From contig HG799473.1 in NCBI GenBank assembly GCA_000531095.1, positions 62,001-126,000 of the forward strand: 64,000 nt of DNA. The letters are read 5' to 3'. The translations under genes and the position numbers were made by a program. Below, piece by piece: positions 1 to 64,000 of this stretch. Positions within the stretch are counted from its first letter, which is position 1; each line of letters opens with the position of its first letter. The DNA is from Gemmata massiliana (GTDB lineage Bacteria; Planctomycetota; Planctomycetia; Gemmatales; Gemmataceae). The notes below the pieces were generated by a model, which saw nothing but the letters and a program-made list of their open reading frames with translations, was not told the DNA's origin and made no database searches.

Positions 1-125
1 GTTCGAGTGAAGTAATTGTAGCAACTGTGCCCGAATAAAGCGTCCGGCTGAATCGCGCAGCGTCCACTGACACGCACTTGCACCAGAAACGGGATCGGTC
101 ACGCGAGAAACGAGAGGGCCGACCA

Positions 126-791
126 ATGACCGAAGCGGAATGGCTAACAAGCGATTACCCAGACAGGATGCTAACGTTTCTCCGCGGAAAAGTAACGCAG
201 CGCAAACTCAGGTTGTTTGGGATCGTCTGCTGCCGAGGTACTGTGGATGAAGTCACGGATCGCAGATACCAGCCAGCCTTAGCTCTTGCAGAGCGGTTCG
301 CCGATGGCTTCGTGACTCAGAGTGAGCGACGGAAGAAGTACGCCTTACTCACCTCAGACGGCTATACTCCGGAGGTATGCGTGGCGTCAGTTTTCCACGG
401 CCACGCCTTCGTTGCAGCCCGTGAAGCGGCTAAATGGGCTTTGGTGGTAGCCGGAGTCGTAGCAGATGATCTCGCGCGAACTCAAGACGAGCGCCTCCCT
501 GCCACACAGCGGGCACACGCTCAAGAGGCAGCGCGACAAACTGACCTTATCCGCGACATCTTCGGGAACCCCTTCCACCCCGTAACGTTCTCCCCTTCGT
601 GGCGCACGTCCACCGCAGTCGCACTCGCGTCCCAAATGTACGAGTCGCGTGACTTCGGCGCGATGCCGATTCTGGCGGATGCGCTTCAGGACTCGGGCTG
701 CGACAATACCGACATTCTTGACCACTGCCGCGGTCCCGGAGCACACGTCCGGGGGTGCTGGGTGGTCGACCTTGTACTCGGGAAGGAGTGA
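126..791 (+). CDS. Gemmata-family conserved hypothetical protein
   Basis: I recognise a family seen in many copies in Gemmata-type planctomycetes but do not know its function. Recognisable blocks are an N-terminal 'MTEAEWL...MLTFLRGK...RKLRLFGIVCC' segment and a C-terminal 'LIRDIFGNPFHPV...MPILADALQDSGCDNTDILDHCR...HVRGCWVVDLVLGKE' segment. The start at 126 is preferred over an in-frame ATG at 78 because family members begin at MTE. No signal peptide or membrane segment is visible, so it is probably cytoplasmic. Downstream is a convergent PEP-CTERM gene. The family assignment is from memory of the lineage; the role is unknown. Confidence 0.75.
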   Translation: MTEAEWLTSDYPDRMLTFLRGKVTQRKLRLFGIVCCRGTVDEVTDRRYQPALALAERFADGFVTQSERRKKYALLTSDGYTPEVCVASVFHGHAFVAAREAAKWALVVAGVVADDLARTQDERLPATQRAHAQEAARQTDLIRDIFGNPFHPVTFSPSWRTSTAVALASQMYESRDFGAMPILADALQDSGCDNTDILDHCRGPGAHVRGCWVVDLVLGKE

Positions 792-841
792 CGTCAGGCG
801 CGGAACAGTAACCGACAACACCTTCGATCCGCACCGCCAGT

Positions 842-1423
842 TCACGCGCGGCGAATACGACGGAGCAATCCGAAGACGGACAACCCGACCCCGGTCAGGA
901 CCAGCGTGCTCGGTTCGGGCACGCCCGGCGGTGCGGGGACGGGAATCCGCGTTTCGGTGACGTTCGTATCGGGCTTGTGGTCCTTCGAGCGGATATTGTG
1001 GCCGACGAACACCCCGTCCTCACTGGCCCCGGACAGCGACGTGACCCAGAACTCCCCCAATTGGACCCGGCCCGCAGGAATCGTCGGCCCGGTGTACGTC
1101 CAAACGAGGTTCTCGACGGTGGGATCATCGGGGACGTTGATGTACGGCAGCGACGGCCCGGTCATCGGGGTGGAAAGCGTCCAACCGGCCGGTGCACCCG
1201 AGGCACCCGAAACGAGTCCGTTGAAGTCGTAGATGGTGAAGTAGTTGCCGGCCTGAAGCGCGGTGTCGCTGGGCAGCGTGACGGAGTAAGCCCAACGGAA
1301 CTTCCCACTTTCCGGAGTGACGGTCACGGCCACCGGGAGCAGGCCCGCGCGAGCGGAGGGAGCGGTGAACGCGGTCAAAACGACTAGCGCGAACCCGAAC
1401 GCCATAGGGCGAGGGAACAACAT
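842..1423 (-). CDS. PEP-CTERM sorting domain protein
   Basis: This is a small exported protein of about 193 residues. It has an N-terminal signal peptide (hydrophobic 'ALVVLTAFTAPSARA', cleavage near residue 26) and a C-terminal PEP-CTERM tripartite signal: VPEPS, a hydrophobic stretch 'LVLTGVGLSVFGLL', then the basic tail RRIRRA. In known PEP-CTERM systems this signal directs processing by an exosortase at the inner membrane. The middle region looks like a beta-rich secreted domain without recognisable catalytic residues. An AGAGG Shine-Dalgarno-like sequence lies a few bases before the ATG. No exosortase gene is present in the window. Confidence 0.85.
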   Translation of the reverse strand: MLFPRPMAFGFALVVLTAFTAPSARAGLLPVAVTVTPESGKFRWAYSVTLPSDTALQAGNYFTIYDFNGLVSGASGAPAGWTLSTPMTGPSLPYINVPDDPTVENLVWTYTGPTIPAGRVQLGEFWVTSLSGASEDGVFVGHNIRSKDHKPDTNVTETRIPVPAPPGVPEPSTLVLTGVGLSVFGLLRRIRRA

Positions 1424-1636
1424 AAGGTGCCTCTACTTGGGGTGAATGTGCCGAGTTTGGCGCTCGTGTGAAAAAAAATCAACTGCAACTTTGTAGCGCC
1501 CGGATACGAGCGGAATAGGCTGTGGGCCGCGGAGTTGCTCACCGGTAGGTGGCATCTCAAGTACAGATGCTCGGGACTCGGGAAGTTGTCGGAGGTGCTA
1601 TTGCGGAGAGGTCACAGAAAGCGCGCCACGGACCGG

Positions 1637-3367
1637 TCAGTAGGCCGGGCGGGTGACCGGCCCCTCGTCGCTCAACAGCCCGTGGAAGTCCGCAGCATAC
1701 AGGACGTGCCGGACGTCACGTGACTTCCCGTCCACCGCGATCGTGCGGTTCATTAACCGGACCCCGTGGCTGTAGTCGACGTACTTCTCCCCGTGGACGA
1801 TGGTAAGCGGTTGGATCGGCTTCCCGTCCGCCTTGTGCCACCCGTAGATGGCGACCCGGTTCGGCTTCTCGGCCAGCCGGTTCGATACCACGACGTCCTT
1901 TTTGGTACCTGCGACCAGCGCGCCGAGCTTCTGGCCCGCTCGCTGTTCCTCAATGAGCGCGTTGTGTCGGGCGAACGTCGCAGAAGACTCCCGGTCCTCG
2001 GTCATCGGCTTTGGCTCCAGCTTCACGGTCGATGCCCGGTACACTTCGTCCACCACCTTGCGCGTCGGAAGCACGCACCCGAATGCGTCCGCGATTCGGG
2101 CCGCGGTTTGGGGCGTAAGCGGCACGCGAACGAAGTCGGTGTCGCTGCCCACGGCCAGGTAGTCCGGCATCACCTCGAAGACTGCCGTGTGCTCTTTGCC
2201 CGATGCGTCCTTCGCCTTCACGGTGATTTTCTGGAACGTGCGGAGGAAGTTCGGGATGTTGCCGCGGAGCACCTCTTCGGCGATCGCTTCCTCGCGTGCG
2301 GCCGGAGTGAGTTGGTCGAGCGTTTTGAAGAACGCGGCCCCACCCGGAGCATTGGCCGGGCGCTTCGGGATGCCGGGAGCGGGCTGAACCCACTTCGTGT
2401 ACGCACGCGGGCCACCGAACGTTCCCCCCGCCGATTTCGCGTCGGGGTCGGTCAGCCCGCGCAACAGCCCGTTCATTTCGCCCACGAGCGCCGTGTGCAG
2501 GATCTTGTTCTTCGGGTTCGCGTGGACGAGAAGCGCGAGCCGGCCGTCCAGTGCGGTGCGGGTGGTGATATCGTCCGCGGTCGTTTCGGCGAACGTCACC
2601 TCCGTGGCGAACCGCGTGCGCATGCGCTCGGTCGCGCGGAACGTTCCGCCGTCCGGCCCGATCACCTTCTTGCCGTCGAGTTCGATATTGCGATCATCGT
2701 AGGCGATCACCACGAGCCGACGGGCGCGGGCACCCGCGAGCCAAGCGAGTAACTTATCGCCGTGCTTGTCCGCGTCGGAGTACGAGTAGTTCGCGTCCAG
2801 GAACGCGATCCGATCGATCCATTCCGGGATCGCGTCCGCGCTGTCGATCAGACCGAACAGAAAGCTCCCGCCACCGCTGTGACCGGCGAGCGCGACCCGC
2901 ACGGCTCCGCCCGGCACCCACCCACGAAGCGCCTCGACGACCTTCAGCACGCGCGCCGGGCCGTCCCGATACTTGCGCTTCCACGCGGGCCAACTCAACC
3001 CGTCCGCCTCGACGCACACGAGTAGCACGTTCTCGTCCGGCACGACTGTGCGAAGCGCCCGTATTTGGGCCGCCACGTGCTGGATGTCGAAGTGCCAGTC
3101 GAGGGATTCGGCCCGGGCGCAGCCGAGTGTCTGCTCGATGCTGTTACCGTTGGGCGTGGCATAGATCACCAGCCGGGTCGGTTTCTTGGGGTCGAACCGG
3201 GCCGGAGCGTTGGCGAGCGCCCGGACGCCCTCTGCGACCCACTCCTCGCGCACCCATTCGCCGAACCACGCGCTCGCCCGGAACCCCGGCAGAGGCGGTG
3301 TGTTCGGCACGGGAGCCGTGGGCGCAGAGGCGCCCAGTGCAAGCACGATAGGGAGCAAGTTCAACAT
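1637..3367 (-). CDS. Secreted alpha/beta-hydrolase-like protein
   Basis: The protein has about 576 residues. The start at 3367 was chosen because it opens a clean signal peptide (MLNLLPIVLALGASAPTAPV); a longer in-frame extension upstream is arginine-rich and unlike a coding N-terminus. A nucleophile elbow GHSGGGS puts the candidate catalytic serine near residue 164, within an alpha/beta-hydrolase-like core ('TRLVIYATPNGN', then 'VRVALAGHSGGGSFLFG', then 'IDRIAFLDANYSY'). The C-terminal half is a separate region of unknown fold. It is probably an exported esterase or peptidase-like hydrolase with unknown substrate. It lies 41 bp after, and in the same direction as, the oligopeptidase gene. 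Confidence 0.65.
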   Translation of the reverse strand: MLNLLPIVLALGASAPTAPVPNTPPLPGFRASAWFGEWVREEWVAEGVRALANAPARFDPKKPTRLVIYATPNGNSIEQTLGCARAESLDWHFDIQHVAAQIRALRTVVPDENVLLVCVEADGLSWPAWKRKYRDGPARVLKVVEALRGWVPGGAVRVALAGHSGGGSFLFGLIDSADAIPEWIDRIAFLDANYSYSDADKHGDKLLAWLAGARARRLVVIAYDDRNIELDGKKVIGPDGGTFRATERMRTRFATEVTFAETTADDITTRTALDGRLALLVHANPKNKILHTALVGEMNGLLRGLTDPDAKSAGGTFGGPRAYTKWVQPAPGIPKRPANAPGGAAFFKTLDQLTPAAREEAIAEEVLRGNIPNFLRTFQKITVKAKDASGKEHTAVFEVMPDYLAVGSDTDFVRVPLTPQTAARIADAFGCVLPTRKVVDEVYRASTVKLEPKPMTEDRESSATFARHNALIEEQRAGQKLGALVAGTKKDVVVSNRLAEKPNRVAIYGWHKADGKPIQPLTIVHGEKYVDYSHGVRLMNRTIAVDGKSRDVRHVLYAADFHGLLSDEGPVTRPAY

Positions 3368-3408
3368 GAGGCCAGTTCCGGGGCTGGGAAGCATCTCGCG
3401 AGTGAACG

Positions 3409-5535
3409 TTACTCCGTAATGCCCATCTGGTCGAGGATGAACGCGGTCGTGTACGCCACGTCCTTGAGTGCGTCGTACCGGCCGCTCGCCCCGCCGTGCC
3501 CGCCCACCATCCGACACCGGAACACCACCGGGTTACTATCGGTCTTCAGCGCCCGGACCTTGGCGGTGTACTTCGCGGGTTCGTGGAACAGCACTTGGCT
3601 GTCGTTCAGGCTCGTTTCGATCAGCATCGCGGGGTAGCTCTTTTTTGCGAGATTCGTGTACGGGCAGTACGTCCGCATGTACTCGAACTCCTCGCGCTTC
3701 TTCGGGTTACCCCACTCCAGGAACTCCTGCACGGTCAGCGGCAGGGACTCGTCGAGCATCGTGTTGATGACGTCCACGAACGGCACCTGGAGCACCGCCG
3801 CTTTGCACAGGTCCGGGCGCAAGTTCACCGTCGCGCCCACGAGCAGCCCGCCGGCGCTGCCGCCCTGGATCACGAGGCGCTCGCGTGCGCCGTACTTCTG
3901 CTCCACGAGGAAGTCGGCGCACGCGATGAAGTCGGTGAACGTGTTCACCTTCTTCAGCATCTTGCCGTCCTCGTACCACTGCCGGCCCATGTCCGCCCCG
4001 CCGCGGATGTGCCCCTGCGCGAACACGACCCCGCGGTCCAGGAGGCTCAGCCGCGTGGCGCTGAACCCCACGTTCGCACTGGCCCCATAACTGCCGTAGC
4101 CGTACAGGAGCACCGGCGCGGTGCCGTCGCGCTTCAGCCCCTTCTTGTACACGATGGAGAGGGGCACTTTGGTGCCGTCCTTCGCGGTTGCGAACACCCA
4201 CTCGGAGGCGTACCGCGCCGGGTCGTAGCCCGCCGGGATCTCCTGCTGTTTGAGGAGCTTCCGCTCCTTCGTCGCCAGATCAAACGAATACACCGACGCG
4301 GGCGTCACCAGCGACGTGTAGCTGAGCTGGATCGTCGTGGTGTCGAACTCCGGGTTCCGGCCGGGGGTCGCCGAGAACACCGGCTCCGGGAACTCGATCC
4401 GGTACGACGCGCCGTCCGCGAAGCGGTGAACCCGGATCTGCGTGACACCGCCCTCGCGCTCGGAGATCACCGCGAACTCTTTGAACAGGCTCACCCCCTG
4501 AATCAGCACGGCGCCCGAGTGCAGCCGGAACTCCTTCCACTTCTTCGGATCAGTGTCGCGGACCGGGCAGGTGACGAGCTTGAAGTTGGTCGCGCGGTCG
4601 CGGTTGGTGCGGATGTAGAACAGCCCGTCGCGGTGGTCCGCGGTGTACTCGTGCCCGGTCTCGCGCGGGAGCAGCGTCGTCCAGGTGCCCGTGGGGTCGT
4701 CGGCCGCGAGGAACCGCTGTTCCGTGGTCGTCGAACTGGCGGACGCGGACGTCAGATACTTGCCGTCACGGGTACGGCCGATGCCGAGCCGGAACAGCTC
4801 GTCCTTCTCCTCATACACCAACACGTCTTTTTCACGCGACTCGCCCACGACGTGGCGCCACAACTTGTTTGGGCGCTTGGCGGAGTCTTCGGTGACGTAG
4901 AACAGCGTTTTTCCGTCCGCGGCCCAGGCCACGGACGCGGCTTTCACGAACCGGTTGTCGAGCGTCGTGCCGATCGTCAGATCCTTGACGCTGAGCATGT
5001 ACTCGCGGAACCCGGTGGTGTCCGTGAGAACGGCGATCCGCGCCCCGTCGTCGGACACGCTCGCGACCCGCGCCGACATAAATTTCTCGCCCTTCGCGAG
5101 TTCGTTCACGTCGAGAATCACCTCCTCCGGCGCATCGAGAGCGCCCTTCTTGCGGCAGTACGTCGGATACTGTTTGCCCTCGGCCGTCTTCGAGTAGTAC
5201 CAATACCCGCCCTCGCGGTACGGGACACTCAGGTCGGTCTGTTTGGTGCGCGACAGGTACTCCTTGTACAGCGCGTCCTGGAGCTTGAGCGTGGGCTTCA
5301 TGACCGCTTCGGCGTAGGCGTTCTCGGCTTCGAGGTACGCGATAGTTTCGGGACTCTTCTTGTCCTTGAGCCATGCGTAGTCGTCGACCAGCGTGGCCCC
5401 GTGGAGCCGGAGTTCGGTCGACACCTTTTTGGCAACGGGCGGTACGGAGATGGTCGGGTCGATGGCCGCGACCGTACCGCACAAGGTCAGCACAGCAACG
5501 GAGCCGAGCGCGAAGACGCGCAACGAAATGGGCAT
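3409..5535 (-). CDS. ptrB: Oligopeptidase B-like prolyl oligopeptidase (S9A), exported
   Basis: This serine peptidase of family S9A has about 708 residues, the normal length for the family: an N-terminal seven-bladed propeller followed by an alpha/beta-hydrolase catalytic domain. The motif GGSAGGLL places the catalytic serine at residue 560. The segment 'RPDLCKAAVLQVPFVDVINTMLDESLPLT...EWGNP' is characteristic of oligopeptidase B, which cleaves short peptides after basic residues. The histidine lies in 'GGHGGASGRYD' near the C-terminus. The start at 5535 gives a signal peptide (MPISLRVFALGSVAVLTLCGTVAA), so the enzyme is likely periplasmic. The reading frame extends further upstream, but that part overlaps intergenic sequence and a transposase remnant on the other strand. 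Confidence 0.9.
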   Translation of the reverse strand: MPISLRVFALGSVAVLTLCGTVAAIDPTISVPPVAKKVSTELRLHGATLVDDYAWLKDKKSPETIAYLEAENAYAEAVMKPTLKLQDALYKEYLSRTKQTDLSVPYREGGYWYYSKTAEGKQYPTYCRKKGALDAPEEVILDVNELAKGEKFMSARVASVSDDGARIAVLTDTTGFREYMLSVKDLTIGTTLDNRFVKAASVAWAADGKTLFYVTEDSAKRPNKLWRHVVGESREKDVLVYEEKDELFRLGIGRTRDGKYLTSASASSTTTEQRFLAADDPTGTWTTLLPRETGHEYTADHRDGLFYIRTNRDRATNFKLVTCPVRDTDPKKWKEFRLHSGAVLIQGVSLFKEFAVISEREGGVTQIRVHRFADGASYRIEFPEPVFSATPGRNPEFDTTTIQLSYTSLVTPASVYSFDLATKERKLLKQQEIPAGYDPARYASEWVFATAKDGTKVPLSIVYKKGLKRDGTAPVLLYGYGSYGASANVGFSATRLSLLDRGVVFAQGHIRGGADMGRQWYEDGKMLKKVNTFTDFIACADFLVEQKYGARERLVIQGGSAGGLLVGATVNLRPDLCKAAVLQVPFVDVINTMLDESLPLTVQEFLEWGNPKKREEFEYMRTYCPYTNLAKKSYPAMLIETSLNDSQVLFHEPAKYTAKVRALKTDSNPVVFRCRMVGGHGGASGRYDALKDVAYTTAFILDQMGITE

Positions 5536-5703
5536 GGTGTCCTCCGAATTGGGTCGTTCATTGTGCCCGCGCAACGTGCGCCGGTCCAGAGGGGAACCGA
5601 CGCTCCCCGCACACCGGGTGCGTCCGGAGAATGTGGGTGCAAAACGTGGAGGTCTCGGCCAGACTCTTGTTTGGTGAAGCAAATTCCCTTCGGTGAGTAC
5701 GTC

Positions 5704-6430
5704 ATGGCAGACTCCAACCCCTCGGTGCCGGTACCGCCAGAAGACCGCGAGGCCCGGGTCCACCAACTCATAGCGCGCCTCCAGCCGCTCCTCGGGCAAC
5801 GCGCACGCCAGATGGCCGAGGAGCGGCTGGAGGCGCGCCACCCGAACAGATCCTCGGCGCGATCGAGTACACACTCCGCGACCACGCCCACCGACTCGCC
5901 ACCGATGTTCATCAGGTCGCCCTCGACGGCGATCAAAAAAGGGGTACGACGGGGCCAGCCGAGTGTGCCCTCATTGCACCGACGGCGCCCGCTTCGTCGA
6001 GCACCGCATCCGCACCATCCTGACCGTCTGCGGGCCGAGCGCACCCGCGCGTACTACCACTGCTCGTCCTGCGGGACCGGGCACAGCCCGGCCGACGACG
6101 CGCTGCTCCTGGACGGCCGATACAGCCCCGGGGTGCAACCGCTGGTCGCCCTGGCCGGGATCCTCGAACCGTTCCGCCGGGCCGAGCAACGGCTCGAAGA
6201 GTTGGCCGGACTGCGGGTGTCCGAGGAGGCGTGCCGGGTGTTCACCGAACGCGCCGGAGAGCGACTCGAGCAGCGGCACCGGGCGCATCACCCGGTGGAA
6301 CCGGTCCGGGCACCCGAGCCCTGGGATGTCTCGCGGCCCGAGCGTGACGGGGAACGGTTCGGTGGGACGGTGGCCTGTGCTCAGCAACGAAGGCTTGTGG
6401 GAAGGGTTCTGGAACAACACCAGACCACGA
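5704..6430 (+). pseudogene. Decayed ISKra4-type transposase, N-terminal part
   Basis: The reading frame begins MADSNPSVPVPPEDREARV and is broken at least three times (near 5840, 5940 and 6045). Joining the frames gives the N-terminal half of an ISKra4-family transposase: a helical start, 'EQILGAIEYTLRDHAHRLATDVHQ', a zinc-binding part with CPHC then 'RAYYHCSSCGTGHSPAD', and 'YSPGVQPLVALAGILEPFRRAEQRLEELAGLRVSEEACRVF'. No catalytic domain follows, so the copy is also 3' truncated. It is a dead remnant next to a second transposase remnant, which makes this stretch an insertion graveyard just outside the island. Confidence 0.7.
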
Positions 6431-6597
6431 GCCGCTTGAATACCGCTCACATTCCTCGGACTCACCCCTGCCCCACTGGGGGTGGAGGTCACGTCGCGGT
6501 TTGCGCGGGTGCTTGCGTAAATTCCGTTGTGGGATAGGAAGTCCCGAAGTTGCCATCGACGTAACTTCAGGGCAGGACGAAGCACGGCTACCCCGCG

Positions 6598-8206
6598 ATT
6601 CACGCCCGAGGAACTTCAGGAACTCCACAACCTCGCGGCTCAGTGGGCCAAAATTGTTTCCAGCGGGCATTTGGAGACGAGGAACCCGGTCTCGATGTCG
6701 ACTTCCGCACCTTCAAGCAGATCGCCACCGCCGCCGCACAAGGGTTGACCGAAGGAACACGTCAACTGCTCCTCCAGCAGCAAGCCCAACGACTGACCAA
6801 CGAACACCCCTGTCCGGGCTGCGGTAAGGCCGGTCCCACGGAGTCGCACACGCGCGCACTCACGGCCCAAGGAGCGCGGGTCTCACACGTCGAACGAGTG
6901 GCCCACTGTCCCGACTGCCGCCGGGACTTTGTCCCCCTTGCGGGCCGCGCTGGGGCTGGATGAGCACGGCTACAGTTCCTCCGTTGTTGAGCAGGTCGTC
7001 ACCGCGACCGCGCGGTTCGCCTCGTTCCGTGATGCCACCGATGCGGTTCGCATGGCCGGTATTGCCATCAGCGAGAGCCAGGTCCGGCGGCGGGCTCACG
7101 AAGTCGGAGCGGAACGCATCGGGCAGCGCGACCGGAAGGCGATCGAGCATCGCCGGCGGCAACTCCCGGCGCGCGTGGCCGTGATCCCCGGGGCCGTGGC
7201 CGTCGAGGTCGACGGGGGACGGATTCGCACCCGCGGCGCCGAACGTGGGCCGGGCGTTCACGAGTCCCAGAACAAGGAAGACAAGGTCGCCGCTCTGGTC
7301 ATCCTCACGAGTTCAACATTCGCCCACGACCCGTGCCCCGAACCGCCGGCTCGTTCACGTGCCCCCGCCGCGTGAAGCGTCTGGTGACCCAGATGAAGGG
7401 CCGGGCGGGTGAGGCCGGTCCCCAAGAGATCCCTGACGAATCGACCGATCCGGCGACCAATTCGCCCAGGGCCGAAGGGCCGGATCGTTGGTCCCCGGTG
7501 CAGTTAGTTCGGACGTGCGTGGCGAGCCTGGAGCCGAGTTCGTCGTTCGGTCCGATGATGGCGGCGGCGGCCCAGGAGCGACACTTCTATGAGGCCCGGC
7601 GCCGTGCGCTCGTGGCCGACGGGATGGCGTACAACGGGTCGATTCACGCGGGCTACTTCGGGGACTTCGAGCCGATCGTCGATTTCCTGCACGTGCTCTG
7701 TTACGTGTACACCTCGGCGTGCGCGGTGAGCGCCGATGAGTCTCTCGCGTGGGCGCAATACTTGGTCTGGCTGCGTGCCTGTTGGCAGGGTCAGGCCGGC
7801 GCGGTGCTGAGTGAACGGGACGGGTGGCAAGCGCGCGTGGGCGAACCGCCGCCCGGCGAACCGACGTCAGCAGAGGATCGCCACGACCCGCGTCGGTTGG
7901 TGGCAGAGGCGCGGAGCTATTTGAGGAACAACCAGAAGCGGATGGATTACCCGCGCTACCGTCGCGCGGGGTTACCGACGATGAGCCGTTTGGTGGAGTC
8001 GTTGGTCGGTGAGTTCAACGCGCGGGTGAAGGACGAGCGCAAGCACTGGACCCGCACGCACGGGGCCGAATCGATCGCTCCAACTGCGCGCGGCCGTGTT
8101 GAGTGGGGACGACCGGCTGACTCGATTCTTCGCTAACAGGCCCGGCAATCCATTCCGCAAGAAACGGCCCGTGAGCCAAGAATCAACTGTGCAAACTGCG
8201 GCGTGA
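6598..8206 (+). pseudogene. Frameshifted transposase remnant (ISKra4-like)
   Basis: Three to four reading frames join into one transposase-like protein: 'FTPEELQELHNLAAQWAKIV', then a region with CPGCG and CPDC zinc-finger cysteines, then 'FVPLRAALGLDEHGYSSSV', 'EVDGGRIRTRG', and a C-terminal 'NNQKRMDYPRYRRAGLPTMSRLVESL...ARVKDERKHW'. The last part has the 'Y...G.p..S..VES......K...K.W' pattern of ISKra4-like transposases. Frame changes fall near 6655, 6945, 7350 and 8085; after the last one the frame reads 'RAAVLSGDDRLTRFFANR' and stops at 8206. Assignment to ISKra4 is less certain than for the preceding remnant. It is not expected to be active. Confidence 0.6.
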
Positions 8207-8269
8207 CCTCTTCCAGCCGTTTCGACGTGCCGTGCCGACCTGTACCCACTTTTCATGGGTGCACCCGCC

Positions 8270-8310
8270 AAGAAAGAAAAAGGGCCGAACGACATAAGTC
8301 GTTGCGGCCC
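8270..8310 (-). terminator. Rho-independent terminator, ancestral tRNA-Arg terminator
   Basis: Positions 8282-8310 form a strong hairpin (GGGCCG-AACGAC, loop ATAA, GTCGTT-G-CGGCCC). On the minus strand it is followed by a U-rich run from 8281 down to 8270. It lies directly downstream, in tRNA orientation, of the left copy of the tRNA 3' half. Without the island it would sit about 5 bases after the tRNA-Arg 3' end, so I infer it is that gene's original terminator, displaced by the insertion. Confidence 0.75.
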
Positions 8311-8312
8311 TA

Positions 8313-8359
8313 AAGTACACCCAAGAGGAGTCGAACCTCTAACCTTCGGTTCCGTAGAC
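8313..8359. repeat. attL: 47-bp copy of tRNA-Arg 3' half
   Basis: This sequence is identical over 47 bases to 45312-45358, which lies in the intact tRNA-Arg(ACG). The copy runs from the 3' end of the tRNA to the anticodon loop and then diverges. It marks the left boundary of an integrated element, as expected for a tyrosine recombinase that targets tRNA genes. Confidence 0.92.
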
Positions 8360-8752
8360 AGGTGGGAAACTCTTTCTGGACCTGCTTGGGTTCCTGGGAA
8401 ATCGCACGATTCCCCTTTGTTTTTCAGCGGTTTCTCCTCATCGAGTTCTTCCCGATGAATCCCGCCGATGCCCTCCGATTCCCCCTGAATCACGGGGTTT
8501 TAGGGGGGAGTTTTGGGGGGATTCCACCACGGCCTATGAAGCGAATTCGCTCGCGTCCGTCACGCTCACAATCCACTTGGTGACTGCGACGCTCACGTCG
8601 CCGTAGTAGCTACCGACCTACTCAAATCGGGTGTATCGCGGGTAATGTTCTGCTGGGGAACTCTTGTTTGTTCAACATCATTCCGCCACGAATAGCCAGC
8701 CGCTCAGGAAGGCGCGGCCAGGGCGAACGCCTCGAAGCAACCGGGTGGCCCG
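8360..8752. other. Left end of island, non-coding, arm-type motifs
   Basis: About 390 bases without a convincing gene. At 8497-8509 and 8510-8521 lie two adjacent copies of GTTTTAGGGGGGA / GTTTTGGGGGGA. The same paired motif occurs in the same orientation near the right end at 45253-45277. I infer they are integrase arm-binding sites flanking the core att site, comparable to the P and P' arms of lambda-type elements. Nothing else is recognised here. Confidence 0.55.
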
Positions 8753-11062
8753 ATGTCCCGAAAGCTGGTTCTGAACTTGGCCCCTGTCGCGTTCGACGAC
8801 AGGAACGTCCGCGTCGAATTCTTCCCGTACAGCGACCAGGATCATCTGCGGTCGCTCCGAACCACCCACCGCGACACGCACTTCGTCCAGCGGTATCGCG
8901 GGGAACAGGTCGTCGCCGTGCCGACCGTCGCGAACGCCCCATCGCTCGGCGGCACCGCCGGCGAGGTCCGCTTGCACGGCGACCTCGGGCTGTGCGCGGC
9001 CCTACTCCGCAACTCGCTCCTGTCATGCTTGCACGGACGGGGAAACGCGGTTGTCTGGTTCGACCCCGTCGAGTTCGTCAGCCAGTCCGAGGAGATTCTG
9101 GGGCCAGCCCTCGCCGACCCTACTTCTCGCCCGGCGTGGCTGGAGGTGCGACCGAAGTATGAGATCTCTGTACGGTGGGCGCAGTTCTACAAGCAATCGG
9201 AGTTCCTCGGACTGGCCCTCAACGTCCGCTCCTACCGTCGCATCCTCGTCCCCTGTTCCGAACTGCTCGGGGCCGGCGTTCGGCTCGTCGGCCAGTACGT
9301 CGGGCGGCTCGAACCGGACCGTGACCCCCGGATCGAACCAAAGCTGAAACTGCTCGGTCGCGTCCGAGCCGTGGCCGGATCACAACTCCTTTTGGAAGAC
9401 GCACGCGAGGGCGTTGAGGCCATCGACGCGGCGACCGCCCACCTGCAAGTGAGTGGCGGGTTCGCCGCCTGTCTGCAAGCCGCGTTCGGCCAGAGGGCGG
9501 CAGGGGTCGAGGCAGCCCTCGAACGCAGCCTCGCCGCCTTCCGGGTCGGCCCGGCTCGTCTGGACCGCCTCCAGGCCGCACTCGGCGGGCTGAACAAGCT
9601 GGGGCTGGAACTGGTGCCGGGCGTCCCCGTGCGGATCGGTACGTTCCGCAGCGAGGGCAAGAACGCCGAGCAGTCGATCAAGTTCCCGGCGGTCGCCTCG
9701 GCTCCCAAGCCGGTGTTCATATTCAACCCCAACAACCGGCAGACGAGCAACTGGAGCGACGGCGGGCTACAAGAGTTCGGCCCGCTGGACGCCGACGTGT
9801 TCACCCCGAAGACGCCCCGTGTCTGCGTGATCTGCCAGCGGGACAAGCAGGGGCAGGTGGACGCCTTCCTCGGCAAGTTTCGCGAGGGCATCCCGGTCAA
9901 CGGCAACAACCGGGCGGCGTTCGCTCAGGGGTTCGTGCGGAAATACCGACTGCAAGACCTGAAGGCGGATTACTTCCTGGCCGACAACGGCACCCCGGCG
10001 GCGTACCAGAAGGCCATCCGGCAAGCCCTGGTCGCCCAGGACCAAAAAGGCCAGGGGCAGCGGTGGCACCTCGCGATGGTCCAGACCGAGGAGGCATTTC
10101 ACGACCTGACCGGCGAGACGAACCCGTACCTGATTGCCAAAGCCGAGTTCCTTGCGGCGGACATCCCGGTGCAGGAGTTCGAGATCGAGACGGCCCGGCA
10201 GTGGGACGGGCAACTCCAGTGGAGTCTCAACAACATGGCCCTCGCCACCTACGCCAAACTGGGCGGTGTACCGTGGCGGGTCCAGGCGAACCGCGCTCTG
10301 ACCCACGAACTGGTTTTCGGGCTGGGCAGTGCGGTCATCTCGGACGGCGTATTCGGCGCGAAGGAGCGGATGGTCGGGATCACCACCGTGTTCTCCGGGG
10401 ACGGCTGTTACTGGCTGTCCAACCTGTCGCGGTCGGTGCCGTTTGAGGAGTACCGGGACAACCTCATCGACTCGCTGCGGGCGACCGTCGCCCAGGTCCG
10501 CACCGACATGAGTTGGCAGCCGGGCGGCAGTATCCGCCTCGTCTTCCACAGTTTCAAACCGTTCAAGGATGCCGAAGCCGAGGCGGTCAAGGAGGTGATG
10601 TCGGAGTTGGGCGAGTTCGACGCCCACTTCGCCTTCCTCCACGTCGTCGAAGACCACCCGTACCTGCTGTTCGACCGTGAACAGGCCGGGGTGCGGAAAT
10701 CGAATCAGCCGGTCAAGGGCGAGTTCGCCCCGCAGCGCGGCTTGTACTTCCAGTTGTCCGCGCGGGAAGTGCTGATGACGCTGACTGGGCCGAACGATCT
10801 GAAGAAGCCCGAAGACGGGCTGCCGTTCCCGATCCTGTTGAAACTGCACCGCAGTTCGACGTTCGACGACGTGGTGTACCTCGCCCAGCAACTGTACGTC
10901 TTCGCCAACCTGTCCTGGCGCAGCTTCTTCCCCTCCTCGGCCCCGGTCACCATCCTGTACTCGCAACTGATTGCGAGACTGTTGGGCGAGTTGCACCGCC
11001 TCCCCCGGTGGAACCCGAACGCGATGCTAGGCCGGATCGGGCGGACGAGGTGGTTCCTGTGA
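8753..11062 (+). CDS. PIWI-domain (prokaryotic Argonaute-like) protein, catalytic tetrad lost
   Basis: The protein has about 769 residues. Its C-terminal third reads as a PIWI domain: 'NPYLIAKAEFLAADIPVQEFE', 'LATYAKLGGVPWRV', 'HELVFGLGSAVISDG', 'RMVGITTVFSGDGCYW', 'IRLVFHSFKPF', and a C-terminus 'VTILYSQLIARLL...RWFL'. In nuclease-active Argonautes the first catalytic Asp follows 'iGl'; here residues 523-525 are G-L-G. The second Asp of 'hrDG' is replaced by H-S-F (599-601). It is therefore probably a guide-dependent sensor that does not slice. The N-terminal 400 residues could hold N and PAZ-like regions. The stop overlaps the GTG start of the next gene, a nuclease, which suggests coupled expression. 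Subclass within pAgo is unresolved. Confidence 0.72.
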   Translation: MSRKLVLNLAPVAFDDRNVRVEFFPYSDQDHLRSLRTTHRDTHFVQRYRGEQVVAVPTVANAPSLGGTAGEVRLHGDLGLCAALLRNSLLSCLHGRGNAVVWFDPVEFVSQSEEILGPALADPTSRPAWLEVRPKYEISVRWAQFYKQSEFLGLALNVRSYRRILVPCSELLGAGVRLVGQYVGRLEPDRDPRIEPKLKLLGRVRAVAGSQLLLEDAREGVEAIDAATAHLQVSGGFAACLQAAFGQRAAGVEAALERSLAAFRVGPARLDRLQAALGGLNKLGLELVPGVPVRIGTFRSEGKNAEQSIKFPAVASAPKPVFIFNPNNRQTSNWSDGGLQEFGPLDADVFTPKTPRVCVICQRDKQGQVDAFLGKFREGIPVNGNNRAAFAQGFVRKYRLQDLKADYFLADNGTPAAYQKAIRQALVAQDQKGQGQRWHLAMVQTEEAFHDLTGETNPYLIAKAEFLAADIPVQEFEIETARQWDGQLQWSLNNMALATYAKLGGVPWRVQANRALTHELVFGLGSAVISDGVFGAKERMVGITTVFSGDGCYWLSNLSRSVPFEEYRDNLIDSLRATVAQVRTDMSWQPGGSIRLVFHSFKPFKDAEAEAVKEVMSELGEFDAHFAFLHVVEDHPYLLFDREQAGVRKSNQPVKGEFAPQRGLYFQLSAREVLMTLTGPNDLKKPEDGLPFPILLKLHRSSTFDDVVYLAQQLYVFANLSWRSFFPSSAPVTILYSQLIARLLGELHRLPRWNPNAMLGRIGRTRWFL

Positions 11063-12297
11063 GCGACGTGACAACGATCCTGCTCTCGGACGCCGAGGCA
11101 GCACTGCAGAAGGCCGTGCGGTCGGTCCACGGAACCGACACGCTGGACGAGGCGTTCGCGGCTTGGGTGTTGCACGGAACCTCGGAGGCTCCGACGTTGG
11201 CGGCGGTGGTCCAGGCGTCGGCCTCGAAGAAGGGCGGGCTACTCGACCACGGCGACGTGGCGATTCTCGGGTTCGGTCTGGCGTGCGGCGTTCTGGACCC
11301 GACCCAGCGGGCAGCCTTCCTCAACGGCCTCTCCCGGCTGTGCGGGCGGAACCCGGTCATGCACGGTACGCCGATAGCCTGCTGCTCCGACCCCATCGCC
11401 CTGCTCGGCCTCGCGGTCGGCGCGACCGAGGCCGGTGCCGCGGAACGGGACCGTCTCTCCGGGTGGGTGGGACAGTTTTTCGCCCGGACCTGTGCCGGGA
11501 GCCTGCCCGCCGAGTGGCAACGCGCGCTCTTGCACGGCGTTGCCCACCGGCTCGGCCTCACCACTGCTTTGCCTGTCATCTCGACGCTTCCTGCCGATCT
11601 ACGGGTCGTGATGCGCGCGAGAGGGTTGGTTCCGATCACCTCGGCTGACGACGCGGAGGAAGCGGCGGCACTTCGGCTGACGAAGTCAGACTTCGGCCCC
11701 CTCGCCCCCGCACGGGCCGCGATCCGGCTCGCGATGCTCCGAGCCATCAGCCAAGTGGCTTGCACCGCCCGGCTCGACCGACCGACCGTCGAGCAACTCG
11801 TCGTGCTACTCAGGCGGGTGCCGAACGGCCTGTCTCAATGGACCTGGGAGGAGAAGTCGCGAACTGGTAAGGGCGAGGCCCGGAAGTGGCACGTCGAGAA
11901 CGAGTACCACGTCCAGAACCTGCTCTGGTTATTCCTCTCCCCGCTGTTCCCAGACATCAAGTCCGAGGAGTACACGCCCACGGTTGGGACGTACCAGCCC
12001 CGCGTCGATCTGGGCCTGCCGACTCTTCGGACCATCGTGGAGGTGAAGTTCTGGCGGGCGTCGGTGAAGGTTGAAAAGATGATCGAGGAGATCGCCGCAG
12101 ACAGCAGCATCTACTTCGTTTCCGGCTCCTCGTACACCACACTGATCCCGTTCATCTGGGACAACGCGCGCAGGACCGAGGAACACGAAGCCCTTGTCAA
12201 AGGGCTGAGACAACTCCCGCACGTCGTGGACGCCGTCGTCATCGCCCGACCGGGGCTGATGGAAGTTGCCTCTACGACACCGGCTGCGACACCCTGA
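11059..12297 (+). CDS. PD-(D/E)XK nuclease-domain protein, PIWI partner
   Basis: The protein has about 412 residues from a GTG that overlaps the upstream stop as GTGA. Residues 1-280 form an alpha-helical region I do not recognise. The C-terminal domain carries a PD-(D/E)XK signature: Asp317 in 'QPRVDLGLP', then Glu328-Val-Lys330 in 'TIVEVKFWR', with an upstream 'HVENEYHVQNLLWLFLSPLFPD' helix. This is the restriction-endonuclease-like fold, so it likely cuts or nicks nucleic acid. With a PIWI partner that has lost catalysis, I infer this nuclease is the effector. The helical region may provide PIWI contact or autoinhibition. No methyltransferase accompanies it, which argues against a classical restriction system. 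Confidence 0.75.
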   Translation: MSDVTTILLSDAEAALQKAVRSVHGTDTLDEAFAAWVLHGTSEAPTLAAVVQASASKKGGLLDHGDVAILGFGLACGVLDPTQRAAFLNGLSRLCGRNPVMHGTPIACCSDPIALLGLAVGATEAGAAERDRLSGWVGQFFARTCAGSLPAEWQRALLHGVAHRLGLTTALPVISTLPADLRVVMRARGLVPITSADDAEEAAALRLTKSDFGPLAPARAAIRLAMLRAISQVACTARLDRPTVEQLVVLLRRVPNGLSQWTWEEKSRTGKGEARKWHVENEYHVQNLLWLFLSPLFPDIKSEEYTPTVGTYQPRVDLGLPTLRTIVEVKFWRASVKVEKMIEEIAADSSIYFVSGSSYTTLIPFIWDNARRTEEHEALVKGLRQLPHVVDAVVIARPGLMEVASTTPAATP

Positions 12298-12379
12298 TCG
12301 TTGTCGAGGATGTTGATCGCGGAGGACGGAATTCCAGAAGCAGGTCAAAAAAACCGATAGTGAGCGAGGAGGGATGCCG

Positions 12380-13762
12380 ATGATGAATTGGGACACTCTG
12401 CTCTGTGCCGACCGCCCGCGTCCCTCGACCAGCACGGGGGACCATCGCGAGCAGTTTGAGCGGGACTACGACCGCGCGGTGTTCTCTTCTCCCGTCAAGC
12501 GGCTGCAAGACAAGGCTCAGGTTTTCCCACTCGAACCGCACGACTCCGTGCGCACTCGCCTCACCCACTCGCTCGAAGTCTCGTCCATCGCGCGCGGACT
12601 GGTGCAGAAGGTCTGCAAGGACTTCCTGAAGGCGAAACTCAAAGACGGTCAGGACCGGCAGATCGAAGCCATCGCAGCGACCTGTGGGCTGATCCACGAT
12701 TTGGGGAATCCACCGTTCGGGCATTCCGGCGAGGACGCCATCCGCGAATGGTTCAAGGTCACCCTCAAGGAGCAGAAGCTCCGCGATCTACTTCAGAACC
12801 GAGAGGAACTCGTTCAGGACTTTCTGCAATTCGAGGGGAATGCTCAGACGCTGCGGATCGTTGCCAAGCTGCAAGTCCTGGCCGATTTTCACGGCCTGAA
12901 CCTCACGTTCGGCACGCTGTCCGCGCTCTGTAAGTACACGGCATCCTCTACCGAGATCGGTGCGGGCGGTGACCACGCGAAGGCGAAGCCCGGCTACTTC
13001 ATCTCCGAGGCCGGGGTGATCGCCGAGATCCGTAACAAGACCGGGACCGGGGACGCACGCAACCCCATCACGTTTCTGATCGAAGCGGCGGACGACATCG
13101 TGTACTCCGTGGCGGACATTGAAGACGGCGTCAAGAAGCGCATCCTGTCGTGGGTTCAGCTTCAGCATTTGTTGGAGCATGGCCCTGGTGCCGGGGGCGC
13201 GAGCCAAACCGTTAAAGAGGTGCTGGCCGGGAAAGCCCGGATTCTCGCCCCGAGCGCAGCCCCCGACGATCTGCCGGACGACATTCAGGCTGCTGCCTTC
13301 CGCACTGCGGCAGTTGGCGTCCTCATTGGCACCGCGTCGGTGGCTTTCCAGCAGAACTACGACGCCATCATGTCCGGCCAGTTTAAGGGCAAACTGGTCG
13401 CCGCCGGGCCGACTGCCGCCTTCATGGAGTTGCTGAAGGGCATCGGTCGGTCACGCATCTACGGCACGGCCTCGAACTTGAAGTTGGAACTGTTGGGTAG
13501 GCGGGTGATTCAGGATCTCATGACCCTGTTTTGGGAAGGTGCCAGCGTGCTGCCGCCGGACTGCACCATTAAGCCCAAGAAGTTCACCGGCAAATTGCAG
13601 GCGTTGCTGTCCGACGCCTACCGCAAGGTGTTCCAGCACTTCGTCCAAGCGCAGGCCGATTTGCCCCTCGACTACCACCGCTTACAGCTTGTCACGGACT
13701 ACGTCTGTGGCATGACCGACTCGTTCGCCAAACGCCTCCACGCGGAGTTGACTAATGGCTGA
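12380..13762 (+). CDS. dgt: dGTPase-type HD triphosphohydrolase
   Basis: This HD-superfamily deoxynucleoside triphosphohydrolase has about 460 residues. Numbered from the ATG at 12374, metal-binding motifs are R-T-R-L-T-H65, H108-D109 in 'CGLIHDLGNPPFGHSG', and the diagnostic 'AADDIVYSVADIEDG' segment. Known members hydrolyse dGTP or other dNTPs to nucleoside and triphosphate; some deplete dNTPs during phage infection. The ATG at 12374 abuts GGAGGG too closely, so the start at 12380 (or 12383) is preferred. The 3' end overlaps the next gene by eight bases, and it lies 82 bp after the PIWI-associated nuclease on the same strand. An antiviral role is inferred from context; housekeeping dGTPase is the alternative. 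Confidence 0.85.
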   Translation: MMNWDTLLCADRPRPSTSTGDHREQFERDYDRAVFSSPVKRLQDKAQVFPLEPHDSVRTRLTHSLEVSSIARGLVQKVCKDFLKAKLKDGQDRQIEAIAATCGLIHDLGNPPFGHSGEDAIREWFKVTLKEQKLRDLLQNREELVQDFLQFEGNAQTLRIVAKLQVLADFHGLNLTFGTLSALCKYTASSTEIGAGGDHAKAKPGYFISEAGVIAEIRNKTGTGDARNPITFLIEAADDIVYSVADIEDGVKKRILSWVQLQHLLEHGPGAGGASQTVKEVLAGKARILAPSAAPDDLPDDIQAAAFRTAAVGVLIGTASVAFQQNYDAIMSGQFKGKLVAAGPTAAFMELLKGIGRSRIYGTASNLKLELLGRRVIQDLMTLFWEGASVLPPDCTIKPKKFTGKLQALLSDAYRKVFQHFVQAQADLPLDYHRLQLVTDYVCGMTDSFAKRLHAELTNG

Positions 13763-14642
13763 CGTGAACTCGGTCGAGTTGCTGAAGGCACTCCTGCGGC
13801 GGGAGGTCGAGCTATTCTGTCGGCGGCTCGACCCGCTCTGGCGTGACATTTCGCATGTCGTTGATGCGATCCAGCGGAACCGTTGGCGGGCGGTGTTCTT
13901 CGGCGGAACCCTACGCTCGCTACTGCTGTCGCGGCTCGTTGAGGGGCAACCGGGCCGGCCCCGCGACGTGGACATCGTGATCCAGGGGCCACCGCTCGGC
14001 ATACTGCGGGAACTGTTCGGCAAGCTCATCAGCCGCGAGACACGCTTCGGCGGGTTCCACCTGCATGACGCGGGGTGGGAGTTCGACGTTTGGCCGCTTG
14101 AGAGGACGTGGGGAATCGTTCAAGACCGGATCGACCGCCCGGACTTCGGGAACCTCCCGAACACTACGTTCCTGAACATCGAGGCGGCTGCCATCGACAT
14201 CTGGCCGGACAAGGACGGGGAGCGACAGATCTACTCGGGGGATGACCAGTTTTTCAGAGCGATCATCGACCGAGTCATCGAGGTTAATCGGATCGAGAAT
14301 CCGTTCCCCGAGCTTTGTGTTGTCCGGTCTTTGGTGCTGGCGAGCGAGTTGGGATTCGGCATCGGGCCACGCCTCGCTCAGTACGTTGCGGCTCACGGCC
14401 CGGTCATGTCGGTGGGCGAGTTGGAGTCCGTCCAGCGGCGTCATTACGGCGAGGTTCGCGTGAGCGGCGAGTCCCTCCGCCACTGGATCACAGCCGTGGC
14501 TGATCTGGCGGGTCGCTTCCCGCACCGCACCGTCCACAACCCTGCTACCGTTCGGCGGGACGAGCCGAACCCGGACGAGTTCCCGTATGAGTTCCTTCGC
14601 ACCGTGCAGCGGTGGAGCCATCGGAAGCCGCACCCGGCTTGA
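13755..14642 (+). CDS. PolyA-polymerase/CCA-type nucleotidyltransferase-like protein
   Basis: The protein has about 295 residues. It shows a nucleotidyltransferase core: 'VFFGGTLRSLLL' (Gly50-Gly51), the metal-binding pair Asp71-x-Asp73 in 'RPRDVDIVI', and a third acidic strand 'WEFDVWPLE' (Asp111). This layout resembles the head domain of class II polyA polymerases and CCA-adding enzymes, without their RNA-binding tail. The start codon lies inside the 3' end of the dGTPase gene, so the two are translationally coupled. Possible roles are nucleotidylation of RNA or protein, signal synthesis, or an antitoxin-like function; the sequence does not decide. It is the last gene of the PIWI operon and converges on the gene at 14677. 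Confidence 0.7.
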   Translation: MADVNSVELLKALLRREVELFCRRLDPLWRDISHVVDAIQRNRWRAVFFGGTLRSLLLSRLVEGQPGRPRDVDIVIQGPPLGILRELFGKLISRETRFGGFHLHDAGWEFDVWPLERTWGIVQDRIDRPDFGNLPNTTFLNIEAAAIDIWPDKDGERQIYSGDDQFFRAIIDRVIEVNRIENPFPELCVVRSLVLASELGFGIGPRLAQYVAAHGPVMSVGELESVQRRHYGEVRVSGESLRHWITAVADLAGRFPHRTVHNPATVRRDEPNPDEFPYEFLRTVQRWSHRKPHPA

Positions 14643-14676
14643 GAGCCTCATCGCCGGGCGCAGTGCCGCAAGCTCA

Positions 14677-15120
14677 TCACTTTTTCTTGCCGCGTGGCGA
14701 ACGGCGTACAGACAATTTCAGGGGAGCGGGTCGCTCTCGTCGCCATACGAACGGGATGTCGTCGCCCTGGTGGTAACGCATGGTGCCGGTGATCGACTCG
14801 TCGGCAGCGTTGTACGCCACGTCAGCGGCGGCACCGCACACTTCGTCGCCATCGTCGCTGCCGACGAAAGTGAAGAAGATCGCCGCCGCGTGGGTCCACA
14901 CCTCGTCCACCCGCCCGTCGATAATGCCCTGCTGCGCGCCAAACTGGAACGTGGCCGAGAACCGCTCGAACTCCGTGTGGGTGATCAAAACGTGCGGGTC
15001 GGGCGTCAGGTCGAGGTAGGCATCCGTCATCGACGGCAGTTCGGCCACAGCCCACTTGCCGGACAGGTCGAGCGGCGGTCGTGACGGGATGCGGGGCAAT
15101 TCTATTTCTCCAGCGATCAC
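14677..15120 (-). CDS. Small protein at the end of the type I-G cas operon
   Basis: The protein has about 147 residues from a GTG. It shows a lipocalin-like pattern: 'LSGKWAVAEL' near residue 20, 'GIIDGRVDEVW', and 'ITGTMRYHQGDDIPFVWRRE' near the C-terminus. The tail is strongly basic (RRSPRGKKK). It starts 28 bp after the stop of the cas gene upstream on the same strand, so it probably belongs to that transcript. I do not know its function. It could be an accessory subunit, a regulator, or unrelated cargo. Confidence 0.55.
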   Translation of the reverse strand: MIAGEIELPRIPSRPPLDLSGKWAVAELPSMTDAYLDLTPDPHVLITHTEFERFSATFQFGAQQGIIDGRVDEVWTHAAAIFFTFVGSDDGDEVCGAAADVAYNAADESITGTMRYHQGDDIPFVWRRERPAPLKLSVRRSPRGKKK

Positions 15121-15147
15121 CTCGGCACGGGACGAGTCGAGCAGCCC

Positions 15148-16317
15148 TCACGCTAACTGGCAAGCCGGGGCGAAGTTGATCTTGCAGTTCGGCGGACTGC
15201 CCACTTCAACACGGACGGACTCGAACAGGGCGGTCACGCCGAGCGCAAACAAACGATCTCTCCGAGAAGCTTGGGTGGCCAAGAGCGGGTGAGAGAGCAG
15301 TGACCGGATCACGTTGATTCGCAACCCTCCGCTCCAGATGGGCCACCGCCACGCCGGTTCGGGATCGGATTTCCACCCCGTCGTCCGAAGTCCTCGAAAG
15401 GTTGGAGCAGATGAGATGAGTTGCAGACCGCGATACCCGAGCAGGTTGAGCGCCCAGTTCGTCTTCGCCTCATTCCCGCTCGCAGTTGGATCGCTCCACA
15501 TCACAGAGTAACGGCGGTCCTCCTGGGGGTTCCACCGCATCGACAGTTTCTCGTCCGATGGCTCGGCGCGGAGGAAGAGTGCATTTTCAAGCCGATTGGC
15601 GTCAACCTGTCCCATCAACTGCCGAACGGTGTCGAGGAACCATTGACGGCCTGACCCGGTCGTGAAGCAGAACGGCGTCGCCTGCATCTGCCCCGTCTTG
15701 GCTTGGCCGCAAGCGTCCGACCCGAAGGCAGACAGCAGATCGACGGCGACCCGATCCGCCGCCGAAGCACAGTCGAGGCCGAGTTGCATGGTTTCCCGCA
15801 GTTCGGGGCAACTAGCGTTGAGGTGCTTCCCCAAGGCGAGTTCGGGTGAGGGAACCGATTCGCGGAGTGCTTGGAGCCATTCCCCCCTGAGTTTTGCGAG
15901 CCTGTCGCGGATGGGGGAGAGTTTCCGCTCTTCGGCATCTCTCCGTTCGTTCCCCCGGAGTCCTGATCGCTTCAACGACTCCACTGCCTCCCTCAACTCC
16001 CTCTTTTTCTCGTCGTGGGCGGCTTGCGTCTCGGATCGCTTCTGATCGCGTTGTTCATCTGGCGGGAAGGGACATCTCAGTTGTCCGGCCAGAGCTTCCG
16101 CCAGCCGTGCTTTGCCGCCGCTAAAGCCTTGGATGGACGGCACCCAGGTGCCGTCTACGGCTGTCCACGCCAGAGCGAGGATCGCCTGCCGGTCTGCGTC
16201 GGCGAGGACGCACAGCGTTCCCAGAGCGGCCAAGAATCCGAGCGGGTTCGTACCGTCCAGCCCAGGCAGCAGCACGTCAGCCGGCGGATCGGCGACAAGG
16301 TTCTGGTTCTCGCTCAT
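15148..16317 (-). CDS. Type I-G CRISPR protein, Cas8g or Cas3-extension family-like
   Basis: The protein has about 389 residues and begins with 'VLLPGLDGTNPLGFLAALGTLCVL', which I associate with the small protein following cas3 in type I-G (old I-U) loci, annotated as Cas3-extension family or a Cas8g/Csb3-like subunit. A highly charged helical middle (residues 95-160) is followed by 'TPFCFTTGSGRQWFLDTVRQLM' and 'WALNLLGYRGLQLI'. It overlaps cas3 by ATGA. By position and size it is the best candidate for the large subunit of this effector complex, since no separate Csx17-sized gene is present. The exact subfamily is uncertain. Confidence 0.7.
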   Translation of the reverse strand: MSENQNLVADPPADVLLPGLDGTNPLGFLAALGTLCVLADADRQAILALAWTAVDGTWVPSIQGFSGGKARLAEALAGQLRCPFPPDEQRDQKRSETQAAHDEKKRELREAVESLKRSGLRGNERRDAEERKLSPIRDRLAKLRGEWLQALRESVPSPELALGKHLNASCPELRETMQLGLDCASAADRVAVDLLSAFGSDACGQAKTGQMQATPFCFTTGSGRQWFLDTVRQLMGQVDANRLENALFLRAEPSDEKLSMRWNPQEDRRYSVMWSDPTASGNEAKTNWALNLLGYRGLQLISSAPTFRGLRTTGWKSDPEPAWRWPIWSGGLRINVIRSLLSHPLLATQASRRDRLFALGVTALFESVRVEVGSPPNCKINFAPACQLA

Positions 16318-19300
16318 GTTCTGGCCCCCACCGGCTCGGCATCGACCGAGTCGTCGCCAAAGACGCCGGCGTCTTCATCGGCGCTGGCCTGTTGGTCGGC
16401 GAGACGCAAGATCGCCTCAAGGTATGCAAGCCCCCACCACCCGTAGCGCCGGGTCAGGCTCCAGAATCGTTCCGCGATCCGAGAATCGAGGCGGTGCGGC
16501 GGACACTCCAACCGCACGGCTCCCATTAACGCCACGCCCTTCACAGTCACGTCGGGCGGATCACCGTCGAGGACGAGCGGTGCGAAAGGACGGGCGTAAC
16601 CGTGATGTGCCGCGATCAGGTGTAGGATCAAATCCCGATGCTTGTGGGCTGCCGCAGCCAGTTGAAAGCGACCAGCGATCTGAACGGAGAGCATTTCGTG
16701 CCGAAACCCTTCTGGCAAGCCGGCCCGCTCCCGAGCCTCTCTTCGCTGCTGCGGCGTTTGCGGCATCCCATCGGACTTGGCGAGCAGAGCGGAATCCGTC
16801 CCTGTGAGGAGCCAAGTATCCGTGCGGTCGGTGCGCCGCAACATGGCTTGGAATCGTTCATCGGCCTTACCGAGGTCATGAAGATCAGCGGCTTCGCCAT
16901 ACGGCCCGGACAACTCGTCTAACGGGAGCGCGGTGGCGGTACGGATGACCTCCTCCCGCACATGCCGGGTGTGGTCGTCAAGGCCAATCGGCTTCCGACA
17001 GGTCGTCAGAGATCGGTCGTCCTCGCCTTCATCGACCACCGGCAAGTACCAATCCGTAGTCGATCCCAGCCGACGCCGTGTCGATAGCACCACTCCGCGA
17101 TCATCGGGGTAGTTTTCGCGGACCAGACCCAAGCGGATGTTCGCCAGATTGCGGCAAGATCTCGACTGCTCGGGACCGAACCCGTCCGCCGCGTCGGAGA
17201 GAAGTTGACGCAATTCGGCCTGCGTCAGCGGCCCCTCGGGATCGCCGATCCGCCCCAGCAACTCGGTGATCGCGTCGGAGTCCGGCAACTGCTCCCGTAG
17301 GCTCGGGTGCAACCGGAGGACCGCCCGATCCCGCGCCGAACGAAACGCCGTCTCAGCCACGTCGATGGGGGCGGACGGGGGAACGTGGCCGAGGTCGTCC
17401 CAGCCACCGGCGAGCATCGGGAGGACGAGCGTATCGCCGAGCCGAAGTTCGTCGGGGGAGTCGATGACCTTACTTTCGCCCTCCCGAGAGCCTCTCCAGA
17501 GGACGCCGGCCCGCGACTGCACCAACCGCTTCTCGGCTTGGCTCCTGCCCTTTCCTGCTTGGCCTGCCGCTGGCGGCGCGTCATTGGTCCCCAGTAGGTC
17601 GCCTTGATCGGAACTTCCCGATTCGTCGGTCAGCCATCGCCGGACTCGGGAAATGGGGACGCTCATGCACTCGGCTGACGTGGGTGACAACAGCCCGACG
17701 ATGTCGCACCAGTCCGTTCGCTTTAGATGGTCATCTTGGACCAAATCGGCCCGCCAGCAGACCTGTACGTCCGGTTCTCCCGACTGCGGCCCATGGATGA
17801 ACAGGGCCACCTCGGGGTCCGGGGTCGGACGCGGACTCGTTTGGCACCAGAAATCGACGTAGGCCGGCAGCATTACTGGGGCATCCTGTGAGGCCGATGG
17901 TGCTGTCAATTTCCTGCGGTCATCCCCGCCGAGTGAATCGAAAAGCGGCTGAAAGGCGTCGATGCCAAAATCGACGGAACGAACTTCGATGACCGTCTGA
18001 GCAGAGTTCCGTCCTCTGCGGGAAGGCCGCACATCGGCACCCGCGTCGATACTTGTTACATCCGCACGTTCCGTGAGCCAGTTCCACGTCCTCGCTAGCG
18101 CGTTGCCGTAGATGGGATCGAGAGGCTTCGCAGCGTCCCACTGCGCGTCATCGTCCCACTTCAATTCCGTCCTCGCCTGCTCGCCGTCGATCAAAACCAT
18201 GCCGATAGCCACGATGTCACGTCCGCCGCGATTGAGCCGCCCGAACCGTTGCCGCAGCGCATCGAGCGACGCACATTCCGTCACCAGGGCGTCGAAATCG
18301 TAGTCCGCCCCCACCTCCAGGCACTGAGTCGCCACGACGAAACACTTCGCCGTCGTCACCTCTGGTCGTGCTGGGCCGACGAGCGTGCGCAACCTCTCGG
18401 CCTGCCGGTCCCGGTCGATGGGACGCATTGATCCGATGACGAGTTCGACCACGGCGTCGGGATGTTCGTCCCGCAGCCGTTCGTAGATCGCCTTAGCGGT
18501 AGCCACACGGTTGACGATTACACCCACGGCGACCGGGTGCCGCGTCGCAAGAGATCCAGTCTCGGTCGCCGCCGCTTCCACGATGTCGGACACCCCCAAC
18601 AACTTCGCCCGCTTCGACGCCTTGAGGCGGTTGTCCAGACCCGGATTCTTGCGATCCTCGACCGGATCGATGCGGATGATGTCCGTGTCTCCCACGCCCT
18701 CCGGTGGGGTCGCAGTCATCGGCACCAAGATCATCGCCGGGACGCCGAGCGGCTGCGCGGCCCACCGCTCGGGGTCGAGGTATCGCTTGACGGAGTGCAG
18801 CGTCTGGAGGAAGGGACGACTGATGTGGGCCTCGTCCAGCAGGACGAGGCTGTCGTAGGCGATCAGTGCTGCCTGGACGGGGGCGGCATTCGGCGAGACG
18901 CCGTAGCCCCGGAACAAGAGCCGCGACCCTAGTTGGTCGATGGTGGTGCAGACGATCATCGGTTGGGTAGCGGATCGCGCCCACCGATTGTCGCGGTAGA
19001 TTCCGCCCCGGAGTTCCAGAACGTCCAGCGGCGGGCCATTGGGGTCTGCACGGCTGGAGAGACTTCGGAGGGCGTGGGCGACCCGCCGCAAGGTCGGCTT
19101 CATATCGTCCGAATCGCGTTCCGCCCGCCAAATCTCGTCCGCGATCTTCTTTCCACGGCGGGCGGCTTCATCCACGATCACCCGGCGGTTCACGCAGAAG
19201 AAGATGCGGCGGGCGGCGGTGCGGTCCGCCTTCGCCCATGACGCCTGACACGCCAGCGCGAAGACGGCGATGTCCAGACAGGCCGTCTTTCCGCTGCCCG

Positions 19301-19439
19301 TGGGAAGGTCGATGGCTCCCGGCCAGTTCGTGGCGACCACTTGCCGAGCCAATCGAGACTGCCAGTCGTAGGGGTGGCGGTCACGACCGTGCAGTTCGCG
19401 GAAGTAGTTCTCGAAGTCGGCGAGCGAGAGCGGGTTCAT
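16314..19439 (-). CDS. cas3: Type I-G CRISPR helicase-nuclease Cas3
   Basis: The protein has about 1041 residues with the helicase first and the HD nuclease last, as in type I-G Cas3. The helicase shows Walker A 'DLPTGSGKT' (Lys51), a DEAH box (residues 202-205), motif III 'TATPP' and, in domain 2, 'TKCFVVATQCLEVGADYDFDALVTECASLDALRQRFGRLNRGG'. The C-terminal HD domain shows 'EAADLHDLGKADERF' and 'LIAAHHGYARPF'. Known function is unwinding and degradation of DNA recruited by Cascade. It overlaps neighbours by ATGA on both sides, so the operon is tightly coupled. All key motifs look intact. Confidence 0.9.
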   Translation of the reverse strand: MNPLSLADFENYFRELHGRDRHPYDWQSRLARQVVATNWPGAIDLPTGSGKTACLDIAVFALACQASWAKADRTAARRIFFCVNRRVIVDEAARRGKKIADEIWRAERDSDDMKPTLRRVAHALRSLSSRADPNGPPLDVLELRGGIYRDNRWARSATQPMIVCTTIDQLGSRLLFRGYGVSPNAAPVQAALIAYDSLVLLDEAHISRPFLQTLHSVKRYLDPERWAAQPLGVPAMILVPMTATPPEGVGDTDIIRIDPVEDRKNPGLDNRLKASKRAKLLGVSDIVEAAATETGSLATRHPVAVGVIVNRVATAKAIYERLRDEHPDAVVELVIGSMRPIDRDRQAERLRTLVGPARPEVTTAKCFVVATQCLEVGADYDFDALVTECASLDALRQRFGRLNRGGRDIVAIGMVLIDGEQARTELKWDDDAQWDAAKPLDPIYGNALARTWNWLTERADVTSIDAGADVRPSRRGRNSAQTVIEVRSVDFGIDAFQPLFDSLGGDDRRKLTAPSASQDAPVMLPAYVDFWCQTSPRPTPDPEVALFIHGPQSGEPDVQVCWRADLVQDDHLKRTDWCDIVGLLSPTSAECMSVPISRVRRWLTDESGSSDQGDLLGTNDAPPAAGQAGKGRSQAEKRLVQSRAGVLWRGSREGESKVIDSPDELRLGDTLVLPMLAGGWDDLGHVPPSAPIDVAETAFRSARDRAVLRLHPSLREQLPDSDAITELLGRIGDPEGPLTQAELRQLLSDAADGFGPEQSRSCRNLANIRLGLVRENYPDDRGVVLSTRRRLGSTTDWYLPVVDEGEDDRSLTTCRKPIGLDDHTRHVREEVIRTATALPLDELSGPYGEAADLHDLGKADERFQAMLRRTDRTDTWLLTGTDSALLAKSDGMPQTPQQRREARERAGLPEGFRHEMLSVQIAGRFQLAAAAHKHRDLILHLIAAHHGYARPFAPLVLDGDPPDVTVKGVALMGAVRLECPPHRLDSRIAERFWSLTRRYGWWGLAYLEAILRLADQQASADEDAGVFGDDSVDAEPVGART

Positions 19440-21208
19440 GGGCTGTCACCTCCAAGGAGCGGCTTGCACAGCCCGTAACCCAGGAACCGCCCGGCACAGA
19501 GCAGGACCGGCCCAACCACCGGCTCGGCGAACCGGAGGAAGACGTGCAGTTGCGGGCGCACGCCGTTCGAACCCTTGGCTGGATAGGCCGGAAATCCGTC
19601 TCCCAGAGTTGCCGTTCCTTCAACACCCGCTTGTCCGCGAATCGGACGACGCTTTGCCGATGCCCGAGGACTCCCCCGGTGCCAACTCGTCGTGCCGAAC
19701 CGAATTTCCGCAGGGCCGGGCAGCCCGAGCCGCCCGCAGGCCGTTGCGATGATGTCGGCGACCTCGAACTCCCATGCGGCCCGTTCCTTCAGCGCGTCTG
19801 CCTTCGGGAACCGATCCAGTACGACGGGCGTCACCGTCGCCCAGGTGGTCGCCCCGTGAGGGTGAGCGGTCCAAGTCTTGGGCTTCAGACCGTGCCGCGT
19901 TTCGGACCAGTCGCGCTTGACGAGCGTCCACTCACCGAGAGGCCCGAGGGTCAACGTGACCGGCTTCGCACGCATTTCGGCATCCATCAGGAGCCGACCG
20001 AGGACGCGGCCCCGCTCCTGGCGAGGAACCGAGGCGGGGAACACTAAGGCGGCACCGAGTAAGTGACCATCGGCAAACTCGCCGCTGACGACAGGCAACG
20101 GGATGTAGGCCAGATGTTGCCGACCGTCTCGCAGCGGTTGGCGATCCTCGACATGGCCGCTGACCCACGGCGGCGGGGGTTGCACCGCGCTGTTGCTCAT
20201 GACCGCACCACGCAGAGCCTGCGTGACGGCGAGGGTCGAAGCCAGCGGCAGTCGCGGCCCGCCAACCTGGGTAAGGATCAAGAGGTCACTGTCGAAATCC
20301 GAATGCGCGATGGGAGAAGCGGGTGCCGCCTGCTGCCGTCGATAGCCCGTCCAGAGGCCCAGCTTGGGGCGGATCGGAGGGCGAGAATCGACCGACTCAA
20401 GTTGCCCCCGGCGCTCCTCGATCTGTCGGTCGATGTCTGCCTTCAGGTCAGCCGCACCTTTGCCGCGAATCGTCTTCTTCCTCGCGTCGAGCGACTCGAT
20501 TTCGGCGGTCAGTCGGGTGTGTTCGGTGCGACCCCGCCCGTTGAACTGGCGTTCGAGCAGGCCGAGCGTGCCGCCGGAAACGCGGCGGACGTGGAGATCG
20601 GCAAGGCCGTCAGCGGGAACCCAGACATCTGCCCCGTCCGGGGAGCAAAGCTCATCGGCGAGCCACACCCGCACCAACGACGAGGAGTGGCCGATCCGGG
20701 TGACTTTGCCGCACAGCCGCTGCAAGGCCGCAGAGTGCCGCACGACGGACTCTTCGCTGGCGCGCGGCCAGTGCATGAAGCAAGGCGTGTCGCCGACCCA
20801 AACGGTCGGGAACGTGCGGTCGCTTTTCTTCCGCGCTATCGACGGCGCGGATTGCAGCGTCCCTGACTTTTCCTCGGGGAAGGTGTCCTTGGCACGGTCG
20901 CCGTTCACCGGCACAAAGACCGTGACGACCTTCCGAAGACTCACTTCGTGTTCGGGAGGCAAAACGAGTTGAGGGTCGCGGCTGTGGCCGTCCCCAAGCG
21001 TCTCCAGCCATTGAAGCGAATCTCCTTCTTCCTCCCACTCCTTCCGATCCGGCGCGTCGTTCGATGGCTCCGTTTCAAACCACGCCGCCGCCATCGCCAT
21101 GAAGACGCGACCGGGGTGCGGGGGCCACTCAGCCCGTTGGCGACTGGCCGGGTCCGTGGCGACGCAGCACCCGGTCAGATATTCCCACCCGATGGTCAAG
21201 CCGGGCAT
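19436..21208 (-). CDS. csb2: Type I-G Csb2 (Cas5-Cas6-type subunit)
   Basis: The protein has about 590 residues. The N-terminus 'LTIGWEYLTGCCVATDP...AEWPPHPGRVFMAMAAAWFE' is typical of Csb2 (GSU0054 family), which in type I-G combines Cas5-like and crRNA-processing functions. The C-terminus contains 'QLHVFLRFAEPVVGPVLLCAGRFLGYGLCKPL', the glycine-rich RAMP segment. The ATG at 21208 forms a TGATG overlap with csb1; a GTG three bases earlier is the alternative. It would bind the 5' handle and may process crRNA. Because no convincing CRISPR array is present in the window, its RNA substrate must come from elsewhere. Confidence 0.85.
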   Translation of the reverse strand: MPGLTIGWEYLTGCCVATDPASRQRAEWPPHPGRVFMAMAAAWFETEPSNDAPDRKEWEEEGDSLQWLETLGDGHSRDPQLVLPPEHEVSLRKVVTVFVPVNGDRAKDTFPEEKSGTLQSAPSIARKKSDRTFPTVWVGDTPCFMHWPRASEESVVRHSAALQRLCGKVTRIGHSSSLVRVWLADELCSPDGADVWVPADGLADLHVRRVSGGTLGLLERQFNGRGRTEHTRLTAEIESLDARKKTIRGKGAADLKADIDRQIEERRGQLESVDSRPPIRPKLGLWTGYRRQQAAPASPIAHSDFDSDLLILTQVGGPRLPLASTLAVTQALRGAVMSNSAVQPPPPWVSGHVEDRQPLRDGRQHLAYIPLPVVSGEFADGHLLGAALVFPASVPRQERGRVLGRLLMDAEMRAKPVTLTLGPLGEWTLVKRDWSETRHGLKPKTWTAHPHGATTWATVTPVVLDRFPKADALKERAAWEFEVADIIATACGRLGLPGPAEIRFGTTSWHRGSPRASAKRRPIRGQAGVEGTATLGDGFPAYPAKGSNGVRPQLHVFLRFAEPVVGPVLLCAGRFLGYGLCKPLLGGDSP

Positions 21209-22524
21209 CACTCGCCTCCTTCGCCGCCCTGAGCGAGTGCGAGTTGCTGGCTCTTCACGACCAGCTTGACCAGATCGTTTGAAGGGATGAGCCGAAGGGG
21301 TTGCGTCCGCCAGGGCAGCCCGATTTTTTCGTCCGTGGCATCCGCGATGGCTGCCTTCAGCAACTGGATCGCGTCGTCAGCCTCCAATGTCAAATCTTTC
21401 TCGATCTGGCCCGGCTTGCCGAGCAACTCCCAGGAGAGTGGCGCAATCGGCCACAGGAGGCAGCGCGACCGCAGGTCCAACCCGGCTTCGGCGGCCAGCG
21501 ATGCTGCGCACAGGCCCAACGCGGCCAGGACGGTTCGGGCGGCGTCATCGACCTTCGGGTCGAGCTTGCCTCCGAGCGGGAACCGCAGCCGGCGGAGTGC
21601 GGGGAATGACAGGACGACGGTTTGCTCGGCGGAGGTGATGGTGAACCCGCCGTGAAACGGCTGGCCTTTCTTGTCCTTCAAATCCGGCTTGATGTTCCCG
21701 TGGTTGACCTCTGACGGCTTCCCCTCCTTGCCGACTTTTACGGGGACGCCCTTCTCTTGCTTTGCCTTGGTGGGATCGAGAGTCCAGGCCGCAGGTTGTG
21801 CATCGTCCGCCTGATAAACCGGGCCTGCTTCCAGTTGGATGCTCAGGGGGTCGATGCGGCTGCTGCTGCGGACACCGCTCACCCCGTCGATGCCGACGAT
21901 CTCGCTGACCATCGCCCGCTCGAATTTGACGCCCAGCCCGCCCTTCGGCCCCGTCGAGTCCCACATACCGAGCAAGAGGGCGGTCGGACACAGCTTGAAG
22001 AGGGCAGTCGCGTTCTGCGCGGACACTCGCCGCAACTCTTTTCCGAACTCCGACTCGTCTTTCTCGGCCTTGGTGCGGAACGGCTTGTTGTCCTCCTCGA
22101 CAACGCTGTCCCGAAGGATAGCGTCAACGATCCGGTGAGGTGCCTGGAGGGACGTGACCTTGCCCGCCGGCTCGACCAGACGGAGAGTCGCATCCTTGTC
22201 CGTGCCAGGGAAGAACGGGTCAAAATCGACTACGACCAGGGGCAGGCTGACGCCCGCCTTATCGAACCGCCCGCTGTCGATGGCCTGCTGCAGAGCTTCC
22301 TCAAGCCGGTTCGCCTGGGACTGGACCGAATCCAGCAGAACGCAGTCCACTGGCTGTTCGTACCCCGGCAGGCGTCGCTTCTCGGTCGCGTACACGGCCC
22401 CCGCATATGTCGGCGGGAAGACCTTTGTCCCTTCGCCCCCGGCAGGCTGGAGGGTGACTCGGGACCGGATGGCCGCGCCGCCACGAACGGCCTCCTGAAG
22501 TTTGGCCAAGGTCAACTTGCTCAC
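21208..22524 (-). CDS. csb1: Type I-G Csb1 (Cas7-type backbone subunit)
   Basis: The protein has about 438 residues from a GTG at 22524, chosen because an AGGAG Shine-Dalgarno lies 7-8 bases upstream and the family begins at 'SKLTLAKLQEAV'. Csb1 (GSU0053 family) is the Cas7-like backbone protein of type I-G complexes. Supporting segments are 'AIRSRVTLQPAGGEGTKVFPPTYAG', 'CVLLDSVQSQANRLEEAL', 'SPTALLLGMWDSTGPKGGLGVKFERAMVSEIVGI' (in spirit) and 'SFPALRRLRFP'. It is the first gene of the operon csb1-csb2-cas3-15148 gene. The 210-bp gap upstream holds a GACAAA...TTTGTC inverted repeat (22666-22671 and 22689-22694), a possible operator for the XRE protein encoded just upstream. Confidence 0.87.
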   Translation of the reverse strand: MSKLTLAKLQEAVRGGAAIRSRVTLQPAGGEGTKVFPPTYAGAVYATEKRRLPGYEQPVDCVLLDSVQSQANRLEEALQQAIDSGRFDKAGVSLPLVVVDFDPFFPGTDKDATLRLVEPAGKVTSLQAPHRIVDAILRDSVVEEDNKPFRTKAEKDESEFGKELRRVSAQNATALFKLCPTALLLGMWDSTGPKGGLGVKFERAMVSEIVGIDGVSGVRSSSRIDPLSIQLEAGPVYQADDAQPAAWTLDPTKAKQEKGVPVKVGKEGKPSEVNHGNIKPDLKDKKGQPFHGGFTITSAEQTVVLSFPALRRLRFPLGGKLDPKVDDAARTVLAALGLCAASLAAEAGLDLRSRCLLWPIAPLSWELLGKPGQIEKDLTLEADDAIQLLKAAIADATDEKIGLPWRTQPLRLIPSNDLVKLVVKSQQLALAQGGEGGE

Positions 22525-22733
22525 GGGGTCGCTCCTACACTCTGGGCCAGTGTTCGTTCGCAACGCCGGAACCGAGGACGGCTCTTCGAGGAAGATCGGG
22601 AAGGCATCCCGGTCGCTCAACGAATGACGAACAATTTGGGAGAGTGTAGCCGGTCCCACTGCGACGACAAAGTCAGTAGTGCAGTCAATTTGTCAGATCA
22701 GATGACGAATTCCAGGGCAGACCGAGTACGCCA

Positions 22734-23063
22734 TCACCCCGCTTTGACGACATCGCCGAGTTGGCACCGCAGAGCCTCGGCGAGCTTCCGCCGGGCCTGC
22801 TTGACCGCCTCGGGTGCGTCGTCATCCCCGGTGCAGTAGCACAGGACGTACACGTCGATGCCGTAGACCTCGGTCAGTCGCGCCATCAGCGAGGCGGACG
22901 GCGGTGTCACCCCCCGCTCAACGTTGCTCAGATGGACGGACGAGACGCCGAGGGCTTCGGCGGCGGCTCTCTGCGTCATCCCGACCGTTTCGCGGACGTA
23001 GCGGACAGTGCTGCCGAGTGCGGTCATCCGAGTGGCCCAAGATCTTGGGGCGGTCGATACCAA
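22734..23063 (-). CDS. XRE-family transcriptional regulator
   Basis: This is a small protein of 109 residues. A Cro/C1-type helix-turn-helix spans about residues 18-70: 'VRYVRETVGMTQRAAAEALGVSSVHLSNVERGVTPPSASLMARLTEVYGI'. The C-terminus is a short helical tail 'EAVKQARRKLAEALRCQL'. It lies upstream of, and in the same direction as, csb1, and diverges from the SUMF1-helicase operon, so it could control both. Position 23027 is an alternative start. A decayed copy of its 3' half occurs at 31454-31611. Confidence 0.85.
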   Translation of the reverse strand: MVSTAPRSWATRMTALGSTVRYVRETVGMTQRAAAEALGVSSVHLSNVERGVTPPSASLMARLTEVYGIDVYVLCYCTGDDDAPEAVKQARRKLAEALRCQLGDVVKAG

Positions 23064-23395
23064 CCTTTACGCCCCCATCTTAAAGCTGTACTTTATCACC
23101 GACAAGTGGCTCGTACTTTGTTCCACCAAAGAATGTCTGCATGGCCGAACGTCAGGGAAGGCTGGTATACCCGGATATTAGAGGTATGGCGCTCGACCCA
23201 GAGTCATCTCCGACTCTAAAGAGATCGTGCCGGCTCCCATCATGCCGCTTTGATGAAGAGGAAACTAAAGGACTTCATTGCCGGAACGAAAAAGGAGAAG
23301 GGGGTATTCGAGTTCCTCCGACACTGAGCGAATGGTGAAAGCGGACGACCTCTGACCAAGACTGCTTCAAAGAACTGAAGAGGCTCGACCCCCGA
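23064..23395. promoter_or_regulatory. Divergent intergenic region, probable promoters and operator
   Basis: About 330 bases separate the XRE gene from the divergent SUMF1 gene. No gene is supported. Near the XRE start there are two GTACTTT words (23089-23095 and 23111-23117) and a short inverted repeat CTTTG-N6-CAAAG at about 23113-23128. These are candidate XRE operator elements, but the arms are short and the assignment is weak. Confidence 0.3.
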
Positions 23396-25531
23396 ATGGC
23401 GATTCAACCCACATCTCCCGAGCCTCTCGTTGACCGCTTTGGCCGCTCGGTAGGCCGCTGGTGGCGTCGCGCCAAGTATCAGTGGCTGAATGTACGTCTC
23501 TTGACCGATGTGGGCATTGCCATCGTGCTTTTCGCTGCCGCATTCTTCTCTGCGAAGGCGCTACCGAAAGAGGCCAGTCCGCCCAACTCAGGTGTAGGCT
23601 TTGCCCTCGCCTTCTTTGCCTCGCTGCCGCCACTGTTAATGGTCGGCGGCTTCTGGTACGTCCGACGCTACCTCAAGGGCGAAGCGGCATACGAAGACTT
23701 GCGGGCCGCATCGCGGCCATCTCTTACAGGGTTCTTCGAGTGGTTTCTTCGATTCCCTTGCTCGGCAGTCGTGCTGTTTGCCCTGCTCACTGGGATCGCA
23801 CTGGCGGCGTGGGGATGCGGCGGTTGGGGGCCAGCCATTCAAACGAGCATGATGCAAGTGACCGCTCCCTTGCCGCCCGTGGCCACCGCGATCAATTCGG
23901 TGTTCGGGGTAGAAGCCACGCCCTGGCCGGGCTGGGTGGGCTTCGTGCTGTCCCTGGTCTACGCCGGGGTCGTGTTCGCTCTAGTCGCGGCGTGGTTCGA
24001 GCGAGGCAAGCAACGACAGAACTATGTGTCCAGCCTGTTTACCGAGGAGGACCGGAGTGGCTCTCCGTATGGGTTCCGGTATGGAAACTCGCCTGACGAC
24101 GTGCAGCCTGAACCGCACGAACGGGTTCTGCTGATGAAGGGGGACCGCATCGGACCCGCCAGCCTTCCCTATCTGCGAGTGGAACTTTCAGGGCCGGAAT
24201 GGACAACAGAACCAGTCATGGACGACCGTTGCCGAGGAGCGGTGGCGGTTCTCGAACGTGTGTTCGGAGTGAACGAGAAAAAAGAGTTTGATCCGAAACG
24301 CGGCGAAGCTGTCTGGCAGGCGGAGCCGTTGGCCAGTATCCACATCGCCGACTGGCTCCTGAGTCACCTGGGTCGTCTGGTCGAGCAGGACCGTTCGCTT
24401 CCCGACTCGGCGTTCGATCATCGACTCGGGGAGGTGGTCGGGGCGGTGGCTGCGGTGCTTGCCAGCGGACAGTCGCTGCCTCCCCGGCCCACGCCGACAT
24501 CCCGTGGCGCATACCACGACCCTGACAGGGCGGGAAAGCTCCGCGTCCAGCTCCGACATCTTTTTTCGCGTTCTCCGAAGCGTCCGGCCCTGCTGATTGC
24601 CGCTTGTGACGCAGCCGAGCGGCTGGGAACACCCGAAGACTTGCAGTTGCTTGATGAGCAAACCCGCCGTCTCGATGTGCAGGCTGGATTCACGGTCCCC
24701 CAAACCGACCGAATCCTGCAAACTCGTGACCGCGTATTGGCCAGAGATCCCCTGCGGTCGGCGCTGATGGCGAAGGTGCTTCGGCGGATCGAAGGGTTGG
24801 GGATGGAGCGGCTGCCGGTCCCAGAGGGGAAGTCGTTGCACTTCCGCCGGTCGTCGGACGGCGCAGTCATGGTCTTGGTCGTCGCCGGGTCGTTTTGTCG
24901 AGGAGACGATCATACCGAAGAAACTTCGCCGAGAAGGCGGGTGCATCTCGGTAGCTACCTGATCGACCTCGCCCCGGTATCGCAGGACTCGTTCAGACGG
25001 TGGGCTGAAGCACAGGGAAGCGTGCTGCGGGTCGAGCGCGGGTTCTTTCCCGTCCAGGGGCTGCCAGACGATGTTCCTCTGGATCGCGCGTATGCGAGCC
25101 ATGTGACGTGGTTTGCGGCGCAGGCGTATGCCCAGTGGGTGGTCGCTGGGGGGCATCTGGCGACAGAGGCCCAGTGGGAGAAGGCAGCGCGGGGGACCGA
25201 GGACGACCGCCGTTATCCCTCTGGAAATACCTGGGTAGACGAGCCGGCGTCTCCCTACGGCATTCGGTTGTGTCACTTGCTGGAGTGGACGCAGGACGCA
25301 TTCGACCGTCTGGCTTATCGTCGCAGCCCGGTCGTGTTCGATCCCCGAATGGAAAGCGCCGCCAGTGCGGGCGACGAGGCCATGCGAGTGATCCGTGGTC
25401 GCACTCCTGGCGGTTCTGTAGTGAGTTACAGCTTAGTCAGCCGCCTTGGGATGGAACCTGTCACAGGAGCCTTCACCGCACCCGTAGGGTTCCGTGTCGT
25501 CGTTGACCTTGAGCAGGAGCCGCAGAGATGA
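23396..25531 (+). CDS. Membrane protein with C-terminal SUMF1/FGE-like domain
   Basis: The protein has about 711 residues. Four hydrophobic segments (roughly residues 37-55, 70-90, 120-142 and 180-203) anchor the N-terminal third. A long cytoplasmic middle follows. From about residue 485 there is a formylglycine-generating-enzyme-like fold: 'MVLVVAGSFCRGDDHTEETSPRRRVHLGSYLIDLAPVSQDSFRRWAEA', 'VTWFAAQAYAQWVVAGGHLATEAQWEKAARG', and 'CHLLEWTQD...VIRGRTPGGS...VGFRVV'. Such domains in conflict systems are usually binding or sensor modules rather than sulfatase activators. The stop overlaps the next start as ATGA. The gene begins a three-gene operon with an SF1 helicase and a winged-helix protein. 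Confidence 0.75.
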   Translation: MAIQPTSPEPLVDRFGRSVGRWWRRAKYQWLNVRLLTDVGIAIVLFAAAFFSAKALPKEASPPNSGVGFALAFFASLPPLLMVGGFWYVRRYLKGEAAYEDLRAASRPSLTGFFEWFLRFPCSAVVLFALLTGIALAAWGCGGWGPAIQTSMMQVTAPLPPVATAINSVFGVEATPWPGWVGFVLSLVYAGVVFALVAAWFERGKQRQNYVSSLFTEEDRSGSPYGFRYGNSPDDVQPEPHERVLLMKGDRIGPASLPYLRVELSGPEWTTEPVMDDRCRGAVAVLERVFGVNEKKEFDPKRGEAVWQAEPLASIHIADWLLSHLGRLVEQDRSLPDSAFDHRLGEVVGAVAAVLASGQSLPPRPTPTSRGAYHDPDRAGKLRVQLRHLFSRSPKRPALLIAACDAAERLGTPEDLQLLDEQTRRLDVQAGFTVPQTDRILQTRDRVLARDPLRSALMAKVLRRIEGLGMERLPVPEGKSLHFRRSSDGAVMVLVVAGSFCRGDDHTEETSPRRRVHLGSYLIDLAPVSQDSFRRWAEAQGSVLRVERGFFPVQGLPDDVPLDRAYASHVTWFAAQAYAQWVVAGGHLATEAQWEKAARGTEDDRRYPSGNTWVDEPASPYGIRLCHLLEWTQDAFDRLAYRRSPVVFDPRMESAASAGDEAMRVIRGRTPGGSVVSYSLVSRLGMEPVTGAFTAPVGFRVVVDLEQEPQR

Positions 25532-28500
25532 ACGACACGCCAACGACGGGCCTGCGGGAACTGCCTCTGTCGCAGTACCTTCTGCGGGGAAGAAGGTCGA
25601 ACGCCGCCGCGCAGTACGAGGAACTGCGGCGGTTGCAAGAAGAACAAACGGCGTTGACGCCGATGTCTTGTGGCCCGTTTCGCCTCTTCATGTTCGAGGG
25701 GCAGGAAGCGATGTTGCGGTCGGTCGGGAAAGATCGTAAGGGCATAGTGACAATCCTCGGCCAAGGCATGGACGTGATGCGGGTCGAGCCGGCTGAGGAT
25801 GGGACCGGGGGAAAGGTGGTCGGTTTCCTCGACAAGGGACAACTGCGGGTAGTGATCGGACATGAGCCGGAACAGCCCGCGTTAGCGGACTGGCGGTTGC
25901 TAGGGGTCGAATCAGGCAAGCCGCAAGGAAACTCGTTGGCACGACTGACTGCGATATGGTCGGTGAGTAAAGGGCAGAGAAATGACCCCGTTGCGGGTGA
26001 TGCTGCCGCCGTGGCCAATCATTTCGAGGAGGTCATCCGACAGCATCAACGCTGGGTGAAGAGTTGGCAACCTCCAACCGTATCGGTCCCATTCCTGCTC
26101 TTTCACCTTGACCGGGAACTGCCGAAAAACGCAGCGATGGATCGTCTCTTTGACGGTTTGCGACGTGGCACGTTGGTGTTTGATTGCCGCCAAAGTGGGC
26201 AATCAAAGTTCGCAAGCGGACGACCCGCCAAGCTGGTACTCCACGCCCCAGACTTTCGTGCGATTCTCACCGCCTATCCACCACGGTTCTCGGACGCCGG
26301 TCCAAATGAGTGGTTGGTAGCGCATGTGGAGGACGCACCAGACGACCTTACCCCCATTGTGCAACTTGAGGTGAAGTGCCATGTATTTAGCCGGCGAGGT
26401 CGTGAGCAGTTTCAGAGCGTTTCGGATGCCGACTGTTGGTTGGCCGAGCTTGAGCGTTGGCATCAGCACTATGACCACTGGCGACAGCGGGACTGGCCGG
26501 TACAGCAAATTGCAGGCGGGTTTTTCAATCTGCGATTGCCCCCGCGCGTTCAGGCTGACCTCCAACAACAGCACATCACGCCAGAGAAACTCTGTGCGGC
26601 GATGAACCGTGGACTCGACCTTTACGAGGTAACCGGGCGAGAATCCGATGTCGTTGTTGCCGTGCCGGACGGGTTGGAATGCCGCGTTCGGCTGACGCCT
26701 TACAAGCCATCGATGGGCAACTCGGACTGGAAACTCATCGACCTCCGACAGGCCGAATCTGCCTTGCCAGGGTATGCCCGGATCGTTGCTCGGTGGGAAG
26801 AGGGGATTCTGGGCCAGACGCCAATGACAGGAGATGCCGCCGGGTTGGTGCGCGAACTTGGTGTTCTGCAAAGCCGACGCAAGGAAGTAGCTCAACAGAT
26901 CAGCATTGGTCTGGAGCGGTTGGCAGGCAATTCCCCTGAGTTGTCGGAACGGATCGGGTGCTGGCGCAGAGTCTGCGAGTTCGAGCGTGATCTGCTCGAA
27001 GTTGGGGTGACCCGCCTGGAGCGGGACGGCTACGACTTTTCGTTGATCCCCGAGGAACAAGAAACGGTCGAAGACTGGATCGACGGCCTTGAGAGCCTGA
27101 ATCAAGAGGGCGTTGACTGGGTTCGCTATCCGTTGGAACTGCGGATGGGTGAGGAACACGCCCGCCTCGTCATTCGTTCCATCGTCGTCGCTGAGGCCGA
27201 GGGGAGCGAACTTGTCCTGAAGATCGGTTGTGACAACCCCCGTGGCCGAGCGTTGGTAGAGAGCCTGTGTAACGGCGGTACGGGTGAGACTGACGAGCGA
27301 GAGCGTGTCAGGTTGTTCCTGCCGGACACGCAGTTGCGGCTGATCGACAACGCTTTGTCTCTCCTCGATCCGAGCCAGAAAACACGCACCGAAAAACGGG
27401 GAGTCGTAGGAGAAGACCTGACCCCAGACGACATCTCCCTGCGCACGCTCCAGAGAATCCTGGCGTCTGCTACCGAGCTTGAGCCGATCACCTCGATCTG
27501 GCCCTCTTTGCCAATGACGCCCCTTGCCCAACTGTCCCCGAAGCAGGAAGAAGCGGTGCGGGCGGCGGTCTTCGGCCCCGACATGACGTTGATCCAGGGG
27601 CCACCCGGCACGGGAAAAACGACCGTGATCCTCGAAATTCTCCGACAACTTTTCCGCATGCACGGGCGGGAAGCCGGGTTCAAGGTGCTGCTCGTCGCAC
27701 CAACGCATGTCGCGGTGGACAATGTGCTGGAACGCCTTGTTGCTCCCCGGCGTGGAAGCAACTTGGTGATGGAACTCGGTGTCGCTCCATACCGGGTCGG
27801 CTCCACTCGGAGGATTGCAGAGCATCTCCGGGGCTTCACGCCGGACTGCCTCAACACGAAGTATCGCGAAGACTTGGAACGGGAGGTGGCCGAGGCCGTC
27901 GGCGCGGCCCGACGAGACTGCAAGCGTGATCAACAGGTGTTGAGCGCACTAAGGGACGGCGCGGGGTACGATGCCGTGTCTTGGGCATCGGCCCTGGAAT
28001 CAGGCACGTTGCTGGAACCGGAACCGGGGGACTGGCCATCTTCGCTGGACGAGCAATGGCAGGCTGCGGTAGCCACCCAGGAAGGCCGCGTTCGGGCGTG
28101 GCGACACTGGCGTGCGCGGGGTTCGCGACCGGAAGAACGAGCGGGCCTGCTACAGCGGTGGCTCGATTTCCTCCGGCTCAACCCGCGTTTTTTCTCCGAA
28201 CTTCTGGTTGCCAACGCCAATCTTGTGTGTGCGACAACCATCGGTTGCGCGACGCACCGTGAGCTACGTTCCGTGGTGTACGACTACGTCATCGTGGACG
28301 AGGCCGGGAAGGAGGAAGCACGTCGTCTGCTGGTCCCTCTCATTCGCGGCGAGAGGTGGGTGCTGGTGGGCGACCACCAGCAACTCCCGCCCTACGCCGA
28401 CGACAGCTTGCAGGCCCGGCTACGGAGTGAGGGGTTGGACCCCCGGACGGTGACCCGCTCGCTGTTCGAGGAGTTGCAAGAGCCGTTCGAGCGGCGTGGC

Positions 28501-29235
28501 TGCTACGTCTTCCTCGACAGGCAGGGACGGATGCACCCGGACATTTCGGCATTCGTGTCCGATCAGTTCTACGGTGGTCGCCTGCACGACTTCCCCCACG
28601 CTGCGACACATACCATGCCGAGGCCGGCGTTTCTACCTGACACACCGACCTTGCTTGTTCTTGACACCCGGCAACTTCCCGACCGAAAGGAAACACGCCG
28701 GGGAACGGGCTACGTCAACCTCCTTGAGCAAGAACTAACCGTCTTCCTGCTCCGGGCCTTCGCCTGCCTCCCCCCGTTTAGAGACGGCCTTGCCCTCGGC
28801 CAGGCATCTGCCATCCCCACGATCGGCGTGATCGCACCGTACCGCCTTCAGGTCGAAGACATCGAACGCCGGGTGCGGCGAGATCCCCTTTTGAAGGTTC
28901 TGCTACACGCAGGCGTCCTTCATGTCGGAACTGTTGACAGCTTCCAAGGACAGGAGAGGGATCTGATCCTCTTCACCTGTACCCGAAGCAACCCCGGAGG
29001 GCGATTGGGCTTTGTTGATAACCGACAGAGACTGAACGTGGCGCTCTCACGGGCGCGATGCCGACTGATCGTGCTTGCGGACGGGCAAGCCGTGGATCTG
29101 GCTCGACTTCGCTCGGACGTGTCCGGTGTCGAGGCCGAGACGCGCGACCATCTCCATGCTTTGTTCATGTTCGCGGGTAGCCGTGGCGGTGTGCAGGTAG
29201 TGCCGGGGGACTGGAGAACTCGTTGGCGCGGGTGA
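25528..29235 (+). CDS. SF1 DNA/RNA helicase, COG1112/UPF1-like
   Basis: The protein has about 1235 residues. The C-terminal half is a complete superfamily 1 helicase: 'LSPKQEEAVRAAV' (Q-motif-like), Walker A GPPGTGKT ending near residue 698, 'VLLVAPTHVAVDNVLERL' (Ia), 'DYVIVDEAGKEEARRLL' (II, DEAG), 'WVLVGDHQQLPPY' (III), 'RMHPDISAFVSDQFY' (IV region), and 'VGTVDSFQGQERDLILFTC...RLNVALSRAR' (V/VI). Residues 1-640 are an extended N-terminal region without a recognised enzyme. COG1112 helicases are the core of Mokosh antiphage systems, where they work with a phospholipase D nuclease; no PLD HxK motif is seen here. Gene overlaps on one side and a 3-bp gap on the other suggest a functional unit. 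Confidence 0.85.
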   Translation: MNDTPTTGLRELPLSQYLLRGRRSNAAAQYEELRRLQEEQTALTPMSCGPFRLFMFEGQEAMLRSVGKDRKGIVTILGQGMDVMRVEPAEDGTGGKVVGFLDKGQLRVVIGHEPEQPALADWRLLGVESGKPQGNSLARLTAIWSVSKGQRNDPVAGDAAAVANHFEEVIRQHQRWVKSWQPPTVSVPFLLFHLDRELPKNAAMDRLFDGLRRGTLVFDCRQSGQSKFASGRPAKLVLHAPDFRAILTAYPPRFSDAGPNEWLVAHVEDAPDDLTPIVQLEVKCHVFSRRGREQFQSVSDADCWLAELERWHQHYDHWRQRDWPVQQIAGGFFNLRLPPRVQADLQQQHITPEKLCAAMNRGLDLYEVTGRESDVVVAVPDGLECRVRLTPYKPSMGNSDWKLIDLRQAESALPGYARIVARWEEGILGQTPMTGDAAGLVRELGVLQSRRKEVAQQISIGLERLAGNSPELSERIGCWRRVCEFERDLLEVGVTRLERDGYDFSLIPEEQETVEDWIDGLESLNQEGVDWVRYPLELRMGEEHARLVIRSIVVAEAEGSELVLKIGCDNPRGRALVESLCNGGTGETDERERVRLFLPDTQLRLIDNALSLLDPSQKTRTEKRGVVGEDLTPDDISLRTLQRILASATELEPITSIWPSLPMTPLAQLSPKQEEAVRAAVFGPDMTLIQGPPGTGKTTVILEILRQLFRMHGREAGFKVLLVAPTHVAVDNVLERLVAPRRGSNLVMELGVAPYRVGSTRRIAEHLRGFTPDCLNTKYREDLEREVAEAVGAARRDCKRDQQVLSALRDGAGYDAVSWASALESGTLLEPEPGDWPSSLDEQWQAAVATQEGRVRAWRHWRARGSRPEERAGLLQRWLDFLRLNPRFFSELLVANANLVCATTIGCATHRELRSVVYDYVIVDEAGKEEARRLLVPLIRGERWVLVGDHQQLPPYADDSLQARLRSEGLDPRTVTRSLFEELQEPFERRGCYVFLDRQGRMHPDISAFVSDQFYGGRLHDFPHAATHTMPRPAFLPDTPTLLVLDTRQLPDRKETRRGTGYVNLLEQELTVFLLRAFACLPPFRDGLALGQASAIPTIGVIAPYRLQVEDIERRVRRDPLLKVLLHAGVLHVGTVDSFQGQERDLILFTCTRSNPGGRLGFVDNRQRLNVALSRARCRLIVLADGQAVDLARLRSDVSGVEAETRDHLHALFMFAGSRGGVQVVPGDWRTRWRG

Positions 29236-29238
29236 AGC

Positions 29239-30312
29239 ATGCGACGAGAACGCTGGAAAATCGTGGAGCGACTGCTCGAACAGGTCGAGGGGACGACGGG
29301 CCGATTGGTAATGGCCGTCGCCCCTGACCCGTTGGACGTTGTTCTCTACGAAACCCCGGTTCTCGGCAGGAGCCAGTCCCCACAAAATCCTCTTCGAGGG
29401 TTTGTCCAAGAAACCGTGTTGCTTCTCGAACAACCAACCGCCGCCGAAATCGCGGCATTGCTCCACCTCCCCTCCACAGTGGTCGAACTCGTTCTGGGCA
29501 ACCTCCAGCAAGTGGGTGGGGCCGTCAGCGACACCGCTGGCCGATGGTCAGTACCGGATGAAGCGCCAAGGTTCGGAACGGGCGGGAGCGACCCGCCGAT
29601 CTGGCGTCGGACTCGCCGGCTCCTTTGTTACTGGCCGGAACCGCAAGTGCTGCTTCCGGTCCTCCCCAGGATGCGGCTGCGCGATCTGGTGGAGCTTGGC
29701 GTGCATAAACTTCAAGGAGAGTTCGCTGAGGGGTATAACCGGATCGCATCGTGGACCGCTGCCGAAGGCTTGTTGCGGGGACGATCCGAAGCCGTGCGTA
29801 TCCTACCCTTGGGTGTCACTTCGGTGTTGCCTCCAGGCAAATCTTCGGCCATGCCGGATGCGCCTGTGTCTGTGGAGGAGGTTCTGGTCAGCCAGTGCCG
29901 GCTGGACGTGATCGCACTGACGTGGGCGTCCTACCACTCGGGGATCTGGGAGGTTACTTCTCGCCTGTGGTCCCGTCCAACGCCGGCTTCAGATGCAGCG
30001 GGTGAACCGTTTGCTCCCGGTGAGCCGATGCTCGGCTTGTCACTGCCGGAACGGTTACTCGGCGGCTCGCCGCTTGACGACCTCGGGAACCTGTTTGATC
30101 CCAGGCCGGATGTATGGCGGAATCTGCTGGATGACCAAGACGGAGTCGCATGGCTCCGTCGCGATCTCGAAGGCGACTTCCCTGCCGTAATCGTGGCAGA
30201 GCAGGCCGACGCCGAGAAACGGCGGTGGCAAGGCGTATCCTCACGGATTGCCCAAGAAGCCCGACTGCTCTGCTACCTGACTCCACCGCCTGCCGGAAAG
30301 GTTGAGAGGTAG
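29239..30312 (+). CDS. Unrecognised winged-helix-like protein, helicase operon
   Basis: The protein has about 357 residues and starts three bases after the helicase stop. Residues 45-95 ('ETVLLLEQPTAAEIAALLHLPSTVVELVLGNLQQVGGAV') look like a winged helix. The rest is soluble, with a proline-rich C-terminus and no catalytic motif I recognise. The last codons (PPAGKVER) and the stop lie inside the first copy of a 37-bp direct repeat, so the C-terminus may have been altered by a duplication. It is inferred to be the regulatory or adaptor subunit of the SUMF1-helicase system. Confidence 0.6.
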   Translation: MRRERWKIVERLLEQVEGTTGRLVMAVAPDPLDVVLYETPVLGRSQSPQNPLRGFVQETVLLLEQPTAAEIAALLHLPSTVVELVLGNLQQVGGAVSDTAGRWSVPDEAPRFGTGGSDPPIWRRTRRLLCYWPEPQVLLPVLPRMRLRDLVELGVHKLQGEFAEGYNRIASWTAAEGLLRGRSEAVRILPLGVTSVLPPGKSSAMPDAPVSVEEVLVSQCRLDVIALTWASYHSGIWEVTSRLWSRPTPASDAAGEPFAPGEPMLGLSLPERLLGGSPLDDLGNLFDPRPDVWRNLLDDQDGVAWLRRDLEGDFPAVIVAEQADAEKRRWQGVSSRIAQEARLLCYLTPPPAGKVER

Positions 30313-30399
30313 TAGCCACAATCACGGCGTCAGTCGAACTAGCGACTGAGTACGGCGAACCGCTGCCGGAAAGGTTGAGAGGTAGTAGCCACAATCACG
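30290..30399. repeat. Two 37-bp direct repeats separated by 36 bp
   Basis: Positions 30290-30326 and 30363-30399 are identical 37-base repeats with a 36-base spacer, the dimensions of one CRISPR repeat-spacer-repeat unit. The first copy overlaps the 3' end of the preceding gene including its stop codon. The spacer contains a perfect CAGTCG-N6-CGACTG hairpin. Overlap with a coding end and the hairpin favour a local duplication or a regulatory element. A degenerate mini-array is the alternative. Confidence 0.85.
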
Positions 30400-30458
30400 A
30401 GCCTTTATCCGAAGTGGATTTGTGACAGGTTCGGAGTCCATGATGAGGCGGTGCGACG

Positions 30459-31430
30459 ATGCGGCTGAACATCAATGCTACGGGTATGAACGCTGTTCCG
30501 TTCCGAGTGGGAATATCCGAGGAAGCCGAGACAGAGCGACTTGTCATTGTCGTGTTCTTGAGCGGGGTGGCGTACAGCCCATCACAACTCGACACGATTC
30601 TGACCAGTTTGTCCAGTAAGACTGGCTTTGAGTGGCTGAAGCCAACGGGAAAACTGTGGGACATCGACGCGGATAAGTTGACGGGCATTCACGAACCTTT
30701 GAGGGCGATCCCCTGGTTCAAAGGCCGTCTTGTCAGCAGCTTCGATACCCAATTCGGAACGGCTCGGGGGTCGATGGGGAACTTCGATCAGTCAGGACGC
30801 GGATTGGCGATGGTGGGCCATCATCCATTTACCGCTCTTGCCTTCAGCCTGGATAAAGAGGTCGCCTCGGACAGCAACTGCCTTTTCTACTCATGGATGT
30901 CTGATCGAGAAAGCTACAGCAACCGAGGCTTCATCCAAGACTGTCTGGAGAAAGCAGTCAAGCAGATCGGCAAGGACGTGTCGATTGGCATTACCCCGTC
31001 ACTCGACAGGGACACGAAGGGCGAGACTGGATCACCCGACATCGCGGCCACGATCTTCAGAAAGATCGCAAGAGCGAGGGCATTTGTGGCTGACATCACA
31101 CTGATGGACCCGCCAATAGGAGGCTGGCGGAAGTTATTGACGCAGGCAGTCGGCCTCGGCCCCTTCAGGCTTTCGCCGAACCCCAACGTCCTCGTTGAAC
31201 TCGGATTCGCCGCAGGGCAAATGAGTTGGGAGCGATGCCTTCTAGTGTTTAACAGCGCCTTCGGAAGCATTGAGCAGTTGCCGTTCGATCTCCGTGGCAG
31301 GCGTATCGTGACGTACCACGTCGGGAAGAAGGACGACCGGCAAGCAGCCAGAGAATCATTCATCCCGTTGTTGAAGTCGCACCTTGTTGAAGCATTGGAC
31401 CTCAAGAGCGTGTCGGCACGGCAAGGATAG
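30459..31430 (+). CDS. TIR-like nucleotide-hydrolase-type effector protein
   Basis: The protein has about 323 residues. Residues 140-300 match the TIR-like family found in defence loci: 'CLFYSWMSDRESYSNRGFIQDCLEKAV', 'LDRDTKGETGSPDIAATIFRKIARARAFVADITLM', 'PNPNVLVELGFAAGQMSWERCLLVFN', and 'LPFDLRGRRIVTYHV'. Glu247 in the VELG segment is in the place of the catalytic Glu of NAD-cleaving TIR domains. Residues 1-135 form a separate N-terminal domain of unknown fold, possibly the sensor. No cGAS-like cyclase or other second-messenger synthase accompanies it, unless the distant nucleotidyltransferase at 13755 serves. It may act alone by NAD depletion. Confidence 0.65.
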   Translation: MRLNINATGMNAVPFRVGISEEAETERLVIVVFLSGVAYSPSQLDTILTSLSSKTGFEWLKPTGKLWDIDADKLTGIHEPLRAIPWFKGRLVSSFDTQFGTARGSMGNFDQSGRGLAMVGHHPFTALAFSLDKEVASDSNCLFYSWMSDRESYSNRGFIQDCLEKAVKQIGKDVSIGITPSLDRDTKGETGSPDIAATIFRKIARARAFVADITLMDPPIGGWRKLLTQAVGLGPFRLSPNPNVLVELGFAAGQMSWERCLLVFNSAFGSIEQLPFDLRGRRIVTYHVGKKDDRQAARESFIPLLKSHLVEALDLKSVSARQG

Positions 31431-31453
31431 TTTCTGAGACTTAAGTCGTTTGG

Positions 31454-31611
31454 TCATCCTGCTCTGACGACATCATCGAGTTGCTGTTGAAGAGCCTCGG
31501 CCAGCTTCCGCCGGGCCTGCTTGACCGCCACGGATGCATCATCGTCATCGTCACCGTTGCAGTATCAGAGAACGTACACGTCCACCCCGTAGATCTCTGT
31601 GAGCCTCGCCA
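31454..31611 (-). pseudogene. Decayed 3' copy of the XRE regulator gene
   Basis: Read on the minus strand, this stretch encodes 'ARLTEIYGVDVYVL', an in-frame TGA, 'YCNGDDDDDASVAVKQARRKLAEALQQQLDDVVRAG' and a stop. It parallels the C-terminal half of the intact XRE protein at 22734-23063 almost residue for residue; the TGA replaces a TGC Cys codon. The helix-turn-helix part is missing. With the intact copy it brackets the SUMF1-helicase-TIR block, which suggests a past duplication or recombination at this module's edges. Confidence 0.85.
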
Positions 31612-31736
31612 GAAAACGACTTCATCCGGACTGCGACGCCTTCGGTTCAAAGCAACTCGACACGGTTTCCGAGCCGAGCTTTACGGGCAGCGTGTAGTCC
31701 CCAGATCGCTGTTCACGAAGTCATTTATGGAGAGTC

Positions 31737-32009
31737 ATGCCGTTCTTCACATGCGGGAAGGTCGTTGCAACACCAGGGGTGCCGGAAGTCATTGGTCGCT
31801 CCTCACAAAGCCCCGGCGAGTTCCTCTGCAAGTACACACGTGGCGAGTGGGACGCCCTCGGCACCCACGACGCCGAGGCGAACCACGCGGCCATCCGCGA
31901 CGGCGGTCGCGTGTTCGGCAGCTTCACCACCCGTGCCGGTGACGCCCTGTGGGTTATCACCGAGGTCGACCGTGCGTCCACCTGTCTCCTTCTGCCCGGC
32001 GATTACTGA
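31737..32009 (+). CDS. Small plasmid/ICE-type conserved protein
   Basis: The protein has 90 residues: 'MPFFTCGKVVATPGVPEVIGRSSQSPGEFLCKYTRGEWDAL', then 'NHAAIRDGGRVFGSF', then 'ALWVITEVDRASTCLLLPGDY'. I recognise this pattern as a small protein widespread on plasmids and integrative elements ('GRIVATPGAL...LWIITEADRS.T..LLP..Y'), sometimes annotated as plasmid-related protein; its function is unknown. It ends 10 bp before ruvB in the same direction, so it is probably co-transcribed and opens the plasmid-like half of the island. Confidence 0.7.
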   Translation: MPFFTCGKVVATPGVPEVIGRSSQSPGEFLCKYTRGEWDALGTHDAEANHAAIRDGGRVFGSFTTRAGDALWVITEVDRASTCLLLPGDY

Positions 32010-32019
32010 GGGACCACCC

Positions 32020-32985
32020 GTGCGTACCGACCACGCCAACGACATCGCGGACGCCGCCCCCGCGTCCCTCACCGACCTGATCGGCCAGCGTGCCGCCGTC
32101 GAACAGGTGCGGGTCGCCCTCGACGCCGCCCATCAAGACGGCAAGAAGTTCGACCACGCCCTGCTGGTCGGGCCACCCGGCTGCGGCAAGACGCAGACCG
32201 CGAAGGTCATCGCCGCCGAGATGCAGTGCGAGTTCCACGAAGTGCTGGGCCAAGCCGTCACCAGCCCCGCCGACTTCAACGCCTTGCTCCTCGGGGCGAA
32301 GGACCGCGACGTGATCCTGATCGACGAGGCCCACGAACTGGAGAAAGAGTTCCAGACCGCGTTGTACCTCGCGTGCGACCAACGGCGGGTGTTCCTCCAA
32401 AGCCGGGCGAAGGGTGCGCCACAGAGCATCCCGCTGGCCGACTTCTCCCTGCTCCTGGCCACGACCGACGAGTACAAGCTGCTCCAGCCGCTCCGCGACC
32501 GCATGAAGCTCGCCCTACGGTTCGGCTTCTACGCCGAGGGCGAGCTTGTCGAACTGCTGCGGCAGCGGAGCCGGGCGTTGCGGTGGCCGCTGGACGAGCG
32601 GGTGCTGGTACCCATCGCCGCCCGGTCACGCGGCACACCTCGGCTCGCCCTACGGCTGCTCCAGAGTTGCCGGCGTGTCGCCCGGTCGGAGGCCGAAAGC
32701 ACGATCCTGCCCGACCACCTCGACCGGGCCTGCCGCCTGGAGGGGATCGACGCGGTCGGCCTGGGGCCGACCGAGCAGCAGTACCTCGCGTTCCTGTCCG
32801 GCGGGGCCACGCGGCTGAACGTGGTCGCGAGCCGCCTCGGGTTGCACACCCGCACCGTCGCCGAGGTGACCGAGCCGTTCCTGATCCGCATCGGCCTCGT
32901 CACGAAGGACGACCAGGGCCGACGCGAACTGACCGCCGAAGGCCGCGAACACCTGTCCCGAAGCCGTCCGGTTTCCGTCCCGTAA
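32020..32985 (+). CDS. ruvB: RuvB-like Holliday junction branch-migration ATPase
   Basis: The protein has 321 residues from a GTG. It is an AAA+ ATPase with 'LTDLIGQRAAVEQVRVALDAA', Walker A 'GPPGCGKT' (Lys57), Walker B 'VILIDEAHELEKEFQTALY', a sensor 'LLLATTDEYKLLQPLRDRMKLALRFGFY' and a C-terminal winged helix ('LNVVASRLGLHTRTVAEVTEPFLIRIGLV'). These are RuvB features, but the protein is divergent and has no RuvA or RuvC nearby. It is likely an element-borne paralogue that acts in replication or resolution of the plasmid-like backbone. The frame continues upstream of 32020 but the GTG fits the family start and follows the previous gene by 10 bp. Confidence 0.85.
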   Translation: MRTDHANDIADAAPASLTDLIGQRAAVEQVRVALDAAHQDGKKFDHALLVGPPGCGKTQTAKVIAAEMQCEFHEVLGQAVTSPADFNALLLGAKDRDVILIDEAHELEKEFQTALYLACDQRRVFLQSRAKGAPQSIPLADFSLLLATTDEYKLLQPLRDRMKLALRFGFYAEGELVELLRQRSRALRWPLDERVLVPIAARSRGTPRLALRLLQSCRRVARSEAESTILPDHLDRACRLEGIDAVGLGPTEQQYLAFLSGGATRLNVVASRLGLHTRTVAEVTEPFLIRIGLVTKDDQGRRELTAEGREHLSRSRPVSVP

Positions 32986-33003
32986 CCGCCCGAGGAGTGT
33001 CCG

Positions 33004-33480
33004 ATGAGCGCACAGGTCCAAACGAAGGCCGCAGTCAGTGTCGCAGAGATGGCACGCATGTGCGGGCTATCGAGGTCACGGTTTTACGCCTTGATCGGCA
33101 CCGCGTTCCCCCGCCCCGAGCGGCAGCCCGAGACGGACAGGCCGGTGTACTCCGAGGAGCAACAGAAGATCTGCCTCGAAGTGCGCCGGCGAAACTGCGG
33201 CATCGACGGCAAGCCGGTCCTCTTTTACGTCCGCCGCACAACCTCGGCACCGAGCAAACCGAAGACGACCAAGCCGAAGCTGGCGGCGAATCGGGGCGAC
33301 TTGACGACCCTGATCGACGGGCTGAACGCCCTCGGCCTGACTGTCGCGACCGCTGCCGAGGTCCAGCGGGTGACCGATCAGTTGTACCCGAGCGGCACCG
33401 CCAACATCGACCGTGGCGAGGTGCTGCGGGCCGTGTTCCTGCACCTGAAGCGTCAGAATTCGGCGGATAAGGTCGGGTGA
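33004..33480 (+). CDS. MerR-like helix-turn-helix protein
   Basis: The protein has 158 residues. The N-terminus 'VSVAEMARMCGLSRSRFYALIGTAFPRP' is a MerR/excisionase-type helix-turn-helix. A lysine-rich linker (residues 83-95, 'SKPKTTKPK') follows, then a helical C-terminus. It sits between ruvB and a tyrosine recombinase, all on the same strand with small gaps, so it may regulate this backbone operon or act as a recombination directionality factor. Family is otherwise unknown. Confidence 0.6.
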   Translation: MSAQVQTKAAVSVAEMARMCGLSRSRFYALIGTAFPRPERQPETDRPVYSEEQQKICLEVRRRNCGIDGKPVLFYVRRTTSAPSKPKTTKPKLAANRGDLTTLIDGLNALGLTVATAAEVQRVTDQLYPSGTANIDRGEVLRAVFLHLKRQNSADKVG

Positions 33481-33525
33481 TAAGAGTCAATCTCAGCCCA
33501 GTAACCTCTCAAAGCTGTCTACATC

Positions 33526-34461
33526 ATGTCCAATTCGCGTCCACAAGACCGCCAGAACTGGGGCGATAAGGTTTTCGCCAGCATCCCGGTCGGCGAGAAC
33601 GAGGTCGCTCTCGTCTCCCGGTTCCTGACCGCGAACGACTTCGCCGCGAACACCCGCCGGGCCTTCGCCCAGGACATCCGCACGTTCGCCCGGTGGTTCG
33701 CCGCCGCCAACCGCGAGCCGTTCCGCGTCGGTCGTGTGACGGCCCGCGACATCGCCGACTGCCGCGACACACTCCGCCGCGAGCAGGGTCGGGCCGTCGC
33801 CACCGTGAACCGGATGCTGGTGATGATCCGGCGGTTCTTCGCGTGGCTGGTGGACGAGGGGCAGGTGCCGGCGAACCCGGCCAAGAAGGTCAAGGAACTG
33901 CGCCGCCAAGCACTCGCCCCGAAGGGCATGGACCGCTCTGATGTCCGCCGGCTGCTTCGGGAACTGGAGTTGCGGGCGGACGTGCGGGCAACGGCAATCT
34001 TCTCCCTGTTGCTGTACACCGGCTGTCGGGTGTCCGACGCGGTCAACCTCGTTCTTTCCGACGTTGTCGTCACGGAGCGAGCCGGCACGGTCGTCTATCG
34101 CTTCGGGAAGGGTTCCAAGCAGCGGACGGTGCCACTCCCGCTTCCCGCCCGCCGTGCGATCCAGGCGTACCTTGAGGTGCGCCCGCCGAACGACTCGCAC
34201 AGGGTGTTCGTCGGCGAACGGGGGCCGCTGACAGATCGCGGCGTGCGGGCCGTATGCGACAAATATAGCGCGCTGATCGGGGTGAAACTCCATCCGCACC
34301 TGTTCCGGCACACATTTGGCCACCAGTTCCTGGCGGACAACCAGAATGACTTGGTCGCCCTGGCCCAGATCCTCGGCCACGAATCGCTGACAACGACCGC
34401 TCGATACACGAAGCGGGGCATCGAGCAACTGGCCGAGGCAGCCGAGCGGACGACGTACTGA
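33526..34461 (+). CDS. Tyrosine recombinase, XerC/D-like
   Basis: The protein has 311 residues. A SAM-like N-terminal core-binding domain ('[19 protein letters not shown]') is followed by a catalytic domain with Arg in '[13 protein letters not shown]', Lys in '[14 protein letters not shown]', His-x-x-Arg in '[14 protein letters not shown]', and His/Tyr in '[18 protein letters not shown]'. All catalytic residues are present. Its position in the plasmid-like backbone with ruvB, far from the att sites, suggests it resolves multimers or served an earlier integration, rather than acting at tRNA-Arg. Confidence 0.85.
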
Positions 34462-34493
34462 CCGGGCTTCACCGCAAGGGTCCGGGCCGCTGC

Positions 34494-34901
34494 TCAGGGT
34501 CGCGGTTCAAGTGTCGCCAGCAACTCCTTCACCTTCCGCTCGATGAGGTCGCGAACCGCCCTGTACTGCTCGGGTGGCATGTCTTTCGGGTCGGGGATCT
34601 GCCACTCCTCCCGCCGCTTGGCCTTCACCAACGGGCATTCGTCGCCGCAGCCCATCGTGACCGCCACCTCGACCTCCTGGCCGTTGAACTGGTCGAGCGA
34701 CTTCGAGGCGTGCGTCGTGAGGTCGTACCCGACCTCACGCATGAACTCGACGGCGCGGGGGTTCACCCGACCCGAGGGGCGAGAGCCGGAACTCGCTGCC
34801 GCGACCCCGTCGCCGGCGTGAATTCGGGCAAACGCCTCGGCCATCTGGCTCCGGTTGCTGTTTTCGACGCACACGAACAGGACGAGTTTGGTCGAACCCA
34901 T
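34494..34901 (-). CDS. arsC: Arsenate reductase ArsC, LMW-PTP/thioredoxin type
   Basis: The protein has 135 residues. The N-terminal P-loop is Cys11-V-E-N-S-N-Arg17-S (CX5R), followed by 'QMAEAFARIHAG' and, at the C-terminal side, 'DECPLVKAKRREEWQIPDPKD', the segment of low-molecular-weight phosphatase-type ArsC. It reduces arsenate to arsenite in the cytoplasm. The start at 34901 gives the typical N-terminus; upstream reading frame is not family-like. It is the last gene of arsR-aquaporin-DUF6428-arsC. No arsB or acr3 is present; arsenite would leave through the aquaporin. Confidence 0.88.
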   Translation of the reverse strand: MGSTKLVLFVCVENSNRSQMAEAFARIHAGDGVAAASSGSRPSGRVNPRAVEFMREVGYDLTTHASKSLDQFNGQEVEVAVTMGCGDECPLVKAKRREEWQIPDPKDMPPEQYRAVRDLIERKVKELLATLEPRP

Positions 34902-34930
34902 GCGGTCGCTCCCGAGAAGGTGGGAAAGAA

Positions 34931-35389
34931 TCAGCAACAGCCGGGTGTCGTGCAGCAGGCCGCGTCGGCATTCGCTCCCACGCCGCAGCGGTCCATCGCC
35001 AGACAAGCTGTGTGCTTGGTGCCGAGGTGTAGGAGGACACCGGACGGCGTGACCTCGGCGGCGGTCACCGGGTACTGCGACACGAAGCAACTCTCGTACT
35101 CGACCTCGACCGGCAAGTCGGTGGCCTTCAGCAGCGGGGCGGCGAGCCGGACGATCATGGCCAGCTTGGTGGTGTCGAGCCGGTGTTCGGTGTCGCCGGC
35201 CACCCACACCTGTAGCACGCACGTCGTCGTGGTGCGGGTGGTGCCGCCGCAGTCGATGAAGTCCTTATGGACACGCCCGACTTCGGTGACGTGGTAGTGG
35301 GCCGGCACGAACGAACCGTCCGGCAGCATCAGGTGCAGGGCCACTGCCGGGTTCTCTGCGAGGACGCGGACGAAGTCGTCAAGGATCAT
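34931..35389 (-). CDS. DUF6428-family protein of ars operon
   Basis: The protein has 152 residues and starts after a good GGAGAAG ribosome site. The sequence 'LHLMLPDGSFVPAHYHVTEVGRVHKDFIDCGGTTRTTTTCVLQVWVAGDTEHRL' and 'VEYESCFVSQYPV' matches a small family (DUF6428) often found in ars operons. Many cysteines, including a terminal 'ACCTTPGCC' cluster, suggest arsenite or metal binding. That role is inferred from context only. Confidence 0.7.
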   Translation of the reverse strand: MILDDFVRVLAENPAVALHLMLPDGSFVPAHYHVTEVGRVHKDFIDCGGTTRTTTTCVLQVWVAGDTEHRLDTTKLAMIVRLAAPLLKATDLPVEVEYESCFVSQYPVTAAEVTPSGVLLHLGTKHTACLAMDRCGVGANADAACCTTPGCC

Positions 35390-35412
35390 GCTCTTCTCCG
35401 TACAGGTAAGGT

Positions 35413-36087
35413 TCATTCCTTTGCGCCTTCAGGTCGGCAACAACCGTTGGGTCCGTGGATGACCCCGCAGACGAAGACGCCGGCCAACGCCCCGGCCACT
35501 GGAGCCGTCAGATACACCCAAAAGTGATCTAACCGCTCGGCGACGACTGCCGGGGCGAGCGACCGGGCCGGGTTCATCGACGCCCCCGACACCGGCCCGG
35601 CGAACATCGCCTCGAACGCGATCACCGCCCCGACCGCGACCCCGGCCAGTACGCCCTTTTCCTTCGCCCCGGTCGAGACGCTCAGGATCACGACCATGAG
35701 CATCAGCGTCAGCACGAATTCCATGACCCAGGACTGGGCGACGGGGCCGGCGGGCAGAGTGGCCCCGAGCGTCGGGTGGGCCGGGAACATGGCCCGCAAC
35801 GCGAGGCTGGCGAGGACCGATCCCGCGACCTGCGCGAGGATGTACGGCACCGCACGATTCCACCCGAAGCGGCGGGCGGCACAGAAGCCGAGTGTCACGG
35901 CGGGGTTGAGGTGGCACCCGGACACGTCGCCGAGGGCGTAGATCATCGCCAGCACGACGAGGCCGAAGGTGAACGCCACGCCGACGTGCGTGACCGCCCC
36001 GCCGTGGAGGTCGTTGACGACGACCGCCCCGGTCCCGGCGAACACCAGACAGAACGTGCCGAACGCTTCGGCGGCGAGGGGGCGCAT
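35413..36087 (-). CDS. MIP-family aquaporin, ars-associated (AqpS-like)
   Basis: The protein has 224 residues with six predicted membrane helices and the two half-helix motifs of major intrinsic proteins, 'NPAVTLG' and 'NPARSLAP'. In ars operons such as that of Sinorhizobium meliloti (aqpS-arsC), the channel releases arsenite made by ArsC down its gradient. The stop overlaps no gene, but spacing to arsR (3 bp) and to DUF6428 (23 bp) shows a single operon. Confidence 0.88.
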   Translation of the reverse strand: MRPLAAEAFGTFCLVFAGTGAVVVNDLHGGAVTHVGVAFTFGLVVLAMIYALGDVSGCHLNPAVTLGFCAARRFGWNRAVPYILAQVAGSVLASLALRAMFPAHPTLGATLPAGPVAQSWVMEFVLTLMLMVVILSVSTGAKEKGVLAGVAVGAVIAFEAMFAGPVSGASMNPARSLAPAVVAERLDHFWVYLTAPVAGALAGVFVCGVIHGPNGCCRPEGAKE

Positions 36088-36090
36088 CCG

Positions 36091-36495
36091 TCACCCCTCG
36101 CAACGGGGGGCCGCACGGTCGGTCAACCGGGTGCGGTCGCCGGCCTCCTCCATCAGGCACCAGCCCTGGTCGAGCAGGCCGGACACGCAGCGGTCCACCA
36201 GCCGATAGTGGATGTTGGTGCCGTCCCGCCGGGAAGCCAGGATACCCAAGTCGGACAGCCGCTGGAGTTGGTTCGACACGGCCTGCGGCTTCATGCCGAG
36301 CGAGGCGGCGAGATCGGTGACGCACAGTTCGTCGGCCCGGACGAGGGCGTGCAGAAGTCGTAGCCGGGTTTCGTTAGCCAGCACTTTGAACACCGCCGCC
36401 AAGCCGCCGGCCTGGATCGGCGACATCAGTGGACGCTGCTTCAGTGGGTGCCGCTCACAGCACTCGGTCGCCGGTGGCAGCTTTGTCTTACCCAT
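36091..36495 (-). CDS. arsR: ArsR/SmtB-family repressor
   Basis: The protein has 134 residues with a winged helix: 'LAAVFKVLANETRLRLLHALVRADELCVTDLAASLGMKPQAVSNQLQRLSDLGILASRRDGTNIHYRL'. The segment 'ELCVTDL' holds one cysteine of the usual metal site; further cysteines lie at both ends ('ECCE', 'DRCVSGLLDQGWCL', 'APRCEG'). The start at 36495 has a GGAGGAC ribosome site. It is the first gene of the ars operon, with a perfect palindrome just upstream. Confidence 0.88.
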   Translation of the reverse strand: MGKTKLPPATECCERHPLKQRPLMSPIQAGGLAAVFKVLANETRLRLLHALVRADELCVTDLAASLGMKPQAVSNQLQRLSDLGILASRRDGTNIHYRLVDRCVSGLLDQGWCLMEEAGDRTRLTDRAAPRCEG

Positions 36496-36510
36496 TGCTG
36501 ATGTCCTCCA

Positions 36511-36534
36511 CAATTACACTACCCAGTGTAATTG
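36511..36534. promoter_or_regulatory. ArsR operator palindrome
   Basis: A perfect inverted repeat, CAATTACACT-ACCC-AGTGTAATTG, lies 16 bases before the arsR start. Its size and AT-rich TTACAC/GTGTAA arms fit an ArsR/SmtB-type operator overlapping the ars promoter. It is not followed by a T-run, so a terminator is unlikely. Confidence 0.75.
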
Positions 36535-36662
36535 TTGTCGGCAATATGCTGTTCGCGAGCGGGATCGGGGCAGGTAGGCGGGTGTAGCCGCCGGCGTGTG
36601 CTGCGCCTGGTCCGCTCCACTCGCGGCTTAGAAACGGATTTTCTTCGTGGCCTGCGAGATGT

Positions 36663-37712
36663 GTGAGCGTGGTCGAATCCATTGGCCTTAAGCCCTATAC
36701 CGAGGATGTGAAGCTTCTGCGACCGCTCGCACCGTGGCTGAACATGAAAGCACTTCGGCAAATCGAACAGCGCGTTCTCGAACTCTCCCAGGCACTTGAC
36801 CTGCGCCCAACGCTTGAAAAGGCAGCCGAGATCGGCGAACTGCTGGTCGAGGCGAGATCGCAGGTTCAGCATGGCCAGTGGGCCGGCTGGCTGGCCCGAT
36901 GCGGACTGCGTCCCCGCACGGCCTGGGACTACATCGCGGTGGCGAACGCGAAGGTAGAGAATCGGTGGCCCGCCACCAGAATGACGATCAAGCAGTTTTT
37001 GGACACAGTGCGTCGGGCGAAATTTGCCGAGCGCAGGGCCGAGCGACAGGCCGAACGACAGGCTGCTGCCGGCGAGCGGGGCAAGCTCCCGTCGAACGTC
37101 GAATTCGTCCAAGCGGATTGCAGAAAGCACCTCTGGCCTGACCACATCGACATCATCGCGACCGACCCGCCGTGGACGGAGCTTGACGCCTACAAGTGGC
37201 TGGCCGGGTTCGCAGCGCAGAGGCTCAGGATCGGGGGATTACTCCTCGTCCAGTGTGCGACGATGCACATGCCGCAAGTGATGAACCTGATGTGCGCGGC
37301 CCGGCTCAACTACGTCTGGACGATGGCGATCATTTACTCGGAAACCCGCACCGTCCGGGCAAACGGACGATTCCGGGCAACGTGGTCGCCGATCCTCGTG
37401 TTCAGTCGTGGCGACTTCACGATCCCGCAAAGCCTGTCGGACGGGTACACGGTTCGCGGTGGGGAAAAAAACTTGCACGACTGGCAACAGCCCATCGAAC
37501 CGTGGAGGTACTGGCTCGACCGATTGGCTCGTCCCGGTGCCGTCGTTGCCGACCCGTTTGTAGGCAGCGGCACCATCGGCTGTGTGTGCAGGGAGTACGG
37601 CCTTTGCTTCCACGGCACGGAACTCGACAAAGTGGCGTACAGAATCGCGAGGGGCCGCATCCTGTCCCACGAAGTGCAGTCGCCTGCCCCGGATGACCGC
37701 GAGGGAAGTTGA
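36663..37712 (+). CDS. DNA methyltransferase with DPPW motif, DUF3102-like N-terminus
   Basis: The protein has 349 residues from a GTG. Residues 45-135 ('TLEKAAEIGELLVEARSQVQHGQWAGWLARCGLRPRTAWDYIAVA...AERRAERQAERQ') are a helical DNA-binding segment of the DUF3102 kind. The catalytic motif IV is Asp168-Pro-Pro-Trp171 and the AdoMet motif I is 'DPFVGSGT' near residue 305; with IV before I this is a beta-class N4/N6 amino-methyltransferase. No restriction enzyme is adjacent. It may protect or regulate the element. It is divergent from the ars operon. Confidence 0.8.
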   Translation: MSVVESIGLKPYTEDVKLLRPLAPWLNMKALRQIEQRVLELSQALDLRPTLEKAAEIGELLVEARSQVQHGQWAGWLARCGLRPRTAWDYIAVANAKVENRWPATRMTIKQFLDTVRRAKFAERRAERQAERQAAAGERGKLPSNVEFVQADCRKHLWPDHIDIIATDPPWTELDAYKWLAGFAAQRLRIGGLLLVQCATMHMPQVMNLMCAARLNYVWTMAIIYSETRTVRANGRFRATWSPILVFSRGDFTIPQSLSDGYTVRGGEKNLHDWQQPIEPWRYWLDRLARPGAVVADPFVGSGTIGCVCREYGLCFHGTELDKVAYRIARGRILSHEVQSPAPDDREGS

Positions 37713-37731
37713 TCGCGGCGTTTCAAACCCG

Positions 37732-39045
37732 TTACGGTACGAAACAGTCGTCGGGCAAGCTGTCGAGGTCTAACTCGTCGTCGTCGCGAAACGGTGTGCC
37801 GTTGCCGGTGAACCAAAACTTCGCATCGTCTTCGGCGGTCGGCAATACAACTTGATCTGGCTCGCGAAGGGTGATTGCACTTCCGAAATGCGGCTCCTCC
37901 TTCTTGACCGCAGAGGGTGTCTTCGCAGCCGATGGCCGAATGACTTCACAAATCTCCCGCGCGGTCATCCCCTCCCTCAGCTTCGGTAGTGCCGCTTCGA
38001 GTTCCGACAGCAGATAAAGCCCTTTCAGGTGGTCCGGCTTCAGGTTTTCACCCGGCAGAGCCTTCGTTGCGATGAGAGCGGCGACGTGTTGCTGCGTTCG
38101 CCGTACCTCGGCAAGTTCGCGGTCGAGTTTTGCGACGGCTTCCGCTTGCTTGACTGTTAATCCGATGCTCTCCACGACCGCCTGCTTCCCCGCGTCCTCT
38201 CGGCTCTGCCGGGTTCGCAACTTGGCGGTCAGCCAGTCCAGCACCAACGGCGAGCCGTCGCCCGGATACCCGTTTTTCTTGTGTTCCTTCAAAGCATTTT
38301 CGACCACACGACACACCTCGAACCGGAGCATGGCCCCCTCGCCATCGGCAGTCAACTGCCTGACAACTGCGTGGATCTGGTCGGCCAACTTCAGCCGATC
38401 AACCGCCGCGTCGAGCAGGTCCGCGTCATCGTCCGCAGCCGGTCGCCCTCTACGCCGAGCCTCGGCGTCGTCACGCTCTTGGAACTTGAAGTGATGGGGG
38501 AGAACCTTGTGCTTGTCGAATAGCTTGGCGTCCCGCAGCGTCATCAGGAGCCTCCGTACCGTCAGCCGCGTAACGCCGAGCAAGGAGGAAATTCGCTTCA
38601 CACACATCACTTTTCCCGGCTTCGCCTTTTTCTCCTCAGCGATCTCCAGCCCGCGAACCAACCAGTAGGCACAGTACAGTTCACATTTGTTGTGCGCATC
38701 AAGGAACGGCGTCTCGGCAGGCAGTGGCAACCGCCAGGAAGCGAAGCAGCCGTGCCAGCGGCCATCCTCGCTCGACTCCTTCAGCCGCGTGAACTCCTTC
38801 GCCATGTCGCCGAACGGTTCGACGGCCACCCAGCCGTCCTTCGACTGCCGAACTAGCCCCAACGCTAATAACTTCTGGAGGTGGGTCGCGATGGTCTGGC
38901 GATCCATCAGCCCGCCCAGCATCTTGGCCACCCCCATCGCGGTGACAGGACGACGGAGAGGGGTGAGCCGCGCGTATATCACCCGCTGGCGGATCGATAG
39001 AGACGGCTTCTTGCCCTTCATATTCAATACATAAATCGAGAGCAT
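37732..39045 (-). CDS. Two-winged-helix protein, putative replication initiator
   Basis: The protein has about 437 residues. The start at 39045 has GAAGGAAG just before it; the frame reaches 39228 but that part runs into repeats. There are two winged-helix-like regions: 'SIRQRVIYARLTPLRRPVTAMGVAKMLGGLMDRQTIATHLQKLLALGLVRQ' and 'VMCVKRISSLLGVTRLTVRRLLMTLRDAKLFDKH'. A long coiled segment and an acidic C-terminus follow. Twin winged helices and the iteron-like repeats upstream resemble plasmid Rep proteins. I recognise no named Rep family, so a regulator is the alternative. Confidence 0.5.
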   Translation of the reverse strand: MLSIYVLNMKGKKPSLSIRQRVIYARLTPLRRPVTAMGVAKMLGGLMDRQTIATHLQKLLALGLVRQSKDGWVAVEPFGDMAKEFTRLKESSEDGRWHGCFASWRLPLPAETPFLDAHNKCELYCAYWLVRGLEIAEEKKAKPGKVMCVKRISSLLGVTRLTVRRLLMTLRDAKLFDKHKVLPHHFKFQERDDAEARRRGRPAADDDADLLDAAVDRLKLADQIHAVVRQLTADGEGAMLRFEVCRVVENALKEHKKNGYPGDGSPLVLDWLTAKLRTRQSREDAGKQAVVESIGLTVKQAEAVAKLDRELAEVRRTQQHVAALIATKALPGENLKPDHLKGLYLLSELEAALPKLREGMTAREICEVIRPSAAKTPSAVKKEEPHFGSAITLREPDQVVLPTAEDDAKFWFTGNGTPFRDDDELDLDSLPDDCFVP

Positions 39046-39223
39046 GGCTTCCTTCAAAGTGAGACACGTTGTTAAGTGGACAGGCAGGGCTGCCCTCTGG
39101 ACTACGAGAGTGTCGCCGTTGATGGTTTTCTTCCGAATCGTGAGGCAACTAGCGCATTTCTCGGAGGCAACTTTTCCAAGCCGTGATGCATGATGACAGG
39201 GCTTTTGTGGAAAATTGACCCCA

Positions 39224-39273
39224 GTCATATAGGAGTCACAGAGGCTTCTGTCATGTAGGCTTCGTCACGAAGG
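39224..39273. repeat. Four iteron-like tandem repeats
   Basis: On the minus strand the word CCTNNRTGAC occurs four times: CCTTCGTGAC (39273-39264), CCTACATGAC (39259-39250), CCTCTGTGAC (39244-39235) and CCTATATGAC (39233-39224), spaced 11-15 bases. It lies about 180 bases upstream of the two-winged-helix gene. Such spacing is typical of plasmid iterons or of operator arrays. Confidence 0.7.
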
Positions 39274-40045
39274 TTTCATTCCCTCCGGGCGTCCGCTTCG
39301 CTCCCGCCCTGCGGAACGAACCCCTCGTATTCACCGCTGGTCCCCTCGCTTCGCTCGGGCGGGCATACGGTCCTGTGCGAATCCGCCAGAAGTGGAGTAC
39401 GACCTCCCGCGAAGCGGCATCCGGTCCTGCGTGCGTCGGCCAGAGATCAGCGACAACTCCCTGTGCGGCGAACGCACCCAACCCACCAGCCAGTGCAGCT
39501 TCGCCCTCGCAGACGCTCAGGCCGGCGGGTCCGCCAGATGAGAACCACGACTATCTCGCCGTTGTCACCCGGTGGCGTAGCCCCCGAGCTGCGCGGAGAG
39601 TGAGCCACGGCAATTGACTGGCCGTAGTCAGTGTCGCTTGTGCTAATAACCGCCGCGTTCCATTCAGGACCACCACCTCGCGTATCCGTGCCGACCTCTG
39701 TCAGAAGTCCTTGCCCGCGAGGTAATAGTGGCTGCACCAGCCGGCGGACTGCCAGGGTGCTGGGCGGTTTGGAGCAGGCCGGACTGTTCGTTCCGTTACT
39801 GCCCCTCCGGGATCGTGTCGCAGAACTGTTTTCTGATCAATTCCAATGCTTTTGCCACTCGACTGAGAGTCTTCTACCCGCCCTCCCCATTCCTGTTCGG
39901 ACCTCTTGTTATTAGCATTCGGTGTTGCAAAACCGTTCACCCTCTCACCGCACGTCCTATTAGCCCACGGCGAAGAACGCTGCGGTGACGCGACCGCAAA
40001 AAATCGCGGCACCACCGGACGGCACGCCCACAGGGGTCGTACCTA
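39274..40045. other. Long non-coding stretch beside iteron-like repeats
   Basis: About 770 bases with only short shadow reading frames. Two imperfect copies of a ~30-base unit begin GCATACGGTCCTG (39363) and GCATCCGGTCCTG (39417). Later parts are more AT-rich (39835-39960). Together with the adjacent iteron-like repeats this could be a former plasmid origin (oriV). No RNA gene or oriT nick site is recognised. Confidence 0.35.
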
Positions 40046-40450
40046 TTAACCCGCTACCGGCTCCTCTCGCAGCGTCGCCACCTTCATCGTGGCTTCGAGG
40101 TACACGTCTTCGACCGGCCCGTCGCCGTGTTCCGAGGTGGCGATGTCGATCCGCACCGCGTCGGCCAGATACTTCACCAGCATGTCTTGGTTGACGTGGC
40201 CCACGTCATTCCCGGTCAGGGTGAGTGTGACATCGACCCGAAAGCGGCGGACGGGTTGCCCCCGGAACCGCCGCCGCTGGATGGCCCGTGCCACCGCCTG
40301 GGCGTCCTTGTGGTCGCGGAACACCTGGGCGCAATCGAGGATCTTGGACCAGCCGTCGCCGGTCCAGAGCCTGTCGTCGCCCCGCTGGATGACGAACCGG
40401 GAGTGGTTCGCGCTCAAATACCGGATCATCAACGTCATCTCGTTCCGCAT
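40046..40450 (-). CDS. Hypothetical protein of backbone operon
   Basis: The protein has about 134 residues; the start at 40450 follows a GAGGTGG ribosome-site-like sequence. It has 'RYLSANHSRFVIQRGDDRLWTGDGWSKILDCAQVFRDHKDAQAVARAIQRRRF', then 'FRVDVTLTLTGNDVGHVNQDMLVKYLADAVRIDI'. I do not recognise the family. It is the last gene of a run on the minus strand that begins at 43331. Confidence 0.6.
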   Translation of the reverse strand: MRNEMTLMIRYLSANHSRFVIQRGDDRLWTGDGWSKILDCAQVFRDHKDAQAVARAIQRRRFRGQPVRRFRVDVTLTLTGNDVGHVNQDMLVKYLADAVRIDIATSEHGDGPVEDVYLEATMKVATLREEPVAG

Positions 40451-40505
40451 CACTGACCACCTCATTCGGGGATGTCAACACCCGGTCTTCGACCGTCTTC
40501 ACCCA

Positions 40506-41801
40506 TCACGCCGGAAGACAGGTGAGCGACTCGTCAACCGGATCGAAGTCGCCCGGCTCTGAAGGCATCGGGGCAAGAGTGCGTTTCGGGCGGACGAGTG
40601 GATCGCCGACCCGTGTTCTCGCCACCCGCTCGCGGGCGGTCGCCACGGCAGCGGGGTCGATGTCGGTCGTCACACAGCGGCGGTTCAGACGCTTGCAGAC
40701 GGCGGCGGTCGTCCCCGACCCGCAGAACGGGTCGAGGACCAGTTCGCCCTCGCCGGTCAGCCGCCGGATGAAGAACTCGGCCTCGCCCTCGGGTTGCTCG
40801 TAGACGTGGTTCCGCTTGACGACGGGGGCCGCGATCACGTCGCCCATCCAGTCGGTAGGCTCGAAGTTGCCGTTGCAGTACACCAGCAGCGGCTTCCACC
40901 CGCAGCGGATTTTCGGGCCGAAGACGCTCGTCTTCTGACCGTTGAACAGGGTGGCGCACGTCCAGACGTACCGGAGCCGACCGTCCAGCCGACGCATGAC
41001 CTCGGGGAGGAAACTGGTGCCGAGGTAGGTGACGAGCAGTCCACCGGGTTGAAGCACCTTAGACGCCCATTCCGCCAGATCCGAGTACAGCGGCAGGTGC
41101 TGCCGGTGGTACAGCGGGTCGGTGTAGATCAACCGCACGCTGCCCGGCTCGACCGGCATCTTCCGAAAGTCGCAGTGGTGGACCTGGGCCAGGGTGTCCG
41201 GCGGCACTTCGGCGACGGGTCGCGTCGCGCAGGCCACCGCCGCTCCCACCCGCTTCGCCTTACGGACGGCTTCACGGGCCGTCATCAGCCTTGTCGGTGC
41301 GTCGTCCCCGAGCCGCACCAGGGCGTCGGTCGCCTCCCGCTGCTCGCGGGGGGTGCGTGCCATGAGGTGGCGTGGGCGGGTCTTGCCATCCTTTCCTCGG
41401 AACTCCGTCAACGTCGGGATCTCCGACGTTGACTCCAACCCCTCGCGGGCGGCGGCGACGGTTTTATCGCTAACGCCGACCTTTTCGCCGAGGTAGCTGT
41501 TGCTCAGGTGCGGCATCGACCGTAGGGCGGCACGCACCACTTCCCGCTTCTGCTCGGCGGACAGGTGCCGGCGGACACTGTTCAGCGACAGCCGCATCAG
41601 GTGGCCGGCTTCGGCGTCCAGGCCGTTGATCACCTCACGGGGGTAGTCCTTGATGCCGAGTTCGGCGGCGGCGCGGACGCGACCCTGGCCGTCGATCACC
41701 TCGCCGTCCGTGGTAACCACGACGGGGACGAGGACGCGGCCTGCCTCGCGGATCGCAGCCTTCAGCGTGTCGTACTCGGCCTCGCTCAGATCGGGGATCA
41801 T
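40506..41801 (-). CDS. ParB-domain-fused DNA methyltransferase with DPLY motif
   Basis: The protein has 431 residues. Residues 1-115 are a ParB/Sulfiredoxin-like nuclease domain plus helix-turn-helix ('VPVVVTTDGEVIDGQGRVRAAAELGI' and 'NSYLGEKVGVSDKTVAAAREGL'). The C-terminal half is a beta-class methyltransferase: motif IV region 'SVRLIYTDPLYHRQHL' (residues 228-231) and motif I 'LDPFCGSGTTAAVCKRLNRRCVTTDID'. Motif IV should read DPPY; here it is DPLY, which may weaken or change activity. ParB-methyltransferase fusions are common on phages and plasmids. The start at 41801 overlaps the phosphatase stop as ATGA. Confidence 0.82.
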   Translation of the reverse strand: MIPDLSEAEYDTLKAAIREAGRVLVPVVVTTDGEVIDGQGRVRAAAELGIKDYPREVINGLDAEAGHLMRLSLNSVRRHLSAEQKREVVRAALRSMPHLSNSYLGEKVGVSDKTVAAAREGLESTSEIPTLTEFRGKDGKTRPRHLMARTPREQREATDALVRLGDDAPTRLMTAREAVRKAKRVGAAVACATRPVAEVPPDTLAQVHHCDFRKMPVEPGSVRLIYTDPLYHRQHLPLYSDLAEWASKVLQPGGLLVTYLGTSFLPEVMRRLDGRLRYVWTCATLFNGQKTSVFGPKIRCGWKPLLVYCNGNFEPTDWMGDVIAAPVVKRNHVYEQPEGEAEFFIRRLTGEGELVLDPFCGSGTTAAVCKRLNRRCVTTDIDPAAVATARERVARTRVGDPLVRPKRTLAPMPSEPGDFDPVDESLTCLPA

Positions 41802-42526
41802 GACTCGCCTCGGGTCGTGTTGAGAACCGTCACGCCCTTCACACGCTCGTTCCCCGGCGTTGCTCGGAAGTCGAGTCGCCGCCCCCGCTCGTCCGCCTGC
41901 CACGTCTGCCGCGTCGTCACCTCAACCGCCGTCAGCACCCCTCCCAGTCCGCTGCCCGTGTCGATGCAGAGCAGGTAGCCGAGGTCTAGCACCTCGGCGT
42001 GCGGCGTGTGACCCACGACCGCGACCTTACCGTTCTTGTGCGGTGCGGGAACGCCGTCGTGCAGCGACCGCCACCGAAGGGTGTGGCCATCGTGTCGGTC
42101 GAGTGGCAGATCGGACTGGTAGCCGGCATGGGCGAAGAAATGCGTTTCGATCTCGTAATGCGGAACGCAGCGTTCGAGGAACGAGATGTGCGCAGCCGGG
42201 ATCAGCGACATCCGCCCGGAGTCTCCGGGGTAAGAGTCGAGCGTCGTGATTCCACCCCCGAACTCGATCCACCGGCGGAAGGCCGCGCGACTGGATCGAG
42301 CGGCCAGCAACATCTCGTCGTGGTTGCCCAGGATCGGAACGAGGTGACACCGACGTTGCAGATCGACCAGCAGGTCGAGGACGCCACGGGAGTCGATGCC
42401 ACGATCCACGAAATCGCCCAGAGCGACGACCGTGTCCTCGGGTCGCGGATCGATGACCTCGATCAGGGCAGCCAGGGCGGTCGAGCAGCCGTGGGTGTCC
42501 CCGATGGCGATGGTGCGTGGGGTCAT
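41798..42526 (-). CDS. PPP-family serine/threonine phosphatase
   Basis: The protein has 242 residues. The metallophosphatase signature is complete: 'AIGDTHG' (residues 7-13), 'ALGDFVDRG' (residues 35-43), 'ILGNHDEM' and a later 'AVVGHTPH'. These ligands bind two metals in the PPP family (lambda phosphatase and PrpA/B type). Substrate is likely phosphoprotein or a dinucleotide. On mobile elements such enzymes may modulate host signalling. It is coupled by ATGA to the methyltransferase and lies 3 bp after a zinc-ribbon gene. Confidence 0.85.
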   Translation of the reverse strand: MTPRTIAIGDTHGCSTALAALIEVIDPRPEDTVVALGDFVDRGIDSRGVLDLLVDLQRRCHLVPILGNHDEMLLAARSSRAAFRRWIEFGGGITTLDSYPGDSGRMSLIPAAHISFLERCVPHYEIETHFFAHAGYQSDLPLDRHDGHTLRWRSLHDGVPAPHKNGKVAVVGHTPHAEVLDLGYLLCIDTGSGLGGVLTAVEVTTRQTWQADERGRRLDFRATPGNERVKGVTVLNTTRGES

Positions 42527-42529
42527 GGG

Positions 42530-42817
42530 TCACTGCACCAGAGGGGGGAGGTCGCGAGTGCAGCGGCTGCACACGCTGCCGAACGTGTCCGTCAGGGCGC
42601 GGCAGTGTGGGCAGTGGCTGTGCGGCATCCCCTGATGGCTCCCGCCGAAGAGCCAGGCGTTGGCGATCTTCCCCAACAAGCTCTTGCGCTTCCCCGGCGT
42701 GAGTTGGACCTGACCGCAATGGGGGCATTGGCACTCGGTGCCGCTGTGAACCTGACGGGACCGTAGCAGCGAGCCACACTTGCAGCATTGAAAGACATCG
42801 AGTGCGATAACGTGCAT
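42530..42817 (-). CDS. Small zinc-ribbon protein
   Basis: The protein has 95 residues. Four CxxC pairs are visible: CCKC near residue 11, CPHC near residue 31, CPHC near residue 70 and CSRC near the C-terminus. This predicts two zinc ribbons and nucleic-acid or protein binding. It is transcribed with the PPP phosphatase, whose start is 3 bp downstream. The function is unknown. Confidence 0.65.
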   Translation of the reverse strand: MHVIALDVFQCCKCGSLLRSRQVHSGTECQCPHCGQVQLTPGKRKSLLGKIANAWLFGGSHQGMPHSHCPHCRALTDTFGSVCSRCTRDLPPLVQ

Positions 42818-42926
42818 AGCCGTCTCCAGAAAGAAGCGGGTTCACGCCCGAACGCGAGCCGACTTCGGCTTCGAGCGACCTCGCCTGACGACTACACGCG
42901 GCATTCGGAAGCGACTCGGAAACCGC

Positions 42927-43331
42927 TCACGGCTCCGAATCGCCGGTCGCTTCGAGGAGGCCGGCGGCGTGCCGCAGTGCGCGGACGAAGAGGAGATAGT
43001 GTTCCGGTACAGCCTGCCCCTTACGTGGTTTCAGCAGTCGATACCACCGGCGCAGTTCAGTGGCGTTTTGCTGGAGCAACTCGTCCCGGCCCATCGGCCA
43101 GAACGGACAATCCTCCGCGAACTCCCGCAGTAACGACCCGTTGCCGAACGCCTTCTCGATGCGCTGGCGGAAGATCGATTCGGCCTGTCGCCTCAAGTCG
43201 GGCCGGTCGTTGGCGACGGGACGATCGCCGTTGACAACCTCGACCAGTCGTATCCACACGAACGCTTGATCCGACAGCGTAAGTCGCCCCCACGCCGTTG
43301 CAGCCAGTCGGATGATCTCCTCGTTGCTCAT
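42927..43331 (-). CDS. Hypothetical helical protein
   Basis: The protein has 134 residues with the start at 43331 ('MSNEEIIRLAATAWGRLTLSDQAFVWIRLVEVV'). It appears all-helical and charged, ending 'ALRHAAGLLEATGDSEP'. I do not recognise the family. It is the first gene of the minus-strand backbone run and is divergent from the excisionase-like gene; the 137-bp gap between them probably holds both promoters. Confidence 0.55.
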   Translation of the reverse strand: MSNEEIIRLAATAWGRLTLSDQAFVWIRLVEVVNGDRPVANDRPDLRRQAESIFRQRIEKAFGNGSLLREFAEDCPFWPMGRDELLQQNATELRRWYRLLKPRKGQAVPEHYLLFVRALRHAAGLLEATGDSEP

Positions 43332-43468
43332 GATGACCGCACACGCCAGTCGCTCCGTCCGGCTCGGAAACCGGGCCGCGCCGGTGTGACGTGCCTTTCC
43401 GAGCAATCCGACTCGTCGTGCGTGTACGGGACGTGCATCCCGCCTCACTGCACCACAGGAGTTCCGCC

Positions 43469-43966
43469 ATGCGGATTCGGAGCCTCGACGCCCCCTGGAT
43501 GGAGGACGATCCCGACCTCCTCACCCCAGAAGTTCAGAAGCGGGTCAGCAGCCCGGTCGTCAGCCGTCCGCCGGACGGCGGGGCGGTCCTGCTGACATTG
43601 AACCAACTCCTGACGTTCGCGGAAGTCGTCGCGAAGTACGGCGGGCCGTCCGAGGTTTGGGAGAAGCTCCGACCCGACCTCCCGGTCTGGGACCACCACG
43701 ACGGCGAAGCCGTCTACCTCGAAAGTGCCGTGGACGAGTTTCTGCGGTGCCGCCAGCCGGGAACCGTGGCGGACGCGGACATCCCGACCGGCGACGACGC
43801 GATCCTCTCGCTGGAGCAGGCCGCGAAAGTCGTTCACGTTTCGCCCAAGACCGTCCTGAACTGGTGCGCCAAAGACCACGTCAACTGTCCGCGACTCAAG
43901 GGCGGAACGTTCCGGCGGGGTGACTTCCTTCGCTGGTGGACCAAGACGCGGCGAAGCAAGAAGTGA
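43469..43966 (+). CDS. Excisionase-like helix-turn-helix protein
   Basis: The protein has 165 residues and starts after AGGAG. The C-terminal part 'AILSLEQAAKVVHVSPKTVLNWCAKDHVNCPRLKGGTFRRGDFLRWWTKTR' is a MerR/Xis-type winged helix. The N-terminal part holds a second possible one ('LNQLLTFAEVVAKYGGPSEVWEKLR'). It lies 42 bp before the recombinase gene and next to attR, so it is the best candidate for the recombination directionality factor of the island. Confidence 0.7.
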   Translation: MRIRSLDAPWMEDDPDLLTPEVQKRVSSPVVSRPPDGGAVLLTLNQLLTFAEVVAKYGGPSEVWEKLRPDLPVWDHHDGEAVYLESAVDEFLRCRQPGTVADADIPTGDDAILSLEQAAKVVHVSPKTVLNWCAKDHVNCPRLKGGTFRRGDFLRWWTKTRRSKK

Positions 43967-44008
43967 CGGCCCGACCTCAACCAAACCACCATCAAGGAAA
44001 CCTGTGCC

Positions 44009-45247
44009 ATGCCCCGACCACCGAAGAACCAACCCCTCGCCCTGATCGACGGACGTGAGGTCCACGCGACCCTCAAGCTCCGGGCCGGGATCTACGCGGT
44101 CCAGTTCCCCGACCCGAACCGGGCGGGGAAGTACCGCGAGGCTTCCACGCGGGAGCGACACCCGCTCGGTGCGTGGGCGAAGGCCCGCGAGATCATTGAG
44201 TCCGCTTACGCGAACACGGAACCCGACCGCCCCGCCGGGCCGGTCACCTGGGAGGAGGTGGTGGCGTTGCTCCCCGACATGCCGGGGCTACTCCGTCCAC
44301 GGGCGGTCGAGCCTTACGTCGGCGCGATTGTGAACCTGCGGAAGTACGTCGAAACCAGCGGGCCGTTCGACGTGACGCCCGAGAAGGCGAAGCGGTTCAA
44401 GAGCGCATACGAGGCCCAGCCGTTCACCAAAGGGAAGCCCAAGAGGGGCAAGACCGGCGAAACGATCCAACCGAAGGGGTACACGCGGAAGCCCAAGACC
44501 GTCGAGAACGCCATCCGGCGGCTGTCCGGGCTGTGGGAGAAGTTGTTGGCCCACACGCCGACCCCGCTGGCCCGTGCGAATCCGTGGGTCGGCGTCAAGC
44601 GACCCGTGGTGACCGAGGGAGAACCCGTCACGGCGGACGAGCAGGAATGGATGCACTTCTTCGGCTGGGTCGAAGCGAAGGGGTGGGAACTGATGTCGGT
44701 CTTCTTGCAGGTGAAGGCACTGGCCGGGTGCCGGACGAACGACCTGTGCCACGTCAAACTCGAACAGTGGGACCGCAAGGCTCGGGTGCTGACCATCAAC
44801 CCGGACGAGGACAAGACTTACCAGCAGCGGACGATCCCGATCCCGCCGGACCTCGCCGGGCGACTCAACGCGGTCGCCGGGACCGATTACCTGTGGGACC
44901 ACTACGCCGAGTCGCTCCAGTCGCTGGACAGGCCGATGGTGAAAGACGGGTTCCGCCCGAAGCGGCTGTACTGGGCGGTGCGACGGGTGTTCGAGGATTA
45001 CGAAGCCGAACACCCCGACCGGGCGAAGTTGACGCCGCACGACCTGCGGGGGCGGGCGATCACTCTGACGGTTGAACACACGCAATCAATCGACGCGACG
45101 GCGGAGGCACTCCACGTTTCCGCAGCGACCGTCCGGCGGCACTATCTCGACCGGCAGAGGGCATTTCGGAGGCAGGAGCTACTGAAAAAAATGGCGAACG
45201 TGCTGCTGATGAAACCGAACGGGGGAGGCGAATACACCCCCGGATGA
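44009..45247 (+). CDS. int: Island tyrosine recombinase (integrase)
   Basis: The protein has 412 residues. The catalytic domain shows Arg242 in 'LAGCRTNDLCHV', a beta-hairpin region with Lys in 'NPDEDKTYQQRTIPIP', His344-x-x-Arg347 in 'TPHDLRGRA', and Tyr379 in 'SAATVRRHYLDRQ'. The usual second His/Trp is replaced by 'ALHVSAATV'. It ends 64 bp from attR. I infer it integrates the island into tRNA-Arg(ACG). A long N-terminal arm-binding domain (residues 1-180) is consistent with arm-site recognition at both element ends. Confidence 0.88.
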   Translation: MPRPPKNQPLALIDGREVHATLKLRAGIYAVQFPDPNRAGKYREASTRERHPLGAWAKAREIIESAYANTEPDRPAGPVTWEEVVALLPDMPGLLRPRAVEPYVGAIVNLRKYVETSGPFDVTPEKAKRFKSAYEAQPFTKGKPKRGKTGETIQPKGYTRKPKTVENAIRRLSGLWEKLLAHTPTPLARANPWVGVKRPVVTEGEPVTADEQEWMHFFGWVEAKGWELMSVFLQVKALAGCRTNDLCHVKLEQWDRKARVLTINPDEDKTYQQRTIPIPPDLAGRLNAVAGTDYLWDHYAESLQSLDRPMVKDGFRPKRLYWAVRRVFEDYEAEHPDRAKLTPHDLRGRAITLTVEHTQSIDATAEALHVSAATVRRHYLDRQRAFRRQELLKKMANVLLMKPNGGGEYTPG

Positions 45248-45252
45248 CGAGG

Positions 45253-45310
45253 GTTTTAGGGGGGAGTTTTAGGGGGATCGGGGGTCGTTTCCCCCGAAAC
45301 CCCTGTTTTT
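45253..45310. promoter_or_regulatory. Right arm-type motifs and terminator-like hairpin
   Basis: GTTTTAGGGGGGA (45253-45265) and GTTTTAGGGGGA (45266-45277) match the paired motif at 8497-8521 near the left end. Immediately after, TCGGGGG-TCGTTT-CCCCCGA (45278-45297) forms a perfect 7-bp hairpin followed by a short T-run, a plausible integrase terminator. Arm-site function is inferred. Confidence 0.55.
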
Positions 45311-45311
45311 C

Positions 45312-45388
<77 letters not shown>

Positions 45389-46125
45389 AAGTTTCTGCAA
45401 TTTTAGGACTTAAGTATCCCCTCTCGTCCTGCTCTCCCCGAGTTTGACATCAGATAAGACACCCGATATCTCCGGTTGATTTTAAGCGGTTGCAACGTTT
45501 TAGGTCGCAATCACGACATCCGTTTCTAAGGAACAGAGCCGTGTCTGAGGGGAATTCTACAGCGCCCGGTCCCGACGGCAAGCCGAACAAACCGCACCCC
45601 AATTTCCCACTATTTCCGCACGCCACGAAGCGCTGGGCAAAGAAAATTCGCGCTCGTCTCACGGTTTAAAATAGTGTTGCTCCCACGAAATAGCCCCGTG
45701 GGAGCAGCATAGTGTCTCTTCCCGCGACAGCGGCTCAAAAAAGTGCCACGCCCCAAAAGAGCCCCTTCACACCGGGCGGAAGCCGTGAGAGCCATTCAAA
45801 ACAGACACGATCAATTACATTACCAACCACCAAATCACCACACAGCCACACAATTTTGTGCATTGCGCCCGCGCTCGCCGGAGCCCACGATCGGTTCACG
45901 AGCGTGCCCGAGGTGCCCCCGCGCGATCACAGCGAGTTCCTGATCGCGCCCCGAAAGCGCGCTCAGGGAGGGAGGAGGCTCGGGTGCAACCGAACCAACC
46001 GCACCCACCGACCTACGACGCATTGACCCGCCGGGAGCCCGATCTCGATACCTTGTGAAACGGAGCCGCACCCCAGGTCCGTGGGACGGCGGGATACTGG
46101 CGGGGACGCTTCGACCTTGGACAAA
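45389..46125. other. Non-coding stretch with strong hairpin
   Basis: About 740 bases right of tRNA-Arg without a supported gene. A stable hairpin lies at 45676-45708 (GTTGCTCCCACG pairing with CGTGGGAGCAGC, one mismatch), flanked by ATAGTGT on both sides. It could be a small insertion-element end or a terminator. The rest shows only shadow reading frames. Confidence 0.4.
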
Positions 46126-46379
46126 CCGGACGCGCGACTACCGGGTCCACGACAAGGCCGATGTGCGCACCAAGAGCGACCACTTCGCCGACGTGATCCG
46201 GGGAGCCTGCGCCCGAAGATTCAAGCCCGGTGCGGGGTGTTCGACGGGTGATACGGCCGCCTGACAACCTCAAGCTGATCCGCGACTACCGGTGGACCCG
46301 GCTCACCCGACTCAAGGCGGACCGGTTCGTGAACAAGAATGGGTTGGGCACCACCGCACGGAGCGGACGAAGGGTATGA
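46126..46379 (+). pseudogene. Transposase fragment (IS701/IS4-like)
   Basis: Two frames together encode a DDE transposase fragment: 'DYRVHDKADVRTKSDHFADVIRGACARRFKP', a broken 'GVFDG', then 'LKLIRDYRWTRLTRLKADRFVNKNGLGTTARSGRRV' and a stop at 46379. The pattern 'K..HF..m...A..rgf.P..vlfDgwY..l.nLk.ir...W.w.trLKaNR.v' is familiar from IS701/IS4-type transposases. Both ends are missing and there is a frameshift, so it is dead. Confidence 0.65.
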
Positions 46380-46397
46380 TCGGAATCGCAGACACGC

Positions 46398-47654
46398 TCA
46401 CCCACGGCGCGCCGGGCGCTTGCCCTCGGTGCCGTACACGTCGGCTACCGCGCCACCTGCTTCGAGCGCGACGTGGAACCGGCTCGCACCCTCCAATCGG
46501 TGAAGCGTCAGGTGGTACGCTCGGCTCGCGGCCACAAGGTACGGGCGCTTCGCGAGTAGCGCGGGGGCGCGCAACTGCCCCCAGGAGCCGTCACCCAAAT
46601 AAGGAACGCCGTACTTATCCTTCAGGCCACCCTTCAACGGGTGCGTGCGCTTGAACGTGTGGTCGTGGTGCTCCAGGACCGCGTCCACGCCGTACCGCTC
46701 GAACAGCGGGCACCAGTGTTTCCGGTTCTCGGCCCCGGCTTCGCCCGGGTCACGCGCCGATGGATACGCCGGGACGTGATTCGCCGCGAACAGGTGCAGG
46801 TACCCTTCCCGCTCGCGCAATGTCTTCTCCAACCATTCGGATTGCCCGCTCCCGACCGGCGCGACGTGTCCGGAATCCAATAGCACAAGGCTCAGATAAT
46901 CGCCGAAGTCGAGCGTGCCGAAGGTGGTGTCTCGAAACAGTCCGTCGAACACGCTCAGGAACGCCGGCGCCCCTTCCCGCTTGGCTCCGACGGCTCCATT
47001 GACCTCGTGGTTCCCGATGCACGCGACCAGCGGAATGAGCCGACCCACCGGGTCGATCATTTGCGTGCTGTAGTTTCGCAGGAACGCGAGGAACGTCTCC
47101 GGCGACCGACCGTTGTCGTAGGCCAAGTCCCCGCCCAAGAGAACGAAGTGTGGCTCCTGCTTGGCGGCGAGCAGATTCGTCGCGACCGCATGCGCGTTCG
47201 CCCCACAATCGCCGCCGGATACGAACGTGATCGCGTCGGTCGCCCGCGCCGGCATCGTGCGGAACCGGTGAGTGAACGGTCGGTTCCCGACACGGAACTG
47301 GTACTCGCTCCCCGGCGACAATCCGGTGATCTCGGCGCGATACACACTGAGGTTCGTTCCGGGGAACGGTTTCGGCTCAACTTGCGCGACCTGCCACGTT
47401 TCACCCATCGGGAACAGCGCGAAACTCACACTCGTCTCGCCAGACCAACGAGGCCCGATCCACCGCACCGTCACGGTCGTAGTCGGGTCGCGCTGCCACG
47501 TCAGAAACAACCCGTCGGGAGCGCCCGTGGGTGCCCAAGACGACAAGGGCGAGTCCGAAACTGCCCGCGTGAGTGGAGGCGCGTGTCCGCTGGAAACGGC
47601 AGCAAACCCCGTGAGCGCAGAACCAAAGAACGCGCGGCGAGTGAGTCGCGCCAT
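46398..47654 (-). CDS. Exported purple-acid-phosphatase-like metallophosphoesterase
   Basis: The protein has 418 residues. The N-terminus 'MARLTRRAFFGSALTGFAAVSSGHA' is a twin-arginine signal. Residues 45-145 form a fibronectin-type N-terminal domain ('TVRWIGPRWSG...YRAEITGLSPGSEYQFRV'). The catalytic domain shows 'FVSGGDCGANA', 'VLLGGDLAYDNG', 'VACIGNHEVNG', 'FAANHVPAYPS' and 'VLEHHDHTFKRTHPL', the metal ligands of purple acid phosphatases. It probably releases phosphate outside the cytoplasm. The neighbouring PiT, PhoU-like and VTC genes fit a phosphate role. Confidence 0.85.
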   Translation of the reverse strand: MARLTRRAFFGSALTGFAAVSSGHAPPLTRAVSDSPLSSWAPTGAPDGLFLTWQRDPTTTVTVRWIGPRWSGETSVSFALFPMGETWQVAQVEPKPFPGTNLSVYRAEITGLSPGSEYQFRVGNRPFTHRFRTMPARATDAITFVSGGDCGANAHAVATNLLAAKQEPHFVLLGGDLAYDNGRSPETFLAFLRNYSTQMIDPVGRLIPLVACIGNHEVNGAVGAKREGAPAFLSVFDGLFRDTTFGTLDFGDYLSLVLLDSGHVAPVGSGQSEWLEKTLREREGYLHLFAANHVPAYPSARDPGEAGAENRKHWCPLFERYGVDAVLEHHDHTFKRTHPLKGGLKDKYGVPYLGDGSWGQLRAPALLAKRPYLVAASRAYHLTLHRLEGASRFHVALEAGGAVADVYGTEGKRPARRG

Positions 47655-47763
47655 CGAGCACTCCCGTCAGCAATCGGCCCCAAACTCAGTTTTGGGCACG
47701 CGCCTTACGCCACCAAACGAAATGTGTAGATTTTGTGAAACAATGGCGTGGAAATGTCGTATA

Positions 47764-47787
47764 GTACCATAGTGCCAGTTATGGTAC
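47764..47787. promoter_or_regulatory. Perfect inverted repeat upstream of phosphatase gene
   Basis: GTACCATA-N8-TATGGTAC lies 110 bases before the phosphatase start and 128 bases after the end of the PiT gene. It could be an operator for the phosphatase gene. It lacks a T-run, which argues against a terminator. The binding protein is unknown. Confidence 0.4.
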
Positions 47788-47914
47788 ACGCAGAGTCTCT
47801 GACAACTCGGCCCCCGAACACGGTACTTGGCACTACAAGAGTGCGTGAATCAGAGCTTAGAAGAGTGGCAATCTTTGCGGGTGAGTCACAAGAAACGCGA
47901 CCCGCAGGTGATCC

Positions 47915-48952
47915 TTACCCCAACAGCCAGTGCAGAACGAGGTACGTGAGCGCGGACACGGCCGCGGAAATGGGAATCGTCAGCACCCACGCAATCAGCA
48001 TGTTCTGGGCGACGCCCCAGCGCACGGCAGAGACCCGCTTGGAAGCGCCGACGCCCATGATGCTCGACGAGATGACGTGAGTGGTGCTGACCGGGGCCTT
48101 TAACCAGGTCGCCCCCAGAATCACCAGCGACGCCGCGGTTTCGGCCGCGAACCCGTTGATCGGGCGCAACTTGATGATCCGGTGGCCCATCGTCTTCATG
48201 ATGCGCCACCCACCGGACGCGGTCCCCAGGGCCATCGCGGTCGCACAGGCCACGATCACCCAGCCCGGCACAACGAGGTCGGCCGTCTGCCCCAGCGAAG
48301 CGGCGTAGGCCACGAGCGCGAGGGTGATGATGCCCATCGATTTCTGGGCGTCGTTGGACCCGTGGGCGAAGGCCATGAACCCGGCCGAAACGAGTTGCAG
48401 CGCGCGGAAGTTGCGGCTCACGGTCGCCGGGCGAGCGCGGCGCACGATCCACAACAGGAGCACCATCAACAGGAACCCGCCGAGCAACCCGCACAGCGGC
48501 GAAATAACGAGCGCTTTGAGCGTCAGCACGACGCCCTTCGACGTGAGCAGCCCCCACAACGCATCCAGGGGCGCCTCGTCGTGGAGCACCCGGAAGCACC
48601 ACACCGCACCGACCAACCCGCCGATGAGCGCGTGCGACGAGCTGGACGGAATGCCGTAGTACCACGTGAGCAGGTTCCAGACGATCGCGCCGAGCAGCGC
48701 CGCCGCGACCACCAGTTGAGTGATCGATTTCGGATCGGCGATGTCGCCGCCGATGGTTTTGGCCACGCCGACACCGATGAACGCGCCGACGAAGTTGCAC
48801 ACCGCCGCGAGCAGCACCGCGGTGCGCCCGGGCAGGACGTTCGTGGAGACGACCGTGGCGACGGCGTTGGCAGTGTCGTGGAACCCGTTGATGTAATCGA
48901 ACACCAGGGCCAGGGCCACAACCAGAACGAGGATGATGAACGCACTAGCCAT
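47915..48952 (-). CDS. pit: PiT-family inorganic phosphate transporter
   Basis: The protein has 345 residues. It has about 9-10 membrane helices and both PiT signatures: 'LVFDYINGFHDTANAVATVVSTNVL' near the N-terminus and 'FMAFAHGSNDAQKSMGIITLAL' in the second half. The motif 'IPSSSSHALIGGLVGA' and its repeat 'APVSTTHVISSSIMGVGAS' are typical. It couples phosphate-metal uptake to protons. The start at 48952 overlaps the upstream DUF47 gene by eight bases, a normal PiT-DUF47 pair. Confidence 0.93.
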   Translation of the reverse strand: MASAFIILVLVVALALVFDYINGFHDTANAVATVVSTNVLPGRTAVLLAAVCNFVGAFIGVGVAKTIGGDIADPKSITQLVVAAALLGAIVWNLLTWYYGIPSSSSHALIGGLVGAVWCFRVLHDEAPLDALWGLLTSKGVVLTLKALVISPLCGLLGGFLLMVLLLWIVRRARPATVSRNFRALQLVSAGFMAFAHGSNDAQKSMGIITLALVAYAASLGQTADLVVPGWVIVACATAMALGTASGGWRIMKTMGHRIIKLRPINGFAAETAASLVILGATWLKAPVSTTHVISSSIMGVGASKRVSAVRWGVAQNMLIAWVLTIPISAAVSALTYLVLHWLLG

Positions 48953-49592
48953 TCTTGACCACCACCGAACGAATGGCGTCCATCGCGTCGTCACACTGGT
49001 CGATGCCCTCTTCGAGACTGAAGAGCATGTCCTTCTGGCGGACCAGTTCGACGGGGTTGATGCCGTTGTCAAAGAGCGCGGCGATGGCCTTGCGGTAAAC
49101 GGCGTCGGCCTCGTTCTCCAGCGCGTGAACGGCGATAGTCGCGCCCTTCACGGAATCGGGGTTGGCGAACTGGCGCAGCCGGCGCGCGGCCCCGGCCAGT
49201 TCGCGGGCACAGCCCACAGTGAGCCGGACCAGGTGCCGCATCGGTTCGGTCAGCGCGGCGAAACGGAACAGGGCGGCGAACGCGGCGGTGTGCTCCATCC
49301 CGTCCACCACGTTGTCCAGCACCTTCGTCAACCGGGCCAGATCCTCTCGGTCGATGGGGGTCACGAACGTGCGGTCGATCTCCTCATAGAGCCGCTGACA
49401 CACGTTGTCCGCATCGGACTCAATGGGCTTGAGCCGGGCCGCGATCGCCTCGATCTGGCTGTGGCCGGTGGCGGATTCCAGTTCGGCAAAGACCGCCGCC
49501 GTCGCCTCGATCTTGTCGGCCAGTTCTTCGAGCATGGCGAAGAACTGATCGGGACGCGGAAGTAAGAACCGAACCAACCGGTCGATCAACAT
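48945..49592 (-). CDS. DUF47 PhoU-like PiT accessory protein
   Basis: The protein has 215 residues and is all-helical, with two PhoU-like three-helix bundles ('ADNVCQRLYEEIDRTFVTPIDREDLARLTKVLDNVVDGMEHTA' and 'ENEADAVYRKAIAALFDNGINPVELVRQKDMLFSLEEGIDQCDDAMD'). The E/DxxxD patterns bind metals in this family. Members regulate PiT transporters encoded next to them. The start at 49592 has GGAG nine bases upstream. Confidence 0.9.
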   Translation of the reverse strand: MLIDRLVRFLLPRPDQFFAMLEELADKIEATAAVFAELESATGHSQIEAIAARLKPIESDADNVCQRLYEEIDRTFVTPIDREDLARLTKVLDNVVDGMEHTAAFAALFRFAALTEPMRHLVRLTVGCARELAGAARRLRQFANPDSVKGATIAVHALENEADAVYRKAIAALFDNGINPVELVRQKDMLFSLEEGIDQCDDAMDAIRSVVVKNG

Positions 49593-49734
49593 GGACGTCT
49601 CCGAACCCACGGGGGTGGGGTGATCCTACGGTCCGGCCGTGAATTCGGGGAGATGGGCGCCGCCAGACATTGGGCGCAACTCTCGCCAGAAATCGAGTTT
49701 AGTATCACAAGCGGTTTATTTGGGAGATACAAAA

Positions 49735-50415
49735 ATGCCCGTTAAAAAGATGCTCGACGAACTTCACGGACTCCAACGCGACCTGTTCGCGTTCGGGATC
49801 AGCGTGTCCGACGCGGTGGCGGAATCAGTCGGCCGGTTGCACGATTTACACCGATTCGCCCCAGAGCCGGTCTGGGGTGCGGCGCTAACACTGCACCACG
49901 AGCGAGTTGTGGAACAGTGCCAGCGAATCACGCTGTTATACCAGCCGGTCGCAGGCGACTTCCAAAACCTAACCGCGATCCTCCGTGCCGCGTCCGAACT
50001 GGAACAGATCGGGCACCTGGTGGCCGAAATCACCGAGCAAACGTCGCACTTGGCTTCGTTGCCCGAGGCAACCGAGAAGCTGTCGCAACTGGCCGATTCG
50101 GTGTCGAACATGGTTCACGCCGTTGTGGATGCCTATGGCACCCATTACACCATCCCGGCGCGCCAGATGGCTCGGATTCGGACTGACGTAGCCGACGCCG
50201 CAGAATCCGTCATCGAATGGCTGACCGGTGCCATGAAAGCGGATTCCGCGGCCGTGGAACCGGGTCTGAGCCTGTTCGCCGTGGTTCGGAACCTCCAAGC
50301 GATTGCGAACCACACAACCCGACTGGTCGAAGCATTTTCCGTAGCAGAAAACCGCGGCTCTGGCCCTGCGACCCGAATCGCGACGGGCACCGAAGCCCTC
50401 GCGTCGCGTTGGTAA
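49735..50415 (+). CDS. PhoU-like helical protein
   Basis: The protein has 226 residues and is all-helical. It has a PhoU pattern with two similar halves: 'LQRDLFAFGISVSDAVAESVGRLHDL...CQRITLLYQPVAGDFQNLTAILRAASELEQIGHLVAEITEQ' and a second bundle ending 'LFAVVRNLQAIANHTTRLVEAFSV'. PhoU proteins restrain phosphate signalling. It is divergent from the DUF47-pit pair, sharing a 140-bp promoter region. Confidence 0.8.
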   Translation: MPVKKMLDELHGLQRDLFAFGISVSDAVAESVGRLHDLHRFAPEPVWGAALTLHHERVVEQCQRITLLYQPVAGDFQNLTAILRAASELEQIGHLVAEITEQTSHLASLPEATEKLSQLADSVSNMVHAVVDAYGTHYTIPARQMARIRTDVADAAESVIEWLTGAMKADSAAVEPGLSLFAVVRNLQAIANHTTRLVEAFSVAENRGSGPATRIATGTEALASRW

Positions 50416-50462
50416 TCGGAGGGGACGTACGCCTTGCGCTCAACCGAGCACGGAAGCAAAAA

Positions 50463-50490
50463 CGCTCGGGGCCTCTTGAAGCCCCGAGCG
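50463..50490. terminator. Bidirectional terminator hairpin
   Basis: CGCTCGGGGC-N8-GCCCCGAGCG is a perfect 10-bp stem between two convergent genes. On the minus strand it is followed by a T-run, so it should terminate the CotH transcript, and it probably also ends the PhoU-like transcript. Confidence 0.8.
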
Positions 50491-50513
50491 CGACTAACGA
50501 TTCGCAACTCGTA

Positions 50514-52387
50514 TCACTGCCCGGCTTTCTTCACGTCCGCATTGCTGAGCAGATATTTCTGCCGCTGTTCCGCGAAGGCCCGGATGTTCATCCCCTGACC
50601 GCCGGGACCGCGACCGCCACCGCCCGGACCGCCGGTGCTGGCCGTGGGAGCCGAAGTGTCGGTGTTGCGCTTAAAGGCCTCGAACGAGTCGAGCTTCCGC
50701 GTATCGAGTTCCACTTCCTTCTCGATCAGCTTGCGGTACCCCGCCACGACCGGACCGAGCTTCTTCCAGTCGAGTGATTCTTCAGCGATCTTCTTCACGT
50801 TCGCCAGGTACTTCGTCTTGAACGCGGGCACCGCGAGCAGTTTGCTCCGGAGTGGCTTGCTGGCGTCGGTTAGCCCGACGAGCGGATCGAGTTCGACCCC
50901 ACCACCCGCGCGCCCACCACCCATTCCACCGCCAGGGCCACCGGGACCACCGAACCCACCACCGGGTCCACCAGGGCCTCCCCCTCCGGGGCCACCGAAC
51001 CCACCGCCCGGACCACCGACCACGACGGGACGGTCCTTCATCTCCTTGAACGCCTTGCGTTGGTCCTCGGTCAGCAGTTTCTCGATTTGCTCGTCCACGC
51101 TCTTTTGCATCTCGGCCAGTTTTTTCTTTGCTCCTCGGTGAGTTGGAGCGTGTCCTGGACCGGTTGGGGGAGGATCACGCCGGGCGGGGGCAACCGCAAC
51201 ATCATGCCACCTCCCGGGCCGCCCGCGGGACGGAACGCTTCGTTCATGTCGTGCGGGACGATGTGGAACTTGCCCTTATCGTCGAGGCAGATGCTGTAGT
51301 CGCTCGACCGAATCCAGTAGCCGTCGCAGTTAATGAGCGCGTTATCCAGTGCCAGGAACCACAGCACGCCCTCGATGTCGAGGATCGGCTTGAGGGCCTC
51401 TTCGAGCTTGTCCGCGGGCGTCTGGTTCAGCACCTTGCACAAGTTGATGAGCGCCTTCCACGCGGCCTCGTTCTCGCCGCCCTTCATCTCGAAAACGCGC
51501 TTGTACGCGGCCACATCCTCACCGAAGTATTCCAGCCCACCGCGCCCGCCGGGGCTACCACGAACCTTCCAGCGCGTGCCCTTCGCACTGTTAAAATTCT
51601 CTTTAACGAATGTCTTATCGAACTGCTGTACGCTGCCGTACACGCCCCAACTCTCGCCGTTGATAACGACCTTCACGAAGTTCGCCTTCGGCGTCGGGAT
51701 GTACTGACCCGCGATGTGCGAGTACAGCACGGTGCTCATCATCGTCGGGTCTTCGTGGCTGTTGAGCAGGTTCAGTGTCTTGGCGCCGTAAACGCGCTGC
51801 TTCTCGTCGGCCATGTCGAAGGAGAGGTTCAGCGACCGCTTCGAGCCGGCCCCGACCCCCATGTACGACGACATCCCGCGGAAGTGGACGCCGACGTTCG
51901 CGTACTTCTTGCCGTCAATGGTGACGGTCGCGGGGACGTCCACATCGGTGCCGTGGAAGTCCTGCAGTTCGGTCTCCCAGTCGGAGTTCTCGAACTCCAG
52001 GAAGATCGTGCGGAGCACGGTGGCGTCATAGAGCTTCGCGTCCGGGAAGTTCTTGACCTCGCCCGGCGTGACCTTCGGTCCGGGCTTCCCGGATTCCCCG
52101 CGCCCGAACCCGCCCTTCGGCCCGCCGAATCCACCGAAACCACCCCCGCGTTTCGCGGACTCGCGAGCCGGCTTTCGCTCTTCGGCGTTCAGCCAGCCGT
52201 CTTTGTTCTTGTCGAACTCCGAAAGGATCTTGCGCTCGCCGCCACCCGGGGGGCCACCGAACCCGCCGCCCTTGCCGAAGCCCCCCTTCCCGCCCTTATC
52301 GGGTTGGGTGAACCCGCTCGGCGCGCAAAGCGCCACCAGCGCCGCGGCGAGGCACGCCGCGGGCAACGCGAATAATCGTCGGTGCAT
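50514..52387 (-). CDS. CotH-like secreted protein, read across a -1 frameshift
   Basis: The start at 52387 opens a signal peptide (MHRRLFALPAACLAAALVAL). The first frame contains an EF-hand-like 'FDKNKDGWLNAEE', a glycine-rich stretch, and a CotH kinase-like domain ('YDATVLRTIFLEFENSDWETELQDF', 'VGVHFRG', 'LNLLNSHEDPTMMSTVL', 'FHIVPHDMNEAF'). That frame would stop at 51071. The continuation ('LAEMQKSVDEQIEKLLTEDQRKAF', a glycine-rich stretch, then 'KTKYLANVKKIAEESLDW') is in the -1 frame and ends at 50514. The switch falls exactly on A-AAA-AAC. Either this is programmed frameshifting or a single-base loss in an A-run. A VTC gene lies upstream, a usual CotH partner. Confidence 0.75.
51119..51125 (-). 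promoter_or_regulatory. Candidate -1 ribosomal frameshift heptamer
   Basis: On the minus strand the heptamer A-AAA-AAC is in the correct zero frame of the CotH gene (codons AAA 51124-51122 and AAC 51121-51119). A -1 slip reads AAA-AAA-CTG-GCC-GAG-ATG and continues in the frame of the conserved C-terminal part. No clear downstream stimulatory hairpin was found by eye. Confidence 0.5.
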
Positions 52388-52492
52388 TGTGGACCTTTCG
52401 TGATGAAATGCGAGCGGCACCCCGCTCCGCGTTACTGCTCAATCTCTCGACCGACCGTTTCAACGCGGTCGAACGCACCCAACAGCGAGCCT

Positions 52493-53293
52493 TCACCCAC
52501 ACGCGGAAATATTCACGGCCCTCGGACCCGCGAGTCCCGCGGCTTGAACGAACGTGCGGTACTTGGAAACGGGCGCCGGCGTGAGCCCCAAGTCCGCCAC
52601 AATGCCTTTGAATAAAGCCGGCATCGCGGTGCGGAACTTGAACTCGCACACCACCCTGTCCAGGAGCGCTGGGACCACACCCACGGGCTCCAGTTTCCAC
52701 TCACTCACGAGCACCCCGCGAATGTTGCGGTCGAACGTGAGGCGCACGGTTCCGCCGTCCGCGGTGCCCAGGTACGCGACGCGCTCGTAGGCCACGCGAC
52801 ACACGGGCTGGAGTTGCTTCTGAAGGAGCTGGCTGTGGAACCACTCCCCGGCCCATTCCCCGTTCAGCGATGGCGCTGCCAAATCCGGTACTTCGCCCGG
52901 GCTGATGCGCACGCGGTGCTTGCGGACCTTGTCCCCGTTCTTGGTCTTGCGCTCCACGAACACGGGACCGGTGTGCCCGTAGCGCCGGACACGGAACTTG
53001 TCGCGGTCGTAGCCTTCGGTCCGGTAGAACACGTCGAAGTTCGGGGTGTCCGTGTACACGCTCGTGGTCAAGTACGCATTCCCCATCGCGGGGTCCGCGA
53101 ACGGGTCCAGATCCAACTTCCCGGTTACCCGCGCAACCACCTCCGACACCTGTTCTTCGGTCAGCAGGTACTTCACCTCGTAGGCGGTCGCGCCGTCGGC
53201 TTCCGTCCCGAGGCCGAAGAGCGAAGGTGATTGCAACGTGCTCGCCGCTGCCGCAGAACCGAGAGCCGAATCCGTCGCCTCCGCCATCCTCAC
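52493..53293 (-). CDS. VTC-domain polyphosphate polymerase-like protein
   Basis: The protein has 266 residues: 'YEVKYLLTEEQVSEVVARV', 'YLTTSVYTDTPNFDVF', 'KFRVRRYGHTGPVFVERKTKNGDKVRKHRV', 'VCRVAYERVAYLG', 'VRLTFDRNIRGV', 'VVCEFKFRTAMPALFKGIVADL' and 'PVSKYRTFVQA'. The basic Lys/Arg strands and E-K residues lining a tunnel are the VTC signature (polyphosphate synthesis from ATP). It is upstream of the CotH gene in the same direction, as in many bacteria. Confidence 0.9.
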   Translation of the reverse strand: MRMAEATDSALGSAAAASTLQSPSLFGLGTEADGATAYEVKYLLTEEQVSEVVARVTGKLDLDPFADPAMGNAYLTTSVYTDTPNFDVFYRTEGYDRDKFRVRRYGHTGPVFVERKTKNGDKVRKHRVRISPGEVPDLAAPSLNGEWAGEWFHSQLLQKQLQPVCRVAYERVAYLGTADGGTVRLTFDRNIRGVLVSEWKLEPVGVVPALLDRVVCEFKFRTAMPALFKGIVADLGLTPAPVSKYRTFVQAAGLAGPRAVNISACG

Positions 53294-53915
53294 TTCTCCT
53301 TCACTCGTTCTTTACGAAAGAAGCGAGCATTGATGTTGAAACGGACTCCAGATCCGGTCGGAGACAGCGACCGGCGAATCTTTGATGGCTGACCAGAAGC
53401 CAGCCAGATCAAAGACGGTGGGAGAGGCTAAAATGATTCGGAAATTCAGTATTCGTCGAGCATACCCGATCCATTTCTCGGGTCCACTGCACTCCGGATT
53501 CGATTTCATTTCGCTTTCATCCCGATCACTCGTTCGACGCTTTTTGGACAGATCGCGACCACACCTGCCCACCGAGTAGCCACCACATCATTCACCATTT
53601 CTTCATTGTTTCTTTATCTTTATGGTCCGCACACGAGCTGAAAGTGCGATTCTGATCACGTGTGGGGCACAAATACCCGCGAGCGCGGGCACAGAAGTGT
53701 TCGGTCACGAGAGGAGCGTTCAACGAAGCCCTATCTACCAACCAAAACGCAACGCGGCCAAGAGCGAGACGTAACGCGATCTTCGCCAGCGGATCGCTGT
53801 GATACCACAGCAACCGTCAATTCACAAAACGCAGGCCGTTTCGCGACCAACGCCGGCCCCAATCGGCCGTTTTACTTTTGTCTAATGCCGAGCCGCCCTC
53901 CGTCGGGAAGCATTC
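53294..53915. other. Non-coding stretch
   Basis: About 620 bases between divergent VTC and HEAT-repeat genes. Only short frames unlike known proteins are present. It probably holds both promoters. The part around 53590-53640 is AT-rich. Nothing else is recognised. Confidence 0.4.
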
Positions 53916-56213
53916 ATGCGTTATGCCCTCTCCGTCACGATCGGCTTGTTGCTCGTAGAGTCGGCTTGTGCCGCTGACCCGCCGAAAGTCACGGACCTGA
54001 TCCAGCAACTGGAAGCGGCCGGCACCGGGGAGCGAGTCATCGCGGCCGAGCGACTCGGCGATCTCGGTTCCGCAGCCGCCGATGCGATTCCGGCTCTCAC
54101 TCGGGTCGCCCGTAACGCGCGCCGCGGATCGCTCGAAGGCGAGCACGAGAGCCGCCGGGCCAACAAGTACCTGTACGATGCGTGCCTGGACGCACTGGCC
54201 GGCATCGGCCCCAAATCCGTGCCCGCATTTGTTGAACTGTTCGCGGACGAGAAGGACGATCACTTCGGGAGCGTGGCACGACACATCCACTCATTCGGCC
54301 GGGATGTTGCTCCATCGGTCCCCGCGCTCGCAAAACTTCTGGCCGATGATAATCAGGATTTTCGGGTTCTCGTGGCTTATCTCTTGGAAGAAATCGGACC
54401 AGGAGCCGAACCCGCGATCCCCGCCCTTGTCGCCCTGTTTCTCAACCCCAAGAACGGGGCCGACAACCTCATCTCATCAGGTTCGCTCTCACCCCGGGCC
54501 GCCGCAGTGAGAGCACTGGTCCGAATCGGCCCAAAGACTCAAAAAACCATCGAAGAGAAAGTGCTACCGGTCCTGGCCGAAGAACTGAAAACCGGCAAAT
54601 CCGCTCGTGGCGGTAGCACTGAGGAAGTGCTGAGTGTACTCGGGGAAGCCGGTGCTCCCATCGTCCCGAATGTAGTCGCGGCCATCAGAGACGAGGAGCG
54701 CAAATTCAGCCGCGAAGATGCCGGAACAGCACTGCTCGGGCTTGGAGTCGCCGGCAGGCAGGCGTTCGGGAAGTTAATCGCCGGCCCCGATGTCGAAATG
54801 CGCAAGGAGATGTTCGATGCATTAAATCACCACCTGATGGGCGAAGATTCCCACAGAAACCTTCACTTCAACACTCCTCGAATCAACATCGCCCCGTTCG
54901 TTCCAACATTAGCGACGATGCTTAAGGACGGGGAACCGAGGCAGCGACTCGAAGTCGCCCGCGCTCTGAGCGACCGTGCGGACAAAGTACCGCGGGACGT
55001 TGTGGATGCGATCATCGGGCTGTTCCGCGACCCGGCGATCAAGAAGTGGATGGATCAAGAAGAGGGTGCATGGCTGAGCGCACCCAATATCAACAGCTTC
55101 GGCGAAGTCGGCGCTCGCGCGCTCGTCCCTCTTCTCGACTCGGACTCGGCTGGAGTCCGCGAAGCCGTTATTCAACAACTCGGTCATCGAAAGTGGTCTG
55201 CCAGAGCGATTCCGAGTTTGCGGAAATTGGTCGATGGTCCGAACTCACTGCTTGCTCTTGATGCCGCGTTCCGCGCCGCCAGGTTGAGCCTCGACCCGAA
55301 GGACGCGGCCCGCTTAGCAGACCGACGATTCCTACACAATGACGACCCAAAAGTTCGAGAGTACGCGGCCGATTACCTGGGCCATCTCGATTCTCTCGGG
55401 ATACCGCACTACGAATCACTCGTTCCACTACTCGACGATAAAACCGAGGAGGTCATGCAGGCCGCGGCCCGGACTATATATTTCCATGCTCCGAAAGGCT
55501 CCACAGCGGCTCGTGCGTTCGCGGATCGAAATCTGGTATACCACGACAACAGCGGGAAAATCACTCGCTCCCAAAAGCACCAACCCGAACAGCCACCTGG
55601 CATACCGGACCTGATTGCGTCCGCAATTACCGAACGCGATGAGCGGAAACAAGTAAAGGCCGTACTCGACCTGGGCGACCGCGGCGCGGCAGCGAAAGAG
55701 GCTGCTCCCACACTTAAAAAGTTGCTAACGGACCCCAACCCTGATCTGAGGTTTGCTGCCGGGATCGCTCTCGTTCAAATCGAGAACGACCGGCCCGCGT
55801 TGCGGAAATTGCTGACCACTGAACTGGAGCGAGCAGCAAGTGGGCGCCCGGCTACGTGGGTCGCTGCGGAGGCATTAGAACGTCTTCCACCAGATTTCCC
55901 GGAACTGATCCCTCTGGTTATTCGGTGGCTCGAACACAGAGGCGATGGGACGCTGTTTCTGTCCATCTTCCAGAAATACGGTCCTAAGGCGAAAGCCGCT
56001 GTACCAGCAATTCTCACCGTACTGCGTGGCCCCAAAGTGCCGAACCACCACTACTTCGGGGCTGAGTTGAAGCCGGCGTGTGACGCACTCGCCGCAATCG
56101 GGACCGATGCACGCGAAGCTTTGCCAGAGTTGCAGCGGCGGTTCGATACGGGCAGCATCGAAGTGGCTCTGGCTGCTCGGGAGGCGATCCGAAAGATCAC
56201 CGGGGAGAAGTAA
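53916..56213 (+). CDS. Exported HEAT-repeat protein
   Basis: The protein has 765 residues. A signal peptide (MRYALSVTIGLLLVESACAA) is followed by repeated helical pairs, for example 'AAERLGDLGSAAADAIPALTRVAR', 'VPALAKLLADDNQDFRVLVAYLLEEIGPGAEPAIPALVALF', 'VLDLGDRGAAAKEAAPTLKKLLTDPNPDLRFAAGIALVQI' and 'CDALAAIGTDAREALPELQRRF'. These are HEAT/PBS-lyase-type repeats that form protein-binding solenoids. No enzymatic motif is seen. Such exported repeat proteins are common in planctomycetes. Confidence 0.85.
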   Translation: MRYALSVTIGLLLVESACAADPPKVTDLIQQLEAAGTGERVIAAERLGDLGSAAADAIPALTRVARNARRGSLEGEHESRRANKYLYDACLDALAGIGPKSVPAFVELFADEKDDHFGSVARHIHSFGRDVAPSVPALAKLLADDNQDFRVLVAYLLEEIGPGAEPAIPALVALFLNPKNGADNLISSGSLSPRAAAVRALVRIGPKTQKTIEEKVLPVLAEELKTGKSARGGSTEEVLSVLGEAGAPIVPNVVAAIRDEERKFSREDAGTALLGLGVAGRQAFGKLIAGPDVEMRKEMFDALNHHLMGEDSHRNLHFNTPRINIAPFVPTLATMLKDGEPRQRLEVARALSDRADKVPRDVVDAIIGLFRDPAIKKWMDQEEGAWLSAPNINSFGEVGARALVPLLDSDSAGVREAVIQQLGHRKWSARAIPSLRKLVDGPNSLLALDAAFRAARLSLDPKDAARLADRRFLHNDDPKVREYAADYLGHLDSLGIPHYESLVPLLDDKTEEVMQAAARTIYFHAPKGSTAARAFADRNLVYHDNSGKITRSQKHQPEQPPGIPDLIASAITERDERKQVKAVLDLGDRGAAAKEAAPTLKKLLTDPNPDLRFAAGIALVQIENDRPALRKLLTTELERAASGRPATWVAAEALERLPPDFPELIPLVIRWLEHRGDGTLFLSIFQKYGPKAKAAVPAILTVLRGPKVPNHHYFGAELKPACDALAAIGTDAREALPELQRRFDTGSIEVALAAREAIRKITGEK

Positions 56214-56595
56214 CGAAGCCCGCAAATCCGCCCGAATTGGCAAAACCACTTGTAATATTTTGTCCACTAGTGTACAATTTCACGAAAGGCACTTGATGTG
56301 ACCGATTGGCCAACGGCCCGATTCCGGCTCGAACGCTCGAAAATGTTAGCCATTGCGTGCGACAACGAAGGCGAGGCAATCGCGCTCAAATTCTTGAAAT
56401 GACAGCAGTTCGTGCGGCGTTTTAGCCCGGGAGATTTATCCGCGGCCCGAATTGGTAGCAATTGTTAGCCGGCCCAGAGGGTAGGTCGAACGGGGTCGCG
56501 TGTCGAGGCGGGCGGTTGTTACGGTTGTGTTGTTGTTTCGGTCTGCCTAGCGGGGTAGACTTGGTTCAACTCAAAACGAAGCCGCGAGGAACGCC
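56214..56595. other. Non-coding stretch upstream of TIGR03067 gene
   Basis: About 380 bases without a supported gene. The part just after the HEAT gene is AT-rich (56250-56290). It likely holds the promoter of the next gene. No terminator or RNA was clearly identified. Confidence 0.4.
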
Positions 56596-57030
56596 ATGTT
56601 CAGCGCAGTGCTAGTTGCGTCGCTGTTCGCGCCCGCGGCCGATCTGAACGAGGCCGCACGGAAGGAACTGAAAGCGCTTGAAGGCGATTGGGTTGTCGTA
56701 TCCACCGTCGCCAACGGCACCGAGCGCGACCTGCCCGAAGACGAGCGGATCACGGTCACCGTGACCGGTACGAAGTTCACGTTCGGTAAGTTCGGCGACG
56801 GCCAAGTCACCGCTCTCGATCCCTCCACCTCTCCCAAGATCGTCGATTTCAAGATGCTCCGGAAGCCCGAATCCGGGGTGACCAACGAAGCCATTTTCAA
56901 AGTCGAGAAAGATGCGCTCACGGTCGTCGTCTATCTGGGCGAGGGCAGTCGGCGCCCGGCGAACTTCGACGCGGCTACGGAGAAAGAGTCTCGGACCGCC
57001 AAGTTCGTTCTAAAGCGTGTCAAGAAGTGA
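56596..57030 (+). CDS. TIGR03067-domain protein
   Basis: The protein has 144 residues. A short hydrophobic N-terminus (MFSAVLVASLFAPAA) looks like a weak signal peptide. The body 'ARKELKALEGDWVVVSTVANGTERDLPEDERITVTVTGTKFTFG' and 'VVVYLGEGSRRPANFDA' matches the planctomycete/verrucomicrobial TIGR03067 domain, a lipocalin-like small barrel of unknown function. It is upstream of, and in the same direction as, the DUF1549 gene. Confidence 0.82.
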   Translation: MFSAVLVASLFAPAADLNEAARKELKALEGDWVVVSTVANGTERDLPEDERITVTVTGTKFTFGKFGDGQVTALDPSTSPKIVDFKMLRKPESGVTNEAIFKVEKDALTVVVYLGEGSRRPANFDAATEKESRTAKFVLKRVKK

Positions 57031-57124
57031 TTTGTAACACGCGGAAACGGGGTTAGTTTCTCCGAAACCGACCGTCTTCCTCTCCAGATTGCTAGAGCGT
57101 TTGTCTCGCAGAAGTGAGGACAAC

Positions 57125-58768
57125 ATGCCTGCGCGCCTTCGAGTCGCGGCGGCCCTCGCCGCACTCGTTTTCCCGACCTTCAGTTACGGTGCCGAAGTCG
57201 CGCCCACGCCGAAGTTGGTGAAAGACCCGGCCGACGTTCTGGCCGCCATGATCGACCGGCACCTCGCCAAAGACTGGGAGGCCCGCGGGCTGATCCCCGC
57301 CGAACAGACCGACGACGCCGAGTTCGTGCGCCGCGTGTACCTCGACGTCGTCGGGCGCGCGCCGAAGGCGTCCGAAGCGCGAGAGTTCATCGAGAGCACA
57401 GCCCCAGACAAGCGTCAGAAACTCGTCGATCACCTGCTCCGCATGCCGGGGCACGCGAGCCACTTCGCGTCAGTCGCACGAACACAGTGGCTCCCACAAG
57501 CCGCAACCAACTTCCAACTCACGCAGTTCGGCATCCAGTTCGAGACGTGGCTCCGGAAGCAGTACCGCGAGAACACGCCCGTCGATCAGGTCGTGAAGCG
57601 GATCATGACCGTCGGGCTGACGGTCAACGCGCAGAACCCGGACTTCCGCTTCGTACAAGCCACGGGCAACGACCAGGACGCGAACAACATCGTGGGGTTC
57701 TATTCCGCGAACGAGGGCAAGCCCGAAAACGTCGGGTCCGCCGTGAGCCGGCTGTTCCTCGGGATGAAGCTCGAATGTGCTCAGTGCCACGACCACCCGT
57801 TCGCACCGTACACCCGCGATCAGTTCTGGCAGTTCGCCGCATTCTTCGCGGAGATGAACCCTCTCACCGGTCAGCGCCCCGGGTTCATTGGGCCGCTTCA
57901 ACCACAAGCCGATCGCAACCGGATCGGCGTCATGGGCACGGACCGCAAGGTCACCGCGACCTTCTTCGACGGCACCAGCCCCCAGTGGTCGCTGGAAAAG
58001 TCCCCGCGCCAGGAACTGGCGAACTGGCTCGTTAGCGCGAAGAACCCGTTCTTCGCGAAGAACATGGCGAACCGCGTGTGGGCGCACTTCTTCGGGATCG
58101 GCATCGTGGACCCGGTCGATGAACCGGGCGAGAACAACCCCGCGAGCCACCCCGAACTGCTCAAGGATCTCGGCACGGCGTTCGCCGAAAACGGGTTCGA
58201 CAACCAACTCCTGATCCGGGCCATCACCCGCACGAAGGCGTACCAACTGTCGAGCAAGATGACGCACCCGGGCCAGGCCGACCCGCGCCGCTTCGCCAAG
58301 ATGAACCTGAAGGGACTCACGCCGTCGCAACTGTTCGACACGCTCGTATCCGCGACCGGCTTCCGCGAACCGGCCTTCATGCGGAACCAGCAGAACTTCG
58401 GGTTCGTGCAGCCCAACAACCCGCGCAGCCAGTTCCTCGCTCAGTTCGCCAACACCGAACGAGCGACGGAAACCAACACCACGATCCTTCAAGCTCTGAT
58501 GCTGATGAACGGTCGGTTCATCGGGGACCAGACCGACCTCGCTCGGAGCGAACTGCTCGCCGCGATCGTCGACATGCCGGGCTGGGACACGAACCAGCGC
58601 GTGAGCAATCTGTTCCTGACCGCCTTCGCCCGCAACCCAACGCCCGAAGAACTGGAGAAGTACGCCAGTTATGTGGACCGCGGCGGCGCGAAGAACGACA
58701 AGAAACAAGCTCTCGCTGACGTGTTCTGGGTTCTGCTCAACAGCTCCGAGTTCCTCTTCAACCACTGA
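57125..58768 (+). CDS. DUF1549/DUF1553 exported protein
   Basis: The protein has 547 residues. A signal peptide (MPARLRVAAALAALVFPTFSYG) is followed by DUF1549 ('VRRVYLDVVGRAPKASEAREFI', and the haem-like or metal motif 'LGMKLECAQCHDHPF') and DUF1553 ('ELANWLVSAKNPFFAKNMANRVWAHFFGIGIVDPVDEPGENNPASHPELL', 'RAITRTKAYQLSSK'). This family is expanded in planctomycetes and usually paired with a DUF1501 gene. It may act in periplasmic polysaccharide or sulfated-glycan catabolism. The function is not established. Confidence 0.9.
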   Translation: MPARLRVAAALAALVFPTFSYGAEVAPTPKLVKDPADVLAAMIDRHLAKDWEARGLIPAEQTDDAEFVRRVYLDVVGRAPKASEAREFIESTAPDKRQKLVDHLLRMPGHASHFASVARTQWLPQAATNFQLTQFGIQFETWLRKQYRENTPVDQVVKRIMTVGLTVNAQNPDFRFVQATGNDQDANNIVGFYSANEGKPENVGSAVSRLFLGMKLECAQCHDHPFAPYTRDQFWQFAAFFAEMNPLTGQRPGFIGPLQPQADRNRIGVMGTDRKVTATFFDGTSPQWSLEKSPRQELANWLVSAKNPFFAKNMANRVWAHFFGIGIVDPVDEPGENNPASHPELLKDLGTAFAENGFDNQLLIRAITRTKAYQLSSKMTHPGQADPRRFAKMNLKGLTPSQLFDTLVSATGFREPAFMRNQQNFGFVQPNNPRSQFLAQFANTERATETNTTILQALMLMNGRFIGDQTDLARSELLAAIVDMPGWDTNQRVSNLFLTAFARNPTPEELEKYASYVDRGGAKNDKKQALADVFWVLLNSSEFLFNH

Positions 58769-58771
58769 GGT

Positions 58772-58796
58772 GAGCGCGGAATTCGGAACGCGGAGC
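58772..58796. repeat. REP-like motif, left copy
   Basis: A 25-base GCGGA-rich motif starting GAGCGCGGAATTCGG. A near-identical copy in the opposite orientation lies at 59290-59323. The two bracket the four-helix-bundle gene. Confidence 0.6.
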
Positions 58797-58883
58797 AAAC
58801 ACAAAAAACAACTCGTGCGAGTGTGTTTCTGGATCGAATGCGTGTACATTCGGGCGAACCCATTCCGCTCCGGAGGTACCTCA

Positions 58884-59234
58884 ATGCCAGCCGACAACAC
58901 GCTTCGCACCCGGACCAAAAAGTTTGCTCTGCGGGCCATGAAGTTGGTGGACGCCCTCCCCAGCACCCGCGCCGGTGATGTAGTCGGGAAGCAACTGCTT
59001 CGCGCCGCGACCTCCGTCGGCGCGAACTACCGGGCCGCCCAGCGCGGCCGGTCCAAAGCCGAGTTCTGTGCGAAGCTCGGCATCGTGGAGGAAGAGTCGG
59101 ACGAGTGCTCTTACTGGTTAGAGCTGCTGTGCGAATCGGGGATGGTTGCGGCCGAGGCTCTTAGCGACCTGATGGGCGAAGCCAACGAGATTACGGCAAT
59201 GATCGTCGCTTCAATCCGCACGGCACGGGATTAG
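58884..59234 (+). CDS. Four-helix-bundle protein (23S rRNA IVP-like)
   Basis: The protein has 116 residues and starts after GGAGG. The pattern 'FALRAMKLVDALPSTRAGDVVGKQLLRAATSVGANYRAAQRGRSKAEFCAKLGIVEEESDECSYWLELL' is the S23-type four-helix-bundle family, originally named from 23S rRNA intervening sequences but usually encoded elsewhere; its function is unknown. It sits between DUF1549/1553 and DUF1501 genes that normally adjoin, and is bracketed by inverted REP-like motifs, so it may be an insertion. Confidence 0.88.
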   Translation: MPADNTLRTRTKKFALRAMKLVDALPSTRAGDVVGKQLLRAATSVGANYRAAQRGRSKAEFCAKLGIVEEESDECSYWLELLCESGMVAAEALSDLMGEANEITAMIVASIRTARD

Positions 59235-59269
59235 GCCAGCGTACTTCACTACCCAACTGAGGATCGAAT

Positions 59270-60625
59270 ATGGCCGCTCCGATGTCTTCGTTCCGCGCTC
59301 CGCATTCCGCGCTCCGCGCTCCGATGGATCGTCGTCATCTGCTCCGCGTCGGTGCGGTGAGCACCGCAGTGTCCATGTCCGGGTGGATGGGCCAGCTCGC
59401 GCGGGCCGCTGAGGAGAAGAACACCAAGCCGAAGCGCTCGTGCATTCTGTTGTGGATGAACGGCGGACCGAGCACGATCGACCTCTGGGACTTGAAGCCG
59501 GGTCACGAGAACGGCGGGCCGTACAAGGAGATCGAAGCGGCGCCGGCGCTGAAGATCAGCGAGCACCTGCCGAAGCTCGCGAAGCACGGGAAGAACCTCG
59601 CCGTCCTCCGCGGGATGTCCACGAAAGAAGGCGACCACGCCCGCGGTACGTACTTGCTCCGCACGGGTCAACTGCCGGGCTTCGCGGGCATCCAGTACCC
59701 CAGCATCGGCTCGCTCGTCTCGAAGGAACTCGGCGACCCGAAGTCCGAACTGCCGAACTTCATCAGCATCGCGCCACAGCGGTTCTTCGCGATGGACGCC
59801 TTCGGACCCGGCTTCCTCGGGCCGGTTCACGCACCGCTCATCGTCGGCGACGGCCAGTTCAACAACGGACAGGGCGGGAACATCGATCAGATCCTGAAGG
59901 TCGCCGACCTGGACCGCCCGAAGAACATCGACGAGCCCACGAGCGCCGCCCGGCTCGACATGCTCCGTGACATGCAGGAAGAGTTCGCCACCACGCGGCC
60001 CGGCTCAATGGCCAAGAGCCACGCCGCCGCCTACGATCGGGCCATCCGCCTTATGCAGTCCGAGGGCGGCAAAGTATTCGACCTGACACAAGAGAAGAAC
60101 GCGACACGCGACAAGTACGGCCGGAACCTGTTCGGTCAGGGCTGTTTGCTCGCCCGTCGGTTGGTCGAAAAGGGCGTGCCGTTCATCGAAGTCACGCTCG
60201 GCAACTGGGACACGCACGGCCAGAACTTCGATCTTGTGAAGGGCTTGTCCGGCACGCTCGACGCGGCTTGGGCCGCGCTGATGGACGATCTTAAGGACCG
60301 CGGGCTGCTCGAAACCACCACCATCGTGTGGGCCGGCGAGTTCGGGCGCACGCCGAAGATCAACCAGGGCAAGGGGCGCGACCACTACCCGAACGCCTGG
60401 AGCACAGTCATCGCGGGTGGCGGCGTTAAGGGCGGTCAGGCCGTTGGCAAGACGAGCAAGGACGGCACCACGGTCGAAGAGCGCGTCACCCCCGCAGTGG
60501 ACTTCCTCGCGACGGTCTGCTCGGCTCTGGGTATCGATTTCGAGAAGCAGAACATGTCGAACGTCGGGCGCCCGATCCGGATCGTCGACAAGGGCGCCAA
60601 GCCCGTCACGGAGGTGCTCGCGTGA
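59270..60625 (+). CDS. DUF1501 exported protein (TAT signal)
   Basis: The protein has 451 residues. The twin-arginine signal 'MDRRHLLRVGAVSTAVSMSGWMGQLARA' begins at 59324; the frame opens at 59270 with a GAGGA site upstream, adding 18 residues encoded by a REP-like repeat. DUF1501 features are 'SCILLWMNGGPSTIDLWDLKPG', 'LRGMSTKEGDHARGTYLLRTG', 'VPFIEVTLGNWDTHGQNF' and 'TTIVWAGEFGRTPKINQGKGRDHYPNAW', the alkaline-phosphatase-like sulfatase fold. The original start was probably 59324. The stop overlaps the GTG of the next gene. Confidence 0.9.
   Translation: MAAPMSSFRAPHSALRAPMDRRHLLRVGAVSTAVSMSGWMGQLARAAEEKNTKPKRSCILLWMNGGPSTIDLWDLKPGHENGGPYKEIEAAPALKISEHLPKLAKHGKNLAVLRGMSTKEGDHARGTYLLRTGQLPGFAGIQYPSIGSLVSKELGDPKSELPNFISIAPQRFFAMDAFGPGFLGPVHAPLIVGDGQFNNGQGGNIDQILKVADLDRPKNIDEPTSAARLDMLRDMQEEFATTRPGSMAKSHAAAYDRAIRLMQSEGGKVFDLTQEKNATRDKYGRNLFGQGCLLARRLVEKGVPFIEVTLGNWDTHGQNFDLVKGLSGTLDAAWAALMDDLKDRGLLETTTIVWAGEFGRTPKINQGKGRDHYPNAWSTVIAGGGVKGGQAVGKTSKDGTTVEERVTPAVDFLATVCSALGIDFEKQNMSNVGRPIRIVDKGAKPVTEVLA
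59290..59323. repeat. REP-like motif, right copy
   Basis: Inverted relative to 58772-58796, with about 22 of 25 positions matching. It lies inside the extended N-terminus of the DUF1501 reading frame, between its first ATG and the twin-arginine start. Confidence 0.6.
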
Positions 60626-62676
60626 GTGCCATAAAGCAACCTCTCCCCAACCCCTCCCCTAAGAAGGGAGGGGCTAAAGCAAAAACGCGAGCGCCCCATC
60701 GTTTGTGGTTCTGCTCCCCCTTCCTTCGCCGACGGTCCACGAGAAGCTGTGCTGACAGGACCGGCGCACGAAGAAGCGAAGGGGGTTGGGGGGTTAGGTT
60801 CCTCGTCCTCGCGCTCAGTGGCCTTGTGGGGCTTGCCGGCTCGGTTCTCGCCGTGCCGGACGCCCCCACACTCGCCCCCGCCCCGCGGGGGAAGGCGTCC
60901 CAAGTCGGCGCGCTGAAACCAGACGCGCTGGCACTCGCTCCCGCGCCGCGCGCTCGGGCGCCCAAATCGACGGCGGTGAGCGACACCTTCGAGGTGTTGA
61001 CGTTCACCAACCAGCGCCCGGTTCGCGTCCGCGTGTCCATCTTCCAAGAGGGCAAGCTGATGAGCGAACTGTGGCTCGACCGGCTGCAGAAGGCGTTCGA
61101 TTTTTGCGACCGCGACGGCGACGGGTTCCTCAACGAAAAGGAAACGCGGTTCGTTTTCTCCGATCAGGGAATGGTGCAGTTGCTCGCAAACGGCTTCTAT
61201 CAGCCGGGCGCGACCGGCGCCCCCACACTCGGTACCCTCGATAAAGACGGTGACGGCAAGGTTTCGTTCGACGAGTTCGTCGCGTACTACAAGCGCACCG
61301 CCGAGCAACTCCTGCGCGAGCAGCCGATTCAACCGGACAACGCCCAGAACGTGTCCGTGACCGAAGCCATCTTCAAGATGCTCGACGCCAACGGCGACGG
61401 AAAGTTGACGAAGGACGAGGTCAAAGCGGTCGAGAAACTGCTCGCCACCCGCGACTCGGACGAGGACGAGTGCCTGAGCATGCAGGAACTCTCCCCGGAG
61501 CTGTTCGACCCGAATTTCGGCGGGTTCCGGGGACAAGTCGCGCAACCACCCAACAGCGGGTACCCGACCGGCGCGAGTTCGCAAATGGTCGTCGTGTACC
61601 GCGCGGGACGGGTTCCGGGAACGATCACGCAGCAGGTCATCAAGCGCTACGACAAGAACGGCGACTTCGAGCTGACACAGGCCGAAGTCGGCTTCGACGA
61701 TCTGACGTTCCGAGCGCTGGACAAGGACGGGAACGGCTCCCTTGATGGCGAAGAACTGGACGTGTGGCGAACCGGTGAACCGGACCTCGCCATCACGCTC
61801 TCGCTGGCACCGAAGGCCGTCGATTGCGTCGCGAAACTGGTCAACGAAAAGGCGGCAGCGGCTCACGGGTTCGTCATGAAGCAGGTGGAGAACGGGCGCA
61901 TCGTGCTCCACGTCGGCAAACAGCCTATCGACTTCTGGGCCTTCGCACCCGTTGCCCAGTATTCGCAAGCCACGCTGAAGCAGCAGTACGCCTACCTCTT
62001 CACGCAGGCCGCGGGCACGAAGAAGTTCGTTGAAGACAAGGATCTGACCGGCCCGAACGCGGTCCAGTTTCAATTCGTCCGCGTTCTCTTCGATGCCGCC
62101 GACCGCAACGGCGACGGGAAGATGACCAAAGAAGAATTCGATGCCTACTTCGACCTCCAGGACAGTTTCCGCAACCTCAGCCTGAGCCTGACGCCGACGA
62201 TACAAACGCCCACGCTGTTCCAACTGCTCGACGAGAACCGCGACGGGCGCCTGAGCGTGCGCGAGTTGCGCACGGCTTGGACGCGGCTCGTTGTGCTGGA
62301 AGAACCGGGGGCCGAGGTACTCACCAAGAACATCATTCAGCCCTCGGTCGCGCTACGGCTCGCGCGCACCTTCGACCGGGTTTACGTCCAACAGGCGTCC
62401 CAGGCGTTCAACGTCAACCAGAACCAAGTGGTCATACCCACGAAGGGGCCACTGTGGTTCCGCAAGATGGACCGCAACGGCGACGGCGACGTGTCTCGAA
62501 CGGAGTACGTGGGCACCAAGGAAGAGTTCGACGCGATCGACACCGACCACGACGCCCTCATCAGCTTGGCCGAAGCGGAAGCATTCGACAAAAAGATGCG
62601 CGAACCCAGCGAGAAGGAGAAGGCCACCGCGCCGAAACCGAGCGCCAAGTCGTACTTGAAGCCGCTGGAGAAGTGA
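60622..62676 (+). CDS. EF-hand repeat protein
   Basis: The protein has 684 residues from a GTG that overlaps the previous stop. About ten EF-hand loops are visible, for example 'DRDGDGFLNEKE', 'DKDGDGKVSFDE', 'DANGDGKLTKDE', 'DKDGNGSLDGEE', 'DRNGDGKMTKEE', 'DENRDGRLSVRE' and 'DRNGDGDVSRTE'; most keep the calcium ligands. A hydrophobic signal segment 'FLVLALSGLVGLAGSVLA' starts only at about residue 60, after a stretch encoded by an inserted repeat, so the natural start may have been lost. It is likely an exported calcium-binding protein in the DUF1501 operon. Confidence 0.85.
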   Translation: MSAIKQPLPNPSPKKGGAKAKTRAPHRLWFCSPFLRRRSTRSCADRTGARRSEGGWGVRFLVLALSGLVGLAGSVLAVPDAPTLAPAPRGKASQVGALKPDALALAPAPRARAPKSTAVSDTFEVLTFTNQRPVRVRVSIFQEGKLMSELWLDRLQKAFDFCDRDGDGFLNEKETRFVFSDQGMVQLLANGFYQPGATGAPTLGTLDKDGDGKVSFDEFVAYYKRTAEQLLREQPIQPDNAQNVSVTEAIFKMLDANGDGKLTKDEVKAVEKLLATRDSDEDECLSMQELSPELFDPNFGGFRGQVAQPPNSGYPTGASSQMVVVYRAGRVPGTITQQVIKRYDKNGDFELTQAEVGFDDLTFRALDKDGNGSLDGEELDVWRTGEPDLAITLSLAPKAVDCVAKLVNEKAAAAHGFVMKQVENGRIVLHVGKQPIDFWAFAPVAQYSQATLKQQYAYLFTQAAGTKKFVEDKDLTGPNAVQFQFVRVLFDAADRNGDGKMTKEEFDAYFDLQDSFRNLSLSLTPTIQTPTLFQLLDENRDGRLSVRELRTAWTRLVVLEEPGAEVLTKNIIQPSVALRLARTFDRVYVQQASQAFNVNQNQVVIPTKGPLWFRKMDRNGDGDVSRTEYVGTKEEFDAIDTDHDALISLAEAEAFDKKMREPSEKEKATAPKPSAKSYLKPLEK
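60634..60800. repeat. Planctomycete interspersed repeat within a coding frame
   Basis: The sequence starts CTCTCCCCAACCCCTCCCCT and ends GGGGGTTGGGGGGTTAGG, giving partly complementary ends. I recognise this type as a widespread intergenic repeat in Gemmata-like genomes. Here it is read in frame as a basic N-terminal extension. Confidence 0.55.
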
Positions 62677-62735
62677 CCGAGCAATCCCGAAACGCGCACG
62701 ACGAGCTAATGATCCGCCGTGCGCGCGTTCCTCAA

Positions 62736-63699
62736 CTACCGAGTCCCGGTGGAAGTGCCGCCGGTGGTTGCGAGAAAGGCATCCACCGTGGCTCGAAGTC
62801 CGTCCTCGAAGGTTACAGCCGGGTCGTAACCCAAATCGGCCCGCGTGCGGCTGATGTCGGCCTGTGAGAACTTCACGTCACCCGCTCGCGGCGAAGCAAA
62901 CGTCGGAGCGAGATTCGTTTTGAAGATACGATTCAGCGCCTCGACCAGTTGCAGCAGCGTCACGCTCCGCCCGGTGCCGACATTGTAGACGTTGCCCGAA
63001 ACGTTCGGAGCCGCCGCAGCCCGCGTGAGCGCTTGCACCGCGTTCGCCACGAACGTGAAGTCGCGCGATTGGGTGCCGTCGCCCTGGATGCTCGGGGTGC
63101 GTCCGGCTGCCATCGCCGCGGTGAACAGCGCGATGACACCCGAGTACGGACTGTCGGAGCGCTGGCGCGGGCCGAAGATGTTGAAGAACCGCAAAGCGCA
63201 CGGTTTCCAGACCGTAAGTGTGCGCGAACGCCTGCATGTACAGTTCGCCCGCGAGCTTCGCCGCCGCGTAGGGCGACTTCGCCACCATCGGCAGGTCTTC
63301 CGTCTGTCCCGCCGCCGAAGAGTTCCCGCCGTAAGCGCTAGAACTGGCCGCGAACACGACGCGCCGAACGCCCGACTTCCGGGCCGCGTCGAGGAGATTC
63401 AGTGTCCCGGTGGCGCAGGCCGCATGTGTGACCGTAGGTGATTCGACACTGCGCGCAACCGACGCGAGCGCGCCGAGGTGGTAAATCACGCCGGCCCCTT
63501 GCACTGCGCGCGTGACCGCGTCCACATCGGTTAAGCTACCCTCGACCACTTCGACGTTCGTGTGCTGAGAGATGTTGCTCCGCAAACCGGTACTGAAGTC
63601 GTCGAGTACGCGCACGGGAGAACCGCGACGGACGAGTTCTTCAACGAGGTGCGAACCAATGAACCCGGCCCCGCCGGTTACGAGTGAAAGCTCTGCCAT
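62736..63699 (-). pseudogene. NAD-dependent epimerase, broken by a one-base frameshift
   Basis: The first frame gives 'LSLVTGGAGFIGSHLVEELVRRG' (Rossmann GxxGxxG), 'SSSAYGG' and the catalytic Y-x-x-x-K in 'SPYAAAKLAGE'. After 'TYGLETVR' the frame should continue as 'LRFFNIFGPRQRSDSPYSGVI', but that is in another frame (ending at 62736). Removing one T of the TTT at 63193-63195 joins the two into a normal extended SDR of about 320 residues, similar to UDP-glucose 4-epimerases. Either the gene is inactive or this is a base-call error. Confidence 0.8.
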
Positions 63700-63788
63700 A
63701 GTGTGCTGCGCGTGAGGAAGGAATCATTGAAGCACCGCGCCGGCCGGTACCGACTCCCCCTCACCCTAATCAACACTGCGGCCACCGT

Positions 63789-64000
63789 CTACGCCGGCTG
63801 AAGTGTGAAGACCGCGAGTTCGGGCCGCACCCCAAACCGGAACCGCCACCCGAACCCCACGCCGGTGTTCACGTACAGGTGCCCGTCGCGAACCGGATAC
63901 AGCCCGGCTGCCAGGCGCCGCGCGTTCTTGTTCAACAGGAGGCGCCCGACCCCGGGCCAGTTGATTTGCCCGCCGTGCGTGTGACCGCTGAGAATCACGT
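63789..64000 (-). CDS. Metallophosphoesterase, C-terminal part
   Basis: The gene runs off the right edge of the window. The visible end has 'MILSGHTHGGQINWPG' (the GHTHGGQ metal motif) and 'LYVNTGVGFGWRFRFGVRPELAVFTL', typical of YaeI-like membrane-associated calcineurin-type phosphoesterases. The N-terminal metal sites are outside the window. Confidence 0.85.
   Translation of the reverse strand, partial: VILSGHTHGGQINWPGVGRLLLNKNARRLAAGLYPVRDGHLYVNTGVGFGWRFRFGVRPELAVFTLQPA

What the first reader, a model, noticed from the sequence alone, without database searches (positions are those of the whole stretch)
23396..30312. Membrane SUMF1-like protein + COG1112 SF1 helicase + winged-helix protein: possible new helicase defence system
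Three genes are coupled (ATGA overlap; 3-bp gap). COG1112 helicases define Mokosh systems, but here the PLD nuclease and kinase are missing and replaced by a four-helix membrane sensor with an FGE-like domain and by an unrecognised protein.
Basis: partly seen in the sequence, partly recalled or inferred. Interest (0 to 1): 0.75.

Follow-up and report, generated by a model that had tools for sequence, protein, structure and literature searches.

The report
Nuclease-less Mokosh-like defence gene trio
Three linked bacterial genes appear to be a stripped-down relative of the Mokosh anti-virus system, in which the usual nucleic-acid-cutting enzyme is missing and a membrane protein, found nowhere else in our searches, travels in its place.

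Summary
The three genes are real, open in the window and conserved as a unit. P1 (711 aa) has four membrane helices and a pseudo-FGE domain without the FGE cysteine pair. P2 (1235 aa) is a COG1112/UPF1-type helicase with intact motifs. P3 has 357 aa. The same three genes in the same order occur in 4 of 102 genomes of the order; a fifth has a frameshifted P2, an open P3 and no P1. P1's N-terminal part was found only in those four. Flanking genes differ each time.

But P3 is recognisable. Its N-terminal winged helix resembles the one preceding PLD in Mokosh MkoB, a link resting mainly on two Gemmatales helicase partners. The helicase tree groups the trio with one of these, a locus with helicase, winged helix and PLD as separate genes.

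Best reading: a PLD-less, kinase-less Mokosh derivative with P1 as probable membrane effector. New lead: helicase residues ~181-330 exist in two divergent versions distributed against the rest of the protein, as a specificity module would be. Defence function is inferred.

The parts
23396..25531 (+). P1, 711 aa: four-TM membrane protein with a middle region and a C-terminal pseudo-FGE domain
   Evidence: N-terminal part found in 4 of 102 order genomes, all with P2 and P3
23498..23992 (+). four transmembrane helices of P1 (residues 35-199), predicted N-in/C-in
   Evidence: hydropathy; loop charges
24866..25528 (+). FGE/C-type-lectin-like domain of P1 (residues 491-711), lacking the FGE cysteine pair
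   Evidence: Pfam; alignment with FGE homologues of G000 and G025
25528..29235 (+). P2, 1235 aa: COG1112/UPF1-type SF1 helicase, MkoA-like over residues 639-1185
26068..26517 (+). two-version variable module of P2 (residues 181-330)
   Evidence: no room for it in the broken G499 copy
27532..29082 (+). helicase core of P2 (residues 669-1185): GPPGTGKT, DEAG, GDHQQLPP, VDSFQGQE and NVALSRA present
29239..30312 (+). P3, 357 aa: MkoB-N-like winged-helix partner without PLD
29290..29580 (+). winged-helix region of P3 aligned with MkoB-type partners (about residues 18-114)
   Evidence: profile-profile comparison

Best explanation
The trio is a PLD-less, kinase-less offshoot of Mokosh-type defence. 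P2 is a UPF1-like helicase that loads on and translocates along an invader nucleic acid, RNA or single-stranded DNA. Its exchangeable module at residues ~181-330 helps set what is recognised. P3 is the winged-helix adaptor that in MkoB is fused to the PLD nuclease and here has no nuclease. P1, the only other protein of the unit, sits in the inner membrane with its pseudo-FGE (lectin-fold) domain in the cytoplasm, and is most likely the output: when P2/P3 engage invader nucleic acid, P1 is recruited or gated and damages or depolarises the membrane, stopping growth of the infected cell. Shown: the conserved unit, helicase motifs present, FGE cysteine pair absent, no PLD or kinase found, and the two-version module. 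Supported by profiles and trees: kinship of P3 and P2 with split-MkoB loci. Inferred: anti-phage function, nucleic-acid sensing, P1 topology, adaptor role of P3 and effector role of P1.
For: Unit: P3 profile in 5 of 95 family genomes, P2 profile at E<=1e-100 in the same 5 of 102 order genomes, P1 N-terminal profile in 4 of 102, all among those 5. P3: of 636 ORFs around 12 other Gemmatales COG1112 loci that I picked from the list, its profile hits two (E 1.7e-5, 8.3e-5), each directly downstream of a helicase. One (G465) matches PADLOC MkoB positions 10-102 at 6.8e-12, and the next gene there is a PLD protein matching MkoB 312-424. Profile-profile of P3 against 18 helicase partners gives probability 88-93%, P 4e-7 to 3e-6; best of 200 column shuffles scores 21 against 46. 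Helicase tree: trio plus G465 100/99; with G442C5 and Pontibrevibacter 98/96. No HxKx4[DE] in 5 of 5 P3s. FGE cysteine pair absent in 3 of 3 P1s. Module: window versus G442 24% at 181-330 but 78% in the core; window versus G482 48% and 71%. Setting: Argonaute with REase partner, dGTPase-like gene and type I-G cas genes within 15 kb; type I R-M beside the G025 copy.
Against: P3 against six canonical MkoBs alone is not significant (probability 7%, P 0.005). Without the two Gemmatales partners probability falls to 42%, P 2.7e-4, and in the single-profile search without them a RuvB-like ORF and another window ORF score better than P3. The nearest helicases in the tree are long branches, flagged by the program. 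AlphaFold2 models of P3 and P1 are unusable (mean pLDDT 30 and 36). Nothing shows that P1 is toxic or that any member acts on phage. The ORFs read around the G482 copy include no obvious defence gene (by eye, no family search). Defence-island enrichment was not tested. The genome searches score only a capped number of first-look candidates, so absences are not proof.
Confidence: 0.5

Rival explanations
1. Same defence system, but P1 is the sensor or membrane anchor and P2/P3 do the damage. The lectin-fold domain binds an invader protein or glycan, as proposed for FGS domains in other bacterial conflict systems, and the helicase then unwinds or blocks phage nucleic acid.
For: Published passages propose FGS/FGE domains as invader-binding parts of conflict systems, also noted in planctomycetes (PMC8195603, PMC7159879; passages only). 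The P1 FGE domain keeps much of its sequence but not the cysteine pair. Its block 641-680 is less conserved (42-58%) than the rest of the domain, as a binding surface might be.
Against: Most of the FGE domain is well conserved (55-82% in 40-residue blocks over 481-600), and the sharply two-version part of the system lies in the helicase. P2 and P3 carry no recognised nuclease.
Confidence: 0.25
2. Not a defence system: a sporadic membrane-linked RNA or DNA maintenance operon, for example UPF1-like RNA handling at the membrane.
For: UPF1-like SF1 helicases have many cellular roles (recalled); around one copy (G482) no obvious defence gene was seen (by eye).
Against: Patchy presence (5 of 102 in the order), a different neighbourhood in each of the four full copies, recognised defence genes beside two of them, and kinship with Mokosh parts.
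Confidence: 0.15
3. The winged helix of P3 is only generically similar to MkoB's and the trio is an independent helicase system.
For: P3 against six canonical MkoBs is not significant; a RuvB-like and another window ORF score as well or better in single-profile searches, depending on the profile.
Against: Position directly after the helicase, collinear alignment including the stretch before the winged helix, and the helicase tree point the same way.
Confidence: 0.2

Closest known systems
Mokosh type I (MkoA kinase-helicase + MkoB PLD)
   Same: COG1112 helicase matching MkoA over 639-1185 (E 2e-103), followed directly by a partner with a MkoB-like N-terminal winged helix
   Different: No kinase and no PLD nuclease found; extra membrane protein P1; a 640-residue helicase N-terminus outside the MkoA match
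Split-MkoB loci: G465 (L026) and Pontibrevibacter plasmid (L073)
   Same: Helicase followed by a PLD-less partner in the same order; closest helicases in the trees
   Different: They keep a PLD protein as a separate downstream gene; the P1 profile found nothing at L026 and was not run on L073
Azospirillum lipoferum 4B AZO_p1 locus (L040)
   Same: Helicase, PLD-less winged-helix partner and a protein with C-terminal hydrophobic stretches (read by eye)
   Different: Has two protein kinases; its third protein has no Pfam match at E<=1e-4, hence no recognised FGE domain
FGS/FGE-domain conflict systems (ternary, STAND, DGR-linked)
   Same: FGE-type lectin-fold domain at the C-terminus of a multi-domain protein (PMC7159879, PMC8195603, passages)
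   Different: No STAND, MoxR or vWA domain above Pfam cut-off in the trio; no strongly hypervariable FGE segment seen

Membership tests
Mokosh (PMC11672841, passage read) | COG1112-family RNA helicase | tested here: met
   PADLOC MkoA E 2e-103; AAA_11/AAA_12; motifs present. RNA specificity not tested
Mokosh (PMC11672841, passage read) | PLD-family nuclease, separate gene (type I) or fused C-terminally (type II) | tested here: not met
   No PLD in P1-P3 in Pfam at E<=1; no HxKx4[DE] in 5 of 5 P3s; no tblastn match in window, L007, L014, L015, two of three PLD queries finding their controls
Mokosh type I | Serine/threonine kinase domain | tested here: not met
   No kinase in P2 at E<=1; no tblastn match in the four loci, both kinase queries finding controls
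Mokosh MkoB N-terminal part (read from the PADLOC profile match) | Winged-helix domain in the gene directly after the helicase | tested here: inconclusive
   Strong against 18 partners (P 4e-7 to 3e-6), weak against six canonical MkoBs alone (P 0.005)
Formylglycine-generating enzyme (FGE/SUMF1) | Two active-site cysteines near the C-terminus (role recalled; pair seen in two aligned homologues) | tested here: not met
   Absent in 3 of 3 P1 sequences; present in FGE homologues of G000 and G025
DGR-diversified FGE/C-type-lectin sensors | Hypervariable C-terminal repeat with reverse transcriptase and template repeat | tested here: inconclusive
   Only a moderate dip (42-58%) at P1 641-680 among three sequences; reverse transcriptase and template repeat were not searched for
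Anti-phage defence system | Protects against phage | not testable with these tools
   Only indirect: patchy distribution, different neighbourhoods, defence neighbours at two of four full copies

The most novel reading that the evidence does not exclude
The MkoB winged helix is a general adaptor that ties COG1112 helicases to interchangeable outputs: fused PLD, separate PLD, perhaps a two-TM protein, or here a four-TM pseudo-FGE protein. The trio would be a helicase-triggered membrane effector system whose helicase swaps a recognition module at residues 181-330 much as restriction specificity subunits do.
Probability: 0.35. Interest if true: 0.75.

Novelty: new variant of a known kind. Interest (0 to 1): 0.58.

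Why it matters
Mokosh is defined by a helicase plus a PLD nuclease, and one 2026 review table still lists its mechanism as unknown (PMC12926258, passage). A natural version that lacks the nuclease but has the helicase and a winged-helix partner separates sensing from output, and says which part to test for each. The two-version module in the helicase names a short region where target recognition could be mapped directly. If P1 proves to be the effector, COG1112 helicases join the defence sensors that can be wired to membrane killing.

Tried and rejected
Genuine Mokosh type I or II: rejected because PLD and kinase were sought and not found.

Active FGE enzyme: rejected, cysteine pair absent in 3 of 3.

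DGR-type diversified sensor: not supported but not excluded; only a moderate dip at P1 641-680, and no search for a reverse transcriptase was made.

CRISPR-like array at 30290-30399: two exact 37-nt copies 36 nt apart looked like a mini-array, but a 32-nt core of the repeat, up to 3 mismatches, occurs nowhere else in the genome; the first copy overlaps the end of P3, so a local duplication is likelier.

Gene 30459-31430 as a fourth member: no match in L007, L014 or L015.

Pairing FGE with COG1112 genome-wide: family searches done, but FGE genes are so common in the order (102 of 102 genomes) that the match list was cut off and no proximity test was made.

Structure: AlphaFold2 of P3 (single sequence) and P1 (two sequences) gave mean pLDDT 30 and 36; no fold search was run.

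Relatives in viral contigs: none confirmed with P2 or P3. Plasmids: no match for P3 (E<=0.1) or the P1 N-terminus (E<=0.01). The phage and E. coli collections were not searched. PDB: P2 found UPF1-type helicases, P1 found FGE enzymes, P3 nothing better than E 0.6. P3 profile hits outside the order at E 0.004-0.01 (3 of 392 genomes) were taken as noise. The first genome-contig scan found nothing; the second found one locus, L008. In one search the G465 PLD query found none of its control loci, not even the Pontibrevibacter PLD, so only the other two PLD queries count.

Rows dropped: of 17 plasmid loci opened (of 305 records), three (Spirosoma, Halalkalicoccus, Polaromonas CJ2) had no gene directly after the helicase on its strand and were left out. 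The partner set of 18 has 14 plasmid partners, two found by the MkoB profile (G218, G189) and two found by the P3 profile (G465, G442C5). The truncated Sphingomonas helicase and the partial helicases next to the G218 and G189 MkoBs were left out of the trees; the 14- and 16-row trees also leave out the nine other Gemmatales helicases, G442C5, Caballeronia and one Streptomyces. G499's helicase was left out of alignment A6 because it is frameshifted, and the G442 row there begins at about residue 97. G442 P1 was left out of A7.

Full report
WHAT IS THERE. Three genes run head to tail at 23396-30312: P1 (711 aa), P2 (1235 aa) and P3 (357 aa), with a 4-nt overlap and a 3-bp gap. P1 has an FGE-sulfatase domain, P2 an AAA_11/AAA_12 SF1 helicase core, and P3 no family above threshold. 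P2 matches PADLOC MkoA at E 2e-103, but only over residues 639-1185. The five helicase motifs looked for are present. Its best matches among solved chains are SMUBP-2, NAM7/UPF1, DNA2 and SEN1.

CONSERVATION. The helicase N-terminus was found in 2 of 59 genomes of the relatives search, the window's own genome included, and in 1 of 392 phylum genomes, again the own one. A profile of P3 found 5 of 95 family genomes, a profile of P2 at E<=1e-100 the same 5 of 102 order genomes, and a profile of the first 480 residues of P1 4 of 102, all within those five. Outside the order no P1 was found (1 of 343 phylum genomes, the own) and no credible P3. These searches score a capped number of first-look candidates per genome (as few as 3 to 5 in the phylum runs), so absences are not proof. 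One locus is named: Gemmatales bacterium KatS3mg105, contig BPJP01000001.1 (L008), whose contig length, position and tested letters equal those of G442. Order and overlaps are kept in four copies. The fifth, G499, has a helicase split over several frames, an open P3 and no P1 match on a 9.2-kb contig; it may be decaying or badly assembled. The G442 copy has interrupted P1 and P2 frames in a metagenome assembly.

SURROUNDINGS. In the window the trio follows a long-type Argonaute gene with its helical-REase partner, a dGTPase-like gene and type I-G cas genes, and is followed by a RuvB-like gene and an integrase. In G025 it lies beside a type I restriction-modification locus. In G442 it lies between genes with SNF2/Helicase_C and NOV_C domains and phage portal and terminase genes. 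Around the G482 copy I saw no obvious defence gene among the ORFs listed, by eye and without a family search. The neighbourhood differs each time, which fits a mobile cassette. No statistical test of enrichment was made.

P1. Hydropathy shows four membrane helices in the window and G025 proteins; G482 has the same four and a weaker fifth stretch. Positive charges are concentrated in the N-terminal stretch and between helices 2 and 3, which puts the N-terminus and, with four helices, the FGE domain in the cytoplasm (positive-inside rule recalled). FGE homologues from G000 and G025 show a cysteine pair near the C-terminus, whose catalytic role is recalled; P1 lacks it in 3 of 3 sequences. So P1 should not make formylglycine. 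The FGE domain is well conserved over residues 481-600 (55-82% in 40-residue blocks), less so at 641-680 (42-58%).

P3. Searching 636 ORFs around 12 other long COG1112 helicase loci of the order, which I picked, the P3 profile hit two, each directly downstream of a helicase: G465 (E 1.7e-5) and a second locus of G442 (E 8.3e-5). The G465 protein matches PADLOC MkoB at profile positions 10-102 (E 6.8e-12), and the next gene there is a PLD protein matching MkoB 312-424. MkoB thus appears to be winged helix plus PLD, and at G465 it is split in two. I then read the partner gene after COG1112 helicases in 18 loci (selection given under Tried and rejected). The strict PLD motif HxKx4[DE] is present in 8 of 18 and absent in 10 of 18, and absent in 5 of 5 P3s. 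Profile-profile comparison of P3 with the 18 partners gives probability 88-93% and P between 4e-7 and 3e-6, collinear from about residue 17 to 114-140; the best of 200 column shuffles scored 21 against 46 for the real alignment. Limits: against the six canonical MkoBs alone P is 0.005; without the two Gemmatales partners P is 2.7e-4, and in the single-profile search without them a RuvB-like ORF and another window ORF beat P3. The link to MkoB therefore rests on intermediates. Some PLD-less partners are themselves weak matches to a canonical MkoB profile in a set of 23 sequences (Sphingomonas 5e-7, Azospirillum 1e-6, but Rhizobium 0.15 and Caballeronia 2.3).

HELICASE TREE. In a 28-row tree the four trio helicases group with G465, G442C5 and Pontibrevibacter at 98/96. 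In a 14-row tree the trio plus G465 stands at 100/99; in a 16-row tree with Azospirillum and Pontibrevibacter the trio, G465 and Pontibrevibacter hold at 99/97, and Azospirillum joins at 86/89. The program flagged long branches in every tree, G465 among them, so details are unsure. Two genes, helicase and winged-helix partner, thus point to the same nearest relatives: loci where the partner has no PLD and, in G465 and Pontibrevibacter, the PLD is a separate gene. The simplest history is a split Mokosh that lost the PLD gene and gained P1.

A VARIABLE MODULE. Along P2 the four usable sequences are 69-78% alike in the core (641-1235). At residues 181-330 window/G482 keep 48% and G025/G442 53%, but every cross pair falls to 20-25%. 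Sites supporting window+G482 against G025+G442 are 21 of 24 informative sites in the module and 18 of 39 in the rest of residues 97-1235 (Fisher P 0.0012; four sequences only, sites not independent, and residues 331-640 lean the same way at 12 of 19). In the frameshifted G499 copy there is no room for this module between the flanking matches. Two versions of an internal segment spread against the rest of the protein is what exchange of a recognition module would give; unequal rates are the alternative.

MECHANISM. By analogy with Mokosh (helicase plus PLD nuclease, type I with a kinase; PMC11672841, passage read) I propose that P2 detects invader nucleic acid, that P3 couples it to the output, and that P1, the only remaining candidate, acts at the membrane. 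The Asgard paper states that Mokosh degrades viral transcripts (PMC11291487, passages), while a 2026 review table lists its mechanism as unknown (PMC12926258, passage). FGS/FGE domains have been proposed as invader-binding parts of conflict systems, and were noted in planctomycete systems (PMC8195603 and PMC7159879, passages; PMC10907252, passages). P1 as sensor therefore remains a serious rival. The original Mokosh paper (Millman 2022, recalled) was not read here.

NOVELTY. In the listings of six literature searches on FGE or formylglycine terms, conflict systems, Mokosh, MkoA/MkoB and COG1112 (open-access library only, longest lists cut at 12 to 20) and in the passages read I saw no description of such a trio. 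Of the BREX diversity paper only passages were read. I file it as a new variant: it probably works like a Mokosh relative, but it is not a member, because the PLD nuclease was tested and not met.

Noticed in passing
window 8753-22659: Defence cluster: long pAgo with Aga helical-REase partner, dGTPase-like HD protein, and type I-G cas genes (cas3g, a Cas8g/Cas3-extension match, csb2, csb1). A CRISPR array and cas1/cas2 were not looked for.
   Followed up: partly
window 30459-31430: 323-aa protein with weak C-terminal TIR/CAP12-effector similarity (PADLOC E 1.6e-6); no match in the three homologous trio loci checked.
   Followed up: partly
window 30290-30326 and 30363-30399: Exact 37-nt direct repeat with a 36-nt gap; the first copy overlaps the end of P3; a 32-nt core occurs only at these two places in the genome.
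   Followed up: yes
window 22734-22841 and 31454-31561: 108-nt direct repeat (78%); the first copy lies in an XRE-type regulator gene (22734-23063, minus strand). The pair flanks the trio plus gene 30459 and may mark an insertion or duplication.
   Followed up: no
L026:1015-8108 and L073:4353-10916: Helicase, PLD-less partner and PLD as three separate genes; L073 is annotated with a sigma-54 regulator next, and a similar-looking gene lies nearby in L026 (read by eye only): a possible distinct Mokosh subtype.
   Followed up: partly
L040:1096-9548: Azospirillum plasmid locus: two kinases, COG1112 helicase, PLD-less winged-helix partner, then a protein with C-terminal hydrophobic stretches (by eye): perhaps another membrane-output variant.
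   Followed up: partly
L075:1959-8373: Polaromonas plasmid: COG1112 helicase and a partner without the PLD motif sit inside a BREX locus between pglX and pglZ.
   Followed up: no
L038:6869-8638: Mycobacterium gallinarum MkoB-type protein is annotated as carrying an S1 RNA-binding domain in addition to its PLD motif.
   Followed up: no
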